Shown piece after piece: positions 1 to 64,000 of a DNA stretch of 64,000 nucleotides. The DNA comes from Armatimonadota bacterium (lineage in GTDB: Bacteria > Armatimonadota > HRBIN16). The notes beneath the pieces were generated by a model that did no database searches, was not told where the DNA came from, and was given only the letters and a program-made list of their open reading frames with translations. The translations under genes were made by a program, and so were the position numbers. The stretch's first letter is position 1. Each line of letters begins with the position of its first letter. Location: contig BPGT01000001.1 of NCBI GenBank assembly GCA_026003175.1, positions 596,839 to 660,838 of the forward strand, read 5' to 3'.

Positions 1-1170
1 GCGTTTGTGTTCAAGACAATGGCGGACCCGTACGTGGGCAAGCTCACCTACTTCCGCGTGATCTCGGGTGTGTTGCGCTCCGACAGCCATGTGTGGAACG
101 CCAACAAAGAGCGCGATGAGCGTGTGGGGCAGATTTTCTTCGTGCGAGGTAAACAGCAAGAGCCGACACCTGCGGTGCACGCAGGCGACATTGGCGCGAT
201 TGCTAAGCTGCAGGAAACCAGCACTGGCGACACACTGACCGACCGCGCCAAGCCCATTATCCTGCCGGGCATCGAGTTTCCTGCGCCAGTGTATAGTGTG
301 GCGATTCGCGCTAAGAGCAAAGCGGACGAGGACCGTTTGGGCCCCGCCCTGAACCGCCTGGCGGAAGAGGACCCGACCTTCCGCTACTACCGCGACCCCG
401 AAACGGGACAAACGGTGATTTCAGGCATGGGTGAATCGCATCTGGACGTCGTTATCGAGCGGATGAAGCGCAAGTTCGGCACGGAAGTGAACGTTGAGGA
501 ACTGCGCATTCCCTATCGCGAGACCATTCGCAGCAAGGCGCAGGCACAAGGCAAGCACAAAAAACAGACCGGCGGTCGCGGACAGTACGGCGACTGCTGG
601 ATTGAGATAGAACCCTATCCCGATGGCGAGTTCCTGTTTGAGGACCGCATTGTGGGCGGCGTGATCCCGAAGCAGTATATCCCTGCAGTGGAAAAAGGCG
701 TGCGCGACGCGATGCGCCGAGGCGTGCTGGCTGGCTATCCGGTTGTCAACGTCAAGTGCGCCGTGTACGATGGTTCGTACCATACGGTAGACTCGTCGGA
801 CCAGGCGTTCCAGATAGCAGGTAGCCTCGCGTTCCAGAACGCCGCCGCCAAAGCGAACATGGTGTTGCTGGAGCCGGTGCTGAAGGTGGAGATTATTGTG
901 CCGGAAGAGTTTCTGGGCGACGTCATTAGCGACCTGAACGGCAAGCGCGGGCGCGTGATGGGCACTGAGAGCGCAGGCCCCGGCAAGCAGAAAATCACCG
1001 CGCTGGTGCCGCAGGCGGAGATGGTGCGCTACGCGATTGACCTGCGTTCCATCACGCGCGGGCGTGGGCGATTCTCCACCGAGTTCTCGCACTACGACGA
1101 GGTGCCGGCGCACATCGCCCAGCAGATTATCGAACGCGCCAAGAAAGAGCGTGCCGAGGCGGAGAAATAG
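1..1170 (+). CDS. Elongation factor G-like GTPase (EF-G2 type), 3' part
   Basis: The reading frame is open from base 1, so the gene begins outside the window and the GTPase domain is missing. What remains covers the end of domain II and domains III to V. Visible signatures are [18 protein letters not shown] (domain III), [17 protein letters not shown] (start of domain IV), [23 protein letters not shown] and the domain V stretch [19 protein letters not shown] moves tRNA and mRNA through the ribosome or splits ribosomes. The [16 protein letters not shown] version of domain IV is, as I recall it, more typical of the second paralogue (EF-G2/FusA2-like) than of canonical FusA, which usually has the pattern KQSGGRGQYGH. 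The paralogue assignment is therefore an inference. It lies 56 bases before rpsN, separated by a small palindromic repeat. Confidence 0.88.
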
Positions 1171-1179
1171 ATGACCGTC

Positions 1180-1206
1180 TGTAGCCGCAACCTTCAGGTT
1201 GCGCAG
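1180..1206 (+). repeat. Small palindromic intergenic repeat, TGTAGCC family, copy 1
   Basis: TGTAGCCGC is followed by a hairpin with arms GCAACCT and AGGTTGC around a 2-base loop. It has the same layout as copies near 12000, 36401 and 51929. It sits between the EF-G-like gene and rpsN, just before the rpsN ribosome-binding site. Confidence 0.6.
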
Positions 1207-1226
1207 TTATCAGGAGGGAGTGACCT

Positions 1227-1412
1227 GTGGCAAAAGAGTGTTTGAAAGTGAAAGCGCGGCGCCCGCAGAAGTTCAAGGTGCGTGAGTACCACCGTTGCAG
1301 CATCTGCGGTCGCCCCCGCGGATATATTCGCAAATTCGGTTTGTGCCGAATCTGCTTCCGCGAGATGGCACATCGCGGGCTACTGCCCGGTGTCAAAAAA
1401 GCATCGTGGTAA
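1227..1412 (+). CDS. rpsN: 30S ribosomal protein S14, zinc-binding type Z
   Basis: This 61-residue protein of the small subunit head has the two CxxC pairs (CSIC and CRIC) of the zinc-ribbon form of S14. The length is normal for the short type Z form. The start is GTG, preceded by AGGAGGGAG at a suitable distance. It opens the ribosomal run rpsN-rpsH-rplF. In most bacteria rplX and rplE come directly before rpsN. Here they are absent and an EF-G-like gene takes that place, so the standard spc operon is broken at this point. Confidence 0.97.
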
Positions 1413-1490
1413 CGGGGATGGATACCTTCGCCGTGCCTGACAGGCGCGCAGCGAACCGTCCATCACACCAGGAAGAAGGAGGAAAAAATC

Positions 1491-1901
1491 ATGCCTGTCA
1501 ACGACCCGATTGCGGATATGTTGACACGCATCCGCAATGCCAACATGGCACTCCACGAGACAGTGGAGATGGATGCGTCCAAAATCAAAGTGGAAATTTG
1601 CCGAATCCTCAAGGAAGAAGGCTACATCAAGGACTACGAGGTCATTGAGGCAAAGCCTCAAAACCGCTTGCGCATTACTTTGAAGTACGGTGCGAAACAG
1701 GGCAGGACGCGCGAACGCGCGATTACCAACCTGCGCCGGATAAGCAAGCCGGGGCTGCGGGTGTATCGCAAGGCAAAGGACCTGAAGCCTGTCTATTTCG
1801 GCTTCGGTACGGCAATTGTCAGCACTTCGCGCGGTATCATGACCGACAAACAGGCTCGCCGACTGGGCTTGGGAGGCGAAGTGCTGGCGGAAGTGTGGTA
1901 A
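1491..1901 (+). CDS. rpsH: 30S ribosomal protein S8
   Basis: This 136-residue primary 16S rRNA-binding protein is needed for central-domain assembly and, in many bacteria, for translational feedback on the spc operon. It begins [18 protein letters not shown] and ends with the family hallmark [19 protein letters not shown]. The ATG is preceded by GAAGGAGGAAAAAATC, a strong ribosome-binding site. It follows rpsN after 78 bases and precedes rplF after 36. Confidence 0.98.
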
Positions 1902-1937
1902 AATAGAGTTCGCACCGGGGAAAAGGAGTGTTGTCGT

Positions 1938-2522
1938 ATGTCACGTATAGGCAAAAAACCGATACCCATCCCGCAGGGAGTAGATGTGCAGTGGGAGCCT
2001 GGACGTATCACGGTGTCCGGTCCGCTGGGTACGTTGACCAAGACGATACCCACCGAGATGACCGTGCGCCGTGAGGACGGCTTCTTGCTGGTAGAGCGCC
2101 CCAGCGATGAGCGCAATCACCGCGCCCTGCACGGCTTGACCCGCACGCTGATCGCCAATATGATAGAAGGCGTTTCGAAGGGCTACGAGCGCGTGCTGGA
2201 GGTGGTAGGCGTGGGCTACCGCGCCCAGGTGGATGGCGGCAAGCTCTCACTCAGCGTGGGATACGCACAGCCGAAGGTGCTGGAGCCTCTGCCCGGCATT
2301 AAATTCGAAGTGGGGCAAGACGTGAACACCCGTATGCCCCTGATCACGGTCAAGGGCATCGACAAAGAGGTGGTAGGGCAGCAGGCAGCGCTCATTCGGC
2401 GCGTGCGCCCGCCAGAGCCTTACAAGGGTATGGGCATCCGATATCGTGGTGAACAGATACGCCGCAAAGCCGGAAAGGCTGGTAAAGGTGGTAAAGGCGG
2501 CGGAAAAGGTAAGGGGAAGTAA
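1938..2522 (+). CDS. rplF: 50S ribosomal protein L6, with Gly/Lys tail
   Basis: This 194-residue protein has two L6 alpha-beta domains: MSRIGKKPIPIPQGV at the start, GVSKGYERVLEVVGVGYRA in the middle, and PPEPYKGMGIRYRGEQIRRKAGK near the end. L6 sits near the sarcin-ricin loop and the factor-binding site. The usual length is about 178 residues. Here the C-terminus continues as a tail made almost only of Gly and Lys (KAGKGGKGGGKGKGK), which would be a flexible, basic rRNA-binding extension. The start is ATG with AAAAGGAG upstream. Confidence 0.97.
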   Translation: MSRIGKKPIPIPQGVDVQWEPGRITVSGPLGTLTKTIPTEMTVRREDGFLLVERPSDERNHRALHGLTRTLIANMIEGVSKGYERVLEVVGVGYRAQVDGGKLSLSVGYAQPKVLEPLPGIKFEVGQDVNTRMPLITVKGIDKEVVGQQAALIRRVRPPEPYKGMGIRYRGEQIRRKAGKAGKGGKGGGKGKGK

Positions 2523-2525
2523 GCC

Positions 2526-2903
2526 ATGATACAACATAAGAACGTTGCGCCCCGCCAGCGGGGCAGACTACTACGCCATGCGCGAGTACGCAAGAAGATA
2601 CGCGGCACGGCGGAACGCCCACGTTTGGTGGTGTTCCGTAGTTTGAAATACATCTACGCGCAGGTGATAGACGACGAGAAGGGACACACGATCGCCGCCG
2701 CCTCGTCGCTGGAACCTGCTTTGCGCAACTCGCTGCCCAAAACCGATAACATCGAAGCCGCCAGAGCGGTTGGCCGGCTGATTGCAGAACGCGCTATCGA
2801 CGCGGGGGTGCGGCACGTGGTCTTTGATCGCGGCGGCTACAAGTATCACGGGCGCGTCAAAGCGCTGGCAGATGCGGCACGAGAAGGGGGACTGGAGTTC
2901 TAA
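2526..2903 (+). CDS. rplR: 50S ribosomal protein L18
   Basis: This 125-residue 5S rRNA-binding protein of the central protuberance has the motifs [31 protein letters not shown] and the C-terminal [28 protein letters not shown]. The length is normal. It starts 3 bases after the rplF stop, so translation is probably coupled, and it ends 2 bases before rpsE. Confidence 0.98.
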
Positions 2904-2905
2904 CT

Positions 2906-3457
2906 ATGGCACGAATAGACGCAGATACACTCAACTTGCAGGAGCGCGTTATCCGCACGAACCGCGTGCAAAAGACGCACAAGGGCGGTCGTACAATGAG
3001 CTGGAACGCGCTGGTGGTGGTCGGCGATGGTCATGGACACGTCGGCGCGGGGCTGGGGAAGGCTCGTGCTATTCCCGACGCCATCCGCAAAGGCGTGGAA
3101 GACGCCAAAAAGCGACTGATCGAAGTGCCCATTGTGGGCACATCTATCCCGCATCAGGTGGTCACCTCTTTTGGTGCGTCTACCGTCATCCTCAAACCTG
3201 CCGCTCCCGGTACGGGAGTGGTAGCGGGTACATCGATGCGCGCTATTCTGGAAGCCGCTGGCGTCAAAGACGTGCTGGGCAAGTGCCTGGGCTCCAGAAA
3301 CCCCATTAATGTCGCCTGGGCAACTATCAAAGCGCTGCAGATGCTCAAACGGGTGGAACACGTGGCGCAGATGCGTGGCAAACAGCCGGAGCAGATAGTG
3401 CCCTGGATGCGAAAATACCTGGAAGGCAAGGAGGAGGGAACCACTGATGGCTCTTAA
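2906..3457 (+). CDS. rpsE: 30S ribosomal protein S5
   Basis: This 183-residue S5 takes part in decoding accuracy and in mRNA unwinding at the entry channel. The N-terminal double-stranded RNA-binding domain shows [31 protein letters not shown] split over the S5 signature. The C-terminal domain has [29 protein letters not shown] and [10 protein letters not shown]. The start is 2 bases after rplR. The 3' end overlaps rpmD by 11 bases, a sign of coupled translation. Confidence 0.98.
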
Positions 3458-3665
3458 AATCACCCTCGTCCGCAGCCCGATCGGCTATAGCAAGAGGCAA
3501 AAGCGCACAGTGGAGGCGCTGGGGCTACGTCGTCTCCACCAGAGCGTCATACAACCCGATAACCCTGCTATTCGTGGTATGGTGCGTAAGGTAAGTCATC
3601 TGGTTACGGTGGAAGAAGTGACTGAAAACGCGGTCACAGAGGAGGCTGCGAATGTTTCTGCATGA
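3447..3665 (+). CDS. rpmD: 50S ribosomal protein L30
   Basis: This small large-subunit protein has 72 residues. The L30 fold is visible as [31 protein letters not shown] followed by [20 protein letters not shown]. Bacterial L30 is usually about 60 residues, and the extra acidic and Ala-rich tail ([14 protein letters not shown]) is a modest extension. It overlaps rpsE by 11 bases and rplO by 14, so the three genes should be translated as a coupled set. Confidence 0.96.
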
Positions 3666-4095
3666 GCTCAAACCTAATCCCGGCTCCACCCATCGGCGCA
3701 AGCGGGTAGGACGCGGAATCGGTTCGGGACACGGCAAAACCGCCGGTCGCGGCACCAAAGGACAGAAGGCACGCGACCAGGTACCCTTGACCTTCGAAGG
3801 CGGACAGACGCCCCTGCACCGCCGCCTGCCTCGCCTGAAGGGGTTCAAAAACCCCACCCACAAGGAGTACACGATAATTAACGTGGCTCTGCTGGAAGAG
3901 CGGTTCGAGGCTGGTGAAGTGGTGACACCTGAACTGTTGCTGGAGCGTCGAATCATCAAGAAGATCGAGAAAGACGGATTGAAAGTGCTCGGTGAGGGCG
4001 AGTTGACCAAAGCGCTCACCGTGCGTGCCCATAAATTCAGCAAATCTGCCGAGCAGAAGATTGTGGCTGCGGGAGGCAGTGTGGAGGCGATATAG
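3652..4095 (+). CDS. rplO: 50S ribosomal protein L15
   Basis: This 147-residue L15 has the Gly-rich basic N-terminal arm [25 protein letters not shown], a long extension that threads into 23S rRNA, then [18 protein letters not shown] and the globular end [19 protein letters not shown]. The length is standard. It overlaps rpmD by 14 bases. The stop is 2 bases before secY. Confidence 0.98.
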
Positions 4096-4097
4096 CC

Positions 4098-5402
4098 ATG
4101 CTTGAAACCCTGATAGCAGCGTGGAAGTTACCCGACTTGCGCCAGCGCATCCTGTTTGTATTCGGTGCGTTCGCCGTGTACACGGTGGGGTTGCATATCC
4201 CTGTGCCCGGCATCGACCATGCGGCGATGGAGCGTCTGTTTGCGCAGGGAGGCGTGTTCGGGTTGGTGGATGTGTTCTCCGGCGGCGCGCTGCGCAAGTT
4301 CACCATCTTCGCGATGGGCATCGTGCCGTACATCAACGCCTCGATCATCATGCAGCTGCTAGTGGCGGCTATCCCGCAGTGGAAGGAGCTGCAGAAGGAA
4401 GGCGAGACGGGGCGTAAGGAGATCGCCAAACGTACTCGCTACCTGACCGTGGCGTTGGCTTTCCTGCAGTCGCTGGGGATTAGCATCACGCTGGTACGCT
4501 CACAGATTCTCACTGCAAACTGGTGGCAGCTGATAGTCACCGCAACGGTGCTGACGGCAGGGACCATGTTCCTGTTGTGGTTGGGCGAGCAGATTACCGA
4601 CAAGGGCGTGGGCAACGGCGTATCGCTCATCATCTTTGCCAGCATTACCGCCAGCCTGCCATGGCAGATGTCTAAGGTGTGGGAATCGGTATCGCTGCTT
4701 CAGGCATGGACGAGCCTCATCCTGCTGACGGTAGTATTTCTGGGCACTATCGTGGGTATCGTGTATGTCACACAGGCTCAGCGGAAGATCCCCATTCAGC
4801 ACGCGCGGCGCATTGTCGGCATGCGGCAAGTTGGTGGACACAGCTCTTTCCTGCCTCTCAAAATCGCGATGGCAGGCGTCATCCCCATCATCTTCGCCAT
4901 CTCGCTGATGCTGCTGCCGATGACAATCGTAACAGCTATCCCTGCGGTGGCGCACGCTGGCCCGGGGGATGGTTTTCCCTACTATGTCCGCATGGCGGCA
5001 CAATGGCTGGCTCCGGGAGACAATGTCTTCGCGCTGCTGATGTACGGGATTGTGATTGTGATTTTCACTTACTTCTATACCGCCGTGCAGTTTGACGTGA
5101 ACGATATAGCAGATAACCTGAAGAAGTACGGCAGTTACATCCCGGGCATTCGTCCGGGCAAGCCGACGGCGGACTATCTGGACAAAGTGGTATCGCGTAT
5201 TACCTTCGCGGGAGCGCTGTTCCTAGCAGCGGTAGCGATTATCCAGTACATTACCCCGTGGATTACAGGAGTGTCGCTGGGCACGTTTTCGCTGGTGGGC
5301 GGTACCTCTCTGCTCATCGTGGTGGGGGTAGCGTTGGAAACCATGCAAAGCATCGAGGCGCAGATGTTGATGCGCAACTACGAAGGCTTTTTGCGCGAAT
5401 AG
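4098..5402 (+). CDS. secY: Protein translocase channel subunit SecY
   Basis: This 434-residue, ten-helix channel of the Sec translocon exports unfolded proteins and inserts membrane proteins. Family landmarks are the N-terminal LPDLRQRILFVFGAFAVYTVG, the plug-region sequence FSGGALRKFTIFAMGIVPYINASI (helix 2), DKGVGNGVSLIIFA, QAQRKIPIQHARR in the cytosolic loop, and the C-terminal GTSLLIVVGVALETMQ. SecY lies between rplO and adk, as in most spc operons. No secE or secG is in view. Confidence 0.97.
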   Translation: MLETLIAAWKLPDLRQRILFVFGAFAVYTVGLHIPVPGIDHAAMERLFAQGGVFGLVDVFSGGALRKFTIFAMGIVPYINASIIMQLLVAAIPQWKELQKEGETGRKEIAKRTRYLTVALAFLQSLGISITLVRSQILTANWWQLIVTATVLTAGTMFLLWLGEQITDKGVGNGVSLIIFASITASLPWQMSKVWESVSLLQAWTSLILLTVVFLGTIVGIVYVTQAQRKIPIQHARRIVGMRQVGGHSSFLPLKIAMAGVIPIIFAISLMLLPMTIVTAIPAVAHAGPGDGFPYYVRMAAQWLAPGDNVFALLMYGIVIVIFTYFYTAVQFDVNDIADNLKKYGSYIPGIRPGKPTADYLDKVVSRITFAGALFLAAVAIIQYITPWITGVSLGTFSLVGGTSLLIVVGVALETMQSIEAQMLMRNYEGFLRE

Positions 5403-5484
5403 TGTTTATCCCTGCAAGATGATGGGTGTGCTGCAGGGAAAGGAACCGGGTAACCTGACAACCGATAGGAGCAAGAAACGACCG

Positions 5485-6156
5485 ATGATATGGATACTTC
5501 TGGGTGCCCCGGGCGCCGGTAAGGGCACGCAGGCGAAACGTCTGCAGGGGGATTTGGGTTTTGTGCAGATAAGCACAGGTGAGTTGCTGCGAGAAGCCAT
5601 GAAGGCGGGAACCGAACTGGGTAAGAACGTGGAAGGTTACATCCGGCGCGGTGAGCTGGTTCCCGATAACCTCGTGGCAGAGGTATTGCAAGAGAGATTA
5701 GCGCAAGGCGACACCGGCAACGGTGTGATACTAGATGGCTTTCCGCGCACGGTGCGGCAGGCACAGATGCTGGAGGAGATACTGGCAAGACACCACTGGC
5801 GGCTATGCGGTGTGCTGTATCTGGACGCGTCGGAAGAGGTTGTGTTGCATCGTCTGGGCGGCAGGCGAACCTGCCCGCAGTGCGGGGCAAATTACCATGT
5901 TGTCACTATGCCACCAAAGGTGGACGGTCGTTGCGACCGCTGTGGAGCGGAACTGGTATTACGTCCTGACGACGCGCTCGATGCCATTCACAAGCGTCTC
6001 GAGGTGTACCGCGAGCAGACCGAACCGCTGGTGGCTTTTTATAGCCAGCGAGGCATGCTGGAGCGAATAGACGCCGGCGGCGATGCAGAGGAAGTGTACC
6101 GAGCGGTGAAAACTGCCATCTCCCGCCGCTGGCAACAGTGTTTGGCAAACGGATGA
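5485..6156 (+). CDS. adk: Adenylate kinase, zinc-LID form
   Basis: The enzyme interconverts AMP and ATP with two ADP in the cytosol. It has 223 residues. The P-loop GAPGAGKGTQAKRL is at residues 7-20, followed by the AMP-binding part STGELLR and DGFPRTVRQA. The long LID carries four cysteines as CPQC and CDRC, so it should bind structural zinc, as in many thermophile and Gram-positive enzymes. The same frame is open up to ATG at 5419, but the protein family begins at MIWILLGAPG and AGGAG stands 13 bases before the ATG at 5485, so I chose that start. Its stop overlaps the map start as ATGA. Confidence 0.96.
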   Translation: MIWILLGAPGAGKGTQAKRLQGDLGFVQISTGELLREAMKAGTELGKNVEGYIRRGELVPDNLVAEVLQERLAQGDTGNGVILDGFPRTVRQAQMLEEILARHHWRLCGVLYLDASEEVVLHRLGGRRTCPQCGANYHVVTMPPKVDGRCDRCGAELVLRPDDALDAIHKRLEVYREQTEPLVAFYSQRGMLERIDAGGDAEEVYRAVKTAISRRWQQCLANG

Positions 6157-6902
6157 TTATCATTAAGAGCCCGGCAGAGATAGAAAAGATACGCGCAGCA
6201 GGCAGGGTACTGGCACGTATCCTGCGCACGTTGAGCGAGTCGATAACCCCCGGGGTCACGACGACGGCGGATTTGGATGCGCTGGCAGCCATTTTGGTGA
6301 AAGAGGCGGGGGGACGTGCTGCGTTCAAAGGGTATATGGGTTATCCTGCCCATATCTGCACCTCGGTGAATCATCAGGTGGTGCATGGGTTGCCATCCAA
6401 CCGGGTGCTGATGTCTGGCGACATCCTGAGTATCGATATGGGCGTGGAACTGAATGGCTACTACGCTGACGCCGCGATTACTGTGCCCATCGGCGAGATA
6501 ACGCCGGAAGCACAGCGCCTGCTGGACATCACGCGCCAGGCGCTATATGTGGGTATCGACCAGGCGCAGGTCGGCAAACGTATCGGCGATATCGCCTCCG
6601 CCATCCAGAAGTTTGTGGAAAAGCACGGCTATTCGGTGGTGCGGGAACTGGTAGGGCACGGTGTGGGCAGGAAGATACATGAAGACCCAGCTGTGCCCAA
6701 TTACGGCAAACCGGGCAGTGGACCGGTGCTACGGGAAGGGATGACGCTGGCGATTGAGCCCATGGTCAATCAGGGCAAACCGCAGGTGGAGTGCCTTTCG
6801 GACAAGTGGACAATAGTGACAGAGGACGGCAAGCTCTCTGCTCACTTTGAGCATACCGTCGCCATCACCCGTAAGGGTCCGTTAATCCTTACGGTAGAGT
6901 GA
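6153..6902 (+). CDS. map: Methionine aminopeptidase, type I
   Basis: The enzyme removes the initiator methionine from new proteins. It has 249 residues. The dinuclear metal ligands can be placed at Asp95 and Asp106 ([18 protein letters not shown]), His169 ([15 protein letters not shown]), Glu202 (LAIEPM) and Glu233 (FEHTVAI). His78 lies in [10 protein letters not shown]. There is no N-terminal zinc-finger or SH3-binding extension, which fits type Ia. I chose the ATG that overlaps the adk stop (ATGA) over a GTG five codons upstream. The order adk-map-infA is typical. Confidence 0.96.
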
Positions 6903-6937
6903 ACACACACCCTTTGGAACGGGTGGGGACAGGGGCT

Positions 6938-7177
6938 ATGGCAAAGAAGCAAGAGCCTGTCGAGAAGGAGAAAGGGCTTCAGGTAGAGGGCACGGTGGTA
7001 GAAACCCTTCCAAACGCGATGTTTCGCGTGCAGATTCAGGAAGGACACATCGTGCTGGCGCACGTCTCCGGCAAAATGCGCATGCATTTCATTAAAATCT
7101 TGCCTGGGGACCGTGTGCTGGTAGAGTTGTCACCCTACGACCTGACTCGCGGGCGGATTATCTATCGCTACAAATAG
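6938..7177 (+). CDS. infA: Translation initiation factor IF-1
   Basis: This 79-residue OB-fold protein binds the ribosomal A site during initiation. The core reads [19 protein letters not shown], then [44 protein letters not shown] in the standard IF-1 pattern. The usual length is about 72. Here the N-terminus adds a short charged segment ([13 protein letters not shown]). The frame is open from a GTG at 6899, but the ATG at 6938 with GGGGACAGGGGC ahead of it fits better. Confidence 0.95.
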
Positions 7178-7208
7178 CGCGTGGTAGCCCGGTAAGAGAG
7201 AAAAACAC

Positions 7209-7238
7209 TTGCCGAAAGGGGGATACTTTCGGTATAAT
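7209..7238 (+). promoter_or_regulatory. Sigma-70-type promoter before rpmJ, with a palindromic spacer
   Basis: The -35 box is TTGCCG (7209-7214) and the -10 box is TATAAT (7233-7238), with an 18-base spacer. The spacer region contains a perfect 7-base inverted repeat, CCGAAAG (7212-7218) and CTTTCGG (7226-7232). This could form a hairpin or be an operator. It lies in the only sizeable gap of the adk-rpsI run and would start a separate rpmJ-rpsM-rpsK-rpsD-rpoA-rplQ transcript. Confidence 0.75.
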
Positions 7239-7293
7239 AGGTGTTTGCGTGTCCTTTTGGGCTTTGCATTCGGGCTGAGAAGGGGTTCAGACC

Positions 7294-7410
7294 ATGAAAG
7301 TTAGAGCATCGGTGAAGAAAATCTGCAACGATTGCAAAATCATACGGCGTCGGGGTGTGGTTCGGGTTATCTGCAAAAAGAACCCGAAGCACAAGCAGCG
7401 TCAGGGGTAA
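7294..7410 (+). CDS. rpmJ: 50S ribosomal protein L36
   Basis: A 38-residue protein, read directly from the sequence. It begins [15 protein letters not shown] and ends [14 protein letters not shown]. The C-x2-C, C and H pattern (CNDC, then C and H near the end) is the zinc-binding ribosomal L36 ('C+') form. It lies between infA and rpsM, the usual place for rpmJ. The stop is 12 bases before the rpsM start. Confidence 0.97.
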
Positions 7411-7422
7411 GGAGGCAGTACG

Positions 7423-7797
7423 TTGGCACGCATTGCTGGTGTAGATTTGCCACGAGATAAGAAGATCGAGTACGCCCTGCCGTACATCTACGGCATCGGG
7501 CTGTCCAGTGCGCGCAAGATACTGGCGCAGTGCGGCATAGACCCTTCCACCCGTGTGCGCCAGCTCACGGAGGGTGAGATTAGCCGTCTGCGTGAGGTAA
7601 TTGACCGCGAGTATCGCGTGGAAGGCGAGCTCCGCCGCGAGGTACAGCAGAACATCCGCCGACTGATAGAAATCGGCTGTTATCGCGGCTTGAGACATCG
7701 CCGCGGGCTGCCTGTGCGAGGGCAGCGTACACGCACCAACGCCCGCACACGCAAAGGTCCGCGCCGCACCGTGGGCACGAAGCGCAAGAAGAAGTAA
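7423..7797 (+). CDS. rpsM: 30S ribosomal protein S13
   Basis: This 124-residue small-subunit head protein contacts tRNA and forms the bridge to the large subunit. It begins [25 protein letters not shown] and ends with the basic tail [30 protein letters not shown]. The start is TTG, with GGAGGCAG 7 bases upstream, and no in-frame ATG would give the conserved N-terminus. It is the first gene after rpmJ in the alpha-operon order. Confidence 0.97.
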
Positions 7798-7815
7798 TAC
7801 GGGAGGCACTTTCAG

Positions 7816-8211
7816 ATGGCAAGAAAGGTTGTTACCACTCGGCAAAAGACGAAACCGAAGAAGAATATCGTTCACGGTGTCGCGCACATCCAGTCTACTT
7901 TCAATAACACCATTGTAGCGATTACCGATGTGAAGGGCGACGTGATTGCGTGGTCCAGCGCGGGGGTAGTTGGCTTCAAAGGGGCGCGCAAAGGTACACC
8001 CTTCGCAGCGCAGATGGCAGCGGAAGACTGTGCGCGCAAGGCGATGGAACACGGCGTGCGCAAAGTGGACGTAGAGGTCAAAGGACCCGGTCCCGGTCGC
8101 GAGACCGCCATCCGTGCACTGCAGGCGGCGGGGCTGGATATACTCACTATCAAAGATGTGACCCCGGTACCCCATAACGGCTGTCGTCCGCCCAAGCGTC
8201 GCCGGGTGTAA
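7816..8211 (+). CDS. rpsK: 30S ribosomal protein S11
   Basis: This 131-residue platform protein lies near the E site. Typical segments are [56 protein letters not shown] and the C-terminal [18 protein letters not shown]. The length is normal. The spacing to rpsM is 18 bases, with GGGAGGCAC as ribosome-binding site. Confidence 0.98.
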
Positions 8212-8234
8212 AGGAGCAGGAGGAATTTCATTCG

Positions 8235-8867
8235 ATGGGTATTGCGTCACCAAAGTGTCGTCTGTGCCGCCGCGAAGGCGTCAAGCTGTTTTTGAAGGGC
8301 GAGCGTTGCTACACCAAAAAGTGTGCTATCGAGCGGGAAAGCCGCCGCAAGCCGCCCGGGCAGCACGGCGCGATGGCGGTCAGCAAGAAGCTAACCGACT
8401 ACGGCAAGCAGTTGCGCGAAAAGCAGAAACTGCGGCGTATCTATCGTATGGAGGAACGCCCGTTCCGCACGTACGTAGAAGAGGCTATCCGTCGGCCGGG
8501 CGTGGCTGGCGAGAACCTGCTGCAGCTGCTGGAGATGCGGCTGGATAACGTGGTGTATCGGCTGGGGCTGGCGGTATCGCGCGACCAGGCGCGGCAGATG
8601 GTATCGCACGGCTTCTTCACCGTCAACGGGCGAAAGGTAAACATCCCTTCATATCAGCTGCGTCCGGGCGACGAGGTCGCCGTTGCAGAAGGCAGGCGAG
8701 GCTCCGAGCCGATACAGAGTAACCTGCAAAAGCGCGGAGCACATATTCCCGACTGGCTTGCCTTCGACGCCACAACGCTGACGGGGCGCGTGCTGGCACG
8801 CCCGACCCGTGAGCAGATCGATACCGACGTCGAAGAACAGATGATTATCGAGTTCTACTCGCGATAA
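8235..8867 (+). CDS. rpsD: 30S ribosomal protein S4
   Basis: This 210-residue primary 16S rRNA-binding and assembly protein also lines the mRNA entry site. The N-terminal part has the zinc-type cysteine set (CRLCRREG, then [10 protein letters not shown]), usual for the C+ form of S4. The S4 RNA-binding domain is [39 protein letters not shown] split across about residues 97-140. AGGAGGAATTTC precedes the ATG. The gene order rpsK-rpsD-rpoA matches the alpha operon. Confidence 0.98.
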
Positions 8868-8949
8868 CGGTGAAGTGAGGGCACTCGCGTGCCCTGTCGT
8901 ATACAGGCGAGATGGACAAAATGCCGTAAGGAGGCAGAGAGTCCCAACC

Positions 8950-9981
8950 ATGGCAGAACCATTTCTCGTGCCGCATATCGAGGCTATCGAGCAAAGCGGC
9001 ACCTACGGTAAATTTGTGATGGAACCTCTGGAGCGGGGCTTCGCTACCACGCTGGGCAACGCTCTGAGGCGCGTATTGCTGTCATCTATTCCAGGGGCAG
9101 CGGTGACCGCTATCAAGGTGGAGAAAGTACTGCATGAGTTCTCCACCATCCCAGGCGTCAAGGAAGACACCACCGAACTTATCCTGAATATCAAGGAGCT
9201 GGCGGTGCGTGCGCCAGGGGGTGGCAAGCCTAACGAAGTGATTACACTCACGGTGGACGCGCGCGGGCCCGGCATCGTGACCGGCGCGGACGTGCGCTGT
9301 CCCAACGATGCGGAGGTCGTCAATCCTGAGGTCTATCTGGCGACCATCAGCGAAGAGGGAGCAACCCTTCGCATGGAGCTATACGTGCAGCGAGGACGGG
9401 GTTATGTTGCGCCGGAGAAGGTCACTCTGCCGGACGCTTTGGCAAAGACCATCGGGGTGATACCCATCGGCGCGATGTTCTCGCCGGTACGCAAGGTGAA
9501 CTATATCGTGGAATCCACGCGCGTTGGCTTCAAGACCGACCTGGAGCGGCTCACGCTAGAGATATGGACGAACGGCACCGTCTATCCGGTGCACGCATTG
9601 CAAGAGTCCGCTCGCATCCTGCGCGAGTTCATGGATATGTTCGTGCATATGGACGCCAGTTCTTCCTTGCCCTTGCCGCCGGAGACTACGTTGCTGCCAG
9701 TCAACGTACCCGATGTGCGCGTGGAGGAGCTCGACTTCTCGGTGCGCACCTATAACTGCCTGAAGAGAGCGGGTATCGGCAGCGTGCGCGACCTTGTTCA
9801 CCGCACCCAGCACGAGCTGATGAGCATCCGCAACTTCGGAAAGAGGTCGCTGTACGAGGTGCGAGAGAAGCTGGCGCAGCTGGGGCTGACCCTGCGTGGG
9901 GAGAATCTGGAGCAGGTGCGGGAGGAACTGGCAGCCGCAGCCAGCGCGCACAAAGAGGAAGAAGAGGAAAGCAAGGAGTGA
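8950..9981 (+). CDS. rpoA: RNA polymerase alpha subunit
   Basis: This 343-residue subunit dimerises to nucleate RNA polymerase assembly. The N-terminal domain shows GKFVMEPLERGFATTLGNALRRVLLSSIPG at about residues 20-50 (in two parts of the family signature). The C-terminal domain, about residues 255-330, holds the two HhH segments CLKRAGIGSVRDLVHRT and LMSIRNFGKRSLYEVREKL that bind UP elements and activators. The tail is very acidic (EEEEESKE). The frame is open back to a GTG at 8875. The ATG at 8950 behind GTAAGGAGGCAGAG matches the family start. Confidence 0.97.
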   Translation: MAEPFLVPHIEAIEQSGTYGKFVMEPLERGFATTLGNALRRVLLSSIPGAAVTAIKVEKVLHEFSTIPGVKEDTTELILNIKELAVRAPGGGKPNEVITLTVDARGPGIVTGADVRCPNDAEVVNPEVYLATISEEGATLRMELYVQRGRGYVAPEKVTLPDALAKTIGVIPIGAMFSPVRKVNYIVESTRVGFKTDLERLTLEIWTNGTVYPVHALQESARILREFMDMFVHMDASSSLPLPPETTLLPVNVPDVRVEELDFSVRTYNCLKRAGIGSVRDLVHRTQHELMSIRNFGKRSLYEVREKLAQLGLTLRGENLEQVREELAAAASAHKEEEEESKE

Positions 9982-9984
9982 CCT

Positions 9985-10338
9985 ATGCGACATCTGGTTG
10001 GTCATCGTAAACTGGGACTGCCCAGCGACCAGCGTCGTGCATTGCTGCACGGGCTGACGCAGCAGTTGTTTATTCATGAAGCCATTCGCACCACGGACAC
10101 GCGCGCCAAAGAGGTGCGTTCCATCGCCGAGAAGATTATCACGCTGGCTAAACGGAACGACCTGCATTCACGACGGCTGGCTCGGCGCATCCTCAGGTCC
10201 GAAAGCCTGGTCAAGCGGGTGTTTGACGAAATCGCCCCGCGCTACGCCAGCCGAAATGGCGGCTATACGCGCCTGGTGCGACTGGGTGCCCGTCGTGGCG
10301 ACGGCGCGATGCTGGTGTTGCTGGAGCTTATCCAGTGA
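9985..10338 (+). CDS. rplQ: 50S ribosomal protein L17
   Basis: This 117-residue protein lies around the exit tunnel. It begins MRHLVGHRKLGLPSDQRRALL and has ATDTRAKEVRS-like IRTTDTRAKEVRSIAEKIITLAK and the end YTRLVRLGARRGDGAMLVLLELIQ. It starts 3 bases after rpoA, as in the usual rpoA-rplQ pair. Confidence 0.97.
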   Translation: MRHLVGHRKLGLPSDQRRALLHGLTQQLFIHEAIRTTDTRAKEVRSIAEKIITLAKRNDLHSRRLARRILRSESLVKRVFDEIAPRYASRNGGYTRLVRLGARRGDGAMLVLLELIQ

Positions 10339-10347
10339 GAGCTCTGT

Positions 10348-11121
10348 ATGCGTACCATTGCCGTAGTCATCGAGTATGATGGCACGGACTTCGCAGGTTT
10401 TCAGGTACAGCGTGGCAAGCGCACCGTGCAGGCGGAGCTCTGCCGGGCAGTGCAGAAGATAACCAAAGAGTCGGTACCTGTTATCGGCGCAAGCCGAACA
10501 GATGCAGGCGCACACGCCACCGGGCAGGTGGTACACTTTCGCACCACATGTCGTATTCCGGTGGAGAGAGTGCCTGCGGCGTTGAACAGCGTGCTACCGC
10601 GAGACATCGCGGCGCGCCATGCGTGGGAAGCAGACGAAAGCTTCCACGCGCGATACAGTGCCCGCTCTCGGGTGTATCGCTATACAGTATGGAACCATCC
10701 GGTGCGCTCTGCCCTGATGGAGCGGTATGCCTATCGGGTAAGCCAGCCTCTGCATGTGGAGGCGATGAGGGAAGCGGCAAACTACCTTATAGGCAAGCAC
10801 GACTTCGCCGCTTTCGCCTCGGAGGTCGGGCGATATCGCAACACTGTACGCGAGGTGTACAGCGCGCAGCTACGAGCGCGTTTGCCACTGGTATGGTTGC
10901 GCATCGAAGCAAACGGCTTCCTGCAGGGCATGGTGCGTGCTATTATGGGCACGTTGATAGAGGTCGGGTTGGGCAAGCGTGCGCCCGAAACAGTGGGGCA
11001 ACTGTTGCAGAGGGGTGCAAGAGGTGAGGCGGGCTTTAACGTGCCGGCGCATGGATTGTGCCTGGTACGAGTGAACTACGACGAGAGCGCTATTTCGAGG
11101 AGCGAACAACAGGCGGGATAA
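10348..11121 (+). CDS. truA: tRNA pseudouridine synthase A (positions 38-40)
   Basis: The enzyme isomerises uridine in the anticodon arm of tRNAs. It has 257 residues. The catalytic Asp is Asp52 in [18 protein letters not shown]. Other landmarks are [12 protein letters not shown] near the start, [17 protein letters not shown] and the C-terminal [17 protein letters not shown]. It follows rplQ after 9 bases and overlaps nothing. The order rplQ-truA-rplM-rpsI is common. Confidence 0.96.
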
Positions 11122-11126
11122 GGGCT

Positions 11127-11564
11127 ATGACTATGAAAACCTATTCAACGAAGCCATCGGACATAAAGCGAGAGTGGTTCGTGGTGGATGCGACGAACAA
11201 ACCGCTGGGTCGCCTGGCGGCGGAGGTGGCGAAGATTTTGCGAGGCAAACACAAACCCATCTTCGCTCCACATCTGGACACAGGCGATTTTGTGATTGTG
11301 GTCAACGCCAGCAAGGTGAAGTTGACCGGTCACAAGGACGAGGAGCTTATCTACTGGCACACAATGTGGCCCGGCGGGTTGCGGTCGATATCGCGGGGCA
11401 AGCTTATTGCCGAAAAGCCGGAGCGGGCGATTCGCCGCGCGGTAAAGGGGATGTTACCGCATAATAAGCTCGGCGCGGCGATGATTCGCAAGCTGAAGGT
11501 GTACGCCGGTCCCGAACATCCCCACGAGGCACAACAGCCGAAGCCGCTGGAGATTAAGGTGTAG
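11127..11564 (+). CDS. rplM: 50S ribosomal protein L13
   Basis: This early-assembly large-subunit protein has 145 residues from the first plausible ATG (11127); a second ATG stands two codons later. It shows [28 protein letters not shown] (in parts), [33 protein letters not shown] and [24 protein letters not shown]. Because the upstream frame is open to 11058 inside truA, the start was set by the family N-terminus and by the position just after the truA stop. Confidence 0.96.
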
Positions 11565-11575
11565 CGAGGGAGATT

Positions 11576-11974
11576 ATGGCAGAAGAGCAAGTACGCTATT
11601 ATGCAACTGGTCGTCGTAAAACGGCGGTCGCGCGGGTATGGCTGATGCCGGGCACGGGCAATATCATCATCAACGGCAAGCCCGCGCGTGAGTATCTGGG
11701 CAGGTTCACGCTGGAAGCGATGGTAAGGCAGCCTTTTGCGGTAACCAACACCGAAGGGCAGTTCGATGTCATCGCTCACTGTAAGGGCGGCGGCATCAGC
11801 GGGCACGCCGGAGCGGTGCGTATGGGTATCGCCCGTGCGCTGATCCAGGCAAAGCCAGAACTGCGCCCTACCCTGCGCCAGCTGGGTATCGTGACCCGCG
11901 ACCCGCGCGTCAAAGAGCGCAAGAAGTACGGACGCAAACGCGCCCGCCGCGCGTTCCAGTACGTCAAGCGATAG
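11576..11974 (+). CDS. rpsI: 30S ribosomal protein S9
   Basis: This 132-residue protein has a C-terminal tail that reaches the P-site tRNA. It shows [52 protein letters not shown] and the classical end [25 protein letters not shown]. It starts 11 bases after rplM and ends the ribosomal block. Confidence 0.98.
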
Positions 11975-11996
11975 GAGATTCTGGAGAGCAAGGTTT

Positions 11997-12021
11997 TGTA
12001 GCGGCGCACGGCAGTGCGCCG
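11997..12021 (+). repeat. Small palindromic intergenic repeat, TGTAG family, copy 2
   Basis: TGTAGC is followed by GGCGCAC (12003-12009), GGCA loop and GTGCGCC (12014-12020). The layout matches the copies at 1180, 36401 and 51929: a TGTAG prefix and then a short perfect hairpin. It lies just after rpsI and may act as a transcript end, though no T-run follows. Confidence 0.55.
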
Positions 12022-12033
12022 AGATAGCGTTCG

Positions 12034-12130
12034 TGGCTAAAGCCGTTCCCTCGCAGACGGAGTCAGCCTTGCGCTGGCTATAACCCTGTGCAAGCGGGGG
12101 GTTCGTTTGGAGGGGGAACGGCTTTAGCCA
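12034..12130. repeat. Perfect 17-base inverted repeat enclosing 63 bases
   Basis: The left arm is TGGCTAAAGCCGTTCCC (12034-12050) and the right arm is its exact complement, GGGAACGGCTTTAGCCA (12114-12130). The 63 bases between them contain no gene. The GGCTAAAGCC core is itself palindromic and resembles the core of the TGTAGCC repeat family. The structure could be a MITE-like element or two inverted copies of that family. The rest of the gap 11975-12267 holds two hairpin repeats and no recognisable gene or clear promoter. Confidence 0.6.
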
Positions 12131-12157
12131 TATCCTGGCATCTGCGCTGGGCAACCA

Positions 12158-12174
12158 GGAGTTGTGCTCCTACA
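12158..12174 (-). repeat. Small hairpin repeat, TGTAG family, reverse copy
   Basis: Read on the minus strand this is TGTAG followed by GAGCACAACTC, with arms GGAG and CTCC. It fits the TGTAG-plus-hairpin layout, but the arms are short, so membership of the family is tentative. Confidence 0.35.
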
Positions 12175-12267
12175 TATCTCTGTCGAACGGGCAGCCTCAG
12201 CAGGACACCGCGCCCTCCGTGCCCAACTGGATAACAGCATCAACGCTGACACGAAAGGGGAACGCTC

Positions 12268-15200
12268 ATGGCGCAACGTACCTGCACCTACGTGGTGCCC
12301 GGTTTTCATTCCGATGTGGTGTGGCTGGAGGACCAGCGCGATTACGCGGTGAGCCTGCTGGGCGATATGCACCAGAACCTGCAAATCCTGCGCATTGACC
12401 CGCATTACGGTGTCTTTCTACATGAGTTGACATACCTCAAACCCTATCTGGATACGCACCCCGAAGCTCTGCCTGAAGTGCGACAGTGGATCCAAGAGGG
12501 ACGCATCGGCACGGGCGGTTCACACAGCCAGCCTACCGAAACGGTTATCGGCGGCGAAGGCATTGTACGCAATATCCTGTATGGGCGATGGTATCATGAG
12601 GGCGTGCTGGGCGACCAGCCGTGGATATACATGCCCTGGGATGTGTTCGGGCACACAGCGCAGCTGGGGCAGATTCTGCGCAAATCGCGTTTTCAGGGCT
12701 GTATCTGGAGCAAAGACATCCGCGGCGCGCTGGCAGTGTTCTGGCACCTCGCGCTGGACGGTGAGCCGCTGCTATTCAAGCGCATGGGCTACTGGTTCCC
12801 CAGCGGCGACCCCGACACCTTCCTGAAGGCGGTAGACGATTTCTTCCAAGAAATGCGCTCACTGGGGTTCACCGCCGACTGTCGCCTGGACTGCGTGGAC
12901 TTTAAACCGCCTACCGCGTGGATAGCGGGGCGTTGTGAGGATCTGGCGAAGCGCGAACATGCTGTCATCATCAGCGGTATTGGGCATGAGCGGTGGTTCG
13001 AACACGCCTTCCGCCAGCACGAGGAGCGCACCGTTTCTATTCCCATCACCTCGCGTGACTACGAGTGGCATCATCAGGGCACGGGACTGTCGCGCATCGA
13101 GCTCAAAATTGCCAACCGGCTGGCGGAGCAGAGCCTGCACCAAGCGGAGTTCTTCGCCACGGTGGCACACCTGCTGGGCGCGGAGTACCCTGATAAGGCT
13201 CTGGACAAGGCGTGGCGGCAGGTACTGTTCAACCAGCACCACGACGGTATCGCCGGACCATCCTGCGACCGTGCTTTTCTGGACATGATGGCGGGTTTCC
13301 GCGAGGCGCTGGAGCTGGCGCATGACGTACGTTCCCGTAGCCTGCGTTACATCTGCGACCAGACCGACACCGCCTACACCGCTCCCCCGCCCACCGTCAT
13401 TGCCCTGCAGGTACACAACGCGCTGGGTTGGAGCCGAACTGACGCGGTACGCATCACCCTGCGCTTCCCCAAGCCGGTCAGCGGCTTCCGCATTGAAGAT
13501 TCGGAAGGCAATCCTGTACCGTGTCAGCTGGAGTCGCCTGTTCCGACGCGCTTGCCCTTGCGCGAGGCGGAGGTGACCTTGCTGGCACGTGACATCCCGC
13601 CGATGGGCTTCCGTACCTACCGTGTGGTGGAGACGGACACACTACCCCCTGCACCCAGATTGATACCGGGGTACACTATCGAGAACGAGTTCTTCCGCGT
13701 CACCGCCGACCCGCAGCTCGGCGGTGGGCTGAGCAGTATCTATGACAAACAGGCAAAGCGGGAGGTGCTGAATCTGCAGGCTGGACCTGGCAATGAAATC
13801 ATCGCCCTGCTGGAAAAGGCGGACCGCGCCGAGCCTGCGTGGGAGTGCTACACGCTGGGACCGAAGTGGTTCTCACGCGACTACGCGGCAAGCGTGCAGG
13901 CATGGCGGGGACCTGTGCAATCGCGACTGGTGATTCGCGGCGAGATGCGCTCCTGCGAGCGTGAACAGGTGGTCAGCCTCACGCAGGGCGTGCGCCGAAT
14001 CGACTTCGCCACGCAGCTACAGCGCTATCGCGGTGAAAACGAGCTGTTCGTGGTCACCTTCCCAGTAAACGTGCAAAATGCCGAGCCGGTGTTCGAGGAA
14101 CGCTTCGGAGCCATCACCAAGCGCAAAAGCAAGGGCAAGCTAGACTTCCGCTTTCACCAGTGGCGCAACTATTCGGAGTGTGGGGCACGACACGCCTGTC
14201 AGTGGGTAGACCTGTCGGGGGCGGCGTGGGTGCGCTTTGCGGACGGTCAGCAGCGCCCCTTCGGTATGTGCCATCTGGTTACCTCGCACCATCCTGCCAG
14301 TGTGCAGGCGGCGTACGCGCTACAACGTGCACTCATCCGCAAGGGCGTGCCCTGCACCCCTGTATATGATGATTTCGATGCCCCACGCCGGTTGCAACTG
14401 CCGGTGGAAGACACCATCCTGCCCTTCCCGAATAACCCCAACGAGGACCTGTCGCTGGGCATGTCCTTCCGCGTGGTGTTCAGCCTGGGCGGGGATAACA
14501 CTTACCTTGCCGACCTGATAATGCGCCTTCCCGAGACGCAGGCGAACCGTCTCCAAACTATCCTCCAGGAGCAGCAGGGCATCGCCCTAGTGGAAGACCC
14601 CGACATGCCCGACGGCTGGCAGCCTCTGCCCGTGCTGGTGGTTGCTGCGAAAGACGAAGTCGCGCTGCAGGAAATGGTGCAACATCTGGTCGCACAGCTG
14701 GAGCAGACCGCCACCATCGCTCTACCCACCGACGCCAACCTAATACAACACCCTCTCCCTGCTGACGGTTATGGCGTCGCGCTGGTGAACACGGGCAACG
14801 TACTCAACTCGGTAGAAAATGATAATACGATGGTGCTGTTCCTAATGCATACTGCCGCGTGGGGCGGTACGCCGTGGGGGCAGCCAGACCGATTGCCTTT
14901 CGTGTTCATCCCCGAACACAAGACGCATCTGTTCTGCTACAGCCTCTATCCCCACACCGGCGACTGGCGCGAGGCAGGTACTGCCCGCGTGGGCTGGGAG
15001 GTAAACAATCCCCTGCAGACAGTGCAAGGGATGCTACACGGCGGTGCGTTGCCGTTGGATTACTGCTTCTTGCAGTTGGAGGCGCAACAGGCTATCCTCA
15101 CCGCCCTCAAGCCTGCCGACAACCCAACAGGACGGTTTGAATCGCACCCGGTGGACGCCGAGAGTAGAGGCATCGTCGTACGCCTGTATGACCCCACCGG

Positions 15201-16083
15201 CTTCGGCGACAGAGTGCGCTTGGGGTGGCACACCGGTCTCCTTGAGGCGTACCATGCGAACCTGCTGGAGGAACCTCAGCAACCTATTGCCTTGCAGGAG
15301 CAGGCGGTAGAGTTTGCGCTGGACAGCTTCGCCATCGAGACTTTCCTATTGAAGCCCAAACCTTTTATCCCAAAGGGGGGACGCCGCGTGCTGGGAGCCA
15401 CTGCCGAACTCGTACAGCCAGTGTACGTGCGCTACTGGCAACACAATCTCGGCGCAGACCCCATCGGCTACCTGCCGGTGGCAGTAAGCCTGCGCGGCGA
15501 GGTGAAAACGGGCATTCACATCCGCCAGGGCGGCGTCACCATTAACACTGTAGAGGTAGGCGTGGTGAACAACCTGCGTGACCGCAACGCTACCGGTACC
15601 ATCCGCCTGAGCGTCCCTGAAGGCTGGCACACCGTGCCTGCAGAGATTGCGTTTGACCTTCCTGCCGGCGAAGCGCGGACATGGAAAGTGCTGTTGTGTT
15701 TCGACACGCCAAGGCGTACGGGTGTGGTGCGCGCCCGGCTGGAATGGGACGGACAGACTTATGAGGATATTCTAGAGGTCGGGCGGGAGTATTTCCCCGA
15801 ATGGGATGTTCACTTCGAGCGCAGCGCGCTGGTGGTGCGCCTGCGCAACGGTACGGACGACCTCATTCACGGCGCGGTGCAGGTGATTACTCCTCTGGAA
15901 ACTTGGGGCGACGCAGTGGGACTATACTGCCTGACCGCAGGTGGCAAGCACACGCAGGGCTTCCAGTTGCAGCCCGACGAACACGCGGAGGTACGCTTCG
16001 AGGGCGAACGACCACCCGGGCGGGGCTTCATTATCGTGAAGGTAATGGCACATGGCAGGGTAGAGTACCGGAAGGTACAATAG
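12268..16083 (+). CDS. Alpha-mannosidase, glycoside hydrolase family 38, large form
   Basis: The protein is predicted to release alpha-mannose from glycans. It has 1271 residues, longer than the common 800-1050 of GH38. The N-terminal catalytic domain shows the zinc ligands His14 and Asp16 in GFHSDVVW, the nucleophile Asp125 in MPWDVFGHTAQ, and later FNQHHDGIAGPS, where a zinc-ligand His lies. Middle (about 300-385) and C-terminal beta domains follow, the latter beginning near IENEFFRVTADPQLGGGLSSIYDK. There is no clear signal peptide, so it may act inside the cell. The last 250 residues look like added beta-sandwich domains. The start is ATG with GAAAGGGG upstream. It stands alone, convergent with the nitrilase operon. 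Confidence 0.9.
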   Translation: MAQRTCTYVVPGFHSDVVWLEDQRDYAVSLLGDMHQNLQILRIDPHYGVFLHELTYLKPYLDTHPEALPEVRQWIQEGRIGTGGSHSQPTETVIGGEGIVRNILYGRWYHEGVLGDQPWIYMPWDVFGHTAQLGQILRKSRFQGCIWSKDIRGALAVFWHLALDGEPLLFKRMGYWFPSGDPDTFLKAVDDFFQEMRSLGFTADCRLDCVDFKPPTAWIAGRCEDLAKREHAVIISGIGHERWFEHAFRQHEERTVSIPITSRDYEWHHQGTGLSRIELKIANRLAEQSLHQAEFFATVAHLLGAEYPDKALDKAWRQVLFNQHHDGIAGPSCDRAFLDMMAGFREALELAHDVRSRSLRYICDQTDTAYTAPPPTVIALQVHNALGWSRTDAVRITLRFPKPVSGFRIEDSEGNPVPCQLESPVPTRLPLREAEVTLLARDIPPMGFRTYRVVETDTLPPAPRLIPGYTIENEFFRVTADPQLGGGLSSIYDKQAKREVLNLQAGPGNEIIALLEKADRAEPAWECYTLGPKWFSRDYAASVQAWRGPVQSRLVIRGEMRSCEREQVVSLTQGVRRIDFATQLQRYRGENELFVVTFPVNVQNAEPVFEERFGAITKRKSKGKLDFRFHQWRNYSECGARHACQWVDLSGAAWVRFADGQQRPFGMCHLVTSHHPASVQAAYALQRALIRKGVPCTPVYDDFDAPRRLQLPVEDTILPFPNNPNEDLSLGMSFRVVFSLGGDNTYLADLIMRLPETQANRLQTILQEQQGIALVEDPDMPDGWQPLPVLVVAAKDEVALQEMVQHLVAQLEQTATIALPTDANLIQHPLPADGYGVALVNTGNVLNSVENDNTMVLFLMHTAAWGGTPWGQPDRLPFVFIPEHKTHLFCYSLYPHTGDWREAGTARVGWEVNNPLQTVQGMLHGGALPLDYCFLQLEAQQAILTALKPADNPTGRFESHPVDAESRGIVVRLYDPTGFGDRVRLGWHTGLLEAYHANLLEEPQQPIALQEQAVEFALDSFAIETFLLKPKPFIPKGGRRVLGATAELVQPVYVRYWQHNLGADPIGYLPVAVSLRGEVKTGIHIRQGGVTINTVEVGVVNNLRDRNATGTIRLSVPEGWHTVPAEIAFDLPAGEARTWKVLLCFDTPRRTGVVRARLEWDGQTYEDILEVGREYFPEWDVHFERSALVVRLRNGTDDLIHGAVQVITPLETWGDAVGLYCLTAGGKHTQGFQLQPDEHAEVRFEGERPPGRGFIIVKVMAHGRVEYRKVQ

Positions 16084-16132
16084 AGGCGGAGGTGGATGTA
16101 TTCACACGGGAGCAGGGCAGCTTTGTGCCTCT

Positions 16133-16151
16133 GGAAAGCAAGGTGCTTTCC
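16133..16151. terminator. Hairpin between convergent genes
   Basis: GGAAAGCA and TGCTTTCC form an 8-base stem with a 3-base loop, in the 76-base gap between the convergent mannosidase and nitrilase genes. No T-run follows on either strand, so termination is only a possibility. Confidence 0.35.
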
Positions 16152-16159
16152 GGTATGAA

Positions 16160-17065
16160 CTACCTCATCAACCGCGTGCTCCGCTCGTGGCGGGCGCGGC
16201 AGAAATACTCATCCCAGAGCAGCAAGTCGTACTGCCGGGCAATCTCTGCTGCGCTCATGTCCTGCCGATGGCAGGTCAGCAAAAAGCGCGCCTCCGGCTG
16301 TAAAATGTCCACTTCTACCTCGCGCCCGTAGTCGCGCTTTATCTTCTGCAGTTTGTCGTGATTATAGTCCAGATGCGCCACCAGACAGTCCAGATTGACG
16401 CTTGCACTTAGCACCGGTTGATAGTTCGGCTGTGCCCCTTTGCGCACGCGCCCCAAAGGGTCTACCAGCACCCCCTGCGGCGAGGCGATTGCGCTCAGCA
16501 TCCACCAGTGGTGCTCCAGCGCCCAGTGCTGTAGCTGCATCCCACCCGGATACATGGAGCTGAAGCATACCAGTTCTGCGTTCTTCGCACGCAGGTCTTC
16601 CGCTACCTCGCGGAAGTTGAGGTCAAAGCATATCGCAAAGCCCACCCTGCCGAAATCGGTTTCTACTACCGTTGCCTCCGCTCCGGGGGTAACACCCAGC
16701 GACAGTTCGCCCAGCGTGGGAAACATTTTATAGTAGCTGCCTGCCACCTCGCCATCGCGGTTTAGCAGTACGATGGCGTTGTACACTGCACTGCGGTGCT
16801 TGAGCAGAACGGGGCAGGCGATATATGTGCGGTGTTGACGAGCCATATCGCTCAAACGGCTAATTGTTTCGCCATCGAGAAGTTCCGCGGTGTTAAACCA
16901 GTCGCGCTCGTTCATGCCCAGACCGGTGAAGGTTTCCGGCAGGAGAATCAGGTCGGGCTGGTCCCATAGCGCCTGTGCCAGCAGGTGTGAGGCGGTTTGC
17001 CAATTCGCTTCACGACTACCCTGTCCGTGAAAGTTGATGCTACATACCCTTATCCAGCGTGCCAT
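16160..17065 (-). CDS. Carbon-nitrogen hydrolase (nitrilase superfamily)
   Basis: This 301-residue nitrilase-fold amidohydrolase would hydrolyse an amide, carbamoyl or nitrile bond in the cytosol. The Glu-Lys-Cys triad is visible: Glu44 in LILLPETFTGLG, Lys113 in GSYYKMFPTLGE and Cys146 in VGFAICFDLNFREVAEDL. The C-terminal part after about residue 270 is unusually charged. I chose the ATG at 17065, seven bases from AGGAG; TTG and GTG codons lie just before it. It is the last gene of a minus-strand set with a DapA-family gene and two Gfo/Idh/MocA genes, so it probably takes part in degrading a sugar- or amino-acid-like compound. The substrate is unknown. Confidence 0.86.
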   Translation of the reverse strand: MARWIRVCSINFHGQGSREANWQTASHLLAQALWDQPDLILLPETFTGLGMNERDWFNTAELLDGETISRLSDMARQHRTYIACPVLLKHRSAVYNAIVLLNRDGEVAGSYYKMFPTLGELSLGVTPGAEATVVETDFGRVGFAICFDLNFREVAEDLRAKNAELVCFSSMYPGGMQLQHWALEHHWWMLSAIASPQGVLVDPLGRVRKGAQPNYQPVLSASVNLDCLVAHLDYNHDKLQKIKRDYGREVEVDILQPEARFLLTCHRQDMSAAEIARQYDLLLWDEYFCRARHERSTRLMR

Positions 17066-17077
17066 CACCAATCTCCT

Positions 17078-18124
17078 TTAAGATAGCCATTCGTGCAGGT
17101 GTTCCACAACGAAGGCGTCGTCGTTGAGATGAGGATAGCTTCGGATCACACGTTCAATCTCCTCCACCTGCCCGGGGCTGAGCGTCTCGTCTGGATCAAG
17201 ACACCAGGTTCCCTCCAGCAATCCCTGCCGACGCAGCACCTCATGGATGCCCGCGATACACCCCTTGAAGCCGTTAGCGGCGTCGAAGAAGGCGGCGTTG
17301 CAATCGGTTACCTCCACTGCGAGGCGTAACAGGTCGGCAGGGACGGTTTCTTCCCGTGCGGCGGCGTGACAGCGTTCCAGCAGTTCCACCGCGCGTTTCG
17401 TCCACACCGCCCAATGCCCCAGCAAGCCTCCCACGATGCGTCGCTCCACCTGCCTGTTCCCGATGGTAAAGCGATAAGGCGTGAGCAAATCCAGCACGAT
17501 ATTATCGTCGTTGCCTGTGTAGAGGGCGATATCGTCGCGCCCTGCTTCCGCTATTGCACGCACTACATCCAGCGTCTGATAACGGTTGAAGGGGGCAATC
17601 TTGATGGCGACCACGTTCTCTATCTCTGCGAACCGTCGCCAGAAGCGGTAACTCAACACTCTTCCGCCCACCGCAGGCTGCAGGTAGAAGCCCATTAGCG
17701 GTATCACCTCCGCCACGCAGCGACAGTGTGCTATCAGCACGTCGTCGTCAGCGTTCTTCAGCGCAGAGAGGCTGAGCAGCCCCGCGTGGAAGCCCAGTTC
17801 TCTTGCCAGTTCCGCTTCGGATATCGCCTGTTTGGTGTCTCCGCATACGCCTGCAATGCGTACCAGCGGCTGGGAGCGCATGGAGTCCAGACGGTCAAAC
17901 TCCTCCTTTGCCAGCGCCATCAGGGGATGAAACAACCCGATTTGCGGTTCGCGGATGGCGAACTGCGTGGTGTGCACGCCGACAGCGATGCCGCCCGCAC
18001 CGGCAACGGAGTAGTATCGCCACAGGGCGCGTTGCCTGCGCTCGTCCCAGCGTCGTTGTGCGTTGAGCGCAAGCGGGCTGGCAGGAATGACCAAGCCTCG
18101 TCGTAGCGCATCAAAGGCGTTCAT
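17078..18124 (-). CDS. Dihydrodipicolinate synthase / N-acetylneuraminate lyase family protein
   Basis: This 348-residue Schiff-base TIM-barrel aldolase is longer than DapA (about 295). It shows GAGGIAVGVHTTQFAIRE, corresponding to the family's G-G-T-T pyruvate-site region, and the likely lysine of the Schiff base, Lys175, in VVAIKIAPFNRYQTLDVV. The end carries an extra helical segment. It is unlikely to be lysine-pathway DapA, because it sits in an accessory operon and lacks the standard DapA N-terminus. Its start overlaps the upstream Gfo/Idh gene by 14 bases, and the nitrilase start follows after 12 bases. I infer a lyase or aldolase step in a catabolic route. Confidence 0.82.
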   Translation of the reverse strand: MNAFDALRRGLVIPASPLALNAQRRWDERRQRALWRYYSVAGAGGIAVGVHTTQFAIREPQIGLFHPLMALAKEEFDRLDSMRSQPLVRIAGVCGDTKQAISEAELARELGFHAGLLSLSALKNADDDVLIAHCRCVAEVIPLMGFYLQPAVGGRVLSYRFWRRFAEIENVVAIKIAPFNRYQTLDVVRAIAEAGRDDIALYTGNDDNIVLDLLTPYRFTIGNRQVERRIVGGLLGHWAVWTKRAVELLERCHAAAREETVPADLLRLAVEVTDCNAAFFDAANGFKGCIAGIHEVLRRQGLLEGTWCLDPDETLSPGQVEEIERVIRSYPHLNDDAFVVEHLHEWLS

Positions 18125-19070
18125 GGCGAATCCTCTCCACCAGCTCCATCGTCTTCACCGCGTCGGCGAAGCTGGTTAGCGGCTGTCGCTCGCTTTGCAC
18201 GCATTCGATAAAGTGGCGGTTCTCATCGTAGAAGCCGAGGTAACGATGAGGGGCGTTACTGCCCGCCGCTTCGGTGTTCAGGATGACCTCTGGCTCCAGC
18301 GAGCCATCGCGGTAGATGAGGGCGCGGTCATCAGGTTCGGCGTAGGCGGAGATGTTGAATGCGTGCATCTCCACCGAGAAGATGCGCCTGCCTGTGACCC
18401 AGTTGGCGAGCAGAATGCCCACCGCACCGCTCTCGAACTCCACCAGCGCATTGAAGGCGTTATCCACCGCCGAGTGAAAATGGTTTACCTTACTCACTAT
18501 CTTCTTGACCTCGCCTCCCATCCAACGCAGCGTGTCCACCGCATGGATGGCGTCACAGGTGAGGATGTCCACCGCTCCGCCATAATAGTCTTCCGTGCCC
18601 CCGCTCTTCACGAACCGCGCCAGACACTGCGTGATGGCGCCGCGCTCCTCCACCCTGCTTCTGGCCTGCACCACCAGCGGTACGAAACGCCGCTGGAAGC
18701 CCACCATCGTCAGGCACTTGTTCTTCTCGGCGAGGCGAGCAAGGTTGTGCGTCTGTTCCAGCGTAATGCCAGGCGGTTTCTCGATAAACACGTGCAGTGT
18801 GCGGTTCAAACAGTCCACTACAATGTCGAACATCTGGTGCGGGGGTAAGATGATGTACACCGCCTGCGGTTGTGTCTCTTCCAACATCCGGCGGTAGTCG
18901 GTGTACGTGCGCGGGATGTTCCATCTCTGCGCGGTAGCACTGGCGCGTTCGGGATTGAGGTCACAGACCGCAACGATGTGCACGTCATCCATCTCGCTAA
19001 GTGAGGGGTAGTGCGCGTAGTTAGCGTGTGACCCTGCCCCAATGAAGGCAATGGTAACAGGTTCGCTCAT
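18111..19070 (-). CDS. Gfo/Idh/MocA family oxidoreductase
   Basis: This 319-residue NAD(P)-dependent sugar or cyclitol dehydrogenase begins with the Rossmann motif VTIAFIGAGSHANYAHYPSL. The family signature lysine is in HVFIEKPPGITLEQ (EKP motif). The histidine-containing C-terminal domain shows DAIHAVDTLRWMGGEV. The frame is open to 19100, but the ATG at 19070 behind GGAGGAGCACCGAC is the better start. The gene overlaps the DapA-family gene by 14 bases. The pathway is not identifiable from sequence alone. Confidence 0.88.
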   Translation of the reverse strand: MSEPVTIAFIGAGSHANYAHYPSLSEMDDVHIVAVCDLNPERASATAQRWNIPRTYTDYRRMLEETQPQAVYIILPPHQMFDIVVDCLNRTLHVFIEKPPGITLEQTHNLARLAEKNKCLTMVGFQRRFVPLVVQARSRVEERGAITQCLARFVKSGGTEDYYGGAVDILTCDAIHAVDTLRWMGGEVKKIVSKVNHFHSAVDNAFNALVEFESGAVGILLANWVTGRRIFSVEMHAFNISAYAEPDDRALIYRDGSLEPEVILNTEAAGSNAPHRYLGFYDENRHFIECVQSERQPLTSFADAVKTMELVERIRHERL

Positions 19071-19141
19071 GTCGGTGCTCCTCCGCTTGGTGATGCCCAT
19101 ATCCCTTCTGAAAACAGGATGGATACACCCACCGGTGGCAC

Positions 19142-20062
19142 CTACCCCGATGGGTACTTCATCCGTCGGTACTGCTGCGCGAAAGCGGCGCCATCGTAAC
19201 CTTCATCATCGGCGACCTCCGAGAGCGGTACCTTGCGGTCACCTTGTAACCAGGACTGTCGCGCTGCCAGCGCCCACAGCTCAGGTTCTATCAGCTCCTC
19301 TATACATGCGGGCGGGGTGTCCGTTTCGCCTGCCAGATAGGGCAGGGTCTTCTCCAGCAGGGCACGGTAGAGTTGCGAGGCATCCGTCTGGAACTGCTTC
19401 ACACCTTTCTCGGTGACGATGGTGGTGTAAAAAGGCATCCACTTCTGCGCCGTTCCGACTACCACGATGCCCATGCGACCATCTGTCCAGCGTATCACCA
19501 CACGCCGCAGCACGCCTTTACCGATATGCTGTACACTGTGCGCCCCGCCTCCCATGATTCCTGCTAGCATAGCGTAGGCGTGGATACCGTAGTTGAACTC
19601 ATCCACCGCACAACCGCAAAGCACCGTATCAGGTGTGCCGCGCTCCTCCAGCGGCAGTGCCAGCCAGCGTTGTGTCTCATAACAGAAGCGCAGGGAAGAG
19701 CCCCCCGCAATGCGTGCACCGTGGCGTAGCCATTCCACTATCTGCCTCAGGTCGCGCAGTTTGCCTGCCAGGGGTTTATCTATCAACACCCCTTTACCGG
19801 CTTCCACAAAAGGACGTGCTTTGGCGATATGTGTATCCCAATCGCAGCCGTGAATGATGGCACAGTCAACCTCATCAACCATTTGCTGCAGTGAGCGGTA
19901 CACGCGAGGGATACCATGTTCCTGAGCGAACCGCTCGGCGTAGCCGGGCGGATGCACAGAGCCACCATCCCACACGCCCACAATCTCATGTCCCAGCTCG
20001 CGCTCTATCGGGATCCAGCTGGGCGGATGTGAGGTGTCCAGATCCACAATACCTATCTTCAC
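19142..20062 (-). CDS. Gfo/Idh/MocA-like oxidoreductase, divergent
   Basis: A 306-residue relative of the sugar dehydrogenase family. It begins VKIGIVDLDTSHPPSWIPI, where the classical GxGxxG is replaced by a DLDTSHP sequence. Nucleotide binding may therefore be altered. Later the family's EKP-like motif appears as VLIDKPLAGKLRDL, with Asp in place of Glu. The chosen start is GTG at 20062, with GGGAGGTTCTGCCG before it; the frame is open to 20128. It is the first gene of the minus-strand set that runs to the nitrilase. Confidence 0.78.
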   Translation of the reverse strand: MKIGIVDLDTSHPPSWIPIERELGHEIVGVWDGGSVHPPGYAERFAQEHGIPRVYRSLQQMVDEVDCAIIHGCDWDTHIAKARPFVEAGKGVLIDKPLAGKLRDLRQIVEWLRHGARIAGGSSLRFCYETQRWLALPLEERGTPDTVLCGCAVDEFNYGIHAYAMLAGIMGGGAHSVQHIGKGVLRRVVIRWTDGRMGIVVVGTAQKWMPFYTTIVTEKGVKQFQTDASQLYRALLEKTLPYLAGETDTPPACIEELIEPELWALAARQSWLQGDRKVPLSEVADDEGYDGAAFAQQYRRMKYPSG

Positions 20063-20137
20063 CGGCAGAACCTCCCGCTGCGTACACGGTCTTCGCGGTA
20101 GGGGCAGGGGATTCCTGCGGGGGCACAAGATGGTTAA

Positions 20138-20539
20138 TCAGACGAACGCTTCCGACCAGTGTTGCAAATACACCAGGTGGGTCGGGCAGCGGCAATCGCT
20201 AGAGCCAAAACCACGTGCTATCACCTGAGCGTGGGACTGGACAAGCGTTTGCTGGTTGATGGCGCACTCGATGCGCTCACGGGTGCGAAACAGGCGAATA
20301 TCCTCTACCACGGCATGTTGCAGCAGGTAGTCGATGTGCCAGCGCAGTCGTTTATCTTTGCGCAGGTGACGGGCAAGGCGCGCCCGCAAGCCTCCTAACG
20401 CGCTGCCGGTATAGACGTATCTACCGACGGGAAAGCGAAACGTGCCCAGCGCACCCACTCGCAGGCTAACCTCTTCCGCCAGATATAGCACCAGCTGGTA
20501 CGCGCCGGGCTCATCGGGGAGGGCATGAAGGTCAATCAT
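20138..20539 (-). CDS. DUF123 / GIY-YIG nuclease family protein
   Basis: This 133-residue protein has the GIY-YIG-related signature of the DUF123 family: PDEPGAYQLVLYL, then GRYVYTGSALGGLRARLARHLR. It also has a C-terminal Cys/His region (SSDCRCPTHLVYL). Family members are small predicted endonucleases whose role is unclear. The ATG overlaps the rsmG stop region, and a TTG two codons earlier (20545) has AGGAG at better spacing, so the true start may be there. The overlap with rsmG suggests a bicistronic message. Confidence 0.78.
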   Translation of the reverse strand: MIDLHALPDEPGAYQLVLYLAEEVSLRVGALGTFRFPVGRYVYTGSALGGLRARLARHLRKDKRLRWHIDYLLQHAVVEDIRLFRTRERIECAINQQTLVQSHAQVIARGFGSSDCRCPTHLVYLQHWSEAFV

Positions 20540-21272
20540 CCTCAATTACGCTCCTGAACCTTCTGGCTTCGCGCAGCACGCGGGCAGTAGCGCGGGGATA
20601 CTGTGCAGGCGTAGTCGCCACTTTCACCGAACGCACCAGCAGGTTCACGATATCGGAGTGAGGCACGGGCGCTTCTATGATACCTGGCTCCGCGCCGCCT
20701 AGTCGCATAATCTGTTCGCGCGCCTGCTCTATCTCCTCTTGTTGGGATGGACGTTTCATCCACACCACGCTCTCGCCCACCCGTGCGAAGGGCAGAGTCC
20801 ACTCTGCCAGCGCCCACAGATGCGCCACCGCGCGGGCGGTTACCATATCGAACCTTTCGCGCCATTGGGGCGAGCGCGCTGCCTCCTCCGCGCGAGCGTG
20901 AATGAACTCCACACCGGTCAAGCCCAGTTCTTCGCATAGCGGGCGCAAGAACAAGAAGGGGGCGTGCCGTGAGTCCAACAGGACGAGGCGGATTTCGGGA
21001 AAGGCAATCTTCAGGGGCAAGCCCGGGAAGCCTGCGCCGGTTCCCACATCCAGCACCCGTGCCCCTGTAAATGGCATCCACGCTTTCACCACCGTCAGCG
21101 AGTCCAGAAAATGCCGAATCACTACCTCCTCCGGTGGTACAGAGGTGAGGTTCATACGCCGGTTCGCTTCGTACAGGCGCTGGGCGTACAGCGCGAACTG
21201 TTGCAGCTGGTTTTCAGCCAGTGCAATGCCCAGCGATTGTGCCCCCGTGCGCAACAAGTCGTATGAAAACAT
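20532..21272 (-). CDS. rsmG: 16S rRNA (guanine-527-N7)-methyltransferase
   Basis: This 246-residue SAM-dependent enzyme methylates G527 of 16S rRNA. The SAM-binding motif is RVLDVGTGAGFPGLPLKIAFPEIRLVLLDS, split over residues about 68-100. Further landmarks are YEANRRMNLTSV and DMVTARAVAHLWALAEW. The length fits the GidB family. It is transcribed leftward together with the DUF123 gene. The upstream gap of 113 bases (21273-21385) holds no gene. A TAAAAT on the minus strand there has no good -35 box. Confidence 0.94.
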   Translation of the reverse strand: MFSYDLLRTGAQSLGIALAENQLQQFALYAQRLYEANRRMNLTSVPPEEVVIRHFLDSLTVVKAWMPFTGARVLDVGTGAGFPGLPLKIAFPEIRLVLLDSRHAPFLFLRPLCEELGLTGVEFIHARAEEAARSPQWRERFDMVTARAVAHLWALAEWTLPFARVGESVVWMKRPSQQEEIEQAREQIMRLGGAEPGIIEAPVPHSDIVNLLVRSVKVATTPAQYPRATARVLREARRFRSVIEDD

Positions 21273-21385
21273 AGACAGCGGTCACCACCTTCTTTCTTGT
21301 GTCCGGGCACCGGTGCGATTGCAGACCTCCCCTGCTACAGTTGTGCTCTCATTTTACCTGTGCACCGGCTGATTTCCTTGTGTTT

Positions 21386-22846
21386 TCACAGCGAGGTCAG
21401 GGTCACCACGCTGCACGGTGGTATCAGCAACTCCTTGTTCGCCCTTATCACAGGTTGCCGGGCGAGGTCGTGTTCCGCAGAGGTGATAAACGGTGTCCAG
21501 TACTCCACGTTTCGGTCTGCGTCCAGCCGCAATAGAGCTTCCTTTTCGCCGCGATGAACTGCCACGCAGATCAGGCGGGGACTGCGAGCCTGTACGTAAG
21601 CGGAAATCAGTAGCTCCTCTTCCACTTCCGAAGGTTCGGTATGTACCCGAGTTGCGCCCGGGCGAATGAACCGGCTAAAGTTACCCAGCGTCCACAATGT
21701 TTTGGAGGGCAGGATGTTCTGTTGCCCGGTATGCCGGTAGTCGGTGTATATCAGCCCATCCTTGTAATCATAAGGCGAAACCGCCAGCCACCAGTGCCAG
21801 GCAGAAGCGCTGGCGGCGGTCAGGTCGTAGTGTATCACCCTGGCTACCCGCAGAGCAGTGTCCATCCCTAGGTCCCGACGATGCTCCATCACACAGTACT
21901 CGGTCTGCCAGTACTGAGCGCCGGGAGCGTAGTGGTCTAAGTTCTCGCGTACGGTTCGCCGGAGGTCTCTCAAGAGGTGCAGGCTGGAATCGGTCCAGTA
22001 AGAGTGTGCGCAGAGGCGATTGCCCACCTTGCGCCGAATCTCGGCATCGCCCAGCAGCTCACGGATATACTGACCATACATTCCCCAACCCTTCGAGCGG
22101 TTTCCGTGAGTGTATGCGGCTCTGGTATCTTCAAGACGCGCCCAGCGGCGGTAGAATTCGTCGTCCAGCAGAGAGACTAGTTCACCTGCTTCGGGCACTA
22201 CGATTTGGGCACCCAGTTTGCGAGAGCGAATCTCGTCGTACAAGGCATGAATCACGCGCTTCAGGTCCTCATTGTTGTAGCGGCATCCCTCCTGGCCGCC
22301 TTCCCACTCCCAGTTGGGCTCATTGACCGGACTGATATAGTGAAAGGGCAGCCCCTCCTTGGCGAAGTGTTCCAAAACATCGGTCAGGAAGCGCGCGAAA
22401 TGCTTCTCGTACCCCGGTTTCAGGTTTGTGGAGCCGGATTGTTTATCGCAGTGGGCATGTCCGTTCTTCGTCATCCACACGGGTGGACTGTACACGCAGG
22501 CAAGGAATCGTTCCACACCGCGTTTCTTCGCCGCGCGGAGAAACCATTGCTGCCCGGCGTGCCTGCTCCAGTCATACTCTGCCTCTGCGGAGGCTTTGAA
22601 CACCTCTGCGCCCCGCCAGGGGTCCCAGAGCTGGTCGGTAAGCGCACCCCCCGCGCCGATGTGAAACCGCCACAGGGACAAGCCGATGCCCTTCTCCCGC
22701 GAAAAGAGCAGGTCCGCCAAAGCGTTCTTGTTTGCTTCTGTCCACTCTTTACCGATGGGGTCTATGCTCCATGCGCCCGATGCCCCAAAATGCTCGATGC
22801 GCTGGTAACGTCGACCGGTACTGAGCTGAACAGTTACCGTAAGCAT
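21386..22846 (-). CDS. Glycoside hydrolase family 30-like enzyme
   Basis: A 486-residue (beta/alpha)8 enzyme plus beta-sandwich of the GH30 type (beta-glucosidase, xylanase or 1,6-galactanase). The start region is RYQRIEHFGASGAWSIDPIG. The acid/base Glu is Glu176 in ISPVNEPNWEWEGG, and the nucleophile is Glu316 in YWQTEYCVMEH. There is no signal peptide with the chosen ATG at 22846, where AGAAAGGG precedes. The frame extends to 22945 without a good ribosome-binding site. The gene is divergent from the LacI-type regulator and shares its operator-bearing intergenic region, so that regulator is its likely controller. Exact substrate unknown. Confidence 0.85.
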   Translation of the reverse strand: MLTVTVQLSTGRRYQRIEHFGASGAWSIDPIGKEWTEANKNALADLLFSREKGIGLSLWRFHIGAGGALTDQLWDPWRGAEVFKASAEAEYDWSRHAGQQWFLRAAKKRGVERFLACVYSPPVWMTKNGHAHCDKQSGSTNLKPGYEKHFARFLTDVLEHFAKEGLPFHYISPVNEPNWEWEGGQEGCRYNNEDLKRVIHALYDEIRSRKLGAQIVVPEAGELVSLLDDEFYRRWARLEDTRAAYTHGNRSKGWGMYGQYIRELLGDAEIRRKVGNRLCAHSYWTDSSLHLLRDLRRTVRENLDHYAPGAQYWQTEYCVMEHRRDLGMDTALRVARVIHYDLTAASASAWHWWLAVSPYDYKDGLIYTDYRHTGQQNILPSKTLWTLGNFSRFIRPGATRVHTEPSEVEEELLISAYVQARSPRLICVAVHRGEKEALLRLDADRNVEYWTPFITSAEHDLARQPVIRANKELLIPPCSVVTLTSL

Positions 22847-22996
22847 GTGCACACCCTTTCTCTTTTTCAGGAGTGACGCAGTGAGGATGGGATGGAAGAT
22901 TGCTTCGGTACCTCGCGGCTCGCAAGGACACGATGGTCGTAACAAAGCCCGCCTGCAATCTCTCTACCGCGTCACCCTCTGTTTTTTCAAAAATTC

Positions 22997-23012
22997 GCTA
23001 AAATACTTTAGC
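22997..23012. promoter_or_regulatory. LacI-type operator, distal copy O1
   Basis: GCTAAAATACTTTAGC is a near-perfect palindrome of the LacI family type. It is the exact reverse complement of the second copy at 23052. It lies 7 bases upstream of the -35 box of the regulator promoter and faces the GH30 gene on the other side. Confidence 0.8.
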
Positions 23013-23019
23013 AAACCTC

Positions 23020-23048
23020 TTGACAACGCCGCCATAAGGAGTTATAAT
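23020..23048 (+). promoter_or_regulatory. Consensus sigma-70-type promoter of the LacI-family gene
   Basis: TTGACA (23020-23025) and TATAAT (23043-23048) match both consensus boxes exactly with a 17-base spacer. Such a strong promoter usually implies tight repression, which fits the two flanking operators. Confidence 0.88.
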
Positions 23049-23051
23049 CTT

Positions 23052-23067
23052 GCTAAAGTATTTTAGC
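23052..23067. promoter_or_regulatory. LacI-type operator, proximal copy O2
   Basis: GCTAAAGTATTTTAGC begins 3 bases after the -10 box, so it covers the expected transcription start. With flanking bases it reads TTGCTAAAGTATTTTAGCAA. Centre-to-centre distance to O1 is 55 bases, about five helical turns, suitable for looping by a tetramer or paired dimers. Confidence 0.82.
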
Positions 23068-23080
23068 AAGAGGAAAACGA

Positions 23081-24127
23081 ATGTCCCTTCCGTCCCGAAG
23101 AAGAACACGGGCAACGCTCGATGAGGTGGCAAAGCGGGCAGGTGTTTCCCGTACCACCGCCTCGCTGGTACTCGGCGGCAAAGCCAGCACGCACCGCATT
23201 TCGGAGGAAACGCGCCGGCGCGTGAAAGAGGCGGCACAAGAGCTAGATTACAGCCCTAACTTGCTAGTGCGCTCGATGCAAAGGGGGCGCACACACATTC
23301 TCTCCTTCTTCAATGCATTCCGCCTGCGCACCGAAAACGACCTCTACATGGACAGGTTGTCCACCGCTATCGAGCGTGCGGCAGGTAAGCTCGGCTACGA
23401 CGTGCTGGTACACTGCGACTTCAGCCGACCGCCTGAGGAGACCTACCGCTTCCTGAATGGCGGACGAGCCGACGGCTTACTGTTGTTTGCCCCTCTGCCC
23501 GATGACCCTCTACTGCCTCTGCTGCGGCGTTCGCGTCTGCCGGTGGTGCTCCTCAACGCCCGCGATAGCGAGAGTATCCTGCCCTCCGTGCGCGATGATG
23601 TGGAAAGTGGGATGAGACAGGTTGCTGACGCACTCGTCGCACTGGGGCATCGGCGTATCGCTGCGGTGATCGAGGAGGGAAGCCACTTTCGAGATGCCGT
23701 GCCGCGCGTTCGCTTGCTCCAGCAGTACCTTCGTGCGCTTGGTGGAGACCTCCCCGAACATCGCATCGCTAGCTACTGGAGCGAGGGACAAAGGGTTCTG
23801 GAGCAGCTGTTCCACGAACCAGAACCGCCGACGGCGATATTCTGTTGGCGTGACTGGCTGGCATACCGTCTGCTGGAAGATTGCGACCATCTCCGCATAG
23901 AGGTACCCAAGAGGCTCTCCGTGATTGGCTACGATGGTCTGCACTGGCCCGCCACTACACGCCACATCGCCGCCTCGGTACACGTTGAACTGGACGCTCT
24001 GGCGGAAGCCGCCGTGCACCTCTTGCATCAGTACATCACCGGAGAACGCGAAGACTACGCCGACGTGACGATACCGACGCAACTTCGCTACGGAACCACG
24101 CTGGATTCCGTACCGACATCCAGCTGA
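23081..24127 (+). CDS. LacI-family transcriptional regulator
   Basis: This 348-residue regulator has an N-terminal helix-turn-helix and hinge: TRATLDEVAKRAGVSRTTASLVLGGK at residues about 7-32, then ISEETRRRVKEAAQELDYSPNLL. A periplasmic-binding-protein-like sugar sensor follows, with PSVRDDVESGMRQVADALVALGHRRIAAV and SVIGYDGLHWPATTRHIAASVHVELDALA. The start ATG is preceded by AAGAGGAAAACGA. It almost certainly binds the two operators around its own promoter (inferred from position) and may control the divergent GH30 gene. The natural inducer is not evident. Confidence 0.93.
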   Translation: MSLPSRRRTRATLDEVAKRAGVSRTTASLVLGGKASTHRISEETRRRVKEAAQELDYSPNLLVRSMQRGRTHILSFFNAFRLRTENDLYMDRLSTAIERAAGKLGYDVLVHCDFSRPPEETYRFLNGGRADGLLLFAPLPDDPLLPLLRRSRLPVVLLNARDSESILPSVRDDVESGMRQVADALVALGHRRIAAVIEEGSHFRDAVPRVRLLQQYLRALGGDLPEHRIASYWSEGQRVLEQLFHEPEPPTAIFCWRDWLAYRLLEDCDHLRIEVPKRLSVIGYDGLHWPATTRHIAASVHVELDALAEAAVHLLHQYITGEREDYADVTIPTQLRYGTTLDSVPTSS

Positions 24128-24157
24128 GATAAATCATCACAAGGAGGGACAAAAACC

Positions 24158-24910
24158 ATGCGAGCCAGTGCTACACGGCGAGACCAGACACGAGCGTTTA
24201 CGCTGATCGAGTTGCTTGTGGTCATCGCCATTATCGCCATTCTGGCGGCGATTCTCTTTCCGGTGTTCGCACAGGCACGGGAAAAAGCACGCGCGACCAC
24301 CTGCCTGTCCAACATGAAACAGATCATGCTGGGCGAGCTGATGTACACACAGGACTACGACGAAGTGCATAGCTGGACATGGGGATGGAATCCCACCTGG
24401 GTGCCCTGGCACCAGCAGATTCATCCCTATGTGAAGAACCAGCAGATGTGGAAGTGCCCCAGCGATGCCTGGGGACGCGGACAGGACGCCAACGACAACA
24501 CCAAGCCTGCTATCCCGGTGACCTACAGTCAGAACTTCCGCTGGCCCGAATCCGATTGGGGATGGGGGGCTAACTCCTATAGCTTCTTGATGTCGCCCGC
24601 CGCCTCTGCAGAATCGACCATTGTGAGCCCGGCAACGACCATCTTCATCGCAGAGCGCCCGAACTGGTACCACCAGTGGAGCGTGGGCTGGGCGACGGAG
24701 GTCTTCTGGGACTACAACGAGTTCAACATGCAGGGTGGTGGAGCCACTATCCACTCGCAAGGCAGCAACTACGCGATGTGTGATGGACATGTAAAATGGA
24801 TGCGTCGGGACCAGACCACGCGCCCCATCGGCAACCAGACCACCGACCCGGCACGGCGCGACCCACCCAATGGGCCCTGGCCGAACGGTATGTGGGACAA
24901 GCGACAGTAG
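24158..24910 (+). CDS. Prepilin-like secreted protein with H-x9-DG C-terminus
   Basis: This 250-residue protein starts with a type III (prepilin) signal: [20 protein letters not shown], cleaved before the F by prepilin peptidase, then [22 protein letters not shown]. The C-terminal region contains [12 protein letters not shown], matching the H-x9-DG motif of DUF1559-type proteins that occur in many copies in Planctomycetes and Armatimonadota. Role: probably a surface or pseudopilus component, substrate unknown. AAGGAGGGACAAAAACC precedes the ATG, 30 bases after the regulator gene, so it may be co-transcribed with it. Confidence 0.87.
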
Positions 24911-24929
24911 CGACGCGAGGTGACTACCG

Positions 24930-25133
24930 GTGAAAAAAGAGGTTAGCCCTGCGGTAGCGATTGCGCTGGTAGTGGTCGTTATCGCGCTTATCTTCGGGGC
25001 GTACTACTATCTCAGCGCACCACGTCCACCGCGTGGCGTGAAGTACACGCCGGGCGTGCCACCCTGGATGGAGCAGGGAGGGTCTTACAAGCCAACGCCG
25101 GACTATCCTCCTGCTTCAAGCACCCGTCGTTAG
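24930..25133 (+). CDS. Small single-pass membrane protein, Pro-rich tail
   Basis: A 67-residue protein starting with GTG. It has a short positive N-terminus (KKEVSP), one strongly hydrophobic helix (VAIALVVVVIALIFGAYYYL) and a proline-rich outer segment ending in SSTRR. No family is recognised. It follows the prepilin-like gene after 19 bases and a good terminator comes next, so the two genes probably form one transcript. It might be a partner of that protein, which is inference from position. Confidence 0.6.
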   Translation: MKKEVSPAVAIALVVVVIALIFGAYYYLSAPRPPRGVKYTPGVPPWMEQGGSYKPTPDYPPASSTRR

Positions 25134-25155
25134 GCAAACTATCCCGAATCTCCAG

Positions 25156-25199
25156 GCGTGTGCGGCTCGGTGCGAGCCGCACACGCGTCGTTTTGTGTG
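25156..25199 (+). terminator. Rho-independent terminator
   Basis: A perfect 14-base stem, GCGTGTGCGGCTCG (25156-25169) with CGAGCCGCACACGC (25173-25186), has a 3-base loop and is followed by a T-rich stretch with TTTT at 25191. It ends the regulator-prepilin transcript. Bases 25200-25280 hold nothing recognisable. Confidence 0.85.
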
Positions 25200-25284
25200 T
25201 TGTTGCTGTTTGGCATGGGGGGTGGCGGTGCCGCTGATAGCTCGCCGGCGAAGAGGGTAGAATCACCTGGTACCGCAACAGGAA

Positions 25285-25325
25285 AACGCCTCTTCTTCCT
25301 GGGAAGAGGAGGCGTTCTCTTTTTC
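25285..25325. terminator. Bidirectional terminator
   Basis: AACGCCTCTTC pairs with a GAAGAGGAGGCGTT arm containing a small bulge. T-rich bases follow on the + strand (TTCTCTTTTTC), and TTTTCC follows on the - strand. It lies just beyond the stop of the SLBB gene, whose transcript runs leftward. Confidence 0.7.
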
Positions 25326-25330
25326 TGCCC

Positions 25331-26488
25331 TTACCTTCGCCTCAACAGCCATGCCAGGCTGGCGATAGCCGATAGCATCGACAGCGCAGTGCCCAGGTTG
25401 AACTGCTCACGCGATCGCTCTGCCACCACGATCTGGTCGTTCGGCTCCAGATAGGGGTCGTCTGCTTTGCCTTCCTCAATCTCGCCGAAGTTGACCTTCA
25501 TCGTCTGTCGCTTGTTAGAGCCGGGCACGGCACGCAGGATTTTAATGTCCCATTTTCTGGCGTATGGGGAAAAACCTCCCGCCGCACCGATTGCCTCGCT
25601 CAGGCGCATCCGTCCTACCAGCGGTACCGGACCCGGACGGTTCACCCCGCCAAACACCGAGACGGTCACCGCCTCCTGCACGGTAGGCACCAGGATGCGA
25701 TCGCCGTTCTTCAGCACCACCTGCTTCGCGGGGTCTTGAGACATGGCGTCAGTGTAGTTGACCGGTATCTCCTCGGTCTGTCCCTCGTGGCGGATGGTGA
25801 TGCGCGAGTTGTCGGCGTTGGGTTGCAAGCCGCCCGACTGCAGGATTGCCTCGCGGAAGGTGCTGCCTTCCTGCAGGGTCAACGCGCCCGGACGCGCCAC
25901 TGCCCCTGTAACGAAAACGGTCATCATCTGTTTGGCGGGCACCAGAATCACGTCGTCGGGCATTATCTCCACGTTGGCAGCTGGGTCACCGAACTTGATA
26001 AACCGTTCCAGGTCCAGCGTCATCTCCGCGGGGGCAGGTTGCTTGCGGGTGAGTTTGATTCGCGCCAGGTCTGCGTTCTGCTCCGGTTCGGCGGCTTGAA
26101 TCACCTCAATCAGGCGAGTGGGCATGTTTTCTCGCAAAGGTACCTTCCCGCCCTTACGCACCGCACCGGTTACCGTCACATAGCGCGGGAACCGCTCCAG
26201 AATCACCACCGTCACTACAGGGTCTACGTAGTACTTTTTGAGCATCTCGGTAAGCTTTTTGGTCAATCCCTCTTCAGTCTCACCGGCGACCTTGATAGAC
26301 CCTAGCAACGGCATCTTGATGTAGCCATTGTCGTCTACCTTATACTGTCCGCTGATGTCCTTATCGCCGACGAGGGTGATACCCAGGGTATCTCCCGTAC
26401 CGATGCGAATCGGCTCATTTTGCGCCAGCACCGGTGGAATAGCGAGAATCGCTATCAGCAGAATGCAAAGAATCGTCACGCGCTTCAT
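25331..26488 (-). CDS. SLBB-domain polysaccharide export/biosynthesis protein
   Basis: A 385-residue exported protein. It has a signal peptide (MKRVTILCILLIAILAIPPVLA), a Poly_export domain (IRIGTGDTLGITLVGDKDISGQYKVDDNG in part), and then about three SLBB beta-grasp repeats. These begin near YVTVTGAVRKGGKVPL, VFVTGAVARPGALTL and VSVFGGVNRPGPVPL, each with the V-x-G-x-V-x-x-P-G pattern. A C-terminal transmembrane helix (LSMLSAIASLAWLLRRR) suggests anchoring. It resembles Wza-type proteins, but no other capsule genes are near. The start at 26488 was chosen for the signal peptide; the frame is open further upstream. Confidence 0.86.
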   Translation of the reverse strand: MKRVTILCILLIAILAIPPVLAQNEPIRIGTGDTLGITLVGDKDISGQYKVDDNGYIKMPLLGSIKVAGETEEGLTKKLTEMLKKYYVDPVVTVVILERFPRYVTVTGAVRKGGKVPLRENMPTRLIEVIQAAEPEQNADLARIKLTRKQPAPAEMTLDLERFIKFGDPAANVEIMPDDVILVPAKQMMTVFVTGAVARPGALTLQEGSTFREAILQSGGLQPNADNSRITIRHEGQTEEIPVNYTDAMSQDPAKQVVLKNGDRILVPTVQEAVTVSVFGGVNRPGPVPLVGRMRLSEAIGAAGGFSPYARKWDIKILRAVPGSNKRQTMKVNFGEIEEGKADDPYLEPNDQIVVAERSREQFNLGTALSMLSAIASLAWLLRRR

Positions 26489-26536
26489 AGGCGGCGGAAC
26501 CCCCTTCCTGTGGCTTGCAAATGTGCACACAGACCT

Positions 26537-26566
26537 ATTGTACCTCTCTTTGCGATACGATGTCGT
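26537..26566 (-). promoter_or_regulatory. Possible promoter of the SLBB gene
   Basis: On the minus strand ACGACA (26561-26566) and TACAAT (26537-26542) are separated by 18 bases and lie about 50 bases before the start codon. The -10 match is good and the -35 match is moderate. Confidence 0.35.
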
Positions 26567-26697
26567 GGGTTTTCCCCAAGTATTATCGGCAGAATTTGTG
26601 TCCATGCGTAGCGTTGGTATCCTGCGCCACTGTACCCTCATGCCAAACGAGCCGTTTGAGCGCGCACAGGAGGTCTGCTGTCGCTCCGCGTACTCCG

Positions 26698-27954
26698 CTA
26701 CGGCTCGGTCACCGTCCCCAAGAACAGCACCATACCCGTGCGGCTGTCGCGAATGGCAAAGAAGAAGGGGCGGTCTACCACCATCTTGAACGGTGGGCGT
26801 GGCTGTTGCACTGAAGTAATGCCAACCTGCACGGAGGTGACCGCAGCTGCCTCGGTTCCTTCCTCGTTTACGTCTACTACCGCTTTGTGGTGCACTTTTT
26901 CGAGGAACAAGCCACCCTCATCACGCATGCCGGTAAAGTTCGCGCGGTCAGGGTCAAAGGCGATCGCCATGCCTAGTGACTTCAGGGCATCGTTGAGGGT
27001 TTTGTCGTATTCTGCCTTGAAGCGAGGCATCTGCAGTTCGCCATCGGTGGTGACCAGGCGAGATGTCCACTCCTTCCAGCTCTTCGCTTCCAGCGACTTC
27101 AGCCACTCGTTCAGGCTTGTGCCCTCGTCGGGCAGGGCAATCACCATACTCAGCCTCCCACCGCCGTAAGGCAGGCTCACCATCTGGAAACTTTCACCCT
27201 TCAGGTAAGGAAACTTGCCCGTTTGCATCATCATCGGCACGCGCTTCTGCTCGCCGTTTGCCAGATGAAAGGGCTTCTCCTGCGTCAGGGATTTGTCGAA
27301 CGGCTTCTGCCATTTGCCATGGAAGTAGATAGCGTTGATGAGGAACATCACCGTGCTGGTGGGGATATTATCCACTATCCTTTGGATTTTGCCTCTAGTG
27401 CTAGCCTCCACCCAGCGGTTAATGGTCTGTGGAGCGTCGGGGTCGGCGAAGTCCAGCACGCTCACCTGCGCCCCAAAGTACCGGCGATTGGTTTCCAGAA
27501 ACTGGTTTTTGAACGAAATACCCTGACGTGCCCACAGCGAGTTGGCAATGGTGAGTTCCACTTTGGGGTCTGCGCTTTGCAAGCTCTGGCGCAGGTCTAA
27601 AACAGCCTGGTTCAGCTCCTCTTTGCTCATGCCTTCCAGCGACATCGCCTTCGCCATTGCCTGCTCGGTCTCACCTGCCGCGCCGTTGTAGGCCATCGCG
27701 AGGGCAAGGGTGATGCTCGCCGGTGAGAAAAACAGGTTTTTCTCCTTGTCCGCTTCGCGCAGCTGATGGAGTAGCGCAAAACCGAACTGATTGTTTGCCT
27801 CTGTCAGCCTCGGGTCCACCTTTCTGATTGATTCGGTCGCTTTGTTGCCTGTGTTCGGCTGCGGCGGGGGTTCGTTACCCACGCCAGTGGTCGCCACGTT
27901 GCCACACCCTGCTACCAGCAGGGCGAGCACGCTCCAAAGCCAAGATGGCTTCAT
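26698..27954 (-). CDS. Serpin (serine protease inhibitor), lipoprotein
   Basis: A 418-residue suicide inhibitor of proteases, with a lipoprotein signal (MKPSWLWSVLALLVAGC, lipobox LVAGC) and a linker. The serpin fold begins at ANNQFGFALLHQLREADK and includes NLFFSPASITLALAMAYNGAAGET. The hinge is EEGTEAAAVTSVQVG, which fits P17-P8 of inhibitory serpins (small residues at P12-P9), so it is likely inhibitory. By hinge counting, the scissile bond lies near GIT-S, but the loop to the conserved RPFFFAIRD is longer than in alpha-1-antitrypsin, so P1 is uncertain. Serpins occur unevenly in bacteria and are known from thermophiles. The lipid anchor places it at the envelope. Confidence 0.93.
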   Translation of the reverse strand: MKPSWLWSVLALLVAGCGNVATTGVGNEPPPQPNTGNKATESIRKVDPRLTEANNQFGFALLHQLREADKEKNLFFSPASITLALAMAYNGAAGETEQAMAKAMSLEGMSKEELNQAVLDLRQSLQSADPKVELTIANSLWARQGISFKNQFLETNRRYFGAQVSVLDFADPDAPQTINRWVEASTRGKIQRIVDNIPTSTVMFLINAIYFHGKWQKPFDKSLTQEKPFHLANGEQKRVPMMMQTGKFPYLKGESFQMVSLPYGGGRLSMVIALPDEGTSLNEWLKSLEAKSWKEWTSRLVTTDGELQMPRFKAEYDKTLNDALKSLGMAIAFDPDRANFTGMRDEGGLFLEKVHHKAVVDVNEEGTEAAAVTSVQVGITSVQQPRPPFKMVVDRPFFFAIRDSRTGMVLFLGTVTEP

Positions 27955-28030
27955 CCCTTTTCACCTCGTACGCGTACTCCAATAGTTAGACGTCTTTGCA
28001 GAGGAAAAGTTATGAAGGGGCATCACGTCT

Positions 28031-29524
28031 TCACGACTTCGGGCGCATCTGAGGGAAGAAGATGACATCCTGAATCGAATCCGCGCCCAGTATCACCATC
28101 GCCATTCGGTCTATGCCGATACCTAATCCACCGGTAGGAGGCATCCCGTACTCCAGCGCGATGACGAAGTCCTCGTCGTAGGGATGTGCCTCTTCGTCGC
28201 CTGCGGCGCGCATCCGCATCTGCGCCTCGAACCGCTCGCGCTGGTCATCGGGGTCGTTCAGCTCCGAGAAGGCGTTTGCCACCTCCTGACAGGCAACATA
28301 CCCTTCGAAGCGACGGGTGAAGCGCGGGTCTTGCGGGTGCTTCTTCGCCAGCGGAGAGGTTTCTATCGGATAGTCGGTGACGAAGGTGGGCTCAATCAGG
28401 TTGGGTTGCACGAACCGCTCTAGCAGTTTCTCGATGATTCCACCCACGGTGTGCTCGTTTTCGGTGGGCAAGCCTTTGCGTTCCATCGCCGCCTTCGCGC
28501 TATGTAGGGTGGCGAACTCCTCTGGCTTGACGCCGGCGTAGTACTCAATCAGGTCGAGCAGGCGCCCGCGCTTCCACGGAGGGGTCATGTTCACTTTCTG
28601 ACCGTTGTATTCGATGAACGGTTCACCCCGCACTTCGATGCACACGTGGTAGAATAGCCTTTCCACCAAATCCATAATGTCCTCGAGGTTAGCGTACGCC
28701 TGATACAGTTCCAGCAGGGTGTACTCGGGGTTGTGGCGGCGGTCCATTCCCTCGTTGCGAAACACACGCCCGATTTCGTACACTTTCTCGATGTTGCCCA
28801 CGATGAGGCGTTTCAGGTAGAGCTCCAGTGAGATGCGTAGGTGGAAATCCACATCCAGCGCGTTGTGGTGGGTGATGAATGGGCGTGCCGCCGCGCCGCC
28901 CGCCAGCGGTTGTAAGACAGGCGTCTCCACCTCCAGGAAGCCCTCGTTGTCCAGAAATCGGCGCGTCGCCTGCACGATGCGGCACCTGTCCAGCAGTATC
29001 TGGCGCGACTCACGGTTCACCAGCAGGTCCAGGTAACGCCTTCGGTAGCGCAGCTCCACATCCTGCAAGCCGTACCAGTGCTGTTCCCCCTTCTCCTTGC
29101 CGAAGGGGATGGGGCGCAATGCTTTGGAGAGGATGGTGAACTCGCGCACATGCACGGTGATTTCACCCGTTCGGGTGCGGAACACTTCGCCCTGCACGCC
29201 GAGGAAGTCGCCCAGGTCCAGCAGTTTGAGCAGAGCGTATTGTTGCTCGCCCAGGTCATCGGCACGAAGGTAGATTTGGATCTTGTCCGAGCCATCCTGC
29301 AGGTGCATGAAAGAGGCTTTACCCATCAGACGCATCGCCACGATACGCCCGGCGATCCGAACCACCTTGCCTTCCAGTTCGTTATAGTGGCTCAGGATAT
29401 CGGCGGCGAGATGAGTTCGCTCGTATCGCTCCTCGCGGTAGGGGTCTATGCCCAACTCGCGCAGCGCTTGCAGTTTCTCTCGCCGCCTCAGTACCTGGTC
29501 GTTTTCTTCATGCGTCAGTTCCAT
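28031..29524 (-). CDS. lysS: Lysyl-tRNA synthetase, class II
   Basis: This 497-residue enzyme charges tRNA-Lys. The N-terminal OB-fold anticodon-binding domain contains KVVRIAGRIVAMRLMGKASFMHLQD. Catalytic motifs are motif 2 (GRVFRNEGMDRRHNPEYTLLE) and motif 3 (GLGIGIDRMAMVILGADSIQDV). The length is typical of the bacterial class II form. It starts 9 bases after greA, with no strong ribosome-binding site visible, so translational coupling to greA is likely. Confidence 0.97.
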   Translation of the reverse strand: MELTHEENDQVLRRREKLQALRELGIDPYREERYERTHLAADILSHYNELEGKVVRIAGRIVAMRLMGKASFMHLQDGSDKIQIYLRADDLGEQQYALLKLLDLGDFLGVQGEVFRTRTGEITVHVREFTILSKALRPIPFGKEKGEQHWYGLQDVELRYRRRYLDLLVNRESRQILLDRCRIVQATRRFLDNEGFLEVETPVLQPLAGGAAARPFITHHNALDVDFHLRISLELYLKRLIVGNIEKVYEIGRVFRNEGMDRRHNPEYTLLELYQAYANLEDIMDLVERLFYHVCIEVRGEPFIEYNGQKVNMTPPWKRGRLLDLIEYYAGVKPEEFATLHSAKAAMERKGLPTENEHTVGGIIEKLLERFVQPNLIEPTFVTDYPIETSPLAKKHPQDPRFTRRFEGYVACQEVANAFSELNDPDDQRERFEAQMRMRAAGDEEAHPYDEDFVIALEYGMPPTGGLGIGIDRMAMVILGADSIQDVIFFPQMRPKS

Positions 29525-29533
29525 CGTTGTCTA

Positions 29534-30025
29534 CTACTTTCGGATTTGCAGAATCTGGTATCGTACCTTGCCTGCGGGTATATTCGCCTCAACCACTTCG
29601 CCTACCTTGTGTCCAAGCAGTGCCTCACCGATAGGCGATTCGTGAGAGATGCGGTCTTCGTCGGGGTCAGCCTCGAAGGGGCTAACCATGCGAAACTCCC
29701 ACTCTTCCCCGGTGTCCATATCGCGTACGCGCACGTAGGAACCGATGCTGACGTGCTCGGTAGAGATGTCTTCCTCTTTCAGGATGACCGCCTGGCTCAG
29801 GATCTGGCGCAGCTCCAGAATCCGCCCTTCGATGAGCGCCTGCTCGCTCTTGGCGTCTTCGTATTCAGCATTTTCCGTCAGCTCGCCGAAATCCTTCGCT
29901 TCACGGATGCGGTCGGCGACCGCTTTGCGCTCCACCTTGCTCAGGTGCTCCAGCTCCTTTTCGATGCGTGCATAACCTTCGGCGGTCAGCACAATCTGTT
30001 CTCCGTTGAAGGTGATTGCTTTCAT
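29534..30025 (-). CDS. greA: Transcription elongation factor GreA
   Basis: A 163-residue factor that rescues backtracked RNA polymerase by RNA cleavage. The N-terminal coiled-coil includes LTAEGYARIEKELEHLSKVERKAVADRIREAKDFGELTENAEYEDAKSEQALIEGRI (in parts), with the tip acidic residues in GELTENAEYED. The C-terminal FKBP-like half has SYVRVRDMDTGEEWEFRMV and the terminal HKVGEVVEANIPAGKVRYQILQI. It heads the greA-lysS operon. Confidence 0.97.
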   Translation of the reverse strand: MKAITFNGEQIVLTAEGYARIEKELEHLSKVERKAVADRIREAKDFGELTENAEYEDAKSEQALIEGRILELRQILSQAVILKEEDISTEHVSIGSYVRVRDMDTGEEWEFRMVSPFEADPDEDRISHESPIGEALLGHKVGEVVEANIPAGKVRYQILQIRK

Positions 30026-30350
30026 CGATGTTTGACGCTCCTTTTTGGGCTTCTCGTGTCGCTTTGGACACGAGGCTCATCGTGATATGATATACGTAAA
30101 AACGGACGCACGTTGCGCCCGCGCCGGTTACCTGTATTTCCCTCTGATATTGTGCCACAGGTTGCCTGTATTCCTGCTTGTTTTTACAGGGAGATAGCAC
30201 AAAACGCCTGATATCCCCCCTGGTAGGGGATACACCCATTTTGGAGGTATCCGATAGGTTAACAACTATGTGGAAGGATAATCCATCCCCCTGTTGTCGT
30301 CAACCTGTTTGCTCCTCTGCCCGTGCCTGCGGTACAATAAGGAGAAACCA
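30026..30350. other. Intergenic region between divergent greA and ruvX
   Basis: About 325 bases with no gene. Near greA lies a perfect 8-base hairpin, CTCGTGTC (30053-30060) and GACACGAG (30067-30074), in the expected greA leader and with no T-run. A direct repeat, GGTTACCTGTATTTCC (30126-30141) and GGTTGCCTGTATTCC (30160-30174), lies 34 bases apart. The hairpin is a candidate leader structure; known greA leaders in some bacteria are attenuated. The ruvX promoter is listed separately. Confidence 0.5.
30309..30338 (+). promoter_or_regulatory. Probable promoter of the ruvX operon
   Basis: TTGCTC (30309-30314) and TACAAT (30333-30338) are separated by an 18-base spacer. The -10 box ends only 12 bases before the ruvX ATG and next to AAGGAG. 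If transcription starts about 7 bases downstream of the -10 box, the leader would be nearly absent. The boxes may therefore be real but the exact start uncertain. Confidence 0.45.
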
Positions 30351-30797
30351 ATGGGAAGATTGCTGGCGTTAGATATCGGCGAACGGCGTATCGGCGTGGC
30401 AGTCAGTGATGAGATGGGCATCCTGGCACAGCCGCTGACGGTGCTGCAGCGGCAGGGGGTAGCAAAGGATGTTGCTCGCATCGCGCAGGTAGTGCGCGAG
30501 CAGGCGGTAGAGAAGGTTGTGGTGGGCTTGCCTGTGACTCTGCGCGGAGAACAGGCTCAGGCGACGAAGAGGGTACGGCTTTTTGTCTCTCACCTGCAAG
30601 ATGCCATCGATGTCCCGATCGTGCTGGTAGACGAGCGACTGAGCACCGTCGAGGCGGACAGGCGCATGAAGGAGGCTGAACTGCGGCGCGAGCAACGCAG
30701 ACAGGGGGTGGACGCAGTGGCTGCCGCACTGATTCTGGAAAGGTATTTGAGCGCACAAAGGGCACGCGCGGATGGAGATTCGAGGCGCACGTCGTAA
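30351..30797 (+). CDS. ruvX: Holliday-junction resolvase-like protein RuvX (YqgF)
   Basis: A 148-residue RNase H-fold nuclease, linked to 16S rRNA pre-processing and recombination. It begins RLLALDIGERRIGVAVSDEMG, where Asp of DIG is a catalytic residue. The second acidic cluster is VLVDERLSTVEADRRM, and a third is near GVDAVAAALILERYL. It overlaps mltG by 26 bases. The order ruvX-mltG-yqeG-aroE is a recognisable conserved neighbourhood. Confidence 0.93.
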   Translation: MGRLLALDIGERRIGVAVSDEMGILAQPLTVLQRQGVAKDVARIAQVVREQAVEKVVVGLPVTLRGEQAQATKRVRLFVSHLQDAIDVPIVLVDERLSTVEADRRMKEAELRREQRRQGVDAVAAALILERYLSAQRARADGDSRRTS

Positions 30798-31800
30798 GTG
30801 GCTGCTGGCGGGTATTGCGCTGGGGCTGCTGGCTTTACTGCTGGCGGCAGTGGGATGGCTCTGGTGGCAGTTCCAGCCGGTGGGGAGAGGCTCGCTGCGG
30901 CTGGTGCGCATCACACCTGGCATGAACGCTCGCCAGATTGGGCAGAAACTGCAGGCACAGGGCATCATCCGCAGTGCGCGCGCTTTTGAGTGGGCAGTGC
31001 GCCTGGAAGGGTGGGGCAGTCGCCTAAAGCCGGGCACGTACGAACTGCGCCCCAGCATGTCGCCCATGCAGATTGCGCGCCTCATGGCGGAAGGGCGTGT
31101 GGCCACCAGTTGGGTAACCATCCCCGAAGGGTACACCGTGCGGCAGATTGCGCAGCTCATGCAAGAGCGCGGCGTGGCGGATGCTGGCGAGTTTCTGCGC
31201 CTTGCTACGCAGGAGGGGGATACGTTCACCGCCTCCTTTCCCCTGCCGAAGAACCTAGAGGGATACCTTTTCCCCAATACCTATCGCTTGCCTCGTGGTA
31301 CGGGGGCGCGCACGGCGATACAGAGTATGCTCTCGCTGCTGGACAGGGAAGTTTACCAGAGATACCGTACCGAGATAGAGACGTCCGGTTTCACTTTCCA
31401 TCAGATTCTGACTATTGCCTCCATGATTGAGCGCGAGGCGAAAGTGCCCGAAGACCGCCCGTTGATTTCCGCTGTCATCCGCAACCGGCTGCGGCGGGGC
31501 ATGAAGCTGGAGATTGATGCAACGGTATTATATGCCCTGGGGAAACACAAATCGCGTCTCTTCTATCGTGACCTGGAGGTGGATTCCGATTATAATACAT
31601 ACAGACGGAAAGGGTTACCGCCCGGTCCGATTGCCAACCCGGGCGTAGCCTGTATCGAGGCGGCGCTACGCCCAGCACAGGTGGACTACCTGTACTATGT
31701 AGCCCGTCCCGATGGCAGCCACATCTTTACGCGCACGTTGCAGGAGCATCACGTTGCCATCGCACGAGCGCGAGCAGAACGAACAAGGACAACGCCATGA
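30772..31800 (+). CDS. mltG: Endolytic murein transglycosylase MltG
   Basis: This 342-residue membrane enzyme cleaves nascent glycan strands and so sets their length. A short cytosolic start is followed by one transmembrane helix (LLAGIALGLLALLLAAVGWLWW), then a LysM-like region (MNARQIGQKLQAQGIIRSA) and the YceG domain. The catalytic glutamate is Glu220 in TIASMIEREAKVPEDRP. Other landmarks are LEGYLFPNTYRLP and IDATVLYALG. It overlaps ruvX by 26 bases and yqeG by 4. Confidence 0.94.
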   Translation: MEIRGARRKWLLAGIALGLLALLLAAVGWLWWQFQPVGRGSLRLVRITPGMNARQIGQKLQAQGIIRSARAFEWAVRLEGWGSRLKPGTYELRPSMSPMQIARLMAEGRVATSWVTIPEGYTVRQIAQLMQERGVADAGEFLRLATQEGDTFTASFPLPKNLEGYLFPNTYRLPRGTGARTAIQSMLSLLDREVYQRYRTEIETSGFTFHQILTIASMIEREAKVPEDRPLISAVIRNRLRRGMKLEIDATVLYALGKHKSRLFYRDLEVDSDYNTYRRKGLPPGPIANPGVACIEAALRPAQVDYLYYVARPDGSHIFTRTLQEHHVAIARARAERTRTTP

Positions 31801-32360
31801 CCAAACGAGGCTGGTTGCGCTGGTGCCCCGATGAGGTGGTACCCAGCGTTAGCGACATCCACCCGGCAAGGCTGGTACAGCAGGGCATTCAGGCGGTGCT
31901 TCTGGACCTGGACAACACGCTGGTGCCCTGGCAGAAGGTAGATGTGCCGGACGCGGTGAGGCAATGGGTGGAGGCGATGAAGAGCGCAGGCTTGCGCCTG
32001 TGTCTGGTCTCCAACACTCGCCGCAGGCAGAGGCTGGAGGTCTTGGCGAGGGAACTGGGCGTGGCTTACGTGCCTAAGGCGTTCAAGCCGCGCCGTTACG
32101 GTTTGCGTCAGGCGTTAGAACAACTGAAAGCCTCCCCGGAGCAGGCGGTGATGATAGGCGACCAGATTTTTACCGATGTGTGGGGAGGCAACCGTATGGG
32201 AATGCGCACGATACTGGTGTTGCCGATGGCGCGACGCGAGTTTATCGGCACAAAGGTAAGTCGTCTTCTGGAACGAATATTACTGTGGGCGTATCGTCGG
32301 GCGGGGATATTGAGGCATGCAGCGGGAACCAGCCGAACCATTTTAACGTCAAAGGAATAA
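31797..32360 (+). CDS. YqeG-family HAD IIIA-type phosphatase
   Basis: This 187-residue HAD-superfamily protein has the nucleophile motif LLDLDNTLVPW (DLDNT), the second motif LVSNTRRRQR, and the metal-binding GDQIFTDVWGGNRMGM. In Firmicutes, YqeG-type proteins sit beside aroE and ribosome biogenesis genes. Their substrate is uncertain. It overlaps mltG by ATGA and lies 15 bases before aroE. Confidence 0.88.
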   Translation: MTKRGWLRWCPDEVVPSVSDIHPARLVQQGIQAVLLDLDNTLVPWQKVDVPDAVRQWVEAMKSAGLRLCLVSNTRRRQRLEVLARELGVAYVPKAFKPRRYGLRQALEQLKASPEQAVMIGDQIFTDVWGGNRMGMRTILVLPMARREFIGTKVSRLLERILLWAYRRAGILRHAAGTSRTILTSKE

Positions 32361-32375
32361 AGGGGGAGTCGGTTC

Positions 32376-33251
32376 GTGAGAGTGATTACCGGGCGGACAC
32401 AAGTGGTGGGTGTGATGGGCTATCCGGTGGAGCACAGCCTCTCGCCAGCAATGCACAACGCGGCGTTCGACGCGTTGAATATGGATTGGATTTATGTTCC
32501 CCTGCTCACCCCACCCGAAAACGTTCAGGAAGCCATAGCCGGGCTGCGTGCCATGAGTTTCCGGGGCGCAAACATTACCGTACCCCTGAAGGAACTGATT
32601 CCGCCTCTGATGGACGAACTGAGCGAAGTGGCAAAGCAGATAGGCGCGGTGAACACCGTGTGCCGACGTGAGGATGGCTCGCTCTACGGTACAAGCACGG
32701 ATGGTTTGGGCTTTCTGCGTTCTCTGGAGTCCGAACAGGTGTCCATCGACGACGACCTGCGTGTGGTAGTGCTGGGCACTGGAGGGTCTGCCCGTGCTGT
32801 AGCCAACGCGCTGGTTCAGGTGGGGGCGAAGGTAACAGTGATCAGCCGTCACCGCGACAGGGCGGCACAGATGCTGTGGGAGCTGGGAGCCGAAGCACAC
32901 GCCCTGCAATACCACGACCCTGCGGTGGTGCAGGTAATGCGGGAAGCGCAGATACTGGTCAACACGACGCCTCTGGGGCTTTACCCCCACGTCGAGGAGA
33001 TGCCGCCTATCCCGCTGGAGGGACTGCATGCGGATATGCTGGTGTACGACCTGATTTACAATCCACCGGTGAGTCGGTTGCTGCGCGAGGCACAAAAAAG
33101 AGGATGTGCCGTCATGAATGGCGTAAAGATGCTGGTGTACCAGGGAGCAGAATCGTTCCGGTTGTGGACCGGACAGTATCCGCCTGTGGATGTGATGGAA
33201 CAGGTGGTTCGCAAAGCGTTAGGCATGGAGTTTGCGGGACAGATTGTATAG
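32376..33251 (+). CDS. aroE: Shikimate dehydrogenase
   Basis: This 291-residue enzyme reduces 3-dehydroshikimate to shikimate with NADPH. Substrate-binding residues are visible in YPVEHSLSPAMHNAAFD. The active Lys is in GANITVPLKELIPPLMD. The Rossmann loop is VVVLGTGGSARAVANAL and the NADPH loop ISRHRDRAAQ. The start is GTG with GGGGGAGTCGG before it. It ends the ruvX-aroE group. Confidence 0.96.
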   Translation: MRVITGRTQVVGVMGYPVEHSLSPAMHNAAFDALNMDWIYVPLLTPPENVQEAIAGLRAMSFRGANITVPLKELIPPLMDELSEVAKQIGAVNTVCRREDGSLYGTSTDGLGFLRSLESEQVSIDDDLRVVVLGTGGSARAVANALVQVGAKVTVISRHRDRAAQMLWELGAEAHALQYHDPAVVQVMREAQILVNTTPLGLYPHVEEMPPIPLEGLHADMLVYDLIYNPPVSRLLREAQKRGCAVMNGVKMLVYQGAESFRLWTGQYPPVDVMEQVVRKALGMEFAGQIV

Positions 33252-33254
33252 GGA

Positions 33255-33283
33255 TTGCACGTCTTGTGATGTCGTGCTATAAT
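33255..33283 (+). promoter_or_regulatory. Promoter of the pilus operon
   Basis: TTGCAC (33255-33260) and TATAAT (33278-33283) have a 17-base spacer. The -10 is perfect and the -35 matches 4 of 6 positions. It starts 4 bases after the aroE stop and would drive pilB, probably with pilT and further genes. Confidence 0.8.
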
Positions 33284-33289
33284 CGCTTG

Positions 33290-33396
33290 TCTGGGAAATG
33301 AATCATCTTGTGGAATAGCGGAATCATAGTCGGTCTCCGACAGGGTGCACCTGCCCCTGGCGTGGGTAAGGACTGAACAAACGGGGTGAGAGAGCG
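33290..33396 (+). other. Structured 5' leader of pilB
   Basis: About 107 bases of untranslated leader lie between the promoter and the pilB ATG. A near-palindrome CAGGGTGCACCTG and the paired GGGGTG stretch suggest folding. I compared it with what I remember of the c-di-GMP-I riboswitch and do not see its core. The ribosome-binding site is GGGGTGAGAG. Confidence 0.3.
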
Positions 33397-35166
33397 ATGG
33401 CAACCGTAAGAAAGAGTCTCGGCGAATATCTGGTCGAGCGGGGGTACATCACGCGCGAGCAGCTGGAGCAAGCGCAGAAAATCCAGCGCAGCTCTGGCGG
33501 CGATCTGGGCAGGATTCTGGTGGATAACCAGTGGGCAACTCCCGCACAGATAGCAGAGGCGCGTGCCCAGGAACTGGGGGTTCCCTTTGTCGACCTCAAC
33601 ACCTTCACCATTGACCCCAGCGCGGTGAACGTGGTTCCCGAGCGCATTGCTCGCCAGCATAAAGTGGTTCCCATCCTCAAGGACGGTAACGTGTTGACCG
33701 TAGCGATGGCAGATGTAAACAACGTGCTGGCGTTCGATGACCTGCGCCTGGTCTCGCGCTGTACCATCCGCCCTGCGCTGGCAGCAGCCGATGCGATTGA
33801 GGACGCTATTAACCGCGCCTACCAGTCGGTGGTAGGCAGGGCACCAGAGGCAGAAACACAAGCTGCAGCCGCACCTGTTGGGGGCGGGATGATGGCGCAG
33901 ATCAAGGCGGATATGGCGCAGATTAGCGTGGGGATGGATGTAGACGAGGAAGACGTGGAAAGCGCCGCCCGTGTGGCGGAAGAAGCGCCCATCGTGCGCA
34001 TTGCCAATACCATCATCCAGCAGGCGGTGAAAGAACGCGCCTCCGATATCCACGTGGAACCCCAGGAGCGCGGCGTGCGCATCCGCTACCGCATTGACGG
34101 CGTGTTGCACGAGATTATGACCCTGCCCAAGTACATTCAGGCTCCGCTCATCTCCCGCTACAAGATTATGGCGGAGATGAACATCGCGGAGCGACGCCTC
34201 CCGCAAGATGGACGTATCCCCATCCGTGTGGAAGGCAAAGACTACGACCTGCGTGTGTCTTCTATCCCCGTTCACCTGAGCTCCGGCATGGGTGAAAAAA
34301 TCGTAATGCGTATCCTGGATAAGACCAGCATCCTTATCGGTCTGGAGAAGCTGGGGTTCACCCCGGAGGTGCAGGCGCAGCTGGAAGAGCTGGTCATCCA
34401 GCCGAACGGTATGGTGCTGTCCACCGGTCCTACAGGTTCTGGAAAGACCACTACCCAGTACTCCGTGCTTCACAAGCTCAACTCGATAGAGAAGAACATC
34501 ATCACCATCGAGGACCCGGTGGAGTACCAGCTGCCAGGCATCAGCCAGGTGCAGGTGAACCGTAAAGCGGGCTTGACGTTTGCTAACGCTCTGCGCTCCT
34601 TCCTGCGCCAGGACCCGGATATCATCATGGTCGGTGAGATGCGCGACCTGGAGACCGCCGAAATCGCGATTGAGGCATCTCTGACCGGACACCTCGTGTT
34701 GACTACTCTGCACACCAACGACGCACCCTCTGCGGTGATCCGTATGGTGGATATGGGCGTAGAGCCTTACCTGATTTCGGCAACTGTGATTGGCGTTCTG
34801 GCACAGCGGCTGGCACGCCGTCTCTGCCCGCACTGCAAGGAGCCGTACGAGGTGCCTGCCGCCGAACTACGCCGATTCGGCTTCCGACCGGAACACCCCG
34901 ACCAGATGGTCACCCTGTGGCGCGGGCGAGGGTGTGAGGCGTGCCGATACACAGGGTTCCGCGGGCGTATCGGCATCTTTGAACTGATGCGTGTGAACGA
35001 CGAAATCGCCGAGCTCATCGTCCGGCGTGCGCCGCTGGCGGACATCCGCGACGCCGCAAAGGCGAACGGGATGCACGAGCTGCGCGAAGACGGTTTGCTG
35101 AAGGTGCTGGAAGGCGTTACCACGCCGGACGAGGTAATGCGCGTGGTCTTCACCGCAGGACACTAA
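33397..35166 (+). CDS. pilB: Type IV pilus assembly ATPase PilB/GspE
   Basis: A 589-residue hexameric extension motor. The N-terminal MshEN/T2SSE domain spans about residues 1-150 (KSLGEYLVERGYITREQLEQAQ). The ATPase core has Walker A GPTGSGKTTTQ at 344-354, the Asp box IEDPVEYQLPGISQVQVN, the Walker B region FLRQDPDIIMVGEMRDLETA, and the His box GHLVLTTLHTNDAP. A tetra-cysteine zinc site is formed by CPHC and CEAC. Length and layout match PilB. It is followed after 28 bases by pilT. Confidence 0.96.
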   Translation: MATVRKSLGEYLVERGYITREQLEQAQKIQRSSGGDLGRILVDNQWATPAQIAEARAQELGVPFVDLNTFTIDPSAVNVVPERIARQHKVVPILKDGNVLTVAMADVNNVLAFDDLRLVSRCTIRPALAAADAIEDAINRAYQSVVGRAPEAETQAAAAPVGGGMMAQIKADMAQISVGMDVDEEDVESAARVAEEAPIVRIANTIIQQAVKERASDIHVEPQERGVRIRYRIDGVLHEIMTLPKYIQAPLISRYKIMAEMNIAERRLPQDGRIPIRVEGKDYDLRVSSIPVHLSSGMGEKIVMRILDKTSILIGLEKLGFTPEVQAQLEELVIQPNGMVLSTGPTGSGKTTTQYSVLHKLNSIEKNIITIEDPVEYQLPGISQVQVNRKAGLTFANALRSFLRQDPDIIMVGEMRDLETAEIAIEASLTGHLVLTTLHTNDAPSAVIRMVDMGVEPYLISATVIGVLAQRLARRLCPHCKEPYEVPAAELRRFGFRPEHPDQMVTLWRGRGCEACRYTGFRGRIGIFELMRVNDEIAELIVRRAPLADIRDAAKANGMHELREDGLLKVLEGVTTPDEVMRVVFTAGH

Positions 35167-35194
35167 ACCTATACTCAGGGAGGCAGTAGTTTCC

Positions 35195-36388
35195 GTGGAA
35201 CAGACGACGCAGTTCGATATCGAACCAACCATTGGACAACAGCCGGGTGCTACCTCTGCGGCAACGGTGGTGCGCCCGCGCAGCCTGGAGGATGCTCACA
35301 TCGACGACCTGCTGCGCATCGTTGTCGAGAAGGGAGCATCGGACCTGCACCTGTGCGCAGGCGTCCCACCCGTCATCCGCGTGGACGGCAGGTTGATACC
35401 TACCAACTATGAAAAGGCGACGCCGCAGGATACCCAGCGGCTGATGTATGATATCCTGACCGACGAACAAATCCAGCGGTTCGAGAGCACCCTCGAGCTG
35501 GACTTCTCGTATTCACTGGGCAAGATGGCGCGCTTCCGCGTGAATGTATATCGCGATAGGGGTGCAGTGGCAGCGGCGTTCCGTCTCATCCCCACCCGCA
35601 TCCCCACTATCCGCGAGCTCAACCTGCCGCCGGTGCTGGAGGAGCTCACCCGCCTGCCTCGTGGGTTGATTATTGTTACCGGACCTACCGGCTCGGGAAA
35701 ATCCACCACGCAGGCGGCGATGATTAACCAGATTAATATGGAGCGGAGTGTGCACATCGTCACTATCGAAGACCCGATCGAATACCTGCACACACACCGC
35801 TTCAGCATCATCAACCAGCGCGAGCTGGGACAGGATACCAAATCGTTCCACAACGCGCTGCGGGCGGTTCTGCGCGAAGACCCCGATGTGATTCTCGTCG
35901 GCGAGATGCGCGACCCGGAGACCATCGCCCTCGCCATCACCGCAGCCGAGACCGGACACCTAGTGCTGGCAACATTGCACACCAACAGTGCTGCTACCAC
36001 GATTGACCGTATCGTAGACGTGTTCCCGCCCGGACAACAGGAGCAAATCCGCATCCAGTTGTCCAATAGCATCCAGGCAGTTATCTGTCAGCAGCTGCTT
36101 CCGCGCGCGGGACAGCCGGGGCGCGTGCCGGCGGTAGAGGTGATGATTGCCACCCCGGCGATTCGCAACCTGATTCGCGAAAACAAGGCGCACCAGATTA
36201 CCTCGGTCATCCAGACCAGCGCGAACGTGGGGATGCAGACCATGGACCAGTCCTTGCGCGACCTGTACATGAAGGGCTGGATTACGCTGGAGGAGGCGCT
36301 GTCGCGGGCGATGAACCCCGAAGAGCTGAAGAAGATGATTACGCCTACAGCCGTGACCGAGGGCACAGTGGTTGCGCGTGGGCGATAG
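35195..36388 (+). CDS. pilT: Type IV pilus retraction ATPase PilT
   Basis: A 397-residue retraction motor. There is an N-terminal extension of about 30 residues, then LLRIVVEKGASDLHLCAGVPPVIRVDGRL, the PilT N-domain. Walker A is GPTGSGKSTTQ at residues 163-173. The Walker B region is LREDPDVILVGEMRDPET, followed by ETGHLVLATLHTNSAATTIDRIVDVFP. The AIRNLIRE motif near the C-terminus is the hallmark of PilT. It starts with GTG, with GGGAGGCAGTAG upstream. Confidence 0.96.
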   Translation: MEQTTQFDIEPTIGQQPGATSAATVVRPRSLEDAHIDDLLRIVVEKGASDLHLCAGVPPVIRVDGRLIPTNYEKATPQDTQRLMYDILTDEQIQRFESTLELDFSYSLGKMARFRVNVYRDRGAVAAAFRLIPTRIPTIRELNLPPVLEELTRLPRGLIIVTGPTGSGKSTTQAAMINQINMERSVHIVTIEDPIEYLHTHRFSIINQRELGQDTKSFHNALRAVLREDPDVILVGEMRDPETIALAITAAETGHLVLATLHTNSAATTIDRIVDVFPPGQQEQIRIQLSNSIQAVICQQLLPRAGQPGRVPAVEVMIATPAIRNLIRENKAHQITSVIQTSANVGMQTMDQSLRDLYMKGWITLEEALSRAMNPEELKKMITPTAVTEGTVVARGR

Positions 36389-36400
36389 ATTCGAGCGGAA

Positions 36401-36426
36401 TTGTAGCCGCAGGCTTTAGCCTGTGC
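36401..36426 (+). repeat. Small palindromic intergenic repeat, TGTAGCC family, copy 3
   Basis: TTGTAGCCGCAGGCTTTAGC continues as CTGTGC. Arms CAGGCT and AGCCTG surround a TT loop. It lies in the 96-base gap between pilT and pilC, followed by a related copy at 36437. Confidence 0.65.
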
Positions 36427-36436
36427 TTTGAACGGA

Positions 36437-36463
36437 TTGCAGCAGTAGGCTTTCGCCTGCACC
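36437..36463 (+). repeat. Small palindromic intergenic repeat, TGTAGCC family, copy 4 (diverged)
   Basis: TTGCAGCAGTAGGCTTTCGC continues as CTGCACC. It aligns with copy 3 apart from a few changes (TTTCG in place of TTTAG), so the two stand in tandem, 36 bases start to start. Confidence 0.55.
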
Positions 36464-36484
36464 GCTGCAGAGGAGGGATGAACG

Positions 36485-37721
36485 ATGCCAACTTTTGCGT
36501 ACACCTTCCGCGACTCGATGGGTACGGTGCGTTCGGGCACCTCGGAGGCGGAAAGCGCGGAAATCCTGCGCAAGCGACTGCAGGAGCAGGGCTTTACCGT
36601 TACCGAGGTACGCCAGATTCGTGCACAACGCCCTGGTGGCGGTTGGGGACGGGTGAAGCTTAGCGACCTGGCGATTTTCTGCCGCCAGTTCTCCACCATG
36701 CAGGATGCTGGGGTGTCCATCGTGCGCAGTCTGGACGTACTGGCGCAACAAACCCAGAGCGCCAAACTGCGCCGTATCATCATGGATATCCAGGCGGAGG
36801 TGGAGGCGGGGCAGACGCTCTCTAAGGCGATGAGCAAGTACCCCCAACGTGTTCTCCAACCTGTTCATCGGCTTGATACGCGCCGGAGAAGTGGGTGGTG
36901 TTTTGGAGGAAAGCCTGCAGCGTCTGGCGGCGTTCCTCGAGGCGGACGTGGCGCTGCGCCGCAAAGTGCGCGCTGCCATGACCTACCCCACTATCGTGGT
37001 GATTGCCGCACTGGCAATCGTCATCGGGCTGGTGACCTTTATCCTGCCCAAGTTCTTTGACGTGTTTAAGGACCTGGGCATCAAAGAGTTCCCTGTGATG
37101 ACACAGATGCTGATGGACTTCAGCCACTTCCTCACCAGCCGATGGTACGTGATGATTGCCATCGTGGTGCTGGTGGTCATCGCCTTCCGCATGTTCGTGC
37201 GCACGCGCATCGGACGGAGGCTCTACGACCGCCTGAAACTGAAGTTACCCGTCTTCGGGCCGCTCAACCACAAAATCGCGCTGGCGCGGTTCTCGCGCAC
37301 GCTGAGCACCCTGCTTAGCTCCGGCGTACCTATCCTGCAGGCGCTGGAGACCGTTGCCGGAACGGTAGCCAATGAGATTATCGCCGAAGCGGTGATGGAA
37401 GCGCGTGCTCGTATCCGCGAGGGCGATCGCATCGGACCGCCTCTGGAGAAAAGCGGTATGTTCCCGCCGATGGTGGTGCACATGATTTCCATCGGCGAGG
37501 AGTCGGGTGCGCTGGACCAGATGCTGTCCAAAGTGGCGGACTTCTACGAGTCCGAAGTGGAGTCCACCCTGCAATCGCTCACGTCGGCGATTGAGCCGGT
37601 GCTCATCGTGCTGCTGGGCGGTATGGTGGGCTTCATCGTCATCTCGTTGTTGCTACCGCTGATTACGGCAGTGCAGAGCCTCGCCGGCGGACAGGGCGGT
37701 GCCGAAGGCGGCGGCGGATAA
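36485..37721 (+). pseudogene. pilC: Type II/IV secretion inner-membrane platform protein PilC, frameshifted
   Basis: The first part reads MPTFAYTFRDSMGTVRSGTS and contains the T2SSF segment RQFSTMQDAGVSIVRSLDVLAQQ. At 36841-36845 a run of five Cs shifts the frame. With one C fewer, SKAMSKYP continues directly into NVFSNLFIGLIRAGEVGGVLEES, which is read in the other frame from 36849. The rest has three membrane helices and ends with the second T2SSF half (SSGVPILQALETVAGTVANE). So it is one gene of about 411 residues with a +1 error, a recent mutation or a sequencing error. PilC holds the pilus motor in the membrane, so loss would stop piliation. Confidence 0.9.
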
Positions 37722-37728
37722 CGAGTAC

Positions 37729-37750
37729 GGGGGGCGTGCATCCGCCCCCC
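37729..37750. terminator. GC-rich hairpin between pilC and pilD
   Basis: GGGGGGCG (37729-37736) and CGCCCCCC (37743-37750) form an 8-base GC stem with a 6-base loop, 8 bases after the pilC stop. No T-run follows. It could attenuate or separate expression of pilC and pilD. Confidence 0.45.
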
Positions 37751-37784
37751 TTCCGTACCTGCGGAGGTCACAAGCCGACATATC

Positions 37785-38807
37785 ATGCCGGAATGGTACA
37801 TCGGGCTGGTGGTGTTTATCTATGGGGCGGTGGTGGGTAGCTTCCTGAACGTGCTTATCTACCGCCTCCCGCGCGGTTTATCCATCGTGAAACCGCGCTC
37901 CCACTGCCCGAACTGCAAGACGGAGCTGCGCGCTAGGGACCTGGTGCCTTTGCTCAGCTTCCTGTGGCAACGTGGCAGGTGTCGATACTGTGGAGCGCGC
38001 ATCTCCTGGCGGTACTTTTGGGTGGAATTGACCACCGGATTGCTGTTCTGGGGTGTCTACTGGCGCTACGGCTGGAGCTGGGATACCCTGTTCTATGTGC
38101 TGTTCACCGCGGCGCTAGTTGCTGCCTTTTTCATTGACCTGGAACACTTTCTGATACCAGATGGCTTAAACGTTTTTATGCTGGCGCTGGGCATAGCTCG
38201 CAACATCGTGCTCATTACACAGGGCGACCCGCAAGCGTGGGTCATCGTATACGGATACCGATTGCCCTACGCCATAGTGGGAGCAGTAGTTTGCACGATG
38301 CTTTTCGCAACCATCGCCGTGATGGGGCGAGTGATGTTTCGAAAGGACGCCATGGGCTTTGGAGACGTGAAGTTGGCACGGGCTATCGGCACAATGATGC
38401 CGTTGAAACTGGCTTTGCTGGCTTTTGCGGGCGCAGTTGCGCTGGGGGCTGTTGTGGGAGGGGCGCTGGTCCTCTTTACCTTGAAACAACAATCTCCTGC
38501 TGCGACGCTGCCTGCAGACGATTCCACCTCGTCGGCCGCTCCCGAACCTCTATCGCAAATGCTCCTCTATAGTGTGGCGTTACTGGTTGCGCTGGACGTG
38601 CTGGCGTTTCTTTACGACGGGATACGCTCTCTGCTCTCTTCCAGAAAACCTTCCACAGTATCTGTAGAGGAGGAAGAGTTTGTGCCCGGCTTGACCACTA
38701 TTCCCTTCGGTCCCTATATTGTGGCTGCTGCCCTGATCGCGCTGATAGGTAAACCGTACGTGCTCGCGTTGTGGGATGCCTACTGGCGCTGGGCAACCGG
38801 AGGCTAA
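37785..38807 (+). CDS. pilD: Prepilin peptidase / N-methyltransferase PilD
   Basis: A 340-residue polytopic enzyme that cleaves and methylates prepilins, including those encoded in this window. The N-terminal helix with VVGSFLNVLIYRLPRGLS is followed by the zinc cysteines C41/C44 and C66/C69 in a cytosolic loop. Catalytic aspartates are likely Asp118 in FFIDLEHFLIPDGLN and the Asp in GFGDVKLARAIG. The insert before the end (about residues 225-300, Pro/Ser/Ala-rich) lengthens it beyond the usual 260-290. The start has GGAGGT about 17 bases upstream, a rather long spacing. Confidence 0.92.
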   Translation: MPEWYIGLVVFIYGAVVGSFLNVLIYRLPRGLSIVKPRSHCPNCKTELRARDLVPLLSFLWQRGRCRYCGARISWRYFWVELTTGLLFWGVYWRYGWSWDTLFYVLFTAALVAAFFIDLEHFLIPDGLNVFMLALGIARNIVLITQGDPQAWVIVYGYRLPYAIVGAVVCTMLFATIAVMGRVMFRKDAMGFGDVKLARAIGTMMPLKLALLAFAGAVALGAVVGGALVLFTLKQQSPAATLPADDSTSSAAPEPLSQMLLYSVALLVALDVLAFLYDGIRSLLSSRKPSTVSVEEEEFVPGLTTIPFGPYIVAAALIALIGKPYVLALWDAYWRWATGG

Positions 38808-38820
38808 GAGGGGGGAGGCG

Positions 38821-39170
38821 GTGCAGGCTTTATCTAAGAAGATAACTTACGAAGAGTGGCTGCAGATGCCGGAGACCAATCAGCCTTGTGAGATTATAGA
38901 TGGAGAGGTCAGGGTGTTGTCTCCTGCGCCAAACCGGATTTGGTGGTGGAGGTTCTGGAGAGAAGGCAGTCTGTCGAGGAGAAGATGGAGGACTATCGTC
39001 GCATCGGGGTCAGGGAGTTCTGGCTGGTGAGCCCGGAAGCGGAAACGGTGGAGGTACTGCGTCTGAGCGAGGCTGGTGTGAAGCGCATCGGGTTGTATGG
39101 ACGGGGTGACGTGGTGCATTCGGAATTATTGCCAGAATGTCAACTAAACACCGACCGCCTCTTCGCGTAG
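38821..39170 (+). pseudogene. Uma2-family (DUF820) gene, internally deleted
   Basis: From GTG at 38821 the frame reads KKITYEEWLQMPETNQPCEIIDGEV, the normal Uma2 beginning, then SPAPNR. The conserved end KPDLVVEVLERR followed by VEEKMEDYRRIGVREFWLVSPEAETVEVL is read in another frame, which starts at the same spot. About 80 codons of the middle are missing and the frame is shifted. Neither piece has the whole nuclease core. It sits between pilD and the first pseudopilin gene. Confidence 0.8.
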
Positions 39171-39230
39171 GGGAACAATGCGCCCAGAGGCGTCGTCAAA
39201 ACCGACAGGAAAGGAACGAGGTGACCAACT

Positions 39231-40019
39231 ATGCGAGACCGGAACAACACCAGAGCTTTTACGATGGTGGAGATGCTCACGGTGATAGCCATTATCGCCG
39301 TGCTCGCCGCCATCATCTTTCCCGTAGCGGCAACGGTGCGTGAGCAGGCACGTCGCACCACCACCATGTCTAACCTGCACCAGATACAGGTAGCTTTGAA
39401 GATGTACAAGCAGGATAACCGCGTGTATCCTGAGGCACTGCTGGGCTACGTGGAGTTCGACACCAACAACAATCCCATCCCGGCAGACCGGATTCGTGGC
39501 AGCTTCCTGTATCAGGCGTACATTCGGGACATCAATATCTTCCGCAGCCCGAACAATCCGGTAAACGACAAGGTGAGCTGGAAGGCGGTGGAGGTGCTGC
39601 TTCCCGACCCGAACAACCCCAGTCAGCGTGTGAACGAGATTAATGGCATTCTGGTTACGCGCCCGTACTACGCCTTTGATAGTATGGACGTTGGGCAAAC
39701 TTGCCCGGGCAGCGGGGTGTTCGAGCAGCACTACAGCCTGTATCGCCCCTACGTGCCGACGAATAACACAGCCGGTCCGCTGGACGACATGTGCCAGCTG
39801 CAGTACAACCTGCCGCCGGAGAACACCATCGTCACGTGGGTAACCGACCATCGCAGCTGCGACAGCTCAGGATTGCCGACGGCGGGTAGCAAGGATATCG
39901 TACTGCTACTCAGCGGTACGGCGAAGCCGGTGGACTCGCGCATTATCAAGCAGAAGATGACGGGCAACGACCCGAACTTCAGCAACACCGGACAGAACAA
40001 GTTCTGGTGTCTGGATTAA
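39231..40019 (+). CDS. Prepilin-like pilus subunit, GspG/PilE type
   Basis: A 262-residue protein with a prepilin leader: RAFTMVEMLTVIAIIAVLAA and the Glu5 equivalent in VEMLTV, then FPVAATVREQARRTTTMSNLHQIQVALKMYKQDNRVYPEALLGYV (in parts). This resembles GspG-type pseudopilins, which bind calcium near their C-terminus. It is probably a structural or minor pilin for the pili made by the neighbouring pilB-D genes. GGAACGAGGTGACC precedes the ATG. Confidence 0.83.
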   Translation: MRDRNNTRAFTMVEMLTVIAIIAVLAAIIFPVAATVREQARRTTTMSNLHQIQVALKMYKQDNRVYPEALLGYVEFDTNNNPIPADRIRGSFLYQAYIRDINIFRSPNNPVNDKVSWKAVEVLLPDPNNPSQRVNEINGILVTRPYYAFDSMDVGQTCPGSGVFEQHYSLYRPYVPTNNTAGPLDDMCQLQYNLPPENTIVTWVTDHRSCDSSGLPTAGSKDIVLLLSGTAKPVDSRIIKQKMTGNDPNFSNTGQNKFWCLD

Positions 40020-40068
40020 GGGGTGTTTTGTGTGCGCTTGGCAGGGCGTGGAATGGCACGTCACGTTG

Positions 40069-40133
40069 TCATTCTGAACGAAGTCTCGGTGTGGCGATAG
40101 ACTGAAATGCTTTGCTGGCGCTCGGCAGAACAG
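40069..40133. repeat. Degenerate TCATTCTGAACGAAG-type inverted repeat
   Basis: TTGTCATTCTGAACGAAG and, about 40 bases on, GAAATGCTTTGCTGGCGCTC with GGCAGAACA look like two eroded arms of a GTCATTCTGAGCGAAG-type palindrome common in bacterial intergenic DNA. It lies in the 159-base gap between two pseudopilin genes, which otherwise holds nothing recognisable. Confidence 0.4.
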
Positions 40134-40178
40134 GAAGGATAGTCAAAACCCACCACACGTGAGGCGGTGGAGGCGAAC

Positions 40179-42011
40179 ATGAAAAAGAGTACAAGAGCAT
40201 ACGCCTTTTCGCTGATTGAGGTACTGGCGGCGATTGCCGTGCTAACCATCGGTATTCTGGTGATTCTGAAGCTGTTCCCGGGCGGTTTCTTCGTCACCCG
40301 CGCGGCGGAGAACCGCTCGTTCGCCAGCCGACTGGCTCAGCAGGAGATCGAGCGTTGGAAGAACAACGCGACCTCGCTTCCCGCCGGGATATTGCCACTG
40401 TCGCCCTACAGCGATGGCAGCACCACAGGCGAGGCTATCGATGTGGGGGTACACCCGGATAACCTTGCACCGCCCTCATTGCCGCCTGGCATTGACCCCT
40501 ACTACTACTCCGACATCAACCGCTGGCGGCGCGTGGTGGGCGAAAAGGTGCGCATCCCGATCCCGGTGCCTACTATGGTCGGACAAGGCTCGGTATACGT
40601 GCTGGGAGCGGGCCCCTTCGTGGACCAGCCGCTGTACGACCCGGTCTCGCAGGTGTGGCGGCTGAGTAATCTTAACGTATACGGCTCCCCTATGGTGCGT
40701 ATACGGTGGCAGGCGCAAGAAGATGCTCCACCGCCTCTGCGCGGTCCACACCAGTATGCGATTGACTACGACGCCAGCGATGACGGTTCGTATGACGACG
40801 TGGTGATATGGTTCTATCCGACGCCCTACCCGCGCGATTTCACCATCTCGTACGATTACTACGACGGTAACGATGGATGGAAGCTGAAATCGGTTTCCAA
40901 AACTATTCCCAACGTAGTCAGCCTGACAAACGAGCCGGTGAAAATCGATCTGCGTAGTTATACCGGACCGGACGGCAGACCGATTCTGGAGTCAGGATGG
41001 CGCATGCGCGTCGATAGCGAGCTGGTCAGCCGGGAGTTCCGGTTGCTCCCGCTGGCGCAGGCGTGGTCGGCAGACCCCTACGAGTTCAAGATACTCTACG
41101 GCAACATCGGTCCCTACGCCAACGTGGGCGTTTTGCTATTCAATCCACGTGGGCGCGATTACACCGAGCGCACCGCGCGCGGCGTTGTGCCGCTGACTGC
41201 ACACATCGACTACACCGTGCTGGACTGGCACATCACCCGCGAAGACAGGCTGGTGCCCACTGTGCCTGGGGAGATTAAGCTCAACCTGCGCTTCCTGCGC
41301 AAGCGTGGCGAGAAGCTAGACGACCAGACCACTTACGAAGGTCTGATACGTGGCGTCAACTGGAACGCTCTGCCTCCGAATGACCCGGTGCGCCAGCAAC
41401 CGGACTTCGTGGCGGTAGACCTGCAGACAGGACAGGTGATCGACCCCATCGTCGGGCAGGGCGACACCGGCTCGTATCGGGTGGATTACCGCAACGGCAT
41501 CGTGAACGTGGTGGACCCTACACTGGCGGGGCACACCTTGCGCTTCTACTATCAGGCGGACGGAGACTGGGGTGTGCAGATCCTGAAGCCATACGAGCTA
41601 TACCGCGAGCGTTATGGCAACCTGCTGAGCTACCGTGAGTTCTACGTGGGCGGAGGAGCGGACGGTGGTTCGCCCACCCGCATCTACTTCCCGGTTTGCG
41701 ACGCGGGCAAGCAGGTGATTCTGGGCGAGGTATACTATGTGGACAGCGTGCTAGGCAAGGATGTCATGCGCGGCGTGCTGGCACGCATCAGCACCCGCAC
41801 CGAAACGGTAGGCGGGCGACCCTTGTGCTATATCGACATCCGTGACGTCAAGCCAACTGCGGTCTCTCTAGACCTGGATGCCTACAACATTTACGGCTAC
41901 GTGGTACGTGGTGTGAAAGGTGCGTCCTTCAAGGCGCGTGTCATTTGGAAGGAGAACAATCGCTGGCAGCGCTACGAGGTGGAAACTATCCTCACGCGCG
42001 AAGTGGAATAA
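40179..42011 (+). CDS. Large minor pilin-like protein, PilV type
   Basis: A 610-residue protein with the prepilin leader RAYAFSLIEVLAAIAVLTIGILVILKLFPGGFFV and a very long ectodomain of about 570 residues, far more than PilV/PilW (about 150-350). The ectodomain looks like repeated beta-sheet modules (WRLSNLNVYGSPMVRIRWQAQED, RPILESGWRMRVDSELVSREFRL). Start: ATG at 40179 with GGAGG 5 bases upstream was preferred to GTG at 40167. It may be a tip or adhesin component. The next gene starts 41 bases downstream. Confidence 0.8.
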   Translation: MKKSTRAYAFSLIEVLAAIAVLTIGILVILKLFPGGFFVTRAAENRSFASRLAQQEIERWKNNATSLPAGILPLSPYSDGSTTGEAIDVGVHPDNLAPPSLPPGIDPYYYSDINRWRRVVGEKVRIPIPVPTMVGQGSVYVLGAGPFVDQPLYDPVSQVWRLSNLNVYGSPMVRIRWQAQEDAPPPLRGPHQYAIDYDASDDGSYDDVVIWFYPTPYPRDFTISYDYYDGNDGWKLKSVSKTIPNVVSLTNEPVKIDLRSYTGPDGRPILESGWRMRVDSELVSREFRLLPLAQAWSADPYEFKILYGNIGPYANVGVLLFNPRGRDYTERTARGVVPLTAHIDYTVLDWHITREDRLVPTVPGEIKLNLRFLRKRGEKLDDQTTYEGLIRGVNWNALPPNDPVRQQPDFVAVDLQTGQVIDPIVGQGDTGSYRVDYRNGIVNVVDPTLAGHTLRFYYQADGDWGVQILKPYELYRERYGNLLSYREFYVGGGADGGSPTRIYFPVCDAGKQVILGEVYYVDSVLGKDVMRGVLARISTRTETVGGRPLCYIDIRDVKPTAVSLDLDAYNIYGYVVRGVKGASFKARVIWKENNRWQRYEVETILTREVE

Positions 42012-42052
42012 CAAAAGTGAACCAACACAAGGGCGAAACAGGAGTGTTACCG

Positions 42053-43918
42053 ATGAGAGCAATAGGCAACACGAAGTTCAAAACAGCATTCACGCTGGTG
42101 GAGCTGCTGGTAGTGATGGCGATTACCGCCATCATGCTGGGGCTACTGCTCGGTCCCATGCTGCAAAGTTTTAACTTTACCCGGCGGGTGCAACGGGTAG
42201 CGCAAGCACAGGATACTGCCCGTGACCTGATGGAGACCATCGCCCGCGAGATTGCGGATGCTGCTTACGTGTTCGATAACTCGCGCGTGCTCAACCCGCT
42301 GGTGACCAGCAACCCGGTCAACGACGCCACCCTGCGCTTCGACCTGACCGACCGCCAGGGTAACCCTGTTACTTTCTACCTGCCGTATACCAAGATCGAC
42401 TTCGTGTTGCCGGAACGTGTGACGCCTGTTAGCACTGGTATAACCGACCCTACTGACGGCAGTGACTACGTGCCGCCCGACCGACGGGTGGGCAAGCCTC
42501 CGTTGCTGCCTGTGCTGGCGGGGCGTACGGTGGTGCGTTACTTTATTGCCCGACGTGACCCAAGCCGACCTTACAGCAACCGCAATGAGCAGCTGCTGTC
42601 AACAGCAGCACTGGATAACCCGTACGTGTTATGGCGAGCGCAATTTGTACTGTACGAGCGCAATGGCAACGGACAGTTTGTGCCCAACACCCGATTGTTC
42701 AAACTGGATGCTAATGGGCAACCCATCCTTGACGAACCGGGCTTCTTCTACGACGCCAGCCCTGCTCCTAACGGCAAGTCGTACATGCAGAACTGGTTGG
42801 AGGTCAGTCGCCCGGTTACGGAAGTGCAGGATATCGACCTGGTGAACGTGCAGTACGACCCCCGCACCGGGCAGATTGTGCAGGTCACCCCGTTGATTCA
42901 GTTCCTGCCCGGCCTGGTGACGGACGACCCGGCAGTGCCGACCACTTTAGGCGATGCAGCCAACGAAGTGCCTAACGCTATTCCCACTGCTTACACCACG
43001 AAAAAGGGCGGCTGGAGCCATCCGTTCGTCATTACCGTCTACCGCAACGGGTTCGCTACAGTGTATATGACCAGCAGCGTGGGCAACCAGATTATGGTGG
43101 CACGAGGCGCTTCGGATGCCTTCCGGTTCAATATCACTGCTTACCAGATGATGGAGGCGTCGGGTTGCTATGATGAGGGCACATGGGACCCGGGCGTATG
43201 CTCTAACCTGCCCGACCCGTGGATACAGGGAAGCGGTTCGTGGGAGCGTAACCCCAGCTCGCTGGACGCACCGTATCCCTATCTGCCGTTTCATATCGAC
43301 CCTCGCTCGGGTACGGTGAACTTTGCCATCCCTGCGGTGGCGGTGTTCCGACCGGGCGAGCGACCGGTGTTCGAATACCTCGCCCGCAACACGCAGGTGG
43401 ACGAGAGCGGACGGCGATACCTGCTACTCTCGGAACCAGACGTCAATAATACGGCGTCCAACAATCGGCAGAGCCCATTGAAGCTGCTGCAGACGGTGTC
43501 CATCGTGCCCGGCTCGGAGAGGATTTGGGGACCCGACCAGACTACCCCGCCCGGTGTGGAGCCGCGCCTGGTACCCTATACCCGGGTGCCGTGGAACGTA
43601 ACGCCCGGACCGAACCAGTATCGCATCAACTATCGGGGCACAAACAGTGGGCATCCTACCCTGCAAACCGGCTACGTGGAGTTCTGGTCGCTATGGCAGG
43701 TACCGTCGGGCACGCGGGCTGATGGCACGCCCTACGACCTGTTGCGCGTCACCTATGCGATTCAGGTGAACACCGAAAATGACGTGGTGAAGGTGGATTA
43801 CATGACGCGCTCGCAATACACACTGGCGATAAGCGTGAAACTGTACGACCCAACAACGGGCGACCCGCTGCTCATGTCATTGACCACGCAGGTGCGGGTG
43901 CGCAACCTGTTACGATGA
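42053..43918 (+). CDS. Large pseudopilin-like protein, PilW type
   Basis: A 621-residue protein. The prepilin leader is KTAFTLVELLVVMAITAIMLGLLLGPM, then FNFTRRVQRVAQAQDTARDLMETIAREIADAAYVFDNS, a helix like that of PilW-type minor pilins. The ectodomain is about 560 residues and seems beta-rich. The ATG at 42053 behind AGGAG is a better start than the open frame from 41945. It overlaps the downstream PilX-like gene only if the latter uses ATG 43915. Confidence 0.8.
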   Translation: MRAIGNTKFKTAFTLVELLVVMAITAIMLGLLLGPMLQSFNFTRRVQRVAQAQDTARDLMETIAREIADAAYVFDNSRVLNPLVTSNPVNDATLRFDLTDRQGNPVTFYLPYTKIDFVLPERVTPVSTGITDPTDGSDYVPPDRRVGKPPLLPVLAGRTVVRYFIARRDPSRPYSNRNEQLLSTAALDNPYVLWRAQFVLYERNGNGQFVPNTRLFKLDANGQPILDEPGFFYDASPAPNGKSYMQNWLEVSRPVTEVQDIDLVNVQYDPRTGQIVQVTPLIQFLPGLVTDDPAVPTTLGDAANEVPNAIPTAYTTKKGGWSHPFVITVYRNGFATVYMTSSVGNQIMVARGASDAFRFNITAYQMMEASGCYDEGTWDPGVCSNLPDPWIQGSGSWERNPSSLDAPYPYLPFHIDPRSGTVNFAIPAVAVFRPGERPVFEYLARNTQVDESGRRYLLLSEPDVNNTASNNRQSPLKLLQTVSIVPGSERIWGPDQTTPPGVEPRLVPYTRVPWNVTPGPNQYRINYRGTNSGHPTLQTGYVEFWSLWQVPSGTRADGTPYDLLRVTYAIQVNTENDVVKVDYMTRSQYTLAISVKLYDPTTGDPLLMSLTTQVRVRNLLR

Positions 43919-43941
43919 AAGCGGGAGGGGGAGTGCAAGGC

Positions 43942-46647
43942 ATGAACGGTTTAACACAGGTAAACGCGGGCTTCACTCGCACTACGCACGCACAGCGTGG
44001 GCAGACGCTGGTTGTGGCGGTGATTGTCATGTTCGTGATGATGTTCATGGGTGCGCTGTTCGTGGCAATCATCGGGCGCAACCTCGAAAACGCGGCGCGC
44101 AGCGGCAGGGTGACCGACGCTCAGTACTTCGCTGAGGCGGGTATCCAGTACGCCGATCAGCAGCTCACCTTCAGCGAAGAGGGCGCAGACTGGCGTCCTG
44201 TGCCGGCAAACCTGCCGCCTGATCAGTGCCGTGACCCCGATTACCCGTGGCTGCGTCCGTATGCCGCCACCGAGTCCACCACCCTGAACCCGTGCGGTAC
44301 GCCCGTGGCTGGACCCAGTGGAGGCTACAGCCGTGTGTTGTTCGAGAATGGGCGTGCGCTGATTCGGGTGAGCTATAACCCTCGCCCATACGACCCGAAC
44401 GATCCCGAATCGGGTCCCCTCTCGCGTTTCATCAAGATCGAATCCATCGGGCGGGTGGGGCGGATTGACCCCAACGACCCCACTATGCTTACCTCCGCTG
44501 CGACCGGTCTGCGGCGCGAGCTGGTAGCCTATAAGGCTATTGGTATTACCGACTACCTGCGCTTCGTAACCAATCGCGACAACCGTCCCAACGCGGTGGT
44601 GGAACTGGGCGTGCCGGAGGGTATTGTGGGGCATGACGCCAATGGCAACCCTTTGCCCGTCCGGTTGATTTGGGGTAGTAACACCAGCGGCGCTCCCATC
44701 CGTGTCAACGGCAACCTCAAGTGGTACGGCGGAGTAACATTGACTCTCAACCCACAAAATGGCGACCGGATAGAGGTTGCGGGTGACATCCTGCTGGCGC
44801 CGCGGGCGCAGGTAACCGTAAATAACAATGCGCTGCTACCCAGCAATAGCACAAGTTTCAACACCTACGGCGGTATCGTGCGCGACGGACGTACCGGCGT
44901 GGGAGTAGACGGCGGCGGACGCTCCATTACACGCCTGGAGCCGCCGATTATCGACCTGACCGACCCCGCTACCAACGTAAACCGTTACTGGAGTATGACG
45001 CGCAACTCGGGCGCACTAGTAGGGGGGCGCAATAGCGGATTGTTCGGTTTCGGCAGGGGTATCTACATCAACAACCGCGCCGACCAGCTGCGTGAGCCGG
45101 GCTTGTTTGGCGGTCCTACAGTGCGTAGTGAGTTCCTGCGACTGGTGGACTCGCGCAACTGGCAGGGACCGTACTACGTGCCCCCAGGCGCAATCATTCG
45201 CCTGAATCCAAACGGTTTTACCATCCAGCTCACACGTGGACGGTGGCGTGCGCCCAACGGTGCGCCTACCAACGCGATAACGATGGTGTGCACCTACCTG
45301 CCGGATGGGCGGCTATCGCAGGACCTGCTGGACCCCTCTCTGAATAAGCCGGCAGTGGGGTTGCCTTTCATAACCCCGTTCTCCGGCGTGATTTACGCGG
45401 AAGGCAACGTACGCATTCGCGGCATCATCCCACAGGGCAAGCAGCTGACGGTGGTTTCGGGGGGCAATATCTTTATCGAGGGCAACCTGATGAAGCCACG
45501 CTTGCCTAATGGTCAGCCCGACAATACCAGCGCGATTGCCCTGCTGGCAAAAGAGAACGTGGTGGTCAACACCACACTGTTCATCGACCCCGAGCTGGGC
45601 ACCGAGGCGGGCAGCTGGAACGAGCAGGACGCGCCGTTGAACTTCCCGTCGTGGCACCGCGTGATGTTGCCCACCCAGAGGCAATCGTTCGTGTTTTCTT
45701 CAGCAATCTCTTTGAACAACTATTACAGCAACACCTGGCCTTACGGCTTGAAGCTGCTGGTGCGCCACGCCGCCGTCGAGAACGCGCAGACCAGTATCTT
45801 CCTGCATGTGAACTATCCGGTGAACGACACCAACGGCAACGGTGTTCTGGACGAGGATCTGTACCGCTTCCCGGGCGGCATTCTGGACGCGCTTGGCTTA
45901 CCCACCATCTATCTGGTGAACGCCTCGGGAGTGAACTACGAGCATCTGGGGCTGGAACTGCTGCGAAACATGTCGCCGTTCAACAGTAATCCGCCCACAC
46001 ATCCTACCAACCCGCGTAGCGACTACGTGCTCAACACCGCACCCGGTGCGGAGAACCGGTTGACCTTCGAGGTCAACAGCGGCTGGGGCAACACGCCCGC
46101 CAACGAATATCATCTCAGCCGGGTGGCGGTGCAGCCTCTGGATATCGCCATCGAGGCGCTGATGTATGCGCAGGAGGGGTCGTTTGTGGTGCTGCCGGGC
46201 GAGTGGTTCAATACCGACCCGCGCGACACCTTCCCTGTCGGCTCCAGTCCTTCTTCTGTAGACCAGAACCTGCGCAGGCAGCTCTATGGGGTGCTGTCGC
46301 CGGTGTACCCCTTCTACGGGCAACCGCTGGACATTCGCATCGTGATTCGGGGCGCGATAGCCGAGAACCTGCCCTGGGCAATACAGGATCAGGGCGAGTG
46401 GCTGAGGAAGTGGGGTTGGATACCACCCCAATACGGCAACTCGGGCATTCCGATACCGCCTACCCATTTGTACGACCCAAGCAATCCCACCCGCACTTTG
46501 CCGATGGGCTACAACCTGGTGATGGAGTATGACCCGGTGTTTACCAGCGCAGGGACGGTGCGCGTGGACCAGTACGGACGCCGTTTGCCTCCGATGCCTC
46601 GCCTGCCAGTGTGCCCGGGACTGATCTACGTGGGGGAGATGAGGTGA
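43942..46647 (+). CDS. PilX-like minor pilin with large beta-helical ectodomain
   Basis: A protein of about 901 residues. The N-terminus RGQTLVVAVIVMFVMMFMGALFVAIIGRNLENAARS is a PilX_N-type hydrophobic helix with the typical ENAARSG continuation. The ectodomain contains LNPQNGDRIEVAGDILLAPRAQVTVNNN and IIPQGKQLTVVSGGNIFIEGN, which read like the strands of a right-handed beta-helix. I placed the start at ATG 43942, with GGGAGGGGGAGTGC upstream, rather than ATG 43915, which overlaps the previous stop. It probably acts as a minor pilin or as a tip protein. Confidence 0.75.
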   Translation: MNGLTQVNAGFTRTTHAQRGQTLVVAVIVMFVMMFMGALFVAIIGRNLENAARSGRVTDAQYFAEAGIQYADQQLTFSEEGADWRPVPANLPPDQCRDPDYPWLRPYAATESTTLNPCGTPVAGPSGGYSRVLFENGRALIRVSYNPRPYDPNDPESGPLSRFIKIESIGRVGRIDPNDPTMLTSAATGLRRELVAYKAIGITDYLRFVTNRDNRPNAVVELGVPEGIVGHDANGNPLPVRLIWGSNTSGAPIRVNGNLKWYGGVTLTLNPQNGDRIEVAGDILLAPRAQVTVNNNALLPSNSTSFNTYGGIVRDGRTGVGVDGGGRSITRLEPPIIDLTDPATNVNRYWSMTRNSGALVGGRNSGLFGFGRGIYINNRADQLREPGLFGGPTVRSEFLRLVDSRNWQGPYYVPPGAIIRLNPNGFTIQLTRGRWRAPNGAPTNAITMVCTYLPDGRLSQDLLDPSLNKPAVGLPFITPFSGVIYAEGNVRIRGIIPQGKQLTVVSGGNIFIEGNLMKPRLPNGQPDNTSAIALLAKENVVVNTTLFIDPELGTEAGSWNEQDAPLNFPSWHRVMLPTQRQSFVFSSAISLNNYYSNTWPYGLKLLVRHAAVENAQTSIFLHVNYPVNDTNGNGVLDEDLYRFPGGILDALGLPTIYLVNASGVNYEHLGLELLRNMSPFNSNPPTHPTNPRSDYVLNTAPGAENRLTFEVNSGWGNTPANEYHLSRVAVQPLDIAIEALMYAQEGSFVVLPGEWFNTDPRDTFPVGSSPSSVDQNLRRQLYGVLSPVYPFYGQPLDIRIVIRGAIAENLPWAIQDQGEWLRKWGWIPPQYGNSGIPIPPTHLYDPSNPTRTLPMGYNLVMEYDPVFTSAGTVRVDQYGRRLPPMPRLPVCPGLIYVGEMR

Positions 46648-46648
46648 G

Positions 46649-47281
46649 ATGGCGGTTGTCGCATCGCGCAAGGAGCAAACCGTCTACCCCGAATCCGATG
46701 GGGAGCCGATGGCGGATAACATGAAGCGGCTTCGGTGGATCGTGACCCTCGAAGGGGGCTTCGAGGCACTCTCCCGCGACCGCGAGGATGTGTTCGTCGC
46801 CGGGGACCTGTTCTGGTACCCCGTGGAGGGGCGCCACGATATCCGTATGGCTCCTGATGTGATGATTGTGTTCGGCCGTCCGAAGGGAGATAGAGGATCC
46901 TACAAGCAGTGGGAGGAGGACGGTATCGCCCCGCAGGTGGTGTTTGAGGTGCTTTCGCCGGGCAACTCTCTGCTGGAGATGGCGAAGGAGCTGGAGTTTT
47001 ACGACCGCTACGGCTACGACCCCGACTCGGGCGACTTCACCGGCTGGATACGTGGAGAAGACGGTCGCCTGCATGTGATAGACCCCATTGAGGGCTGGAC
47101 AAGCCCGCGTCTGGGCGTGCGTTTCGAAAAGGAGAACGGCGACCTGCGCATCATCCGCCCAGACGGGCAACGGTTTCTGACTTATCTGGAACCGCAGCAG
47201 CAAGCGGAGCAGAAGCGTCAACGCGCCGAAAGGCTGGCGCAACGCTTGCGGGAGATGGGTATCGACCCCGAGCAGATTTGA
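46649..47281 (+). CDS. Uma2-family (DUF820) putative endonuclease
   Basis: A 210-residue PD-(D/E)XK-like protein. It shows HDIRMAPDVMIVFG and QVVFEVLSPGNSLLEMAKELEFYDRYGYDPDSGDFTG. In most family members I would expect about five more residues (such as VEEYYV) between YDRYG and YDPDSG, so there may be a small in-frame deletion close to the active region. It ends with a charged coiled-coil (QQQAEQKRQRAERLAQRLREMG), usual for this family. It starts 1 base after the PilX-like gene. Role unknown; these genes are abundant in Cyanobacteria and Armatimonadota. Confidence 0.8.
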   Translation: MAVVASRKEQTVYPESDGEPMADNMKRLRWIVTLEGGFEALSRDREDVFVAGDLFWYPVEGRHDIRMAPDVMIVFGRPKGDRGSYKQWEEDGIAPQVVFEVLSPGNSLLEMAKELEFYDRYGYDPDSGDFTGWIRGEDGRLHVIDPIEGWTSPRLGVRFEKENGDLRIIRPDGQRFLTYLEPQQQAEQKRQRAERLAQRLREMGIDPEQI

Positions 47282-47302
47282 GCCGAGAGAAGGGTGATAA
47301 CA

Positions 47303-50300
47303 ATGCGAGACCGACTGGTTTTCCTGATATGGCTGGGCATCCTAGCTGGTTGGCTGGGCATGGTTCGCACGGCGCAGGGTGACTCTTATACCTACACCGC
47401 TGTGCGCAAACAGATTCGCGTCGCCGTGTTGCAAATCGGCAATAATCCGGTGCTAACGCCCTTTGTGTGGCACGTGCTGGACCGGCGTACGGACTACAAA
47501 CCCGCCGGCTGGGACTTTGTGAACCCGCTGGCAGGCCCCGGCAGCCGGAAGAACATGGCGCCTTATTGGGTGGTAAGCCTGGATGCCATATCCATGGAAG
47601 ACCTGCGCAAGCTCGACGCGCTGGTCATCGCCACACAGGGTAGCAATATCGGCTTCACCCCGGAACAGCGCGAGAAACTGCGCAAGTTCGTGGACGCGGG
47701 TGGTTTGCTCTGGATAGATAACCAGACCGCTTACACGCTCGATACGCGTGCTCCGCTCTTTCTGGACCTACAGTTCAATAACGAAGGCTTGACCAACGGG
47801 CTGCTGGCATACCCGACCCATCCGCTGATGAATGCGCCCTATCCGATTAGCCGTGGCGAACTGAACCAGTTGGGGGCGGGCATTCGCGGCTCGTTGAGCG
47901 CGGTCGGGGCGGATTTGAATGCGCCTCCTGCGCCCGGCGTGCTGGCTCCGATTGTGGTGCGCCAGGATAATCGGCGCCCGGTGCTGGTAGCGGGGCAGTA
48001 CGGTAGCGGTGCGGTGGTGGTGTCTTCAATAGGAATCGCCTATGCCCTCAGCCATGCAGTCGCGCCGCCGGGGGTACCGGTAGCCAACGATAACTTCGCC
48101 GCTGCAGCACCACAGAACCTGAAGTTCGGCTACAACATGATACAGTGGGCGTCGGCATTTACCGCTCAGCGTAAAAACGCCCGGCGTACCGCGGGAACCT
48201 TCGAAAGCATCGGCGCGCCGCTGGTAGAAAAGTGGGGACTGACCGGACTGCAGGCGGTAGGGACCTTCGCCTCCTCCCCTGTGTTTTACAACGGCGCGTT
48301 GTTTGTGGTGGGTTCGTCGCCGCTGGGCGGGCTGCGCCTGTACTGCTTTGATGCCAACCCCCGCCGCGACATCGACGGAGACGGCAACGAGGACGACGGA
48401 CTGCCCGACCTGTGGCAGCGCGGAACACCCTACGATGAGATATGGGAAGCTCCGTTGGGAAGCGAACCCACCTCTACACCACAGGTTGTGGAGATATCTA
48501 CCAGCAGTAACGACCCCCTGCAGCGCGCGCTGGTAGTGCTCACACTGAAGAACGGCACCGTGCAGGCGTACCGCGCCTTCCCGCGCACCGGAGGCATCAA
48601 CTCGCCTATTGCCGGGTTGTCAGACGGCTCGAACCTTGTGTGGGAACGCTCTTTGCCCAACGCCGTGCCGTTCGACGGGGATACAATTCCCGTTTCCGCC
48701 TCTGCGGAAGGGTTGATCGTGGTTCCGGCGGTGCAGGCGGGTACTGGCGGCAACAACGGACGCCTGTACGTGCTGTGGGCAGCCACAGGGGATGTGATCA
48801 ACTCCGGCAGCTCAGGGCAGGACTGGATACAGCCCCGCACCAACCTGCCGCCGATTCGCGGTGGAGTGACGCTGGGCTATGTGCAGGATAGAGGACAGAC
48901 GGGCGAAGGCTCCATCGCCAGCGACCTGATGGCATACGTCTCCACCGCCCCTAGCTCCGCCACTGGTACACTCACCAGCTCGGTGTACGCCTTCTGGTTG
49001 GGCGCAAAGGGCGAGGTGCTCAGCAATCCGAACAACGACAAACGCACCTTCGTCACCCGGGCGCAGGGACGTCAGCTGCATATCTTCCTGGCGGACACCA
49101 GCAGCCCGTACGCCGCGCTAAACCCGGTGGTGTGGGTATACAACCGCGAGACGAACGGCTCGTTGACGCTGGTGGACCGCTACGACCTGCCCGACTCGCG
49201 CATCACCGTCAACGCAGGCACTATCGTGTTCTCCAGTCAGCCCGCTACGAACCCTGTAGTGGTGATGAACTACTTCATCGACTGGGGCAAGTCGCCCGGC
49301 ACGCCCATCCGCAGCACGGTGGGTATCGCGGACATCGTTCCCAACCCTACCAAGACCATCATGGACCAGCCTGCGCTGGACGCCAACGATAACGTGATTT
49401 ACACCACCGATAACGGCAGCGTGTACGCTATTCTGGAACAGCCGGGCAATCGAACCACTATGCGCTGGCGCTGGCAGCTGCACGGCGGCTACGTCGACCA
49501 GATTACCCCCCAGCAGTCGGTCAACGTGCCTCCGTCGTTGCAGATGAAGCATACGCTGTTCGGCACGCCGCTGCCCCCGGGTGCGTATATCGGCATCAAC
49601 CCGGTTGGGTTTTCCGCACCGCCCGCCGTGTTTGGCGACACCACCTACGCGGTAGCGGAGGCGCGGGCCGACTTTGGTCCCCCGGTCGGGGAGATACCCG
49701 GTACGGTGCTGATGGCTTTCAACAATAACCCACGGGTAGACCTGCGCCTGCGTGATGAAAACGGCAACCCTGTTGCTCTTCCGGGCAACGCCACCTTGCA
49801 GATTCGGCAGGTGGACGTGATACGCAGCGCGAGTGGCACCACACAATACACCTACGTGCAGCCGGCGCAGTATACAGTAAACCGTGCAGGCGGGATCATC
49901 AGCATCCACAACATGATGCCCAGCGCAGGGGGAGGTGGGGCAGTATTCGCCTTTAGCCTGTCGCAACCGACACTGGTGGTGGTCACCGCAGGTAGCGAAC
50001 CTCCGCGCCAGTACTACATCCAGCCCACCGAATACAGCAACCTGAAGTGGTTCATGTTCATTCCGGCGGTAAGGGTGAAAGCGTCGCCAGTGGTGGCGGG
50101 CGATGTGGTCTACCTATCAGCGGTGGTGGATGCGCCGGGCGTGCAGGTTGCTACGGTAATTGCGGTTTCGGCAGACCCTACCGCCACCGACCCCAGCATC
50201 CAGCAGGGTGACGATGTACCATTGCTCACGCAAGATTCGGACAAGCCGAATCACGTGCTGTGGCCTGCTCTGGGCAAGCCCGCTGACTATGGCTACGACC

Positions 50301-51847
50301 CGAACAATCCGGCGACATGGGCACCGTCGCTGATAAATCTGTTGAACGCCACCCTCAGCGAGCTGCGCCGGGCGCAGGTGGGCACGCAGGGTATTGCGGC
50401 GGTCGCGGCGTCTAACGGACTGCTGGCGGCGGTGGGCGACACGGGTATCAAGGTCTTCGAGCGACAGATGACGCTGATTGCGGATAGCCATCGGCTGCTG
50501 GAGATGGACCCGGGCGGCAAGGTAGCCTGGAGCATGGACGCCAGCAGGCTGTGGGGCGCTGCATCGGGAGGCTCTGCGCCGGTAGTAAGCATCGCTCCTA
50601 CCTCCGTCGCCCGCCCAGCGCGCGTGTATCGCACCGGCGCGAACGAGATGCTCGTGGTAGACACCGGCAACAACCGCATCGTTTGGGTGGATAAATCGGG
50701 CAACGTGGTGTCGGAGCTGCGTCGCTTCGAGAACCCGCCGCGCCTCAACCTGTCCGACCTGAGCAAACCGCCTGCACCTCTTGCCCCGGGCGACCCGCAC
50801 GAGCTGCGCGAGCCGCAGGACGTGAACATCTACACCGAATATGTGCCTAAACAGGATGCGGGCGGCAATCGGCTTAACCCGTTCGAGGATGCACAGGATC
50901 TGGAGTTCTGGGTGCACTATCTGATTGCTGACACAGGCAACGGACGGCTGATTGATGTGATAGACCGTTACGCTGCGGATACGAACACCGGTGCGGTAGG
51001 TCCCCTGATCGCCGCGCGACAGCTGTTCTGGACAAGCGCAGAGGGTGCGGAACGGCGCAAGTATCGCTATACAGGTGTCCAACGCATCGTATCCGGCTAC
51101 AGCGGCGGCGCACCGGTGTTTACGCTGGTGGCGACGGTGGCGAACTACCGCGTACGCCCCGACGGAACTGGTGAGGAGGGTGTCGGAGGCACGGTGATGG
51201 TACGCACCATCGGCGCAGGGCTGGACATCACCGAAGCGTTTAGTGAGGTGCTGTTGCCCAATGAGCCGCTGGGTTCGAACAACCGTGTGCCCATCGGTAG
51301 CCCCAACAGCGTGCAGGTCTATCCGGTACGCTACGACAGCGCCACAGGAAGCGTCGTGTACAATATCGTGCTGGCAACCGACAAGGGTGTGTTTGACCTC
51401 GAACGGCTCGCGCCCAACCAATGGCGCATCAAGTGGCGATTAACCGATGAGGTCTACCGCAGTCTAACCCACCTGCGCGACCGTATCCGGGGACCGCAGC
51501 CGGTGGATGTGTATATCAGTCGCGCCATCCCACTGTGGGCGGTGAGTGCGGTGCGACTACCCAACGGACACTATCTGATAGCGAACGCCTACCGAGGCAT
51601 GCTGCCCGATAGCAGCCGCTTCAGCGGTGAGGTGTTCGAGATAGACCCCAGTAATTACAACCCGGGCGCCACCCGCACCGAGACCGAAATAGACGGACCG
51701 CACACCTACCTGACCGACGGGATGCGCCCGGAAGACATCGTGTGGTGGACGCCCAGGCGGGTAAAAAGCTGGGCAAACATCAACGAGGTGGTCAGCAGCG
51801 ATTCATACCGGATCGATACGCCGTTCTACGCGGATAGACCGTTCTAG
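47303..51847 (+). CDS. Giant exported protein, GATase-like domain plus beta-propellers
   Basis: A 1514-residue protein with a signal peptide (RDRLVFLIWLGILAGWLGM). The N-terminal about 280 residues look like a DUF4159/GATase1-like domain: IRVAVLQIGNNPVLTPFVWHVLDRR, then LRKLDALVIATQGSNIGFTPEQREKLRKFVDAGG. A PQQ-like propeller covers about 300-800 (LFVVGSSPLGGLRLYCFDANPRRDIDGDGNED). NHL-like blades near 1095-1230 read ARVYRTGANEMLVVDTGNNRIVWVD and WVHYLIADTGNGRLID. It is probably surface-exposed. ATG at 47303 with AGAAGGG upstream was preferred to GTG at 47294. Function unknown. Confidence 0.75.
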   Translation: MRDRLVFLIWLGILAGWLGMVRTAQGDSYTYTAVRKQIRVAVLQIGNNPVLTPFVWHVLDRRTDYKPAGWDFVNPLAGPGSRKNMAPYWVVSLDAISMEDLRKLDALVIATQGSNIGFTPEQREKLRKFVDAGGLLWIDNQTAYTLDTRAPLFLDLQFNNEGLTNGLLAYPTHPLMNAPYPISRGELNQLGAGIRGSLSAVGADLNAPPAPGVLAPIVVRQDNRRPVLVAGQYGSGAVVVSSIGIAYALSHAVAPPGVPVANDNFAAAAPQNLKFGYNMIQWASAFTAQRKNARRTAGTFESIGAPLVEKWGLTGLQAVGTFASSPVFYNGALFVVGSSPLGGLRLYCFDANPRRDIDGDGNEDDGLPDLWQRGTPYDEIWEAPLGSEPTSTPQVVEISTSSNDPLQRALVVLTLKNGTVQAYRAFPRTGGINSPIAGLSDGSNLVWERSLPNAVPFDGDTIPVSASAEGLIVVPAVQAGTGGNNGRLYVLWAATGDVINSGSSGQDWIQPRTNLPPIRGGVTLGYVQDRGQTGEGSIASDLMAYVSTAPSSATGTLTSSVYAFWLGAKGEVLSNPNNDKRTFVTRAQGRQLHIFLADTSSPYAALNPVVWVYNRETNGSLTLVDRYDLPDSRITVNAGTIVFSSQPATNPVVVMNYFIDWGKSPGTPIRSTVGIADIVPNPTKTIMDQPALDANDNVIYTTDNGSVYAILEQPGNRTTMRWRWQLHGGYVDQITPQQSVNVPPSLQMKHTLFGTPLPPGAYIGINPVGFSAPPAVFGDTTYAVAEARADFGPPVGEIPGTVLMAFNNNPRVDLRLRDENGNPVALPGNATLQIRQVDVIRSASGTTQYTYVQPAQYTVNRAGGIISIHNMMPSAGGGGAVFAFSLSQPTLVVVTAGSEPPRQYYIQPTEYSNLKWFMFIPAVRVKASPVVAGDVVYLSAVVDAPGVQVATVIAVSADPTATDPSIQQGDDVPLLTQDSDKPNHVLWPALGKPADYGYDPNNPATWAPSLINLLNATLSELRRAQVGTQGIAAVAASNGLLAAVGDTGIKVFERQMTLIADSHRLLEMDPGGKVAWSMDASRLWGAASGGSAPVVSIAPTSVARPARVYRTGANEMLVVDTGNNRIVWVDKSGNVVSELRRFENPPRLNLSDLSKPPAPLAPGDPHELREPQDVNIYTEYVPKQDAGGNRLNPFEDAQDLEFWVHYLIADTGNGRLIDVIDRYAADTNTGAVGPLIAARQLFWTSAEGAERRKYRYTGVQRIVSGYSGGAPVFTLVATVANYRVRPDGTGEEGVGGTVMVRTIGAGLDITEAFSEVLLPNEPLGSNNRVPIGSPNSVQVYPVRYDSATGSVVYNIVLATDKGVFDLERLAPNQWRIKWRLTDEVYRSLTHLRDRIRGPQPVDVYISRAIPLWAVSAVRLPNGHYLIANAYRGMLPDSSRFSGEVFEIDPSNYNPGATRTETEIDGPHTYLTDGMRPEDIVWWTPRRVKSWANINEVVSSDSYRIDTPFYADRPF

Positions 51848-51928
51848 ACCCATCTGGAGGGTGAGGCCCGAACAGGAAGGCTATCCAGTTCGTCAAATAG
51901 CAGTGAAGAACAGATGACCACAACAGAA

Positions 51929-51953
51929 TGTAGCCGCGGGCTTTAGCCTGCGC
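51929..51953 (+). repeat. Small palindromic intergenic repeat, TGTAGCC family, copy 5
   Basis: TGTAGCCGCGGGCTTTAGCC continues as TGCGC, with arms GCGGGCT and AGCCTGC around TT (one mismatch). It is in the 150-base gap between the two giant genes. Confidence 0.65.
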
Positions 51954-51997
51954 ATCAACGGACGACCATAGCGGAGTAAAGCGAGGTTGGGAGTGAG

Positions 51998-54900
51998 ATG
52001 GCAACAGCGAGAAACTGGTTAATAGCATGGGTAATCGGGAGCGTGCTGCTGATGCAGTGCGCGCTGCAGGCGGACGACTTTCCGATGTTCCGCCGCGACC
52101 CTCAGCGTACAGGGGCGACAAACCTGAGCACCGAACCCGGTCCGGGCAGGGCGTACCTGCGGTGGTGGTGGCCCGCTCAGCAAGACAGAGGCGTCACGCT
52201 GGAGATCGATCGTGACGGCGTCAACCGTGCGGGCGATTATGCGGTGATACAGGGCTCAGTAACTACCATCCAGATTACCGACCCCAACGCGGTGACCGAT
52301 GGCTTTCGTGATAGTTATGACTACGCCACGGCGGTCAACCCCAGTAATACGCAGGACCCCACCAGCGGCGCGACGGTAGTTGTGCGTTGGCGTAACGCCA
52401 CCCCGAACGAGCTAGACCCAAACGACTCTGCCTACAACCCGCTTGTTGCCAGACCCACTCGCTATCAAATCGCCGTATGGTTCCCTTCCAGCGGCACCCA
52501 GGGCAACCGCAACGTCCGGGAGGCGGTATATAAGGTGCGCTACCCCACCGGAACCAGTACCTACGGCGAGATTATCCTGATTGTGAACCAGACAACCGGC
52601 GGACAGTGGATACGCCTGGGGCGCGCTGGCAGTATCGCATATATCAGGAACCAGAGCGGGCAATGGGAACGCACCCAGCTGCAATCCGACCTCATGTTCC
52701 CCTTCGACGGTCGCCGTCCGGTGGAGGTGTACGCTTACAATACGTCTACCCATACTGACGAAGATGGCAATTTCGACGACGCCGGGCGGCTGGTGGTGTT
52801 CGACGGCGTGCGCTTTATGCCAGACCTGGGAGCGTTCTACTCCTCGCCCGTGGCGGCAACGATACAAGTAGCACCCGGACAGCTGGTACAGCGCGTGTTC
52901 ATCGGGCGAATCGAGCACGTCCCCGATGAGAACGACCCCACCGCTAGTGTGCAAATCGGCGTGATGTACTGCTTTGACAACGCGGGGCGCGTGGTGTGGC
53001 GATACCCGCTGAACGTTACGGGGCAGCGTGCGGTGACGGTAGATGACGCGGATGGTGCGCCCACTTTTCAAGCAGACCCCGCCTGGACGGTACCAGGTAC
53101 CTTGCAACCTGACCCGTTTGGCATGAGTTACGTGCAGGCTACCGTCGTGGGCACTACCGACCCCACTACATGGTCACGGGTGCGCTGGCAACCAGACCTT
53201 CAGCCGTCCAATGGTGCGGAAACTGCCCGATATACCATCTATGTCTGGCTACCGCAAGACGATGGCACGGTAAACCGCACCAGGGTCGCACGCTATATCG
53301 TGCATCATGAAGAGGGCAATACGGTGGTGGAGGTCGATCAGACGCAAAACACCGCAGGAGGGCAGTGGTTTAGCCTAGGCACCTACCTCATGCGGCAGGG
53401 TACGACCAACTACGTGGAGCTGGTGAACTACAGTCGCGTCGCCAGCGAAGTGACCGAAGGGCGCGTGGCGATTGCCGACGCGGCGCGATTTGTGGAGCAG
53501 GGCACCGGAGCCAGCGGTATCTTCTCCACGCCTGTTGTGGAAACGGTTCCCATGCGCCTGTCGGGTGGTAGCGTGGCCGACAGGCAGGTGGTCTTCTTCT
53601 CGGCAAACGATGGGAAAGTTTACGCGCTGGATGCGGTCGGCAACGGTGACGGCACCACCTTCTCGTACTGGGTGTGGCCTCAGGAGCCTCTGAATGAACG
53701 ACCTGTGGTTGGTTCGTTCGGGTACTCTTCGCCGGTGGTGGTCAACATCGGTACCAGTGGGACGCCCGACTGGCGACTGTACGTGGCAAACTCCAACGGA
53801 CGGGTGTACTGCCTGGACGCTTCCGGCAACGGTGATTTCAGCGCAAGCAACCCCGGCACAACTGACCGCATCTGGGTTTATCCGGCAGCGGACAAGGCAG
53901 CGGTGGTCAATGGCTTTGTCTCTTCGCCAGCGTACAACCGCACCGCAGGCGAAGGTCCCACTATCTTCGTTGGCGGTCTGGACGGAAGGTTGTACGCGCT
54001 GGACGCCGACGGCTCGGGAGGCACCACCACCGAGCGCTGGATTTACCCGGGCAAGTACGAACCTGCCTCCGGTAGCGACCCCGCTCTGCCTGAAGAACTG
54101 CCTCTGGATCCCATCTCCACCACACCTGCTGTGTTTGATGGTAAGGTGTACTTCGCGGCGGCGGATGGGCGCGTGTACTGCGTGAAAGAAAAGGGCACCG
54201 GACGTCGGCGCACCGAGCGCGTGTGGGTATGGCCCTACGCCCAGCGACCGCCGGTAAGCACCGTCGGCGACGAGGACCCTGTGGAACCGTTCCTGTACTC
54301 CTCGCCGGCGGTAGCAGCGCAGGTAAACACCATCACCGGGGTGCGCGATGTGGTGTTTATCGGCGACCGGGGAGGCACCGTGTACGCGCTGGACGCGCAG
54401 GGCACGGGCGACGGCAAAACGGTGTTGGTGTGGCAGGATGTGACTGACCCACTGAACCCCAAGCCATCGGGCAGTGGCTCGCTGGGGGCGGCGGTGTACT
54501 CATCTATCACCTTCACGCAGATTATCCCAAGCCGCTCCACTACAGGCACGCCTCCTGTACCAGCAGTAGTGTTCGGCTTGATGGACGGTAAAGTGCTTGC
54601 ACTCAACGCCTTCAACGGAGGTCCCGGCACCTTCCGGCAAGTGCTGGATAACAACAATAACCTGATTAACGTGCGCGGCGACGTGATATGGGGCTGGCAG
54701 ACGCTGGGCGAGCAGGTGTTCGCTTCGCCTGCCGTAGCCAACGACTGGATGTACATCGCGGGCGATGACGGCATCATCTATGCGTTCTCGCCTACCGGTG
54801 GCTACCTTACACCAGGCGAACCACCAGGTGCAGAGCTGGTGGACGTTGCGCTCAGCCCGAACCTGGCGAACCTGCAGGTAGAAGTGTTTACCGCGCAGGA

Positions 54901-57900
54901 GTACGCCGACATTGTGCAGCGGCGCACCCGCACCCCAGAGGAAGTCGTGTCTGGTGGGCATACGCGCAAAATCGGCTACGAGTGGGGCGATACGGTGTAC
55001 GTGATTGCCTACGGCATGCAGGGGCTGGTGCCTCCTGCGCGTTCGGTCACGCTGACTCTGCGCAGCCGCGCAGCTACAGTCAACCGTACCGTTGGCGTCG
55101 TGCCTTACGGCACGGATGTAGGTGTAAACCAGAAATGGATGGCGTACCACGCCTTCCGTATCACCCCCTCGCAGGACGGCGATGCCTGGACGCCCGGTGC
55201 ACGCTACACCGCTGCAGTGCGAGTGACCTCCACAACCACCAGCGGCGGGGGCCAACAGACAGCTACGATGACGCTGGAGCGTACCCCAGACCCGTACTTC
55301 GAGTTCACCATCGCCCATCCGCTGGCGCTGCGCCTCCTGAACCCGGATGGCACAGTGAACCCGAGCCTGGAGGTGGGCTGGATCGGGCAAACGGTAGTTG
55401 GCGGTTCGGTGCCCCAGGAGCTGAGCATGAACGGTAACGCGGGCAAGTTTCTGCAGCTGGAGATGGGGTTGGTGCCCCACGGCGCCAGTAGTGCGCGACT
55501 CATCCAGATTGCCGACCGTTCGAAGGTGGCTTTGCTGGGCGGTGACCCATTGCGGGTGAAGGTACAGCGAGCGAACGTCGCATGGCACAATAATGACGAC
55601 GGCTCGCTGGCGGTGATCAACCCGCTACCGTGGGATGAACTGCCCCTGAATATCCCGAACACCAGCGTGGATTATCCCGACATTCCTGAACGTGCCGTGA
55701 GGGTATCCGCTGGCGGTGTGGACCTGTACGCCTCCTCGCGGGGTGGTGCGCTGGCAGCTCCAACCGACCCGGTGGGCGTTGCGCCCGACTGGACAAGCTG
55801 GACGCTGGTGCCCACTGTCGGCGAGACCAGTGTGCAGGTTCCGCAGTTCCAGCCGGCGAACCTCGTGGGGTTCGACGGACAGAATCCGTTTACCGCACGC
55901 GGTTACGCTACCCGCATCCGCAGACCGATTCGCGTCTATGTGGATGTGAACAACAACGGTCAGCTGGACCTGCCTGGCGGTCCGGGGCTACGCCAGACGC
56001 CTCCTGCTACACGCGAGGAGCCGTATCGAGAGTTCCGCATCACCATGGGCGTACCGCCCGATATGCGTCTGCGGGTAGAGGAGGAAACGGTAGATATCGG
56101 TGCGGTGCCACATGGCTTCGGCGTCCATCCCGACCTGACGACGCACGCCTTCCGACCGCCGATATCGGATAGCGACCCCACATACCTGAACGACCCATGG
56201 TACCGGGCGCTGAAGCCGTTCTGGAAGCCGTTCACGGTGCGCAGCCTCAGCAACGTCAACCTGCTCAACGTACGCGCGGTTGGTTCGGTGGACTATCTGG
56301 ACGCAGGCGGCAACCCGCTGTTCCAGAACCCGTTGCCCGTTACCCTGATGAGCGACCAGGTGAGCCCGTACTACTGGGAGGTTAATCCCATCGGCGACCC
56401 CACCTTCACCTTCCACAAGCCCGCGCTGACCGCAGGCTGGGTGCGCCGACCGGATGGCAGCATGGTGCAACAGAACGTGTTCACCTCGCTGGACCTGATT
56501 TACGACCCGATATGGTTGACGTTCCGTCCGCCGCTATATAACGGCTTCCCGGGTATGCACACGTTGCACAAGCCACGCCCGGATAGTAGCCCAACGGTAC
56601 TGTCCATCCCCGACAAGCCCTATCCGGGCGCGGCTGGTGGTGCGTTCGACAACGTGCAGACCGCCAAGCCGCTGGTCAGCGTGCAGGTTCCGCTTGGCAC
56701 GCCAGCGGGAACCTATAGCAACTATATCCGCATCTTCGAGGCAGCGTCGTGGAACCCGTATGTGCTGGGTATCCTGGCGAACAACGAACCGGCACAGCCC
56801 GTCAGTGAACCCACGATGCGCGTGAAGGTAACGGTCACCGAATCGCGCCTGACCAACAGCTGGGCGAGCGGCTCCCTGCCTCAGCTGGACACCGTATGGC
56901 AGGGTACGCCGCCGCAACCCGGACAGCCAGGCTACCTGGCAGCGAACGTACAGCCCGCCGCGCTGATGTTGCCGGATAGTCTGTTGCTGGCATGGAGCAG
57001 TAACTGGAGCCGAAACCGCGTGACCGAAGACGGAACCGACAGCTATCGCGAGACGCAACCTTCTGGTAGCAACGCCTGGTTCCTGCATGTGGCGGTGCTG
57101 CCGCGTGATACACAGCGCGGCGTGTGGACGCCTGCTTCACCCAACCAGTGGTGGAGCGGACGCAGCGTGGAGTACCCGCGCGACCCGACGAACAGCTCCG
57201 TGCGCGACAAGTACGGCAGGTTGTTCACCACCCAGCCGGGCACGGTGATACCGTCCTCCATCAAACACTATTCGCCCACCTTCTTCGTCGTGGGCGGACA
57301 AACCTACCTGCTCTGGCAGGGGCAGGCGGCAAAGAGGCAGAATACAGGCGTGGTGCTCACGGAGAACGTCACCTTTGTCGCACCTGTGGCAAATGGTGTG
57401 CCAGGAACCCCTGTCGCGCTGGGCAACGATGTCTGGCTACCGCGCTTCCAGCCTCGTGTGGTGGTAGTGGGCAATACGCCGGTGATGTTCTGGTATAGTG
57501 GCGCCAGCGGACGCTACACTATCTATTACAACGCCTGCCTAGGCAACCCGCTGAACCCCAGCGCATGGACGCGCGACCAGCAGTTGCCTGTGCCCGCTGT
57601 GGTGACCAACGCCTTTGAACCATTGGCGATCCCGCGCCAGGGTGCTATCGACGTCATCTACACAGCGTCCACCAAGACCAGGCAGACCAACGAGCTGATA
57701 CTCACCCGCTTTACGCTGGGCGGTGGAGGCAGACTGGTTCCGATGAACCTGCCACCGGTGCGGGGCGAGGTGCTGCAGCGCATCGGAACCACCAATGTAT
57801 GGATGTCGCGCGACCTGTCGTGGAACCGCAATCAGCGCATCCGTATCTGGCGTGTGGGCGACCCGCATCCGCTGGCAGCCAACGATATCCAGCAATCAGG

Positions 57901-58819
57901 CGACCCGGCAGTATACTGGTACGACCAGCGTTACGACTCGAACACGGGCATCCTGTACCTCACCCGCTACACCGACAGCGCACGCACGCAAATCGACTGG
58001 CAGGCGGTGATTGACCTGTCGGCGGGCACGGTGACGTTCCCGTATCGCGCGCCCTCGCGCACCGATGTGGTGTTCGCAGACTACACGCCGCGCGCCATGC
58101 GGCTGACCGCCAATCACGGCTGGAACTCGCTCGTGCCGAACGATGGCGTGCCGGTTCCGCAGCCCATCGCCTTTTACGCTGGCGCAAACAGCGCACCCAC
58201 CGGCGGACTGGAGAAGTCGCAGAACCCGCGCTGGAAGTACATTCTGCCCGCGTTGAATAACCCCACGCAGTCGCCTCCGGTAGACCGGTTGTGGCTGTTC
58301 TATCGCAAGTCCACCGGTTCTACGCCGACGGAGGTGTTCGTGGTGAAGACCATGCGCCTGGGGGTGCAACTGCCTGCGCCCGTCTTCACCCCGGTTATCA
58401 CCGATGGGCAGGGCGAGCGTCGCCCCGATGTGTCGGGCGTGACGGTAACAGGCATCAGCGCACCTATTGGTCCGGTAGAGGTGGACTTTGCGCGAGGGCG
58501 GATCTACTTCACCGAGGCGGATGAAGGCAAACTGGTCAGCATCACCTACACCGCCCTCGATGCGCAGGGCAACCCGGAGGCATCGCCTCGCACGATAGTG
58601 GGTGTGGTGCGCTGGATAGACGAAACCTCCGAAGCCACCGAAGGTTCGCAGGCAATGGTGCCGCTGGTTGGCGCCACCAGCGAAAGCGGGCTGTTCGCGC
58701 TGAAGGACGAGTTTGAACCGAAGGTGTGGCTGTTCTGGAGCAGCACACGCGCCGGTACCAGTGACCTGTTCTTCCAGACATTCAGTCCGAGGCTTTATCC
58801 TGATGTAATCGTTCCATAA
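51998..58819 (+). CDS. Giant exported protein with golvesin-like domains and PQQ propeller
   Basis: A 2273-residue protein with a signal peptide (RNWLIAWVIGSVLLMQCALQA). The start of the mature chain, FPMFRRDPQRTGATNLS, is the usual beginning of a PQQ-like propeller. Two golvesin-like carbohydrate-binding domains follow: about 145-280 (QIAVWFPSSGTQ, VNQTTGGQWIRLG, GRLVVFDGVRF) and about 410-505 (YTIYVWLPQDDG, NTAGGQWFSLGTYLM, GRVAIADAARF). Propeller blades at about 515-935 read VFFSANDGKVYALDAVGNGDG and similar. The rest, about 1300 residues, is beta-rich with no family I can name. Probably a surface protein that binds glycans. ATG preceded by GGGAGTGAG. Confidence 0.75.
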   Translation: MATARNWLIAWVIGSVLLMQCALQADDFPMFRRDPQRTGATNLSTEPGPGRAYLRWWWPAQQDRGVTLEIDRDGVNRAGDYAVIQGSVTTIQITDPNAVTDGFRDSYDYATAVNPSNTQDPTSGATVVVRWRNATPNELDPNDSAYNPLVARPTRYQIAVWFPSSGTQGNRNVREAVYKVRYPTGTSTYGEIILIVNQTTGGQWIRLGRAGSIAYIRNQSGQWERTQLQSDLMFPFDGRRPVEVYAYNTSTHTDEDGNFDDAGRLVVFDGVRFMPDLGAFYSSPVAATIQVAPGQLVQRVFIGRIEHVPDENDPTASVQIGVMYCFDNAGRVVWRYPLNVTGQRAVTVDDADGAPTFQADPAWTVPGTLQPDPFGMSYVQATVVGTTDPTTWSRVRWQPDLQPSNGAETARYTIYVWLPQDDGTVNRTRVARYIVHHEEGNTVVEVDQTQNTAGGQWFSLGTYLMRQGTTNYVELVNYSRVASEVTEGRVAIADAARFVEQGTGASGIFSTPVVETVPMRLSGGSVADRQVVFFSANDGKVYALDAVGNGDGTTFSYWVWPQEPLNERPVVGSFGYSSPVVVNIGTSGTPDWRLYVANSNGRVYCLDASGNGDFSASNPGTTDRIWVYPAADKAAVVNGFVSSPAYNRTAGEGPTIFVGGLDGRLYALDADGSGGTTTERWIYPGKYEPASGSDPALPEELPLDPISTTPAVFDGKVYFAAADGRVYCVKEKGTGRRRTERVWVWPYAQRPPVSTVGDEDPVEPFLYSSPAVAAQVNTITGVRDVVFIGDRGGTVYALDAQGTGDGKTVLVWQDVTDPLNPKPSGSGSLGAAVYSSITFTQIIPSRSTTGTPPVPAVVFGLMDGKVLALNAFNGGPGTFRQVLDNNNNLINVRGDVIWGWQTLGEQVFASPAVANDWMYIAGDDGIIYAFSPTGGYLTPGEPPGAELVDVALSPNLANLQVEVFTAQEYADIVQRRTRTPEEVVSGGHTRKIGYEWGDTVYVIAYGMQGLVPPARSVTLTLRSRAATVNRTVGVVPYGTDVGVNQKWMAYHAFRITPSQDGDAWTPGARYTAAVRVTSTTTSGGGQQTATMTLERTPDPYFEFTIAHPLALRLLNPDGTVNPSLEVGWIGQTVVGGSVPQELSMNGNAGKFLQLEMGLVPHGASSARLIQIADRSKVALLGGDPLRVKVQRANVAWHNNDDGSLAVINPLPWDELPLNIPNTSVDYPDIPERAVRVSAGGVDLYASSRGGALAAPTDPVGVAPDWTSWTLVPTVGETSVQVPQFQPANLVGFDGQNPFTARGYATRIRRPIRVYVDVNNNGQLDLPGGPGLRQTPPATREEPYREFRITMGVPPDMRLRVEEETVDIGAVPHGFGVHPDLTTHAFRPPISDSDPTYLNDPWYRALKPFWKPFTVRSLSNVNLLNVRAVGSVDYLDAGGNPLFQNPLPVTLMSDQVSPYYWEVNPIGDPTFTFHKPALTAGWVRRPDGSMVQQNVFTSLDLIYDPIWLTFRPPLYNGFPGMHTLHKPRPDSSPTVLSIPDKPYPGAAGGAFDNVQTAKPLVSVQVPLGTPAGTYSNYIRIFEAASWNPYVLGILANNEPAQPVSEPTMRVKVTVTESRLTNSWASGSLPQLDTVWQGTPPQPGQPGYLAANVQPAALMLPDSLLLAWSSNWSRNRVTEDGTDSYRETQPSGSNAWFLHVAVLPRDTQRGVWTPASPNQWWSGRSVEYPRDPTNSSVRDKYGRLFTTQPGTVIPSSIKHYSPTFFVVGGQTYLLWQGQAAKRQNTGVVLTENVTFVAPVANGVPGTPVALGNDVWLPRFQPRVVVVGNTPVMFWYSGASGRYTIYYNACLGNPLNPSAWTRDQQLPVPAVVTNAFEPLAIPRQGAIDVIYTASTKTRQTNELILTRFTLGGGGRLVPMNLPPVRGEVLQRIGTTNVWMSRDLSWNRNQRIRIWRVGDPHPLAANDIQQSGDPAVYWYDQRYDSNTGILYLTRYTDSARTQIDWQAVIDLSAGTVTFPYRAPSRTDVVFADYTPRAMRLTANHGWNSLVPNDGVPVPQPIAFYAGANSAPTGGLEKSQNPRWKYILPALNNPTQSPPVDRLWLFYRKSTGSTPTEVFVVKTMRLGVQLPAPVFTPVITDGQGERRPDVSGVTVTGISAPIGPVEVDFARGRIYFTEADEGKLVSITYTALDAQGNPEASPRTIVGVVRWIDETSEATEGSQAMVPLVGATSESGLFALKDEFEPKVWLFWSSTRAGTSDLFFQTFSPRLYPDVIVP

Positions 58820-58829
58820 GGGATATTGC

Positions 58830-58878
58830 TCTCACCCTCAGCCCCTCTCCCAGAGGTTTGGGAGAGGGGTTGTTGTTT
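58830..58878. terminator. REP-like inverted repeat acting as terminator
   Basis: CCCCTCTCCCA (58842-58852) pairs with TGGGAGAGGGG (58859-58869) across a 6-base loop, followed by TTGTTGTTT. It belongs to the CTCACCCTCAGCCCCTCTCCC type of repeat seen in many bacterial genomes. It ends the 2273-residue gene and may also end transcripts from the right. Confidence 0.8.
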
Positions 58879-58980
58879 ATCGGGCGATTGTTTCTATCCG
58901 CACGCTGTTCAGGTTTTGCGGTTCCACGCGCTCACTCAAACCCAATATCTCGATGCCGACGACACGGATAAATAGCACAA
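58877..58980 (-). pseudogene. Remnant of a minus-strand coding sequence (C-terminus)
   Basis: On the minus strand the last codons before TAA (58877-58879) read FIRVVGIEILGLSERVEPQ and then NLNSVRIETIAR. They use GC-rich codons (CGT GTC GTC GGC ATC GAG, then GTG and CTG), unlike the AT-richer island. Upstream of about 58985 the same frame becomes unconvincing, because it runs antisense to the methyltransferase gene. I read this as the C-terminal stub of a gene cut by insertion of the methyltransferase cassette. It could still be chance. Confidence 0.35.
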
Positions 58981-59048
58981 CTGGAAGGAATCTGCTACTC
59001 CTTGCGCCAATCAGAGTTGCAGAAAACTCGGTAACGAGGTTGGAAAGA

Positions 59049-59993
59049 ATGCTTGATGTCCTCGATTTATTCGCGGGCGCTGGCGGGCTATCCACAGGGT
59101 TCAGAAAAGCTGGTTTTAGAGTTACTGGCGTAGACATTGAGCCAGCTACCAAGCAGATATTCGATATTAACGACATCGGCACTGCATTGCAGGCTAATCT
59201 GGCGAGGGAACCCGTCTGTGCATCTTTCGAAAATATCCCTGTAATCACTGGAGGGCCTCCATGCCGTCCGTGGTCGAGTCTCAATATAACTCGTCGCGGT
59301 GACAAACACCCGGACAGCGGGTTGCTGGATTTATTTTTTGAGCATGTTCTGGCGATTCGCCCGGAGATTTTCTTTATGGAAAATGTTCCTCTCTTGCGGA
59401 ACGACGAGAGGTACCGTTGTGCTATTGAGGACATGCGCAAGAACGGGTATACGGTCGACAGTGAGGTGGTTTGTTACAGTAATTTCGGTGCTCCCGTAGC
59501 AAGGCATCGCCTGTTCACCGTAGGCATACGACGATCTGTATCAGGAGCAACCGATTTCTTCCTGCGCCTCAAAATGAACCAGAAGGAGCCAGAAACTGTA
59601 GGATCGGCAATAAGATGGCTGAGGGATTTTCAGCGCAGCGAGTATCCAGACCACGTCTGGCCACAGCTTAAAACTATCGAGCGTTATGAGAAGTACTACA
59701 GAACGGGCAAGTACGGCTGGTACCGGCTGGATTATGAAAAGCCCGCCCCTTCGTTCGGAAATGTTATGAAGACCTATATTCTGCATCCAGAGGCAGGACA
59801 AAATGGCTTCCCATTACGTGTAATATCTGTGCGTGAAGCCCTGTGTATCATGGGTTTTGACCGGCAGTTTCAACTGCCAGAAGGTCTTGCAATGTCCAAA
59901 AAATACCAGATGGTTGCAGATGCTGTCAGCCCTCTGGTATCATTTGCTTGTGCACGAATCATTCGGGACATGCTGGAGCGTGATGGTTCTTGA
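59049..59993 (+). CDS. DNA (cytosine-5) methyltransferase, DISARM drmMII-like
   Basis: A 314-residue enzyme that would transfer a methyl group from SAM to cytosine C5. Motif I is DLFAGAGGLSTGF at 6-18. The catalytic Cys72 is in GGPPCRPWS (motif IV). The ENV motif is at 111-113 (FFMENVP). Motif VIII is GAPVARHRLF, with Val in place of the usual Gln. Motif X is VADAVSPLVSFA. The target-recognition region (about 160-270) is small, so specificity cannot be read. The frame is open back to 58953, but ATG at 59049 behind GAGGTTGGAAAG gives the family start. Codon use and GC differ from the pilus genes. It overlaps the glycosylase by 4 bases. Confidence 0.9.
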   Translation: MLDVLDLFAGAGGLSTGFRKAGFRVTGVDIEPATKQIFDINDIGTALQANLAREPVCASFENIPVITGGPPCRPWSSLNITRRGDKHPDSGLLDLFFEHVLAIRPEIFFMENVPLLRNDERYRCAIEDMRKNGYTVDSEVVCYSNFGAPVARHRLFTVGIRRSVSGATDFFLRLKMNQKEPETVGSAIRWLRDFQRSEYPDHVWPQLKTIERYEKYYRTGKYGWYRLDYEKPAPSFGNVMKTYILHPEAGQNGFPLRVISVREALCIMGFDRQFQLPEGLAMSKKYQMVADAVSPLVSFACARIIRDMLERDGS

Positions 59994-60721
59994 GTGCAGA
60001 AAGGCAGAAAGCAGGATGGCATCTCCCTGCGGAATTCGACGTCGTTGCCTTTCGCTGCGACCTGCTCGGATGGTGGAAGGATAACCAGCGAGTTTTTCCG
60101 TGGCGGGAGACTCGCGACCCTTATAGAATACTTATTGCTGAAATCCTGCTGCATAGAACTCGTGCAGAACAGGTGGTTCCTCTGTATCATCGCGTTCTGC
60201 GCAGGTTTCCGAATGTATTCAATCTGGCTGCTGCAGACTACCAGGAGATTGAGAATGAGCTTCGGTCGGCGGGGCTAACCTGGAGAATCCAGTTGTTGCA
60301 CGAGATGGCAAGGCAAGTTGTGGAAAAACACAACGGCGTGTTGCCACAAGACAGTATACAGTTACAATCACTGCCTGGCATAAGCCATTATATTGCCTCA
60401 GCGGTGCGGTGTTTTGCATGGGGGTACCCTGAGGCTCTCCTTGATACGAACACCGTCAGGATTGCTGGAAGATTGTTCGGTCTGAGGATTACCGATGGTT
60501 CAAGACGGAGCAGGCTGTTTCAGAATGTGCTGACACAACTTCTGGATAGAGAATGTCCCAGAGATTTCAACTTTGCGCTCATCGACCTGGGAGCAACCGT
60601 GTGTAGAAGTCGCAATCCGGTGTGCTTATCATGTCCCGTTCGGATACACTGTTCTTATGGTCGAAATGTGATATCAACACAGGAGGAACACAGCGATCAT
60701 GCGCGAGATGTTTGTCACTGA
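59990..60721 (+). CDS. HhH-GPD DNA glycosylase, Mig-like thymine/G-mismatch type
   Basis: A 243-residue base-excision repair enzyme. The N-terminal FPWRETRDPYRILIAEILLHRT resembles Mig of Methanothermobacter as I remember it (FPWR..RDPY.ILI.EILL.RT). The HhH motif is LPGISHYIASAV with Tyr134, and the catalytic Asp is Asp152 in LLDTNTVRI, 18 residues later. In Mig the same Tyr/Asp pair is used, whereas MutY has Ser and Nth has Lys there. Four cysteines form the [4Fe-4S] ligands (C-x6-C-x2-C-x5-C, residues 205-221). The start is TTG overlapping the methyltransferase stop as TTGA. It probably excises T opposite G formed when 5-methylcytosine deaminates. Confidence 0.85.
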   Translation: MSAERQKAGWHLPAEFDVVAFRCDLLGWWKDNQRVFPWRETRDPYRILIAEILLHRTRAEQVVPLYHRVLRRFPNVFNLAAADYQEIENELRSAGLTWRIQLLHEMARQVVEKHNGVLPQDSIQLQSLPGISHYIASAVRCFAWGYPEALLDTNTVRIAGRLFGLRITDGSRRSRLFQNVLTQLLDRECPRDFNFALIDLGATVCRSRNPVCLSCPVRIHCSYGRNVISTQEEHSDHARDVCH

Positions 60722-63700
60722 GCTGGTGAAGGATGTACTTGGCCCGCGTGGTGGCAGGTGCGAAACCCTGCCTCAGAGTCCTCTGAGCGAGTATATCACC
60801 GGAGTTCTGACTCCACGGGAGGAGCCTGAGCGCGATATTGACGCGACGGCTGATTTACCTGCTGAAGGGTATACAGGAGAAGCAGAGGACGAATCGATGG
60901 ATACAGACATCCTTTCACCTCTTCTTCTCTCGCCTGTGCTTGACCCGCAAAGCCGTCCGCACTCTATTGGTCTGTCTTTCACTGTTGAATCGGATGGTGT
61001 CCCTGAGATTGAAGTGTGTATCACCTGGGCACGTTACTTTCTGTACAGAAAGGATAGTCCGGACAAACAGGGCAAAGAGTGGAAAAGAAAACCCCGTTTC
61101 AGCATTCAGCGCATCCAGTGTCAGGCTCAACCTCAGGAGCTGTGGATTGATGAACAGGGAAACCTGTGCAATGACGGGTGTGCTGAAATCTCGCTGTACG
61201 TGCGCTGCAAGCAGATGAAAGACAGCACATCTGTCATCATGCTGTACCTCATAAACAGAATGCGCGTTCAAAACAAAGAGGACGTGCAGGACGAGGAGAA
61301 AAAGCAGTTCTTTACAGAATGCTGTGTTTTTCAGCCTCAGATACGAGTCAAATGTTTGTCAGGAACACGAATAGTTCCTCGTATCACATCTCTTTCCTCT
61401 GACGAGGAGGAGCAGCGGCTTCATTTTCTGTATCGAGATTATCCTGTTCTTGCCAGAGGATACCTGTGTTCTGCTGTGTGGAAAGAAATTGACCCGGAAG
61501 TGAAGGTGGAAAACCCTGATCTGGATTTCCCCGACGCACAGAAACAGCCGCCATTTTACTGGGTTGATGGAGAGCTTCTGCCGGAGGATGACCGCCGGCG
61601 TTTCTCACCGCCCGATGTCAGAACAGAGTTTGTTCCGCTCTACCCTGTGCAGGCACCGCTCCTCGAGTGGCGTGGCGAGTATGGTCCGGCTCCAGAAACC
61701 AGAGCAGACAACCTCGCGGAACTGTGGGAACCACAGCAGATAGAAGAGGGGCTTCAACCTCTGGTTGACGGATACAGGAAATGGATCTGCAGACTCCGTG
61801 ATGAGGCAAACTCTCTGCAGCCCGACGAGAGAAGAATTGCAGACAATCTGTTAGACGAATGTGATCGGGTTGCAGAAAGGATTCAGAAGGGTATTGATCT
61901 TCTTCGAAACGACGACGATGTCCGGCTCTCTTTCTGCTTTGCAATGAAGGCGATGGCTGTACAGGCGGGGTGGCCGAAAGGGAGCGGCAGGAAGGCGCTG
62001 GAGTGGCATCCGTTTCAGCTCGCATTTATCCTGATGTGTCTGGATTCGGTTGCCAATCCCGAATCACATGATCGTGAAGTATGCGACCTGTTGTGGGTAC
62101 CCACTGGAGCCGGTAAAACGGAGGCGTATCTCGCGCTGGCTGCTTTCACCATGGCTTACCGCAGGCGCAGAGCACTGAAGCGGGAGAAAGGTGACAGGAC
62201 GGGCGCAGGTGTCGCCGTTATTTCGCGGTATACCCTTCGTCTGTTAACCATCCAGCAATTCCGTCGTACCCTCAAAATGGTGACAGCCTGTGAATACCTC
62301 AGGGTATATGGTCTGGGCAAAAACAAATCCGTCGGCTGGCGACCAGAAAAGTGCAGCAGTATGACTGATAACTTCATCTGGGGTTCTTCCCGCTTCAGTG
62401 CAGGATTATGGGTGGGAGGTGGTGTTACCCCCAACCGTCTACTCAAAACATGGGGAGGCGGCCGAGACATTTACGGAGCTGTTGAGATATTAACTGGCAA
62501 AAAAGGAGAAGGAGAGCCGGCGCAGGTTTTGAACTGTCCAGCCTGTAACACTCTGCTGGCGTTTTCCGAACTTCCAGAAGGTGAACACATACTCTACTAT
62601 GTTGTTAGCAAGCTGCCGTCCGATCCGCAAAGCCGGTCACTGCCTCAGCAGAGTACTTTTCAGGCAACCATTCGAGAGGTGCATATCCTGTCTTCGGGTT
62701 TTAAGACACTGGAGGTTCATCTCTCATGTGAACAAAAAGTGACCGCGGACGAGGTCGATAGATGGTGGAAAGAGGAAGTGGAAAAGTGGCTCGGCCAGTC
62801 AGGAGGCAGTGGAGCCTTTGCACGTGCATCACGCCCTGGCTACTTCGTACGCAGCTACGACAAAAAAAGTGGGAATTTAGAATGCTATGACTTTGACATC
62901 TACTGTCCCAACCCGAATTGCCCGCTTCACATACCCTGGGTTGAGGGATCTCCCATGGGAGATTATCAGGCCTACCAGAATACGAATGTACGGCTCTGGA
63001 AACTTCCTGATGGTAATCGGAACATCTACCCGCAAGACCCCTTCAGGCGCGAATCGTCTTGCTATTCCGATAGAGTACCCATCCCTGCTTACACTGTAGA
63101 TGAGCAGGTGTATCATCGCTGTCCTTCCATCGTGATAGCAACTGTGGACAAATTCGCTCGACTCGCTTTCGAGCCCCGTGCGTCGGCGCTATTTGGCAAT
63201 GTGAGCCATTATCACTGCATCCGGGGTTATTATCGTCCCTGCGCTCATTCTGAAGGCAATAGAGAGCACCCGTCTCCTGTCGGCACCAAAAATGCACGTA
63301 ACTATATTTCCATCCCGCCACCTGACCCCCCGGACCTCATTCTGCAGGATGAGCTTCATCTCATTGAGGGACCGCTGGGAGGACTGGTGGGCATTTATGA
63401 GACTGCGGTGGACTTTCTTTGTTCTGGAACAGGGAATCATTCGCCGAAGTATATTGCCTCCACAGCCACAATCAGGCGAGCACAGGAGCAGGTCCGTTCT
63501 CTTTTCAGCCGCACACTGCAGATTTTTCCTCCGCCGGGGCTGAGGGTGGATGATAGCTTCTTCATCCACTTCACACGAGGGCATCCGCTTCGAGATAAAA
63601 ACCCGGGACGTCTCTACGTCGGCATCTGTGCGCCCGGCAGAGGACCACTGACGCCTGTTGTGCGCATCTGGGCGCGTTTGCTGCATACAGCTCAATGTTT

Positions 63701-64000
63701 ACTTCACGATACAAACCAGTCCAGAGTAGACCCATTCTGGACATTGACCGGATACTTCAACGCAATTCGCGAACTGGGTGGTGCCCGCGCTCTGTACCGG
63801 CAGGACATACCCCAGCGTTTGCAGGACATAGCGAACATGGAGAGAAGGGAGCCGAGACAAGTAGACGATACGAAAGTTCAGGAGCTCTCCAGCCGCACTC
63901 CGTCCGGTCATCTACCGGCAGTACTTGAAGCACTGGAAAGGCAGTGCCCTGATGCACCAGAGGCACTGTTTACCACTTCAATGTTTGGCACCGGTGTCGA
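60699..64000 (+). CDS. drmA: DISARM helicase DrmA-like protein, 5' part (open at the right edge)
   Basis: From ATG 60699 the frame stays open to the window end: 1100 codons, no stop. AGGAGG is 12 bases upstream, and the start overlaps the glycosylase by 23 bases. The beginning MREMFVTELVKDVLGPRGG and SPLSEYITGVLTPREEP is of the DrmA type. The helicase core has Walker A PTGAGKT at 468-474, an inserted Cys region (NCPACN and CPNPNC), the DEAH-like DELH at 884-887 in LQDELHLIEGPLGGLVGIYE, and motif III-like STATI at 921-925. The end SMFGTGV precedes the missing motifs V and VI. DISARM class 2 has drmA, drmB, drmC, drmE and a cytosine methylase. The partners drmB and drmC would lie to the right, outside the window. 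Confidence 0.82.
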   Translation, partial: MREMFVTELVKDVLGPRGGRCETLPQSPLSEYITGVLTPREEPERDIDATADLPAEGYTGEAEDESMDTDILSPLLLSPVLDPQSRPHSIGLSFTVESDGVPEIEVCITWARYFLYRKDSPDKQGKEWKRKPRFSIQRIQCQAQPQELWIDEQGNLCNDGCAEISLYVRCKQMKDSTSVIMLYLINRMRVQNKEDVQDEEKKQFFTECCVFQPQIRVKCLSGTRIVPRITSLSSDEEEQRLHFLYRDYPVLARGYLCSAVWKEIDPEVKVENPDLDFPDAQKQPPFYWVDGELLPEDDRRRFSPPDVRTEFVPLYPVQAPLLEWRGEYGPAPETRADNLAELWEPQQIEEGLQPLVDGYRKWICRLRDEANSLQPDERRIADNLLDECDRVAERIQKGIDLLRNDDDVRLSFCFAMKAMAVQAGWPKGSGRKALEWHPFQLAFILMCLDSVANPESHDREVCDLLWVPTGAGKTEAYLALAAFTMAYRRRRALKREKGDRTGAGVAVISRYTLRLLTIQQFRRTLKMVTACEYLRVYGLGKNKSVGWRPEKCSSMTDNFIWGSSRFSAGLWVGGGVTPNRLLKTWGGGRDIYGAVEILTGKKGEGEPAQVLNCPACNTLLAFSELPEGEHILYYVVSKLPSDPQSRSLPQQSTFQATIREVHILSSGFKTLEVHLSCEQKVTADEVDRWWKEEVEKWLGQSGGSGAFARASRPGYFVRSYDKKSGNLECYDFDIYCPNPNCPLHIPWVEGSPMGDYQAYQNTNVRLWKLPDGNRNIYPQDPFRRESSCYSDRVPIPAYTVDEQVYHRCPSIVIATVDKFARLAFEPRASALFGNVSHYHCIRGYYRPCAHSEGNREHPSPVGTKNARNYISIPPPDPPDLILQDELHLIEGPLGGLVGIYETAVDFLCSGTGNHSPKYIASTATIRRAQEQVRSLFSRTLQIFPPPGLRVDDSFFIHFTRGHPLRDKNPGRLYVGICAPGRGPLTPVVRIWARLLHTAQCLLHDTNQSRVDPFWTLTGYFNAIRELGGARALYRQDIPQRLQDIANMERREPRQVDDTKVQELSSRTPSGHLPAVLEALERQCPDAPEALFTTSMFGTGV

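Follow-up and report, generated by a model that had tools for sequence, protein, structure and literature searches.

A predicted Mig-type DNA glycosylase as a probable accessory of a DISARM operon in Armatimonadota

Class 2 DISARM consists of drmMII, drmA, drmB, drmC and drmE. Deamination of 5-methylcytosine yields thymine and thereby a T:G mismatch, which is a substrate of both Mig and Vsr. In Vsr/Dcm very-short-patch repair, the repair gene overlaps that of a C5 methylase and its product acts against such deamination, while on the Methanothermobacter plasmid pFV1 the characterised mig gene lies near M.MthTI/R.MthTI. DrmAB has been found by cryo-EM work to favour 5′ single-stranded overhangs, its ATPase activity being lowered by 5-methylcytosine DNA (PMC9142583). 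Restriction glycosylases are also known, namely the R.PabI family of base-excision restriction enzymes (PMC10273834). Here we describe a DISARM locus that shares with class 2 a C5 methylase, DrmA, DrmB and DrmC, as judged by family profiles, and differs from it in having no drmE in the cassette and an extra glycosylase gene between the methylase gene and drmA.

The DISARM cassette and its genomic site

The window, by which we mean the whole 64,000-nucleotide stretch analysed (G000:C1:596839-660838 of a 4.1 Mb genome), ends inside a cassette of five genes on one strand, encoding a DrmMII methylase, an HhH-GPD glycosylase, DrmA, DrmB and DrmC. A terminator-like hairpin (58839..58872, + strand; L002:678-711), with a 15-pair stem including 9 GC pairs and a T-rich tail, lies between the upstream beta-propeller gene and the cassette. 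The C5-cytosine DNA methylase (59049..59993, + strand; 314 aa) retains its PPC and ENV motifs; a longer ORF from 58953 exists, and the gene of a congener begins at the same Met as the 59049 start. The iron-sulphur HhH-GPD glycosylase, putatively of Mig type (59990..60721, + strand; 243 aa, HhH-GPD profile), has a TTG start that overlaps the methylase stop (TTGA). The DrmA helicase gene (1313 aa in all) runs on the + strand from 60699 to the window end at 64000 and on to 64640 in coordinates extended past it. The methylase-glycosylase-helicase order and the overlaps of 4 and 23 bases given in the initial annotation are thereby confirmed exactly. Past the window end, drmB (extended 64653-66425, L002:6492-8264, + strand; 590 aa) begins 12 bases after drmA, and the ATG of drmC (extended 66422-66916, L002:8261-8755, + strand; ORF open from 8207) overlaps the drmB stop. 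Housekeeping scpA and scpB and a D-Ala-D-Ala carboxypeptidase gene follow 3′ of drmC.

DrmA matched NCBIfam NF038326 (DISARM_DrmAL) at 1619.5 bits (cut-off 999) and the PADLOC DrmA model at 1620 bits. The motifs PTGAGKT and STATI, noticed at the outset, were located at residues 468 and 921, with DELH at 884 and the motif VI sequence QSTGR at 1122. DrmB, which contains an MZB domain, matched its PADLOC model at 1.3e-214 and NF038324 at 464.6 bits (cut-off 240). DrmC was identified by PADLOC (5.4e-46) and PLDc_2 (7.7e-18); it fell under the cut-off of NCBIfam NF038319, a model of which the first matched position is 73, the N-terminal part, about 70 residues, being absent. DrmMII matched PADLOC PDLC02655 (3e-107) and Pfam PF00145 (6.9e-37), and the helicase, HKD (HAKVVIAD) and methylase motifs are all intact. 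Both genes expected to the right of position 64000, an MZB/DUF1998 drmB and a PLD-type drmC, were found directly there. The helicase was placed in DrmA, and a Druantia or plain DUF1998 helicase was ruled out, with DUF1998 not fused but carried by the separate gene adjoining drmA and with Druantia helicases missing from the 13 families that gave matches. Judged by these core genes, the cassette is DISARM, and its methylase, like that of class 2, is of the C5 type. Neither drmE nor drmD was found in the cassette, which holds only the five genes between the beta-propeller gene and scpA, and since drmE is absent it is not canonical class 2; the comparison with class 2 made at the outset holds for the methylase, drmA, drmB and drmC and fails for drmE. 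DrmC is short elsewhere in this DISARM branch too (L002:8207-8755 and other DrmAL loci), and the four-helix-bundle N-terminal part described by others seems to be absent.

The content of the site varies among congeners. In G187 the cassette is absent, and about 180 bp separate the beta-propeller gene from scpA, each of them 93% identical; G184 has the same five genes in this position; and in G180, G181 and G186 the position is occupied by approximately 2.3-2.6 kb of different sequence containing two ORFs. Of these last three genomes G181 was scanned, and its two ORFs gave matches to models of type II methylases and restriction enzymes. Within the genus, the site is a hot spot for defence genes. 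The window glycosylase is 83% identical to the G184 copy with a dN/dS of 0.23, similar to that of DrmA (0.21), and it is a real gene under purifying selection. Two giant genes neighbour the cassette, at window positions 47294-51847 (1517 aa) and 51998-58819 (2273 aa); the latter, with Golvesin_C and beta-propeller matches, forms the conserved left border of the hot spot. A further pair of methylase and type II restriction enzyme genes (L003:2238-5321, − strand; PADLOC MTase_II 1.3e-22, REase_II 1.5e-47), distinct from the DISARM cassette, lies some 16-19 kb beyond the end of the window.

Family and pocket residues of the glycosylase

The glycosylase matched Pfam PF00730 (1e-9) and contains the catalytic Asp (Asp152) and the four FeS Cys residues. 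Its similarity to MutY (4.8e-43) and to the thymine-DNA glycosylase Mig (1kea; 7.6e-36) is accompanied by a sole PADLOC match, to a model of 221 positions labelled ‘Type II nicking endonuclease’, at the same coordinates as Mig 1kea. The predicted structure (pLDDT 89.5) adopts the MutY/Mig fold, and a fold search with this model did not tell Mig and MutY apart. As a counterpoint to assignment as Mig, MutY is an equally close match in overall sequence and in fold.

In E. coli MutY, V45 and Q182 are adenine determinants of the pocket, with A50 and L187 as their Mig counterparts, and L22F, Q25R and S120Y have been named as additional changes in the direction of a pocket for thymine (PMC2714593). 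In E. coli MutY numbering, the window glycosylase agrees with Mig at F22, R25, R42, A45, L82 and Y120, and has Phe at position 182, where most MutYs have Gln. Four of the five residues of the Mig thymine-pocket set (F27, R30, A50, Y126 and L187) are identical in the window protein, L187 being replaced by Phe. Across the 12 glycosylases found in DISARM loci (see below), residue 182 is never Gln (mostly Tyr, otherwise Phe, or Leu in one), residue 82 is Leu and residue 42 is Arg. A GLxWR motif with an invariant Trp occurs in all 12, and LHRT and an aromatic residue 182 in most, forming a signature of the group. Five Chloroflexota members keep the MutY residue V45, and Tyr120 and Arg25 are found in several MutYs too. 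The group resembles Mig.MthI of pFV1 in being short HhH-GPD FeS glycosylases without the MutY C-terminal domain, encoded near a C5 methylase and sharing most pocket residues. It differs in overall sequence (32% identity), in the residue at Mig Leu187, in the Trp of GLxWR and in its partner, which is DISARM and not a type II endonuclease.

These residues bear on whether the protein is a shortened MutY paralogue that performs general A:G / A:8-oxoG repair and lies in the operon by chance. MutY is the best match in sequence and fold, and the protein scores 174 bits against TIGR01084 (MutY), but this is under the 286.5-bit cut-off and the C-terminal 8-oxoG domain is missing. Moreover, Gln182, Tyr82 and Gln42 are replaced in 12/12 DISARM members, a separate full-length MutY-type gene is present in the genome, and the gene order recurs across phyla. 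We consider such a paralogue very doubtful. MutY identity as such was rejected on the TIGR01084 score, the length of 243 aa, the lack of the C-terminal domain and the combination of Ala45 with Phe182. A housekeeping glycosylase was likewise rejected, because MutY and Nth are both encoded elsewhere in the genome. In phylogenetic trees, the DISARM glycosylases form one clade apart from MutY (support 97/89 with 10 rows and 94/88 with 12 rows). In the best tree this clade joins MutY weakly (63/65), and its grouping with the Mig-like set was not rejected (p-AU 0.37).

Distribution among DISARM loci

A DrmA-alignment scan of genome contigs yielded 20 loci and, with those from whole-genome searches, 27 distinct DrmAL loci were read. 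The glycosylase is present in 12 of them (the window, G184, L044, L046, L047, L051, L052/L039, L058, L062, L097, L132 and L135), and 11 of these 12 genes lie directly before drmA. In those 11 the methylase precedes the glycosylase wherever the contig reaches (that of L051 stops short), and the trio, for which a search of other genomes had been proposed, recurs in the same order. The order of all five genes is likewise repeated in distant bacteria and archaea. The glycosylase-bearing loci come from Armatimonadota, Chloroflexota and two archaea that belong to a single phylum; L047, titled Proteobacteria, is counted with the Chloroflexota set from which it was drawn, and the archaeal L058 carries mevalonate-pathway and proteasome-like genes.

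The remaining locus, that of Chthonomonas (L039/L052), has the methylase-glycosylase pair on the strand opposite drmABC, with the 4-nt overlap kept. The glycosylase travels with the methylase, as seen in this pair, and five loci from four lineages show 4-nt overlaps between the two genes, with TTG, GTG or ATG as the start codon. The methylases of the DISARM loci fall into four PADLOC DrmMII groups. The L047 methylase shares about 30% identity with its counterparts in the other Chloroflexota, whereas the glycosylase of this locus groups with the glycosylases of those Chloroflexota; the methylase appears to have been swapped and the glycosylase retained, which we infer to fit an enzyme that reads a mismatch, not a motif. 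The methylases of L044, L062, L097 and L048 have SPECT.HS as motif IV instead of the usual PPCQ..S.

In the Chloroflexota genome G303, a Vsr gene (PF03852, 3.6e-19) overlaps the methylase gene in the slot of the glycosylase. Vsr is an endonuclease of different fold and chemistry, and no convincing Vsr match was detected in the other related DrmAL loci. Neither enzyme was found nearby in 14 of the 27 loci, three of which (L045, L048 and L133) lie too near a contig end for a full judgement; these loci are mainly cyanobacterial and from Streptomyces, and most have a C5 methylase. Since about half of the related loci have neither, DISARM does not depend on this function. Mapped on the DrmA tree, glycosylase presence needs four gains or losses. 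Thermophily was rejected as a driver of retention, as IVYWREL growth-temperature estimates did not separate the loci, those of Cyanobacteria and Streptomyces being as warm as the rest. A different accessory set was observed in some DrmAL loci, in which drmA is preceded by a gene for a GHKL-like ATPase, and a gene for a PbeA/type IV-like protein converges on the drm genes (L052:1343-3547 and 9714-11456; L054, L055), with a helicase-like gene belonging to this set in L053 and L059.

This distribution also bears on two roles other than repair. As a direct defence effector, the glycosylase would remove uracil, modified bases or those at unmethylated sites from phage DNA, and the abasic sites would feed DrmAB/DrmC. 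The overlap with drmA in most loci and the DISARM-specific clade with its own signature agree with this, as do the restriction-glycosylase precedent of the R.PabI family (PMC10273834) and the cutting of U:G by Mig (PMC2714593). However, the Chthonomonas glycosylase goes with the methylase and not with drmA, Vsr takes its place in G303, and half of the related systems lack it. PabI-family enzymes are likewise DNA glycosylases that lie next to methylases in defence settings, but they are of an unrelated fold and family, and attack on unmethylated DNA is not indicated here. We regard a direct effector as unlikely, and a variant of this reading as quite improbable, namely a dedicated effector or sensor that would make abasic sites in incoming DNA at uracil, at deaminated or modified bases or at unprotected sites, to serve as DrmAB/DrmC entry points, and so make this branch a base-excision restriction system. 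Alternatively, the glycosylase could guard the methylase gene, in that loss of methylation would let the repair enzyme damage the genome and so stabilise the operon. Such stabilisation was proposed for ScmA and VsrA of Caulobacter, in which deletion of the methylase gave a Vsr-dependent SOS response (PMC12907096), and the overlap and co-retention seen here are in keeping with it. Mig-type enzymes, however, act on mismatches and not on unmethylated sites; a guarding role seems remote, although it could coexist with T:G repair.

Proposed role and related gene pairs

We consider it probable that the locus represents a complete DISARM operon to which a Mig-type mismatch glycosylase belongs as a conserved accessory, and that this enzyme would repair T:G mismatches arising by deamination of the 5-methylcytosine made by DrmMII. 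Three observations favour this repair role: the recurring methylase link, the pocket residues and the presence of Vsr in its place in one relative. In the proposed scheme, DrmMII would mark host DNA with 5-methylcytosine, DrmAB would load on DNA with single-stranded 5′ ends, less so if methylated, and DrmC would be the likely nuclease. T:G mismatches would arise at exactly the sites marked by DrmMII; the glycosylase would excise the T and base-excision repair would restore C:G, sparing the host C-to-T mutations and keeping its self-marking sites. Both the action on T:G and the restriction of phage by the operon are inferred from sequence.

No paper naming a glycosylase was found in the DISARM and drmA literature searched, the original DISARM description being outside that search, in agreement with the initial view that the enzyme is not a standard member. 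The further suggestion of an undescribed DISARM variant holds for the glycosylase and not for the operon. The L097 methylase matches PADLOC DrmMII PDLC02654 along its full length of 322 residues with 783.6 bits and is almost certainly in the training set of that model; the operon would therefore already be known as DISARM, with at least one such locus behind a PADLOC DrmMII model and only the glycosylase unremarked. The glycosylase appears to be a conserved component of this DISARM branch that has gone unlisted, and it is an addition to DISARM annotation. The findings suggest that a phage defence marking self with 5-methylcytosine also carries a repair enzyme for the mutational cost of the mark, and that this repair slot can be filled by two unrelated enzymes, a Mig-type glycosylase or Vsr. 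They raise the testable question of whether the cost of 5-methylcytosine self-marking shapes which defence operons persist.

Outside DISARM, Mig-similar enzymes lie beside C5 methylases on a Thermus plasmid and several haloarchaeal plasmids; near a match on a Gloeothece plasmid (42% identity), no methylase is annotated. Enzymes of this kind may also include some of the plasmid-encoded glycosylases that lie next to a C5 methylase and are labelled MutY or hypothetical. On three haloarchaeal plasmids (L067:10034-12353, L099:7974-10291 and L103:6851-8612), a Mig-like glycosylase annotated as ‘hypothetical protein’ is encoded beside a C5 methylase, in a recurring cassette that includes DUF6339 genes throughout and, in two cases, an ATP-binding protein and an SprT-like gene.
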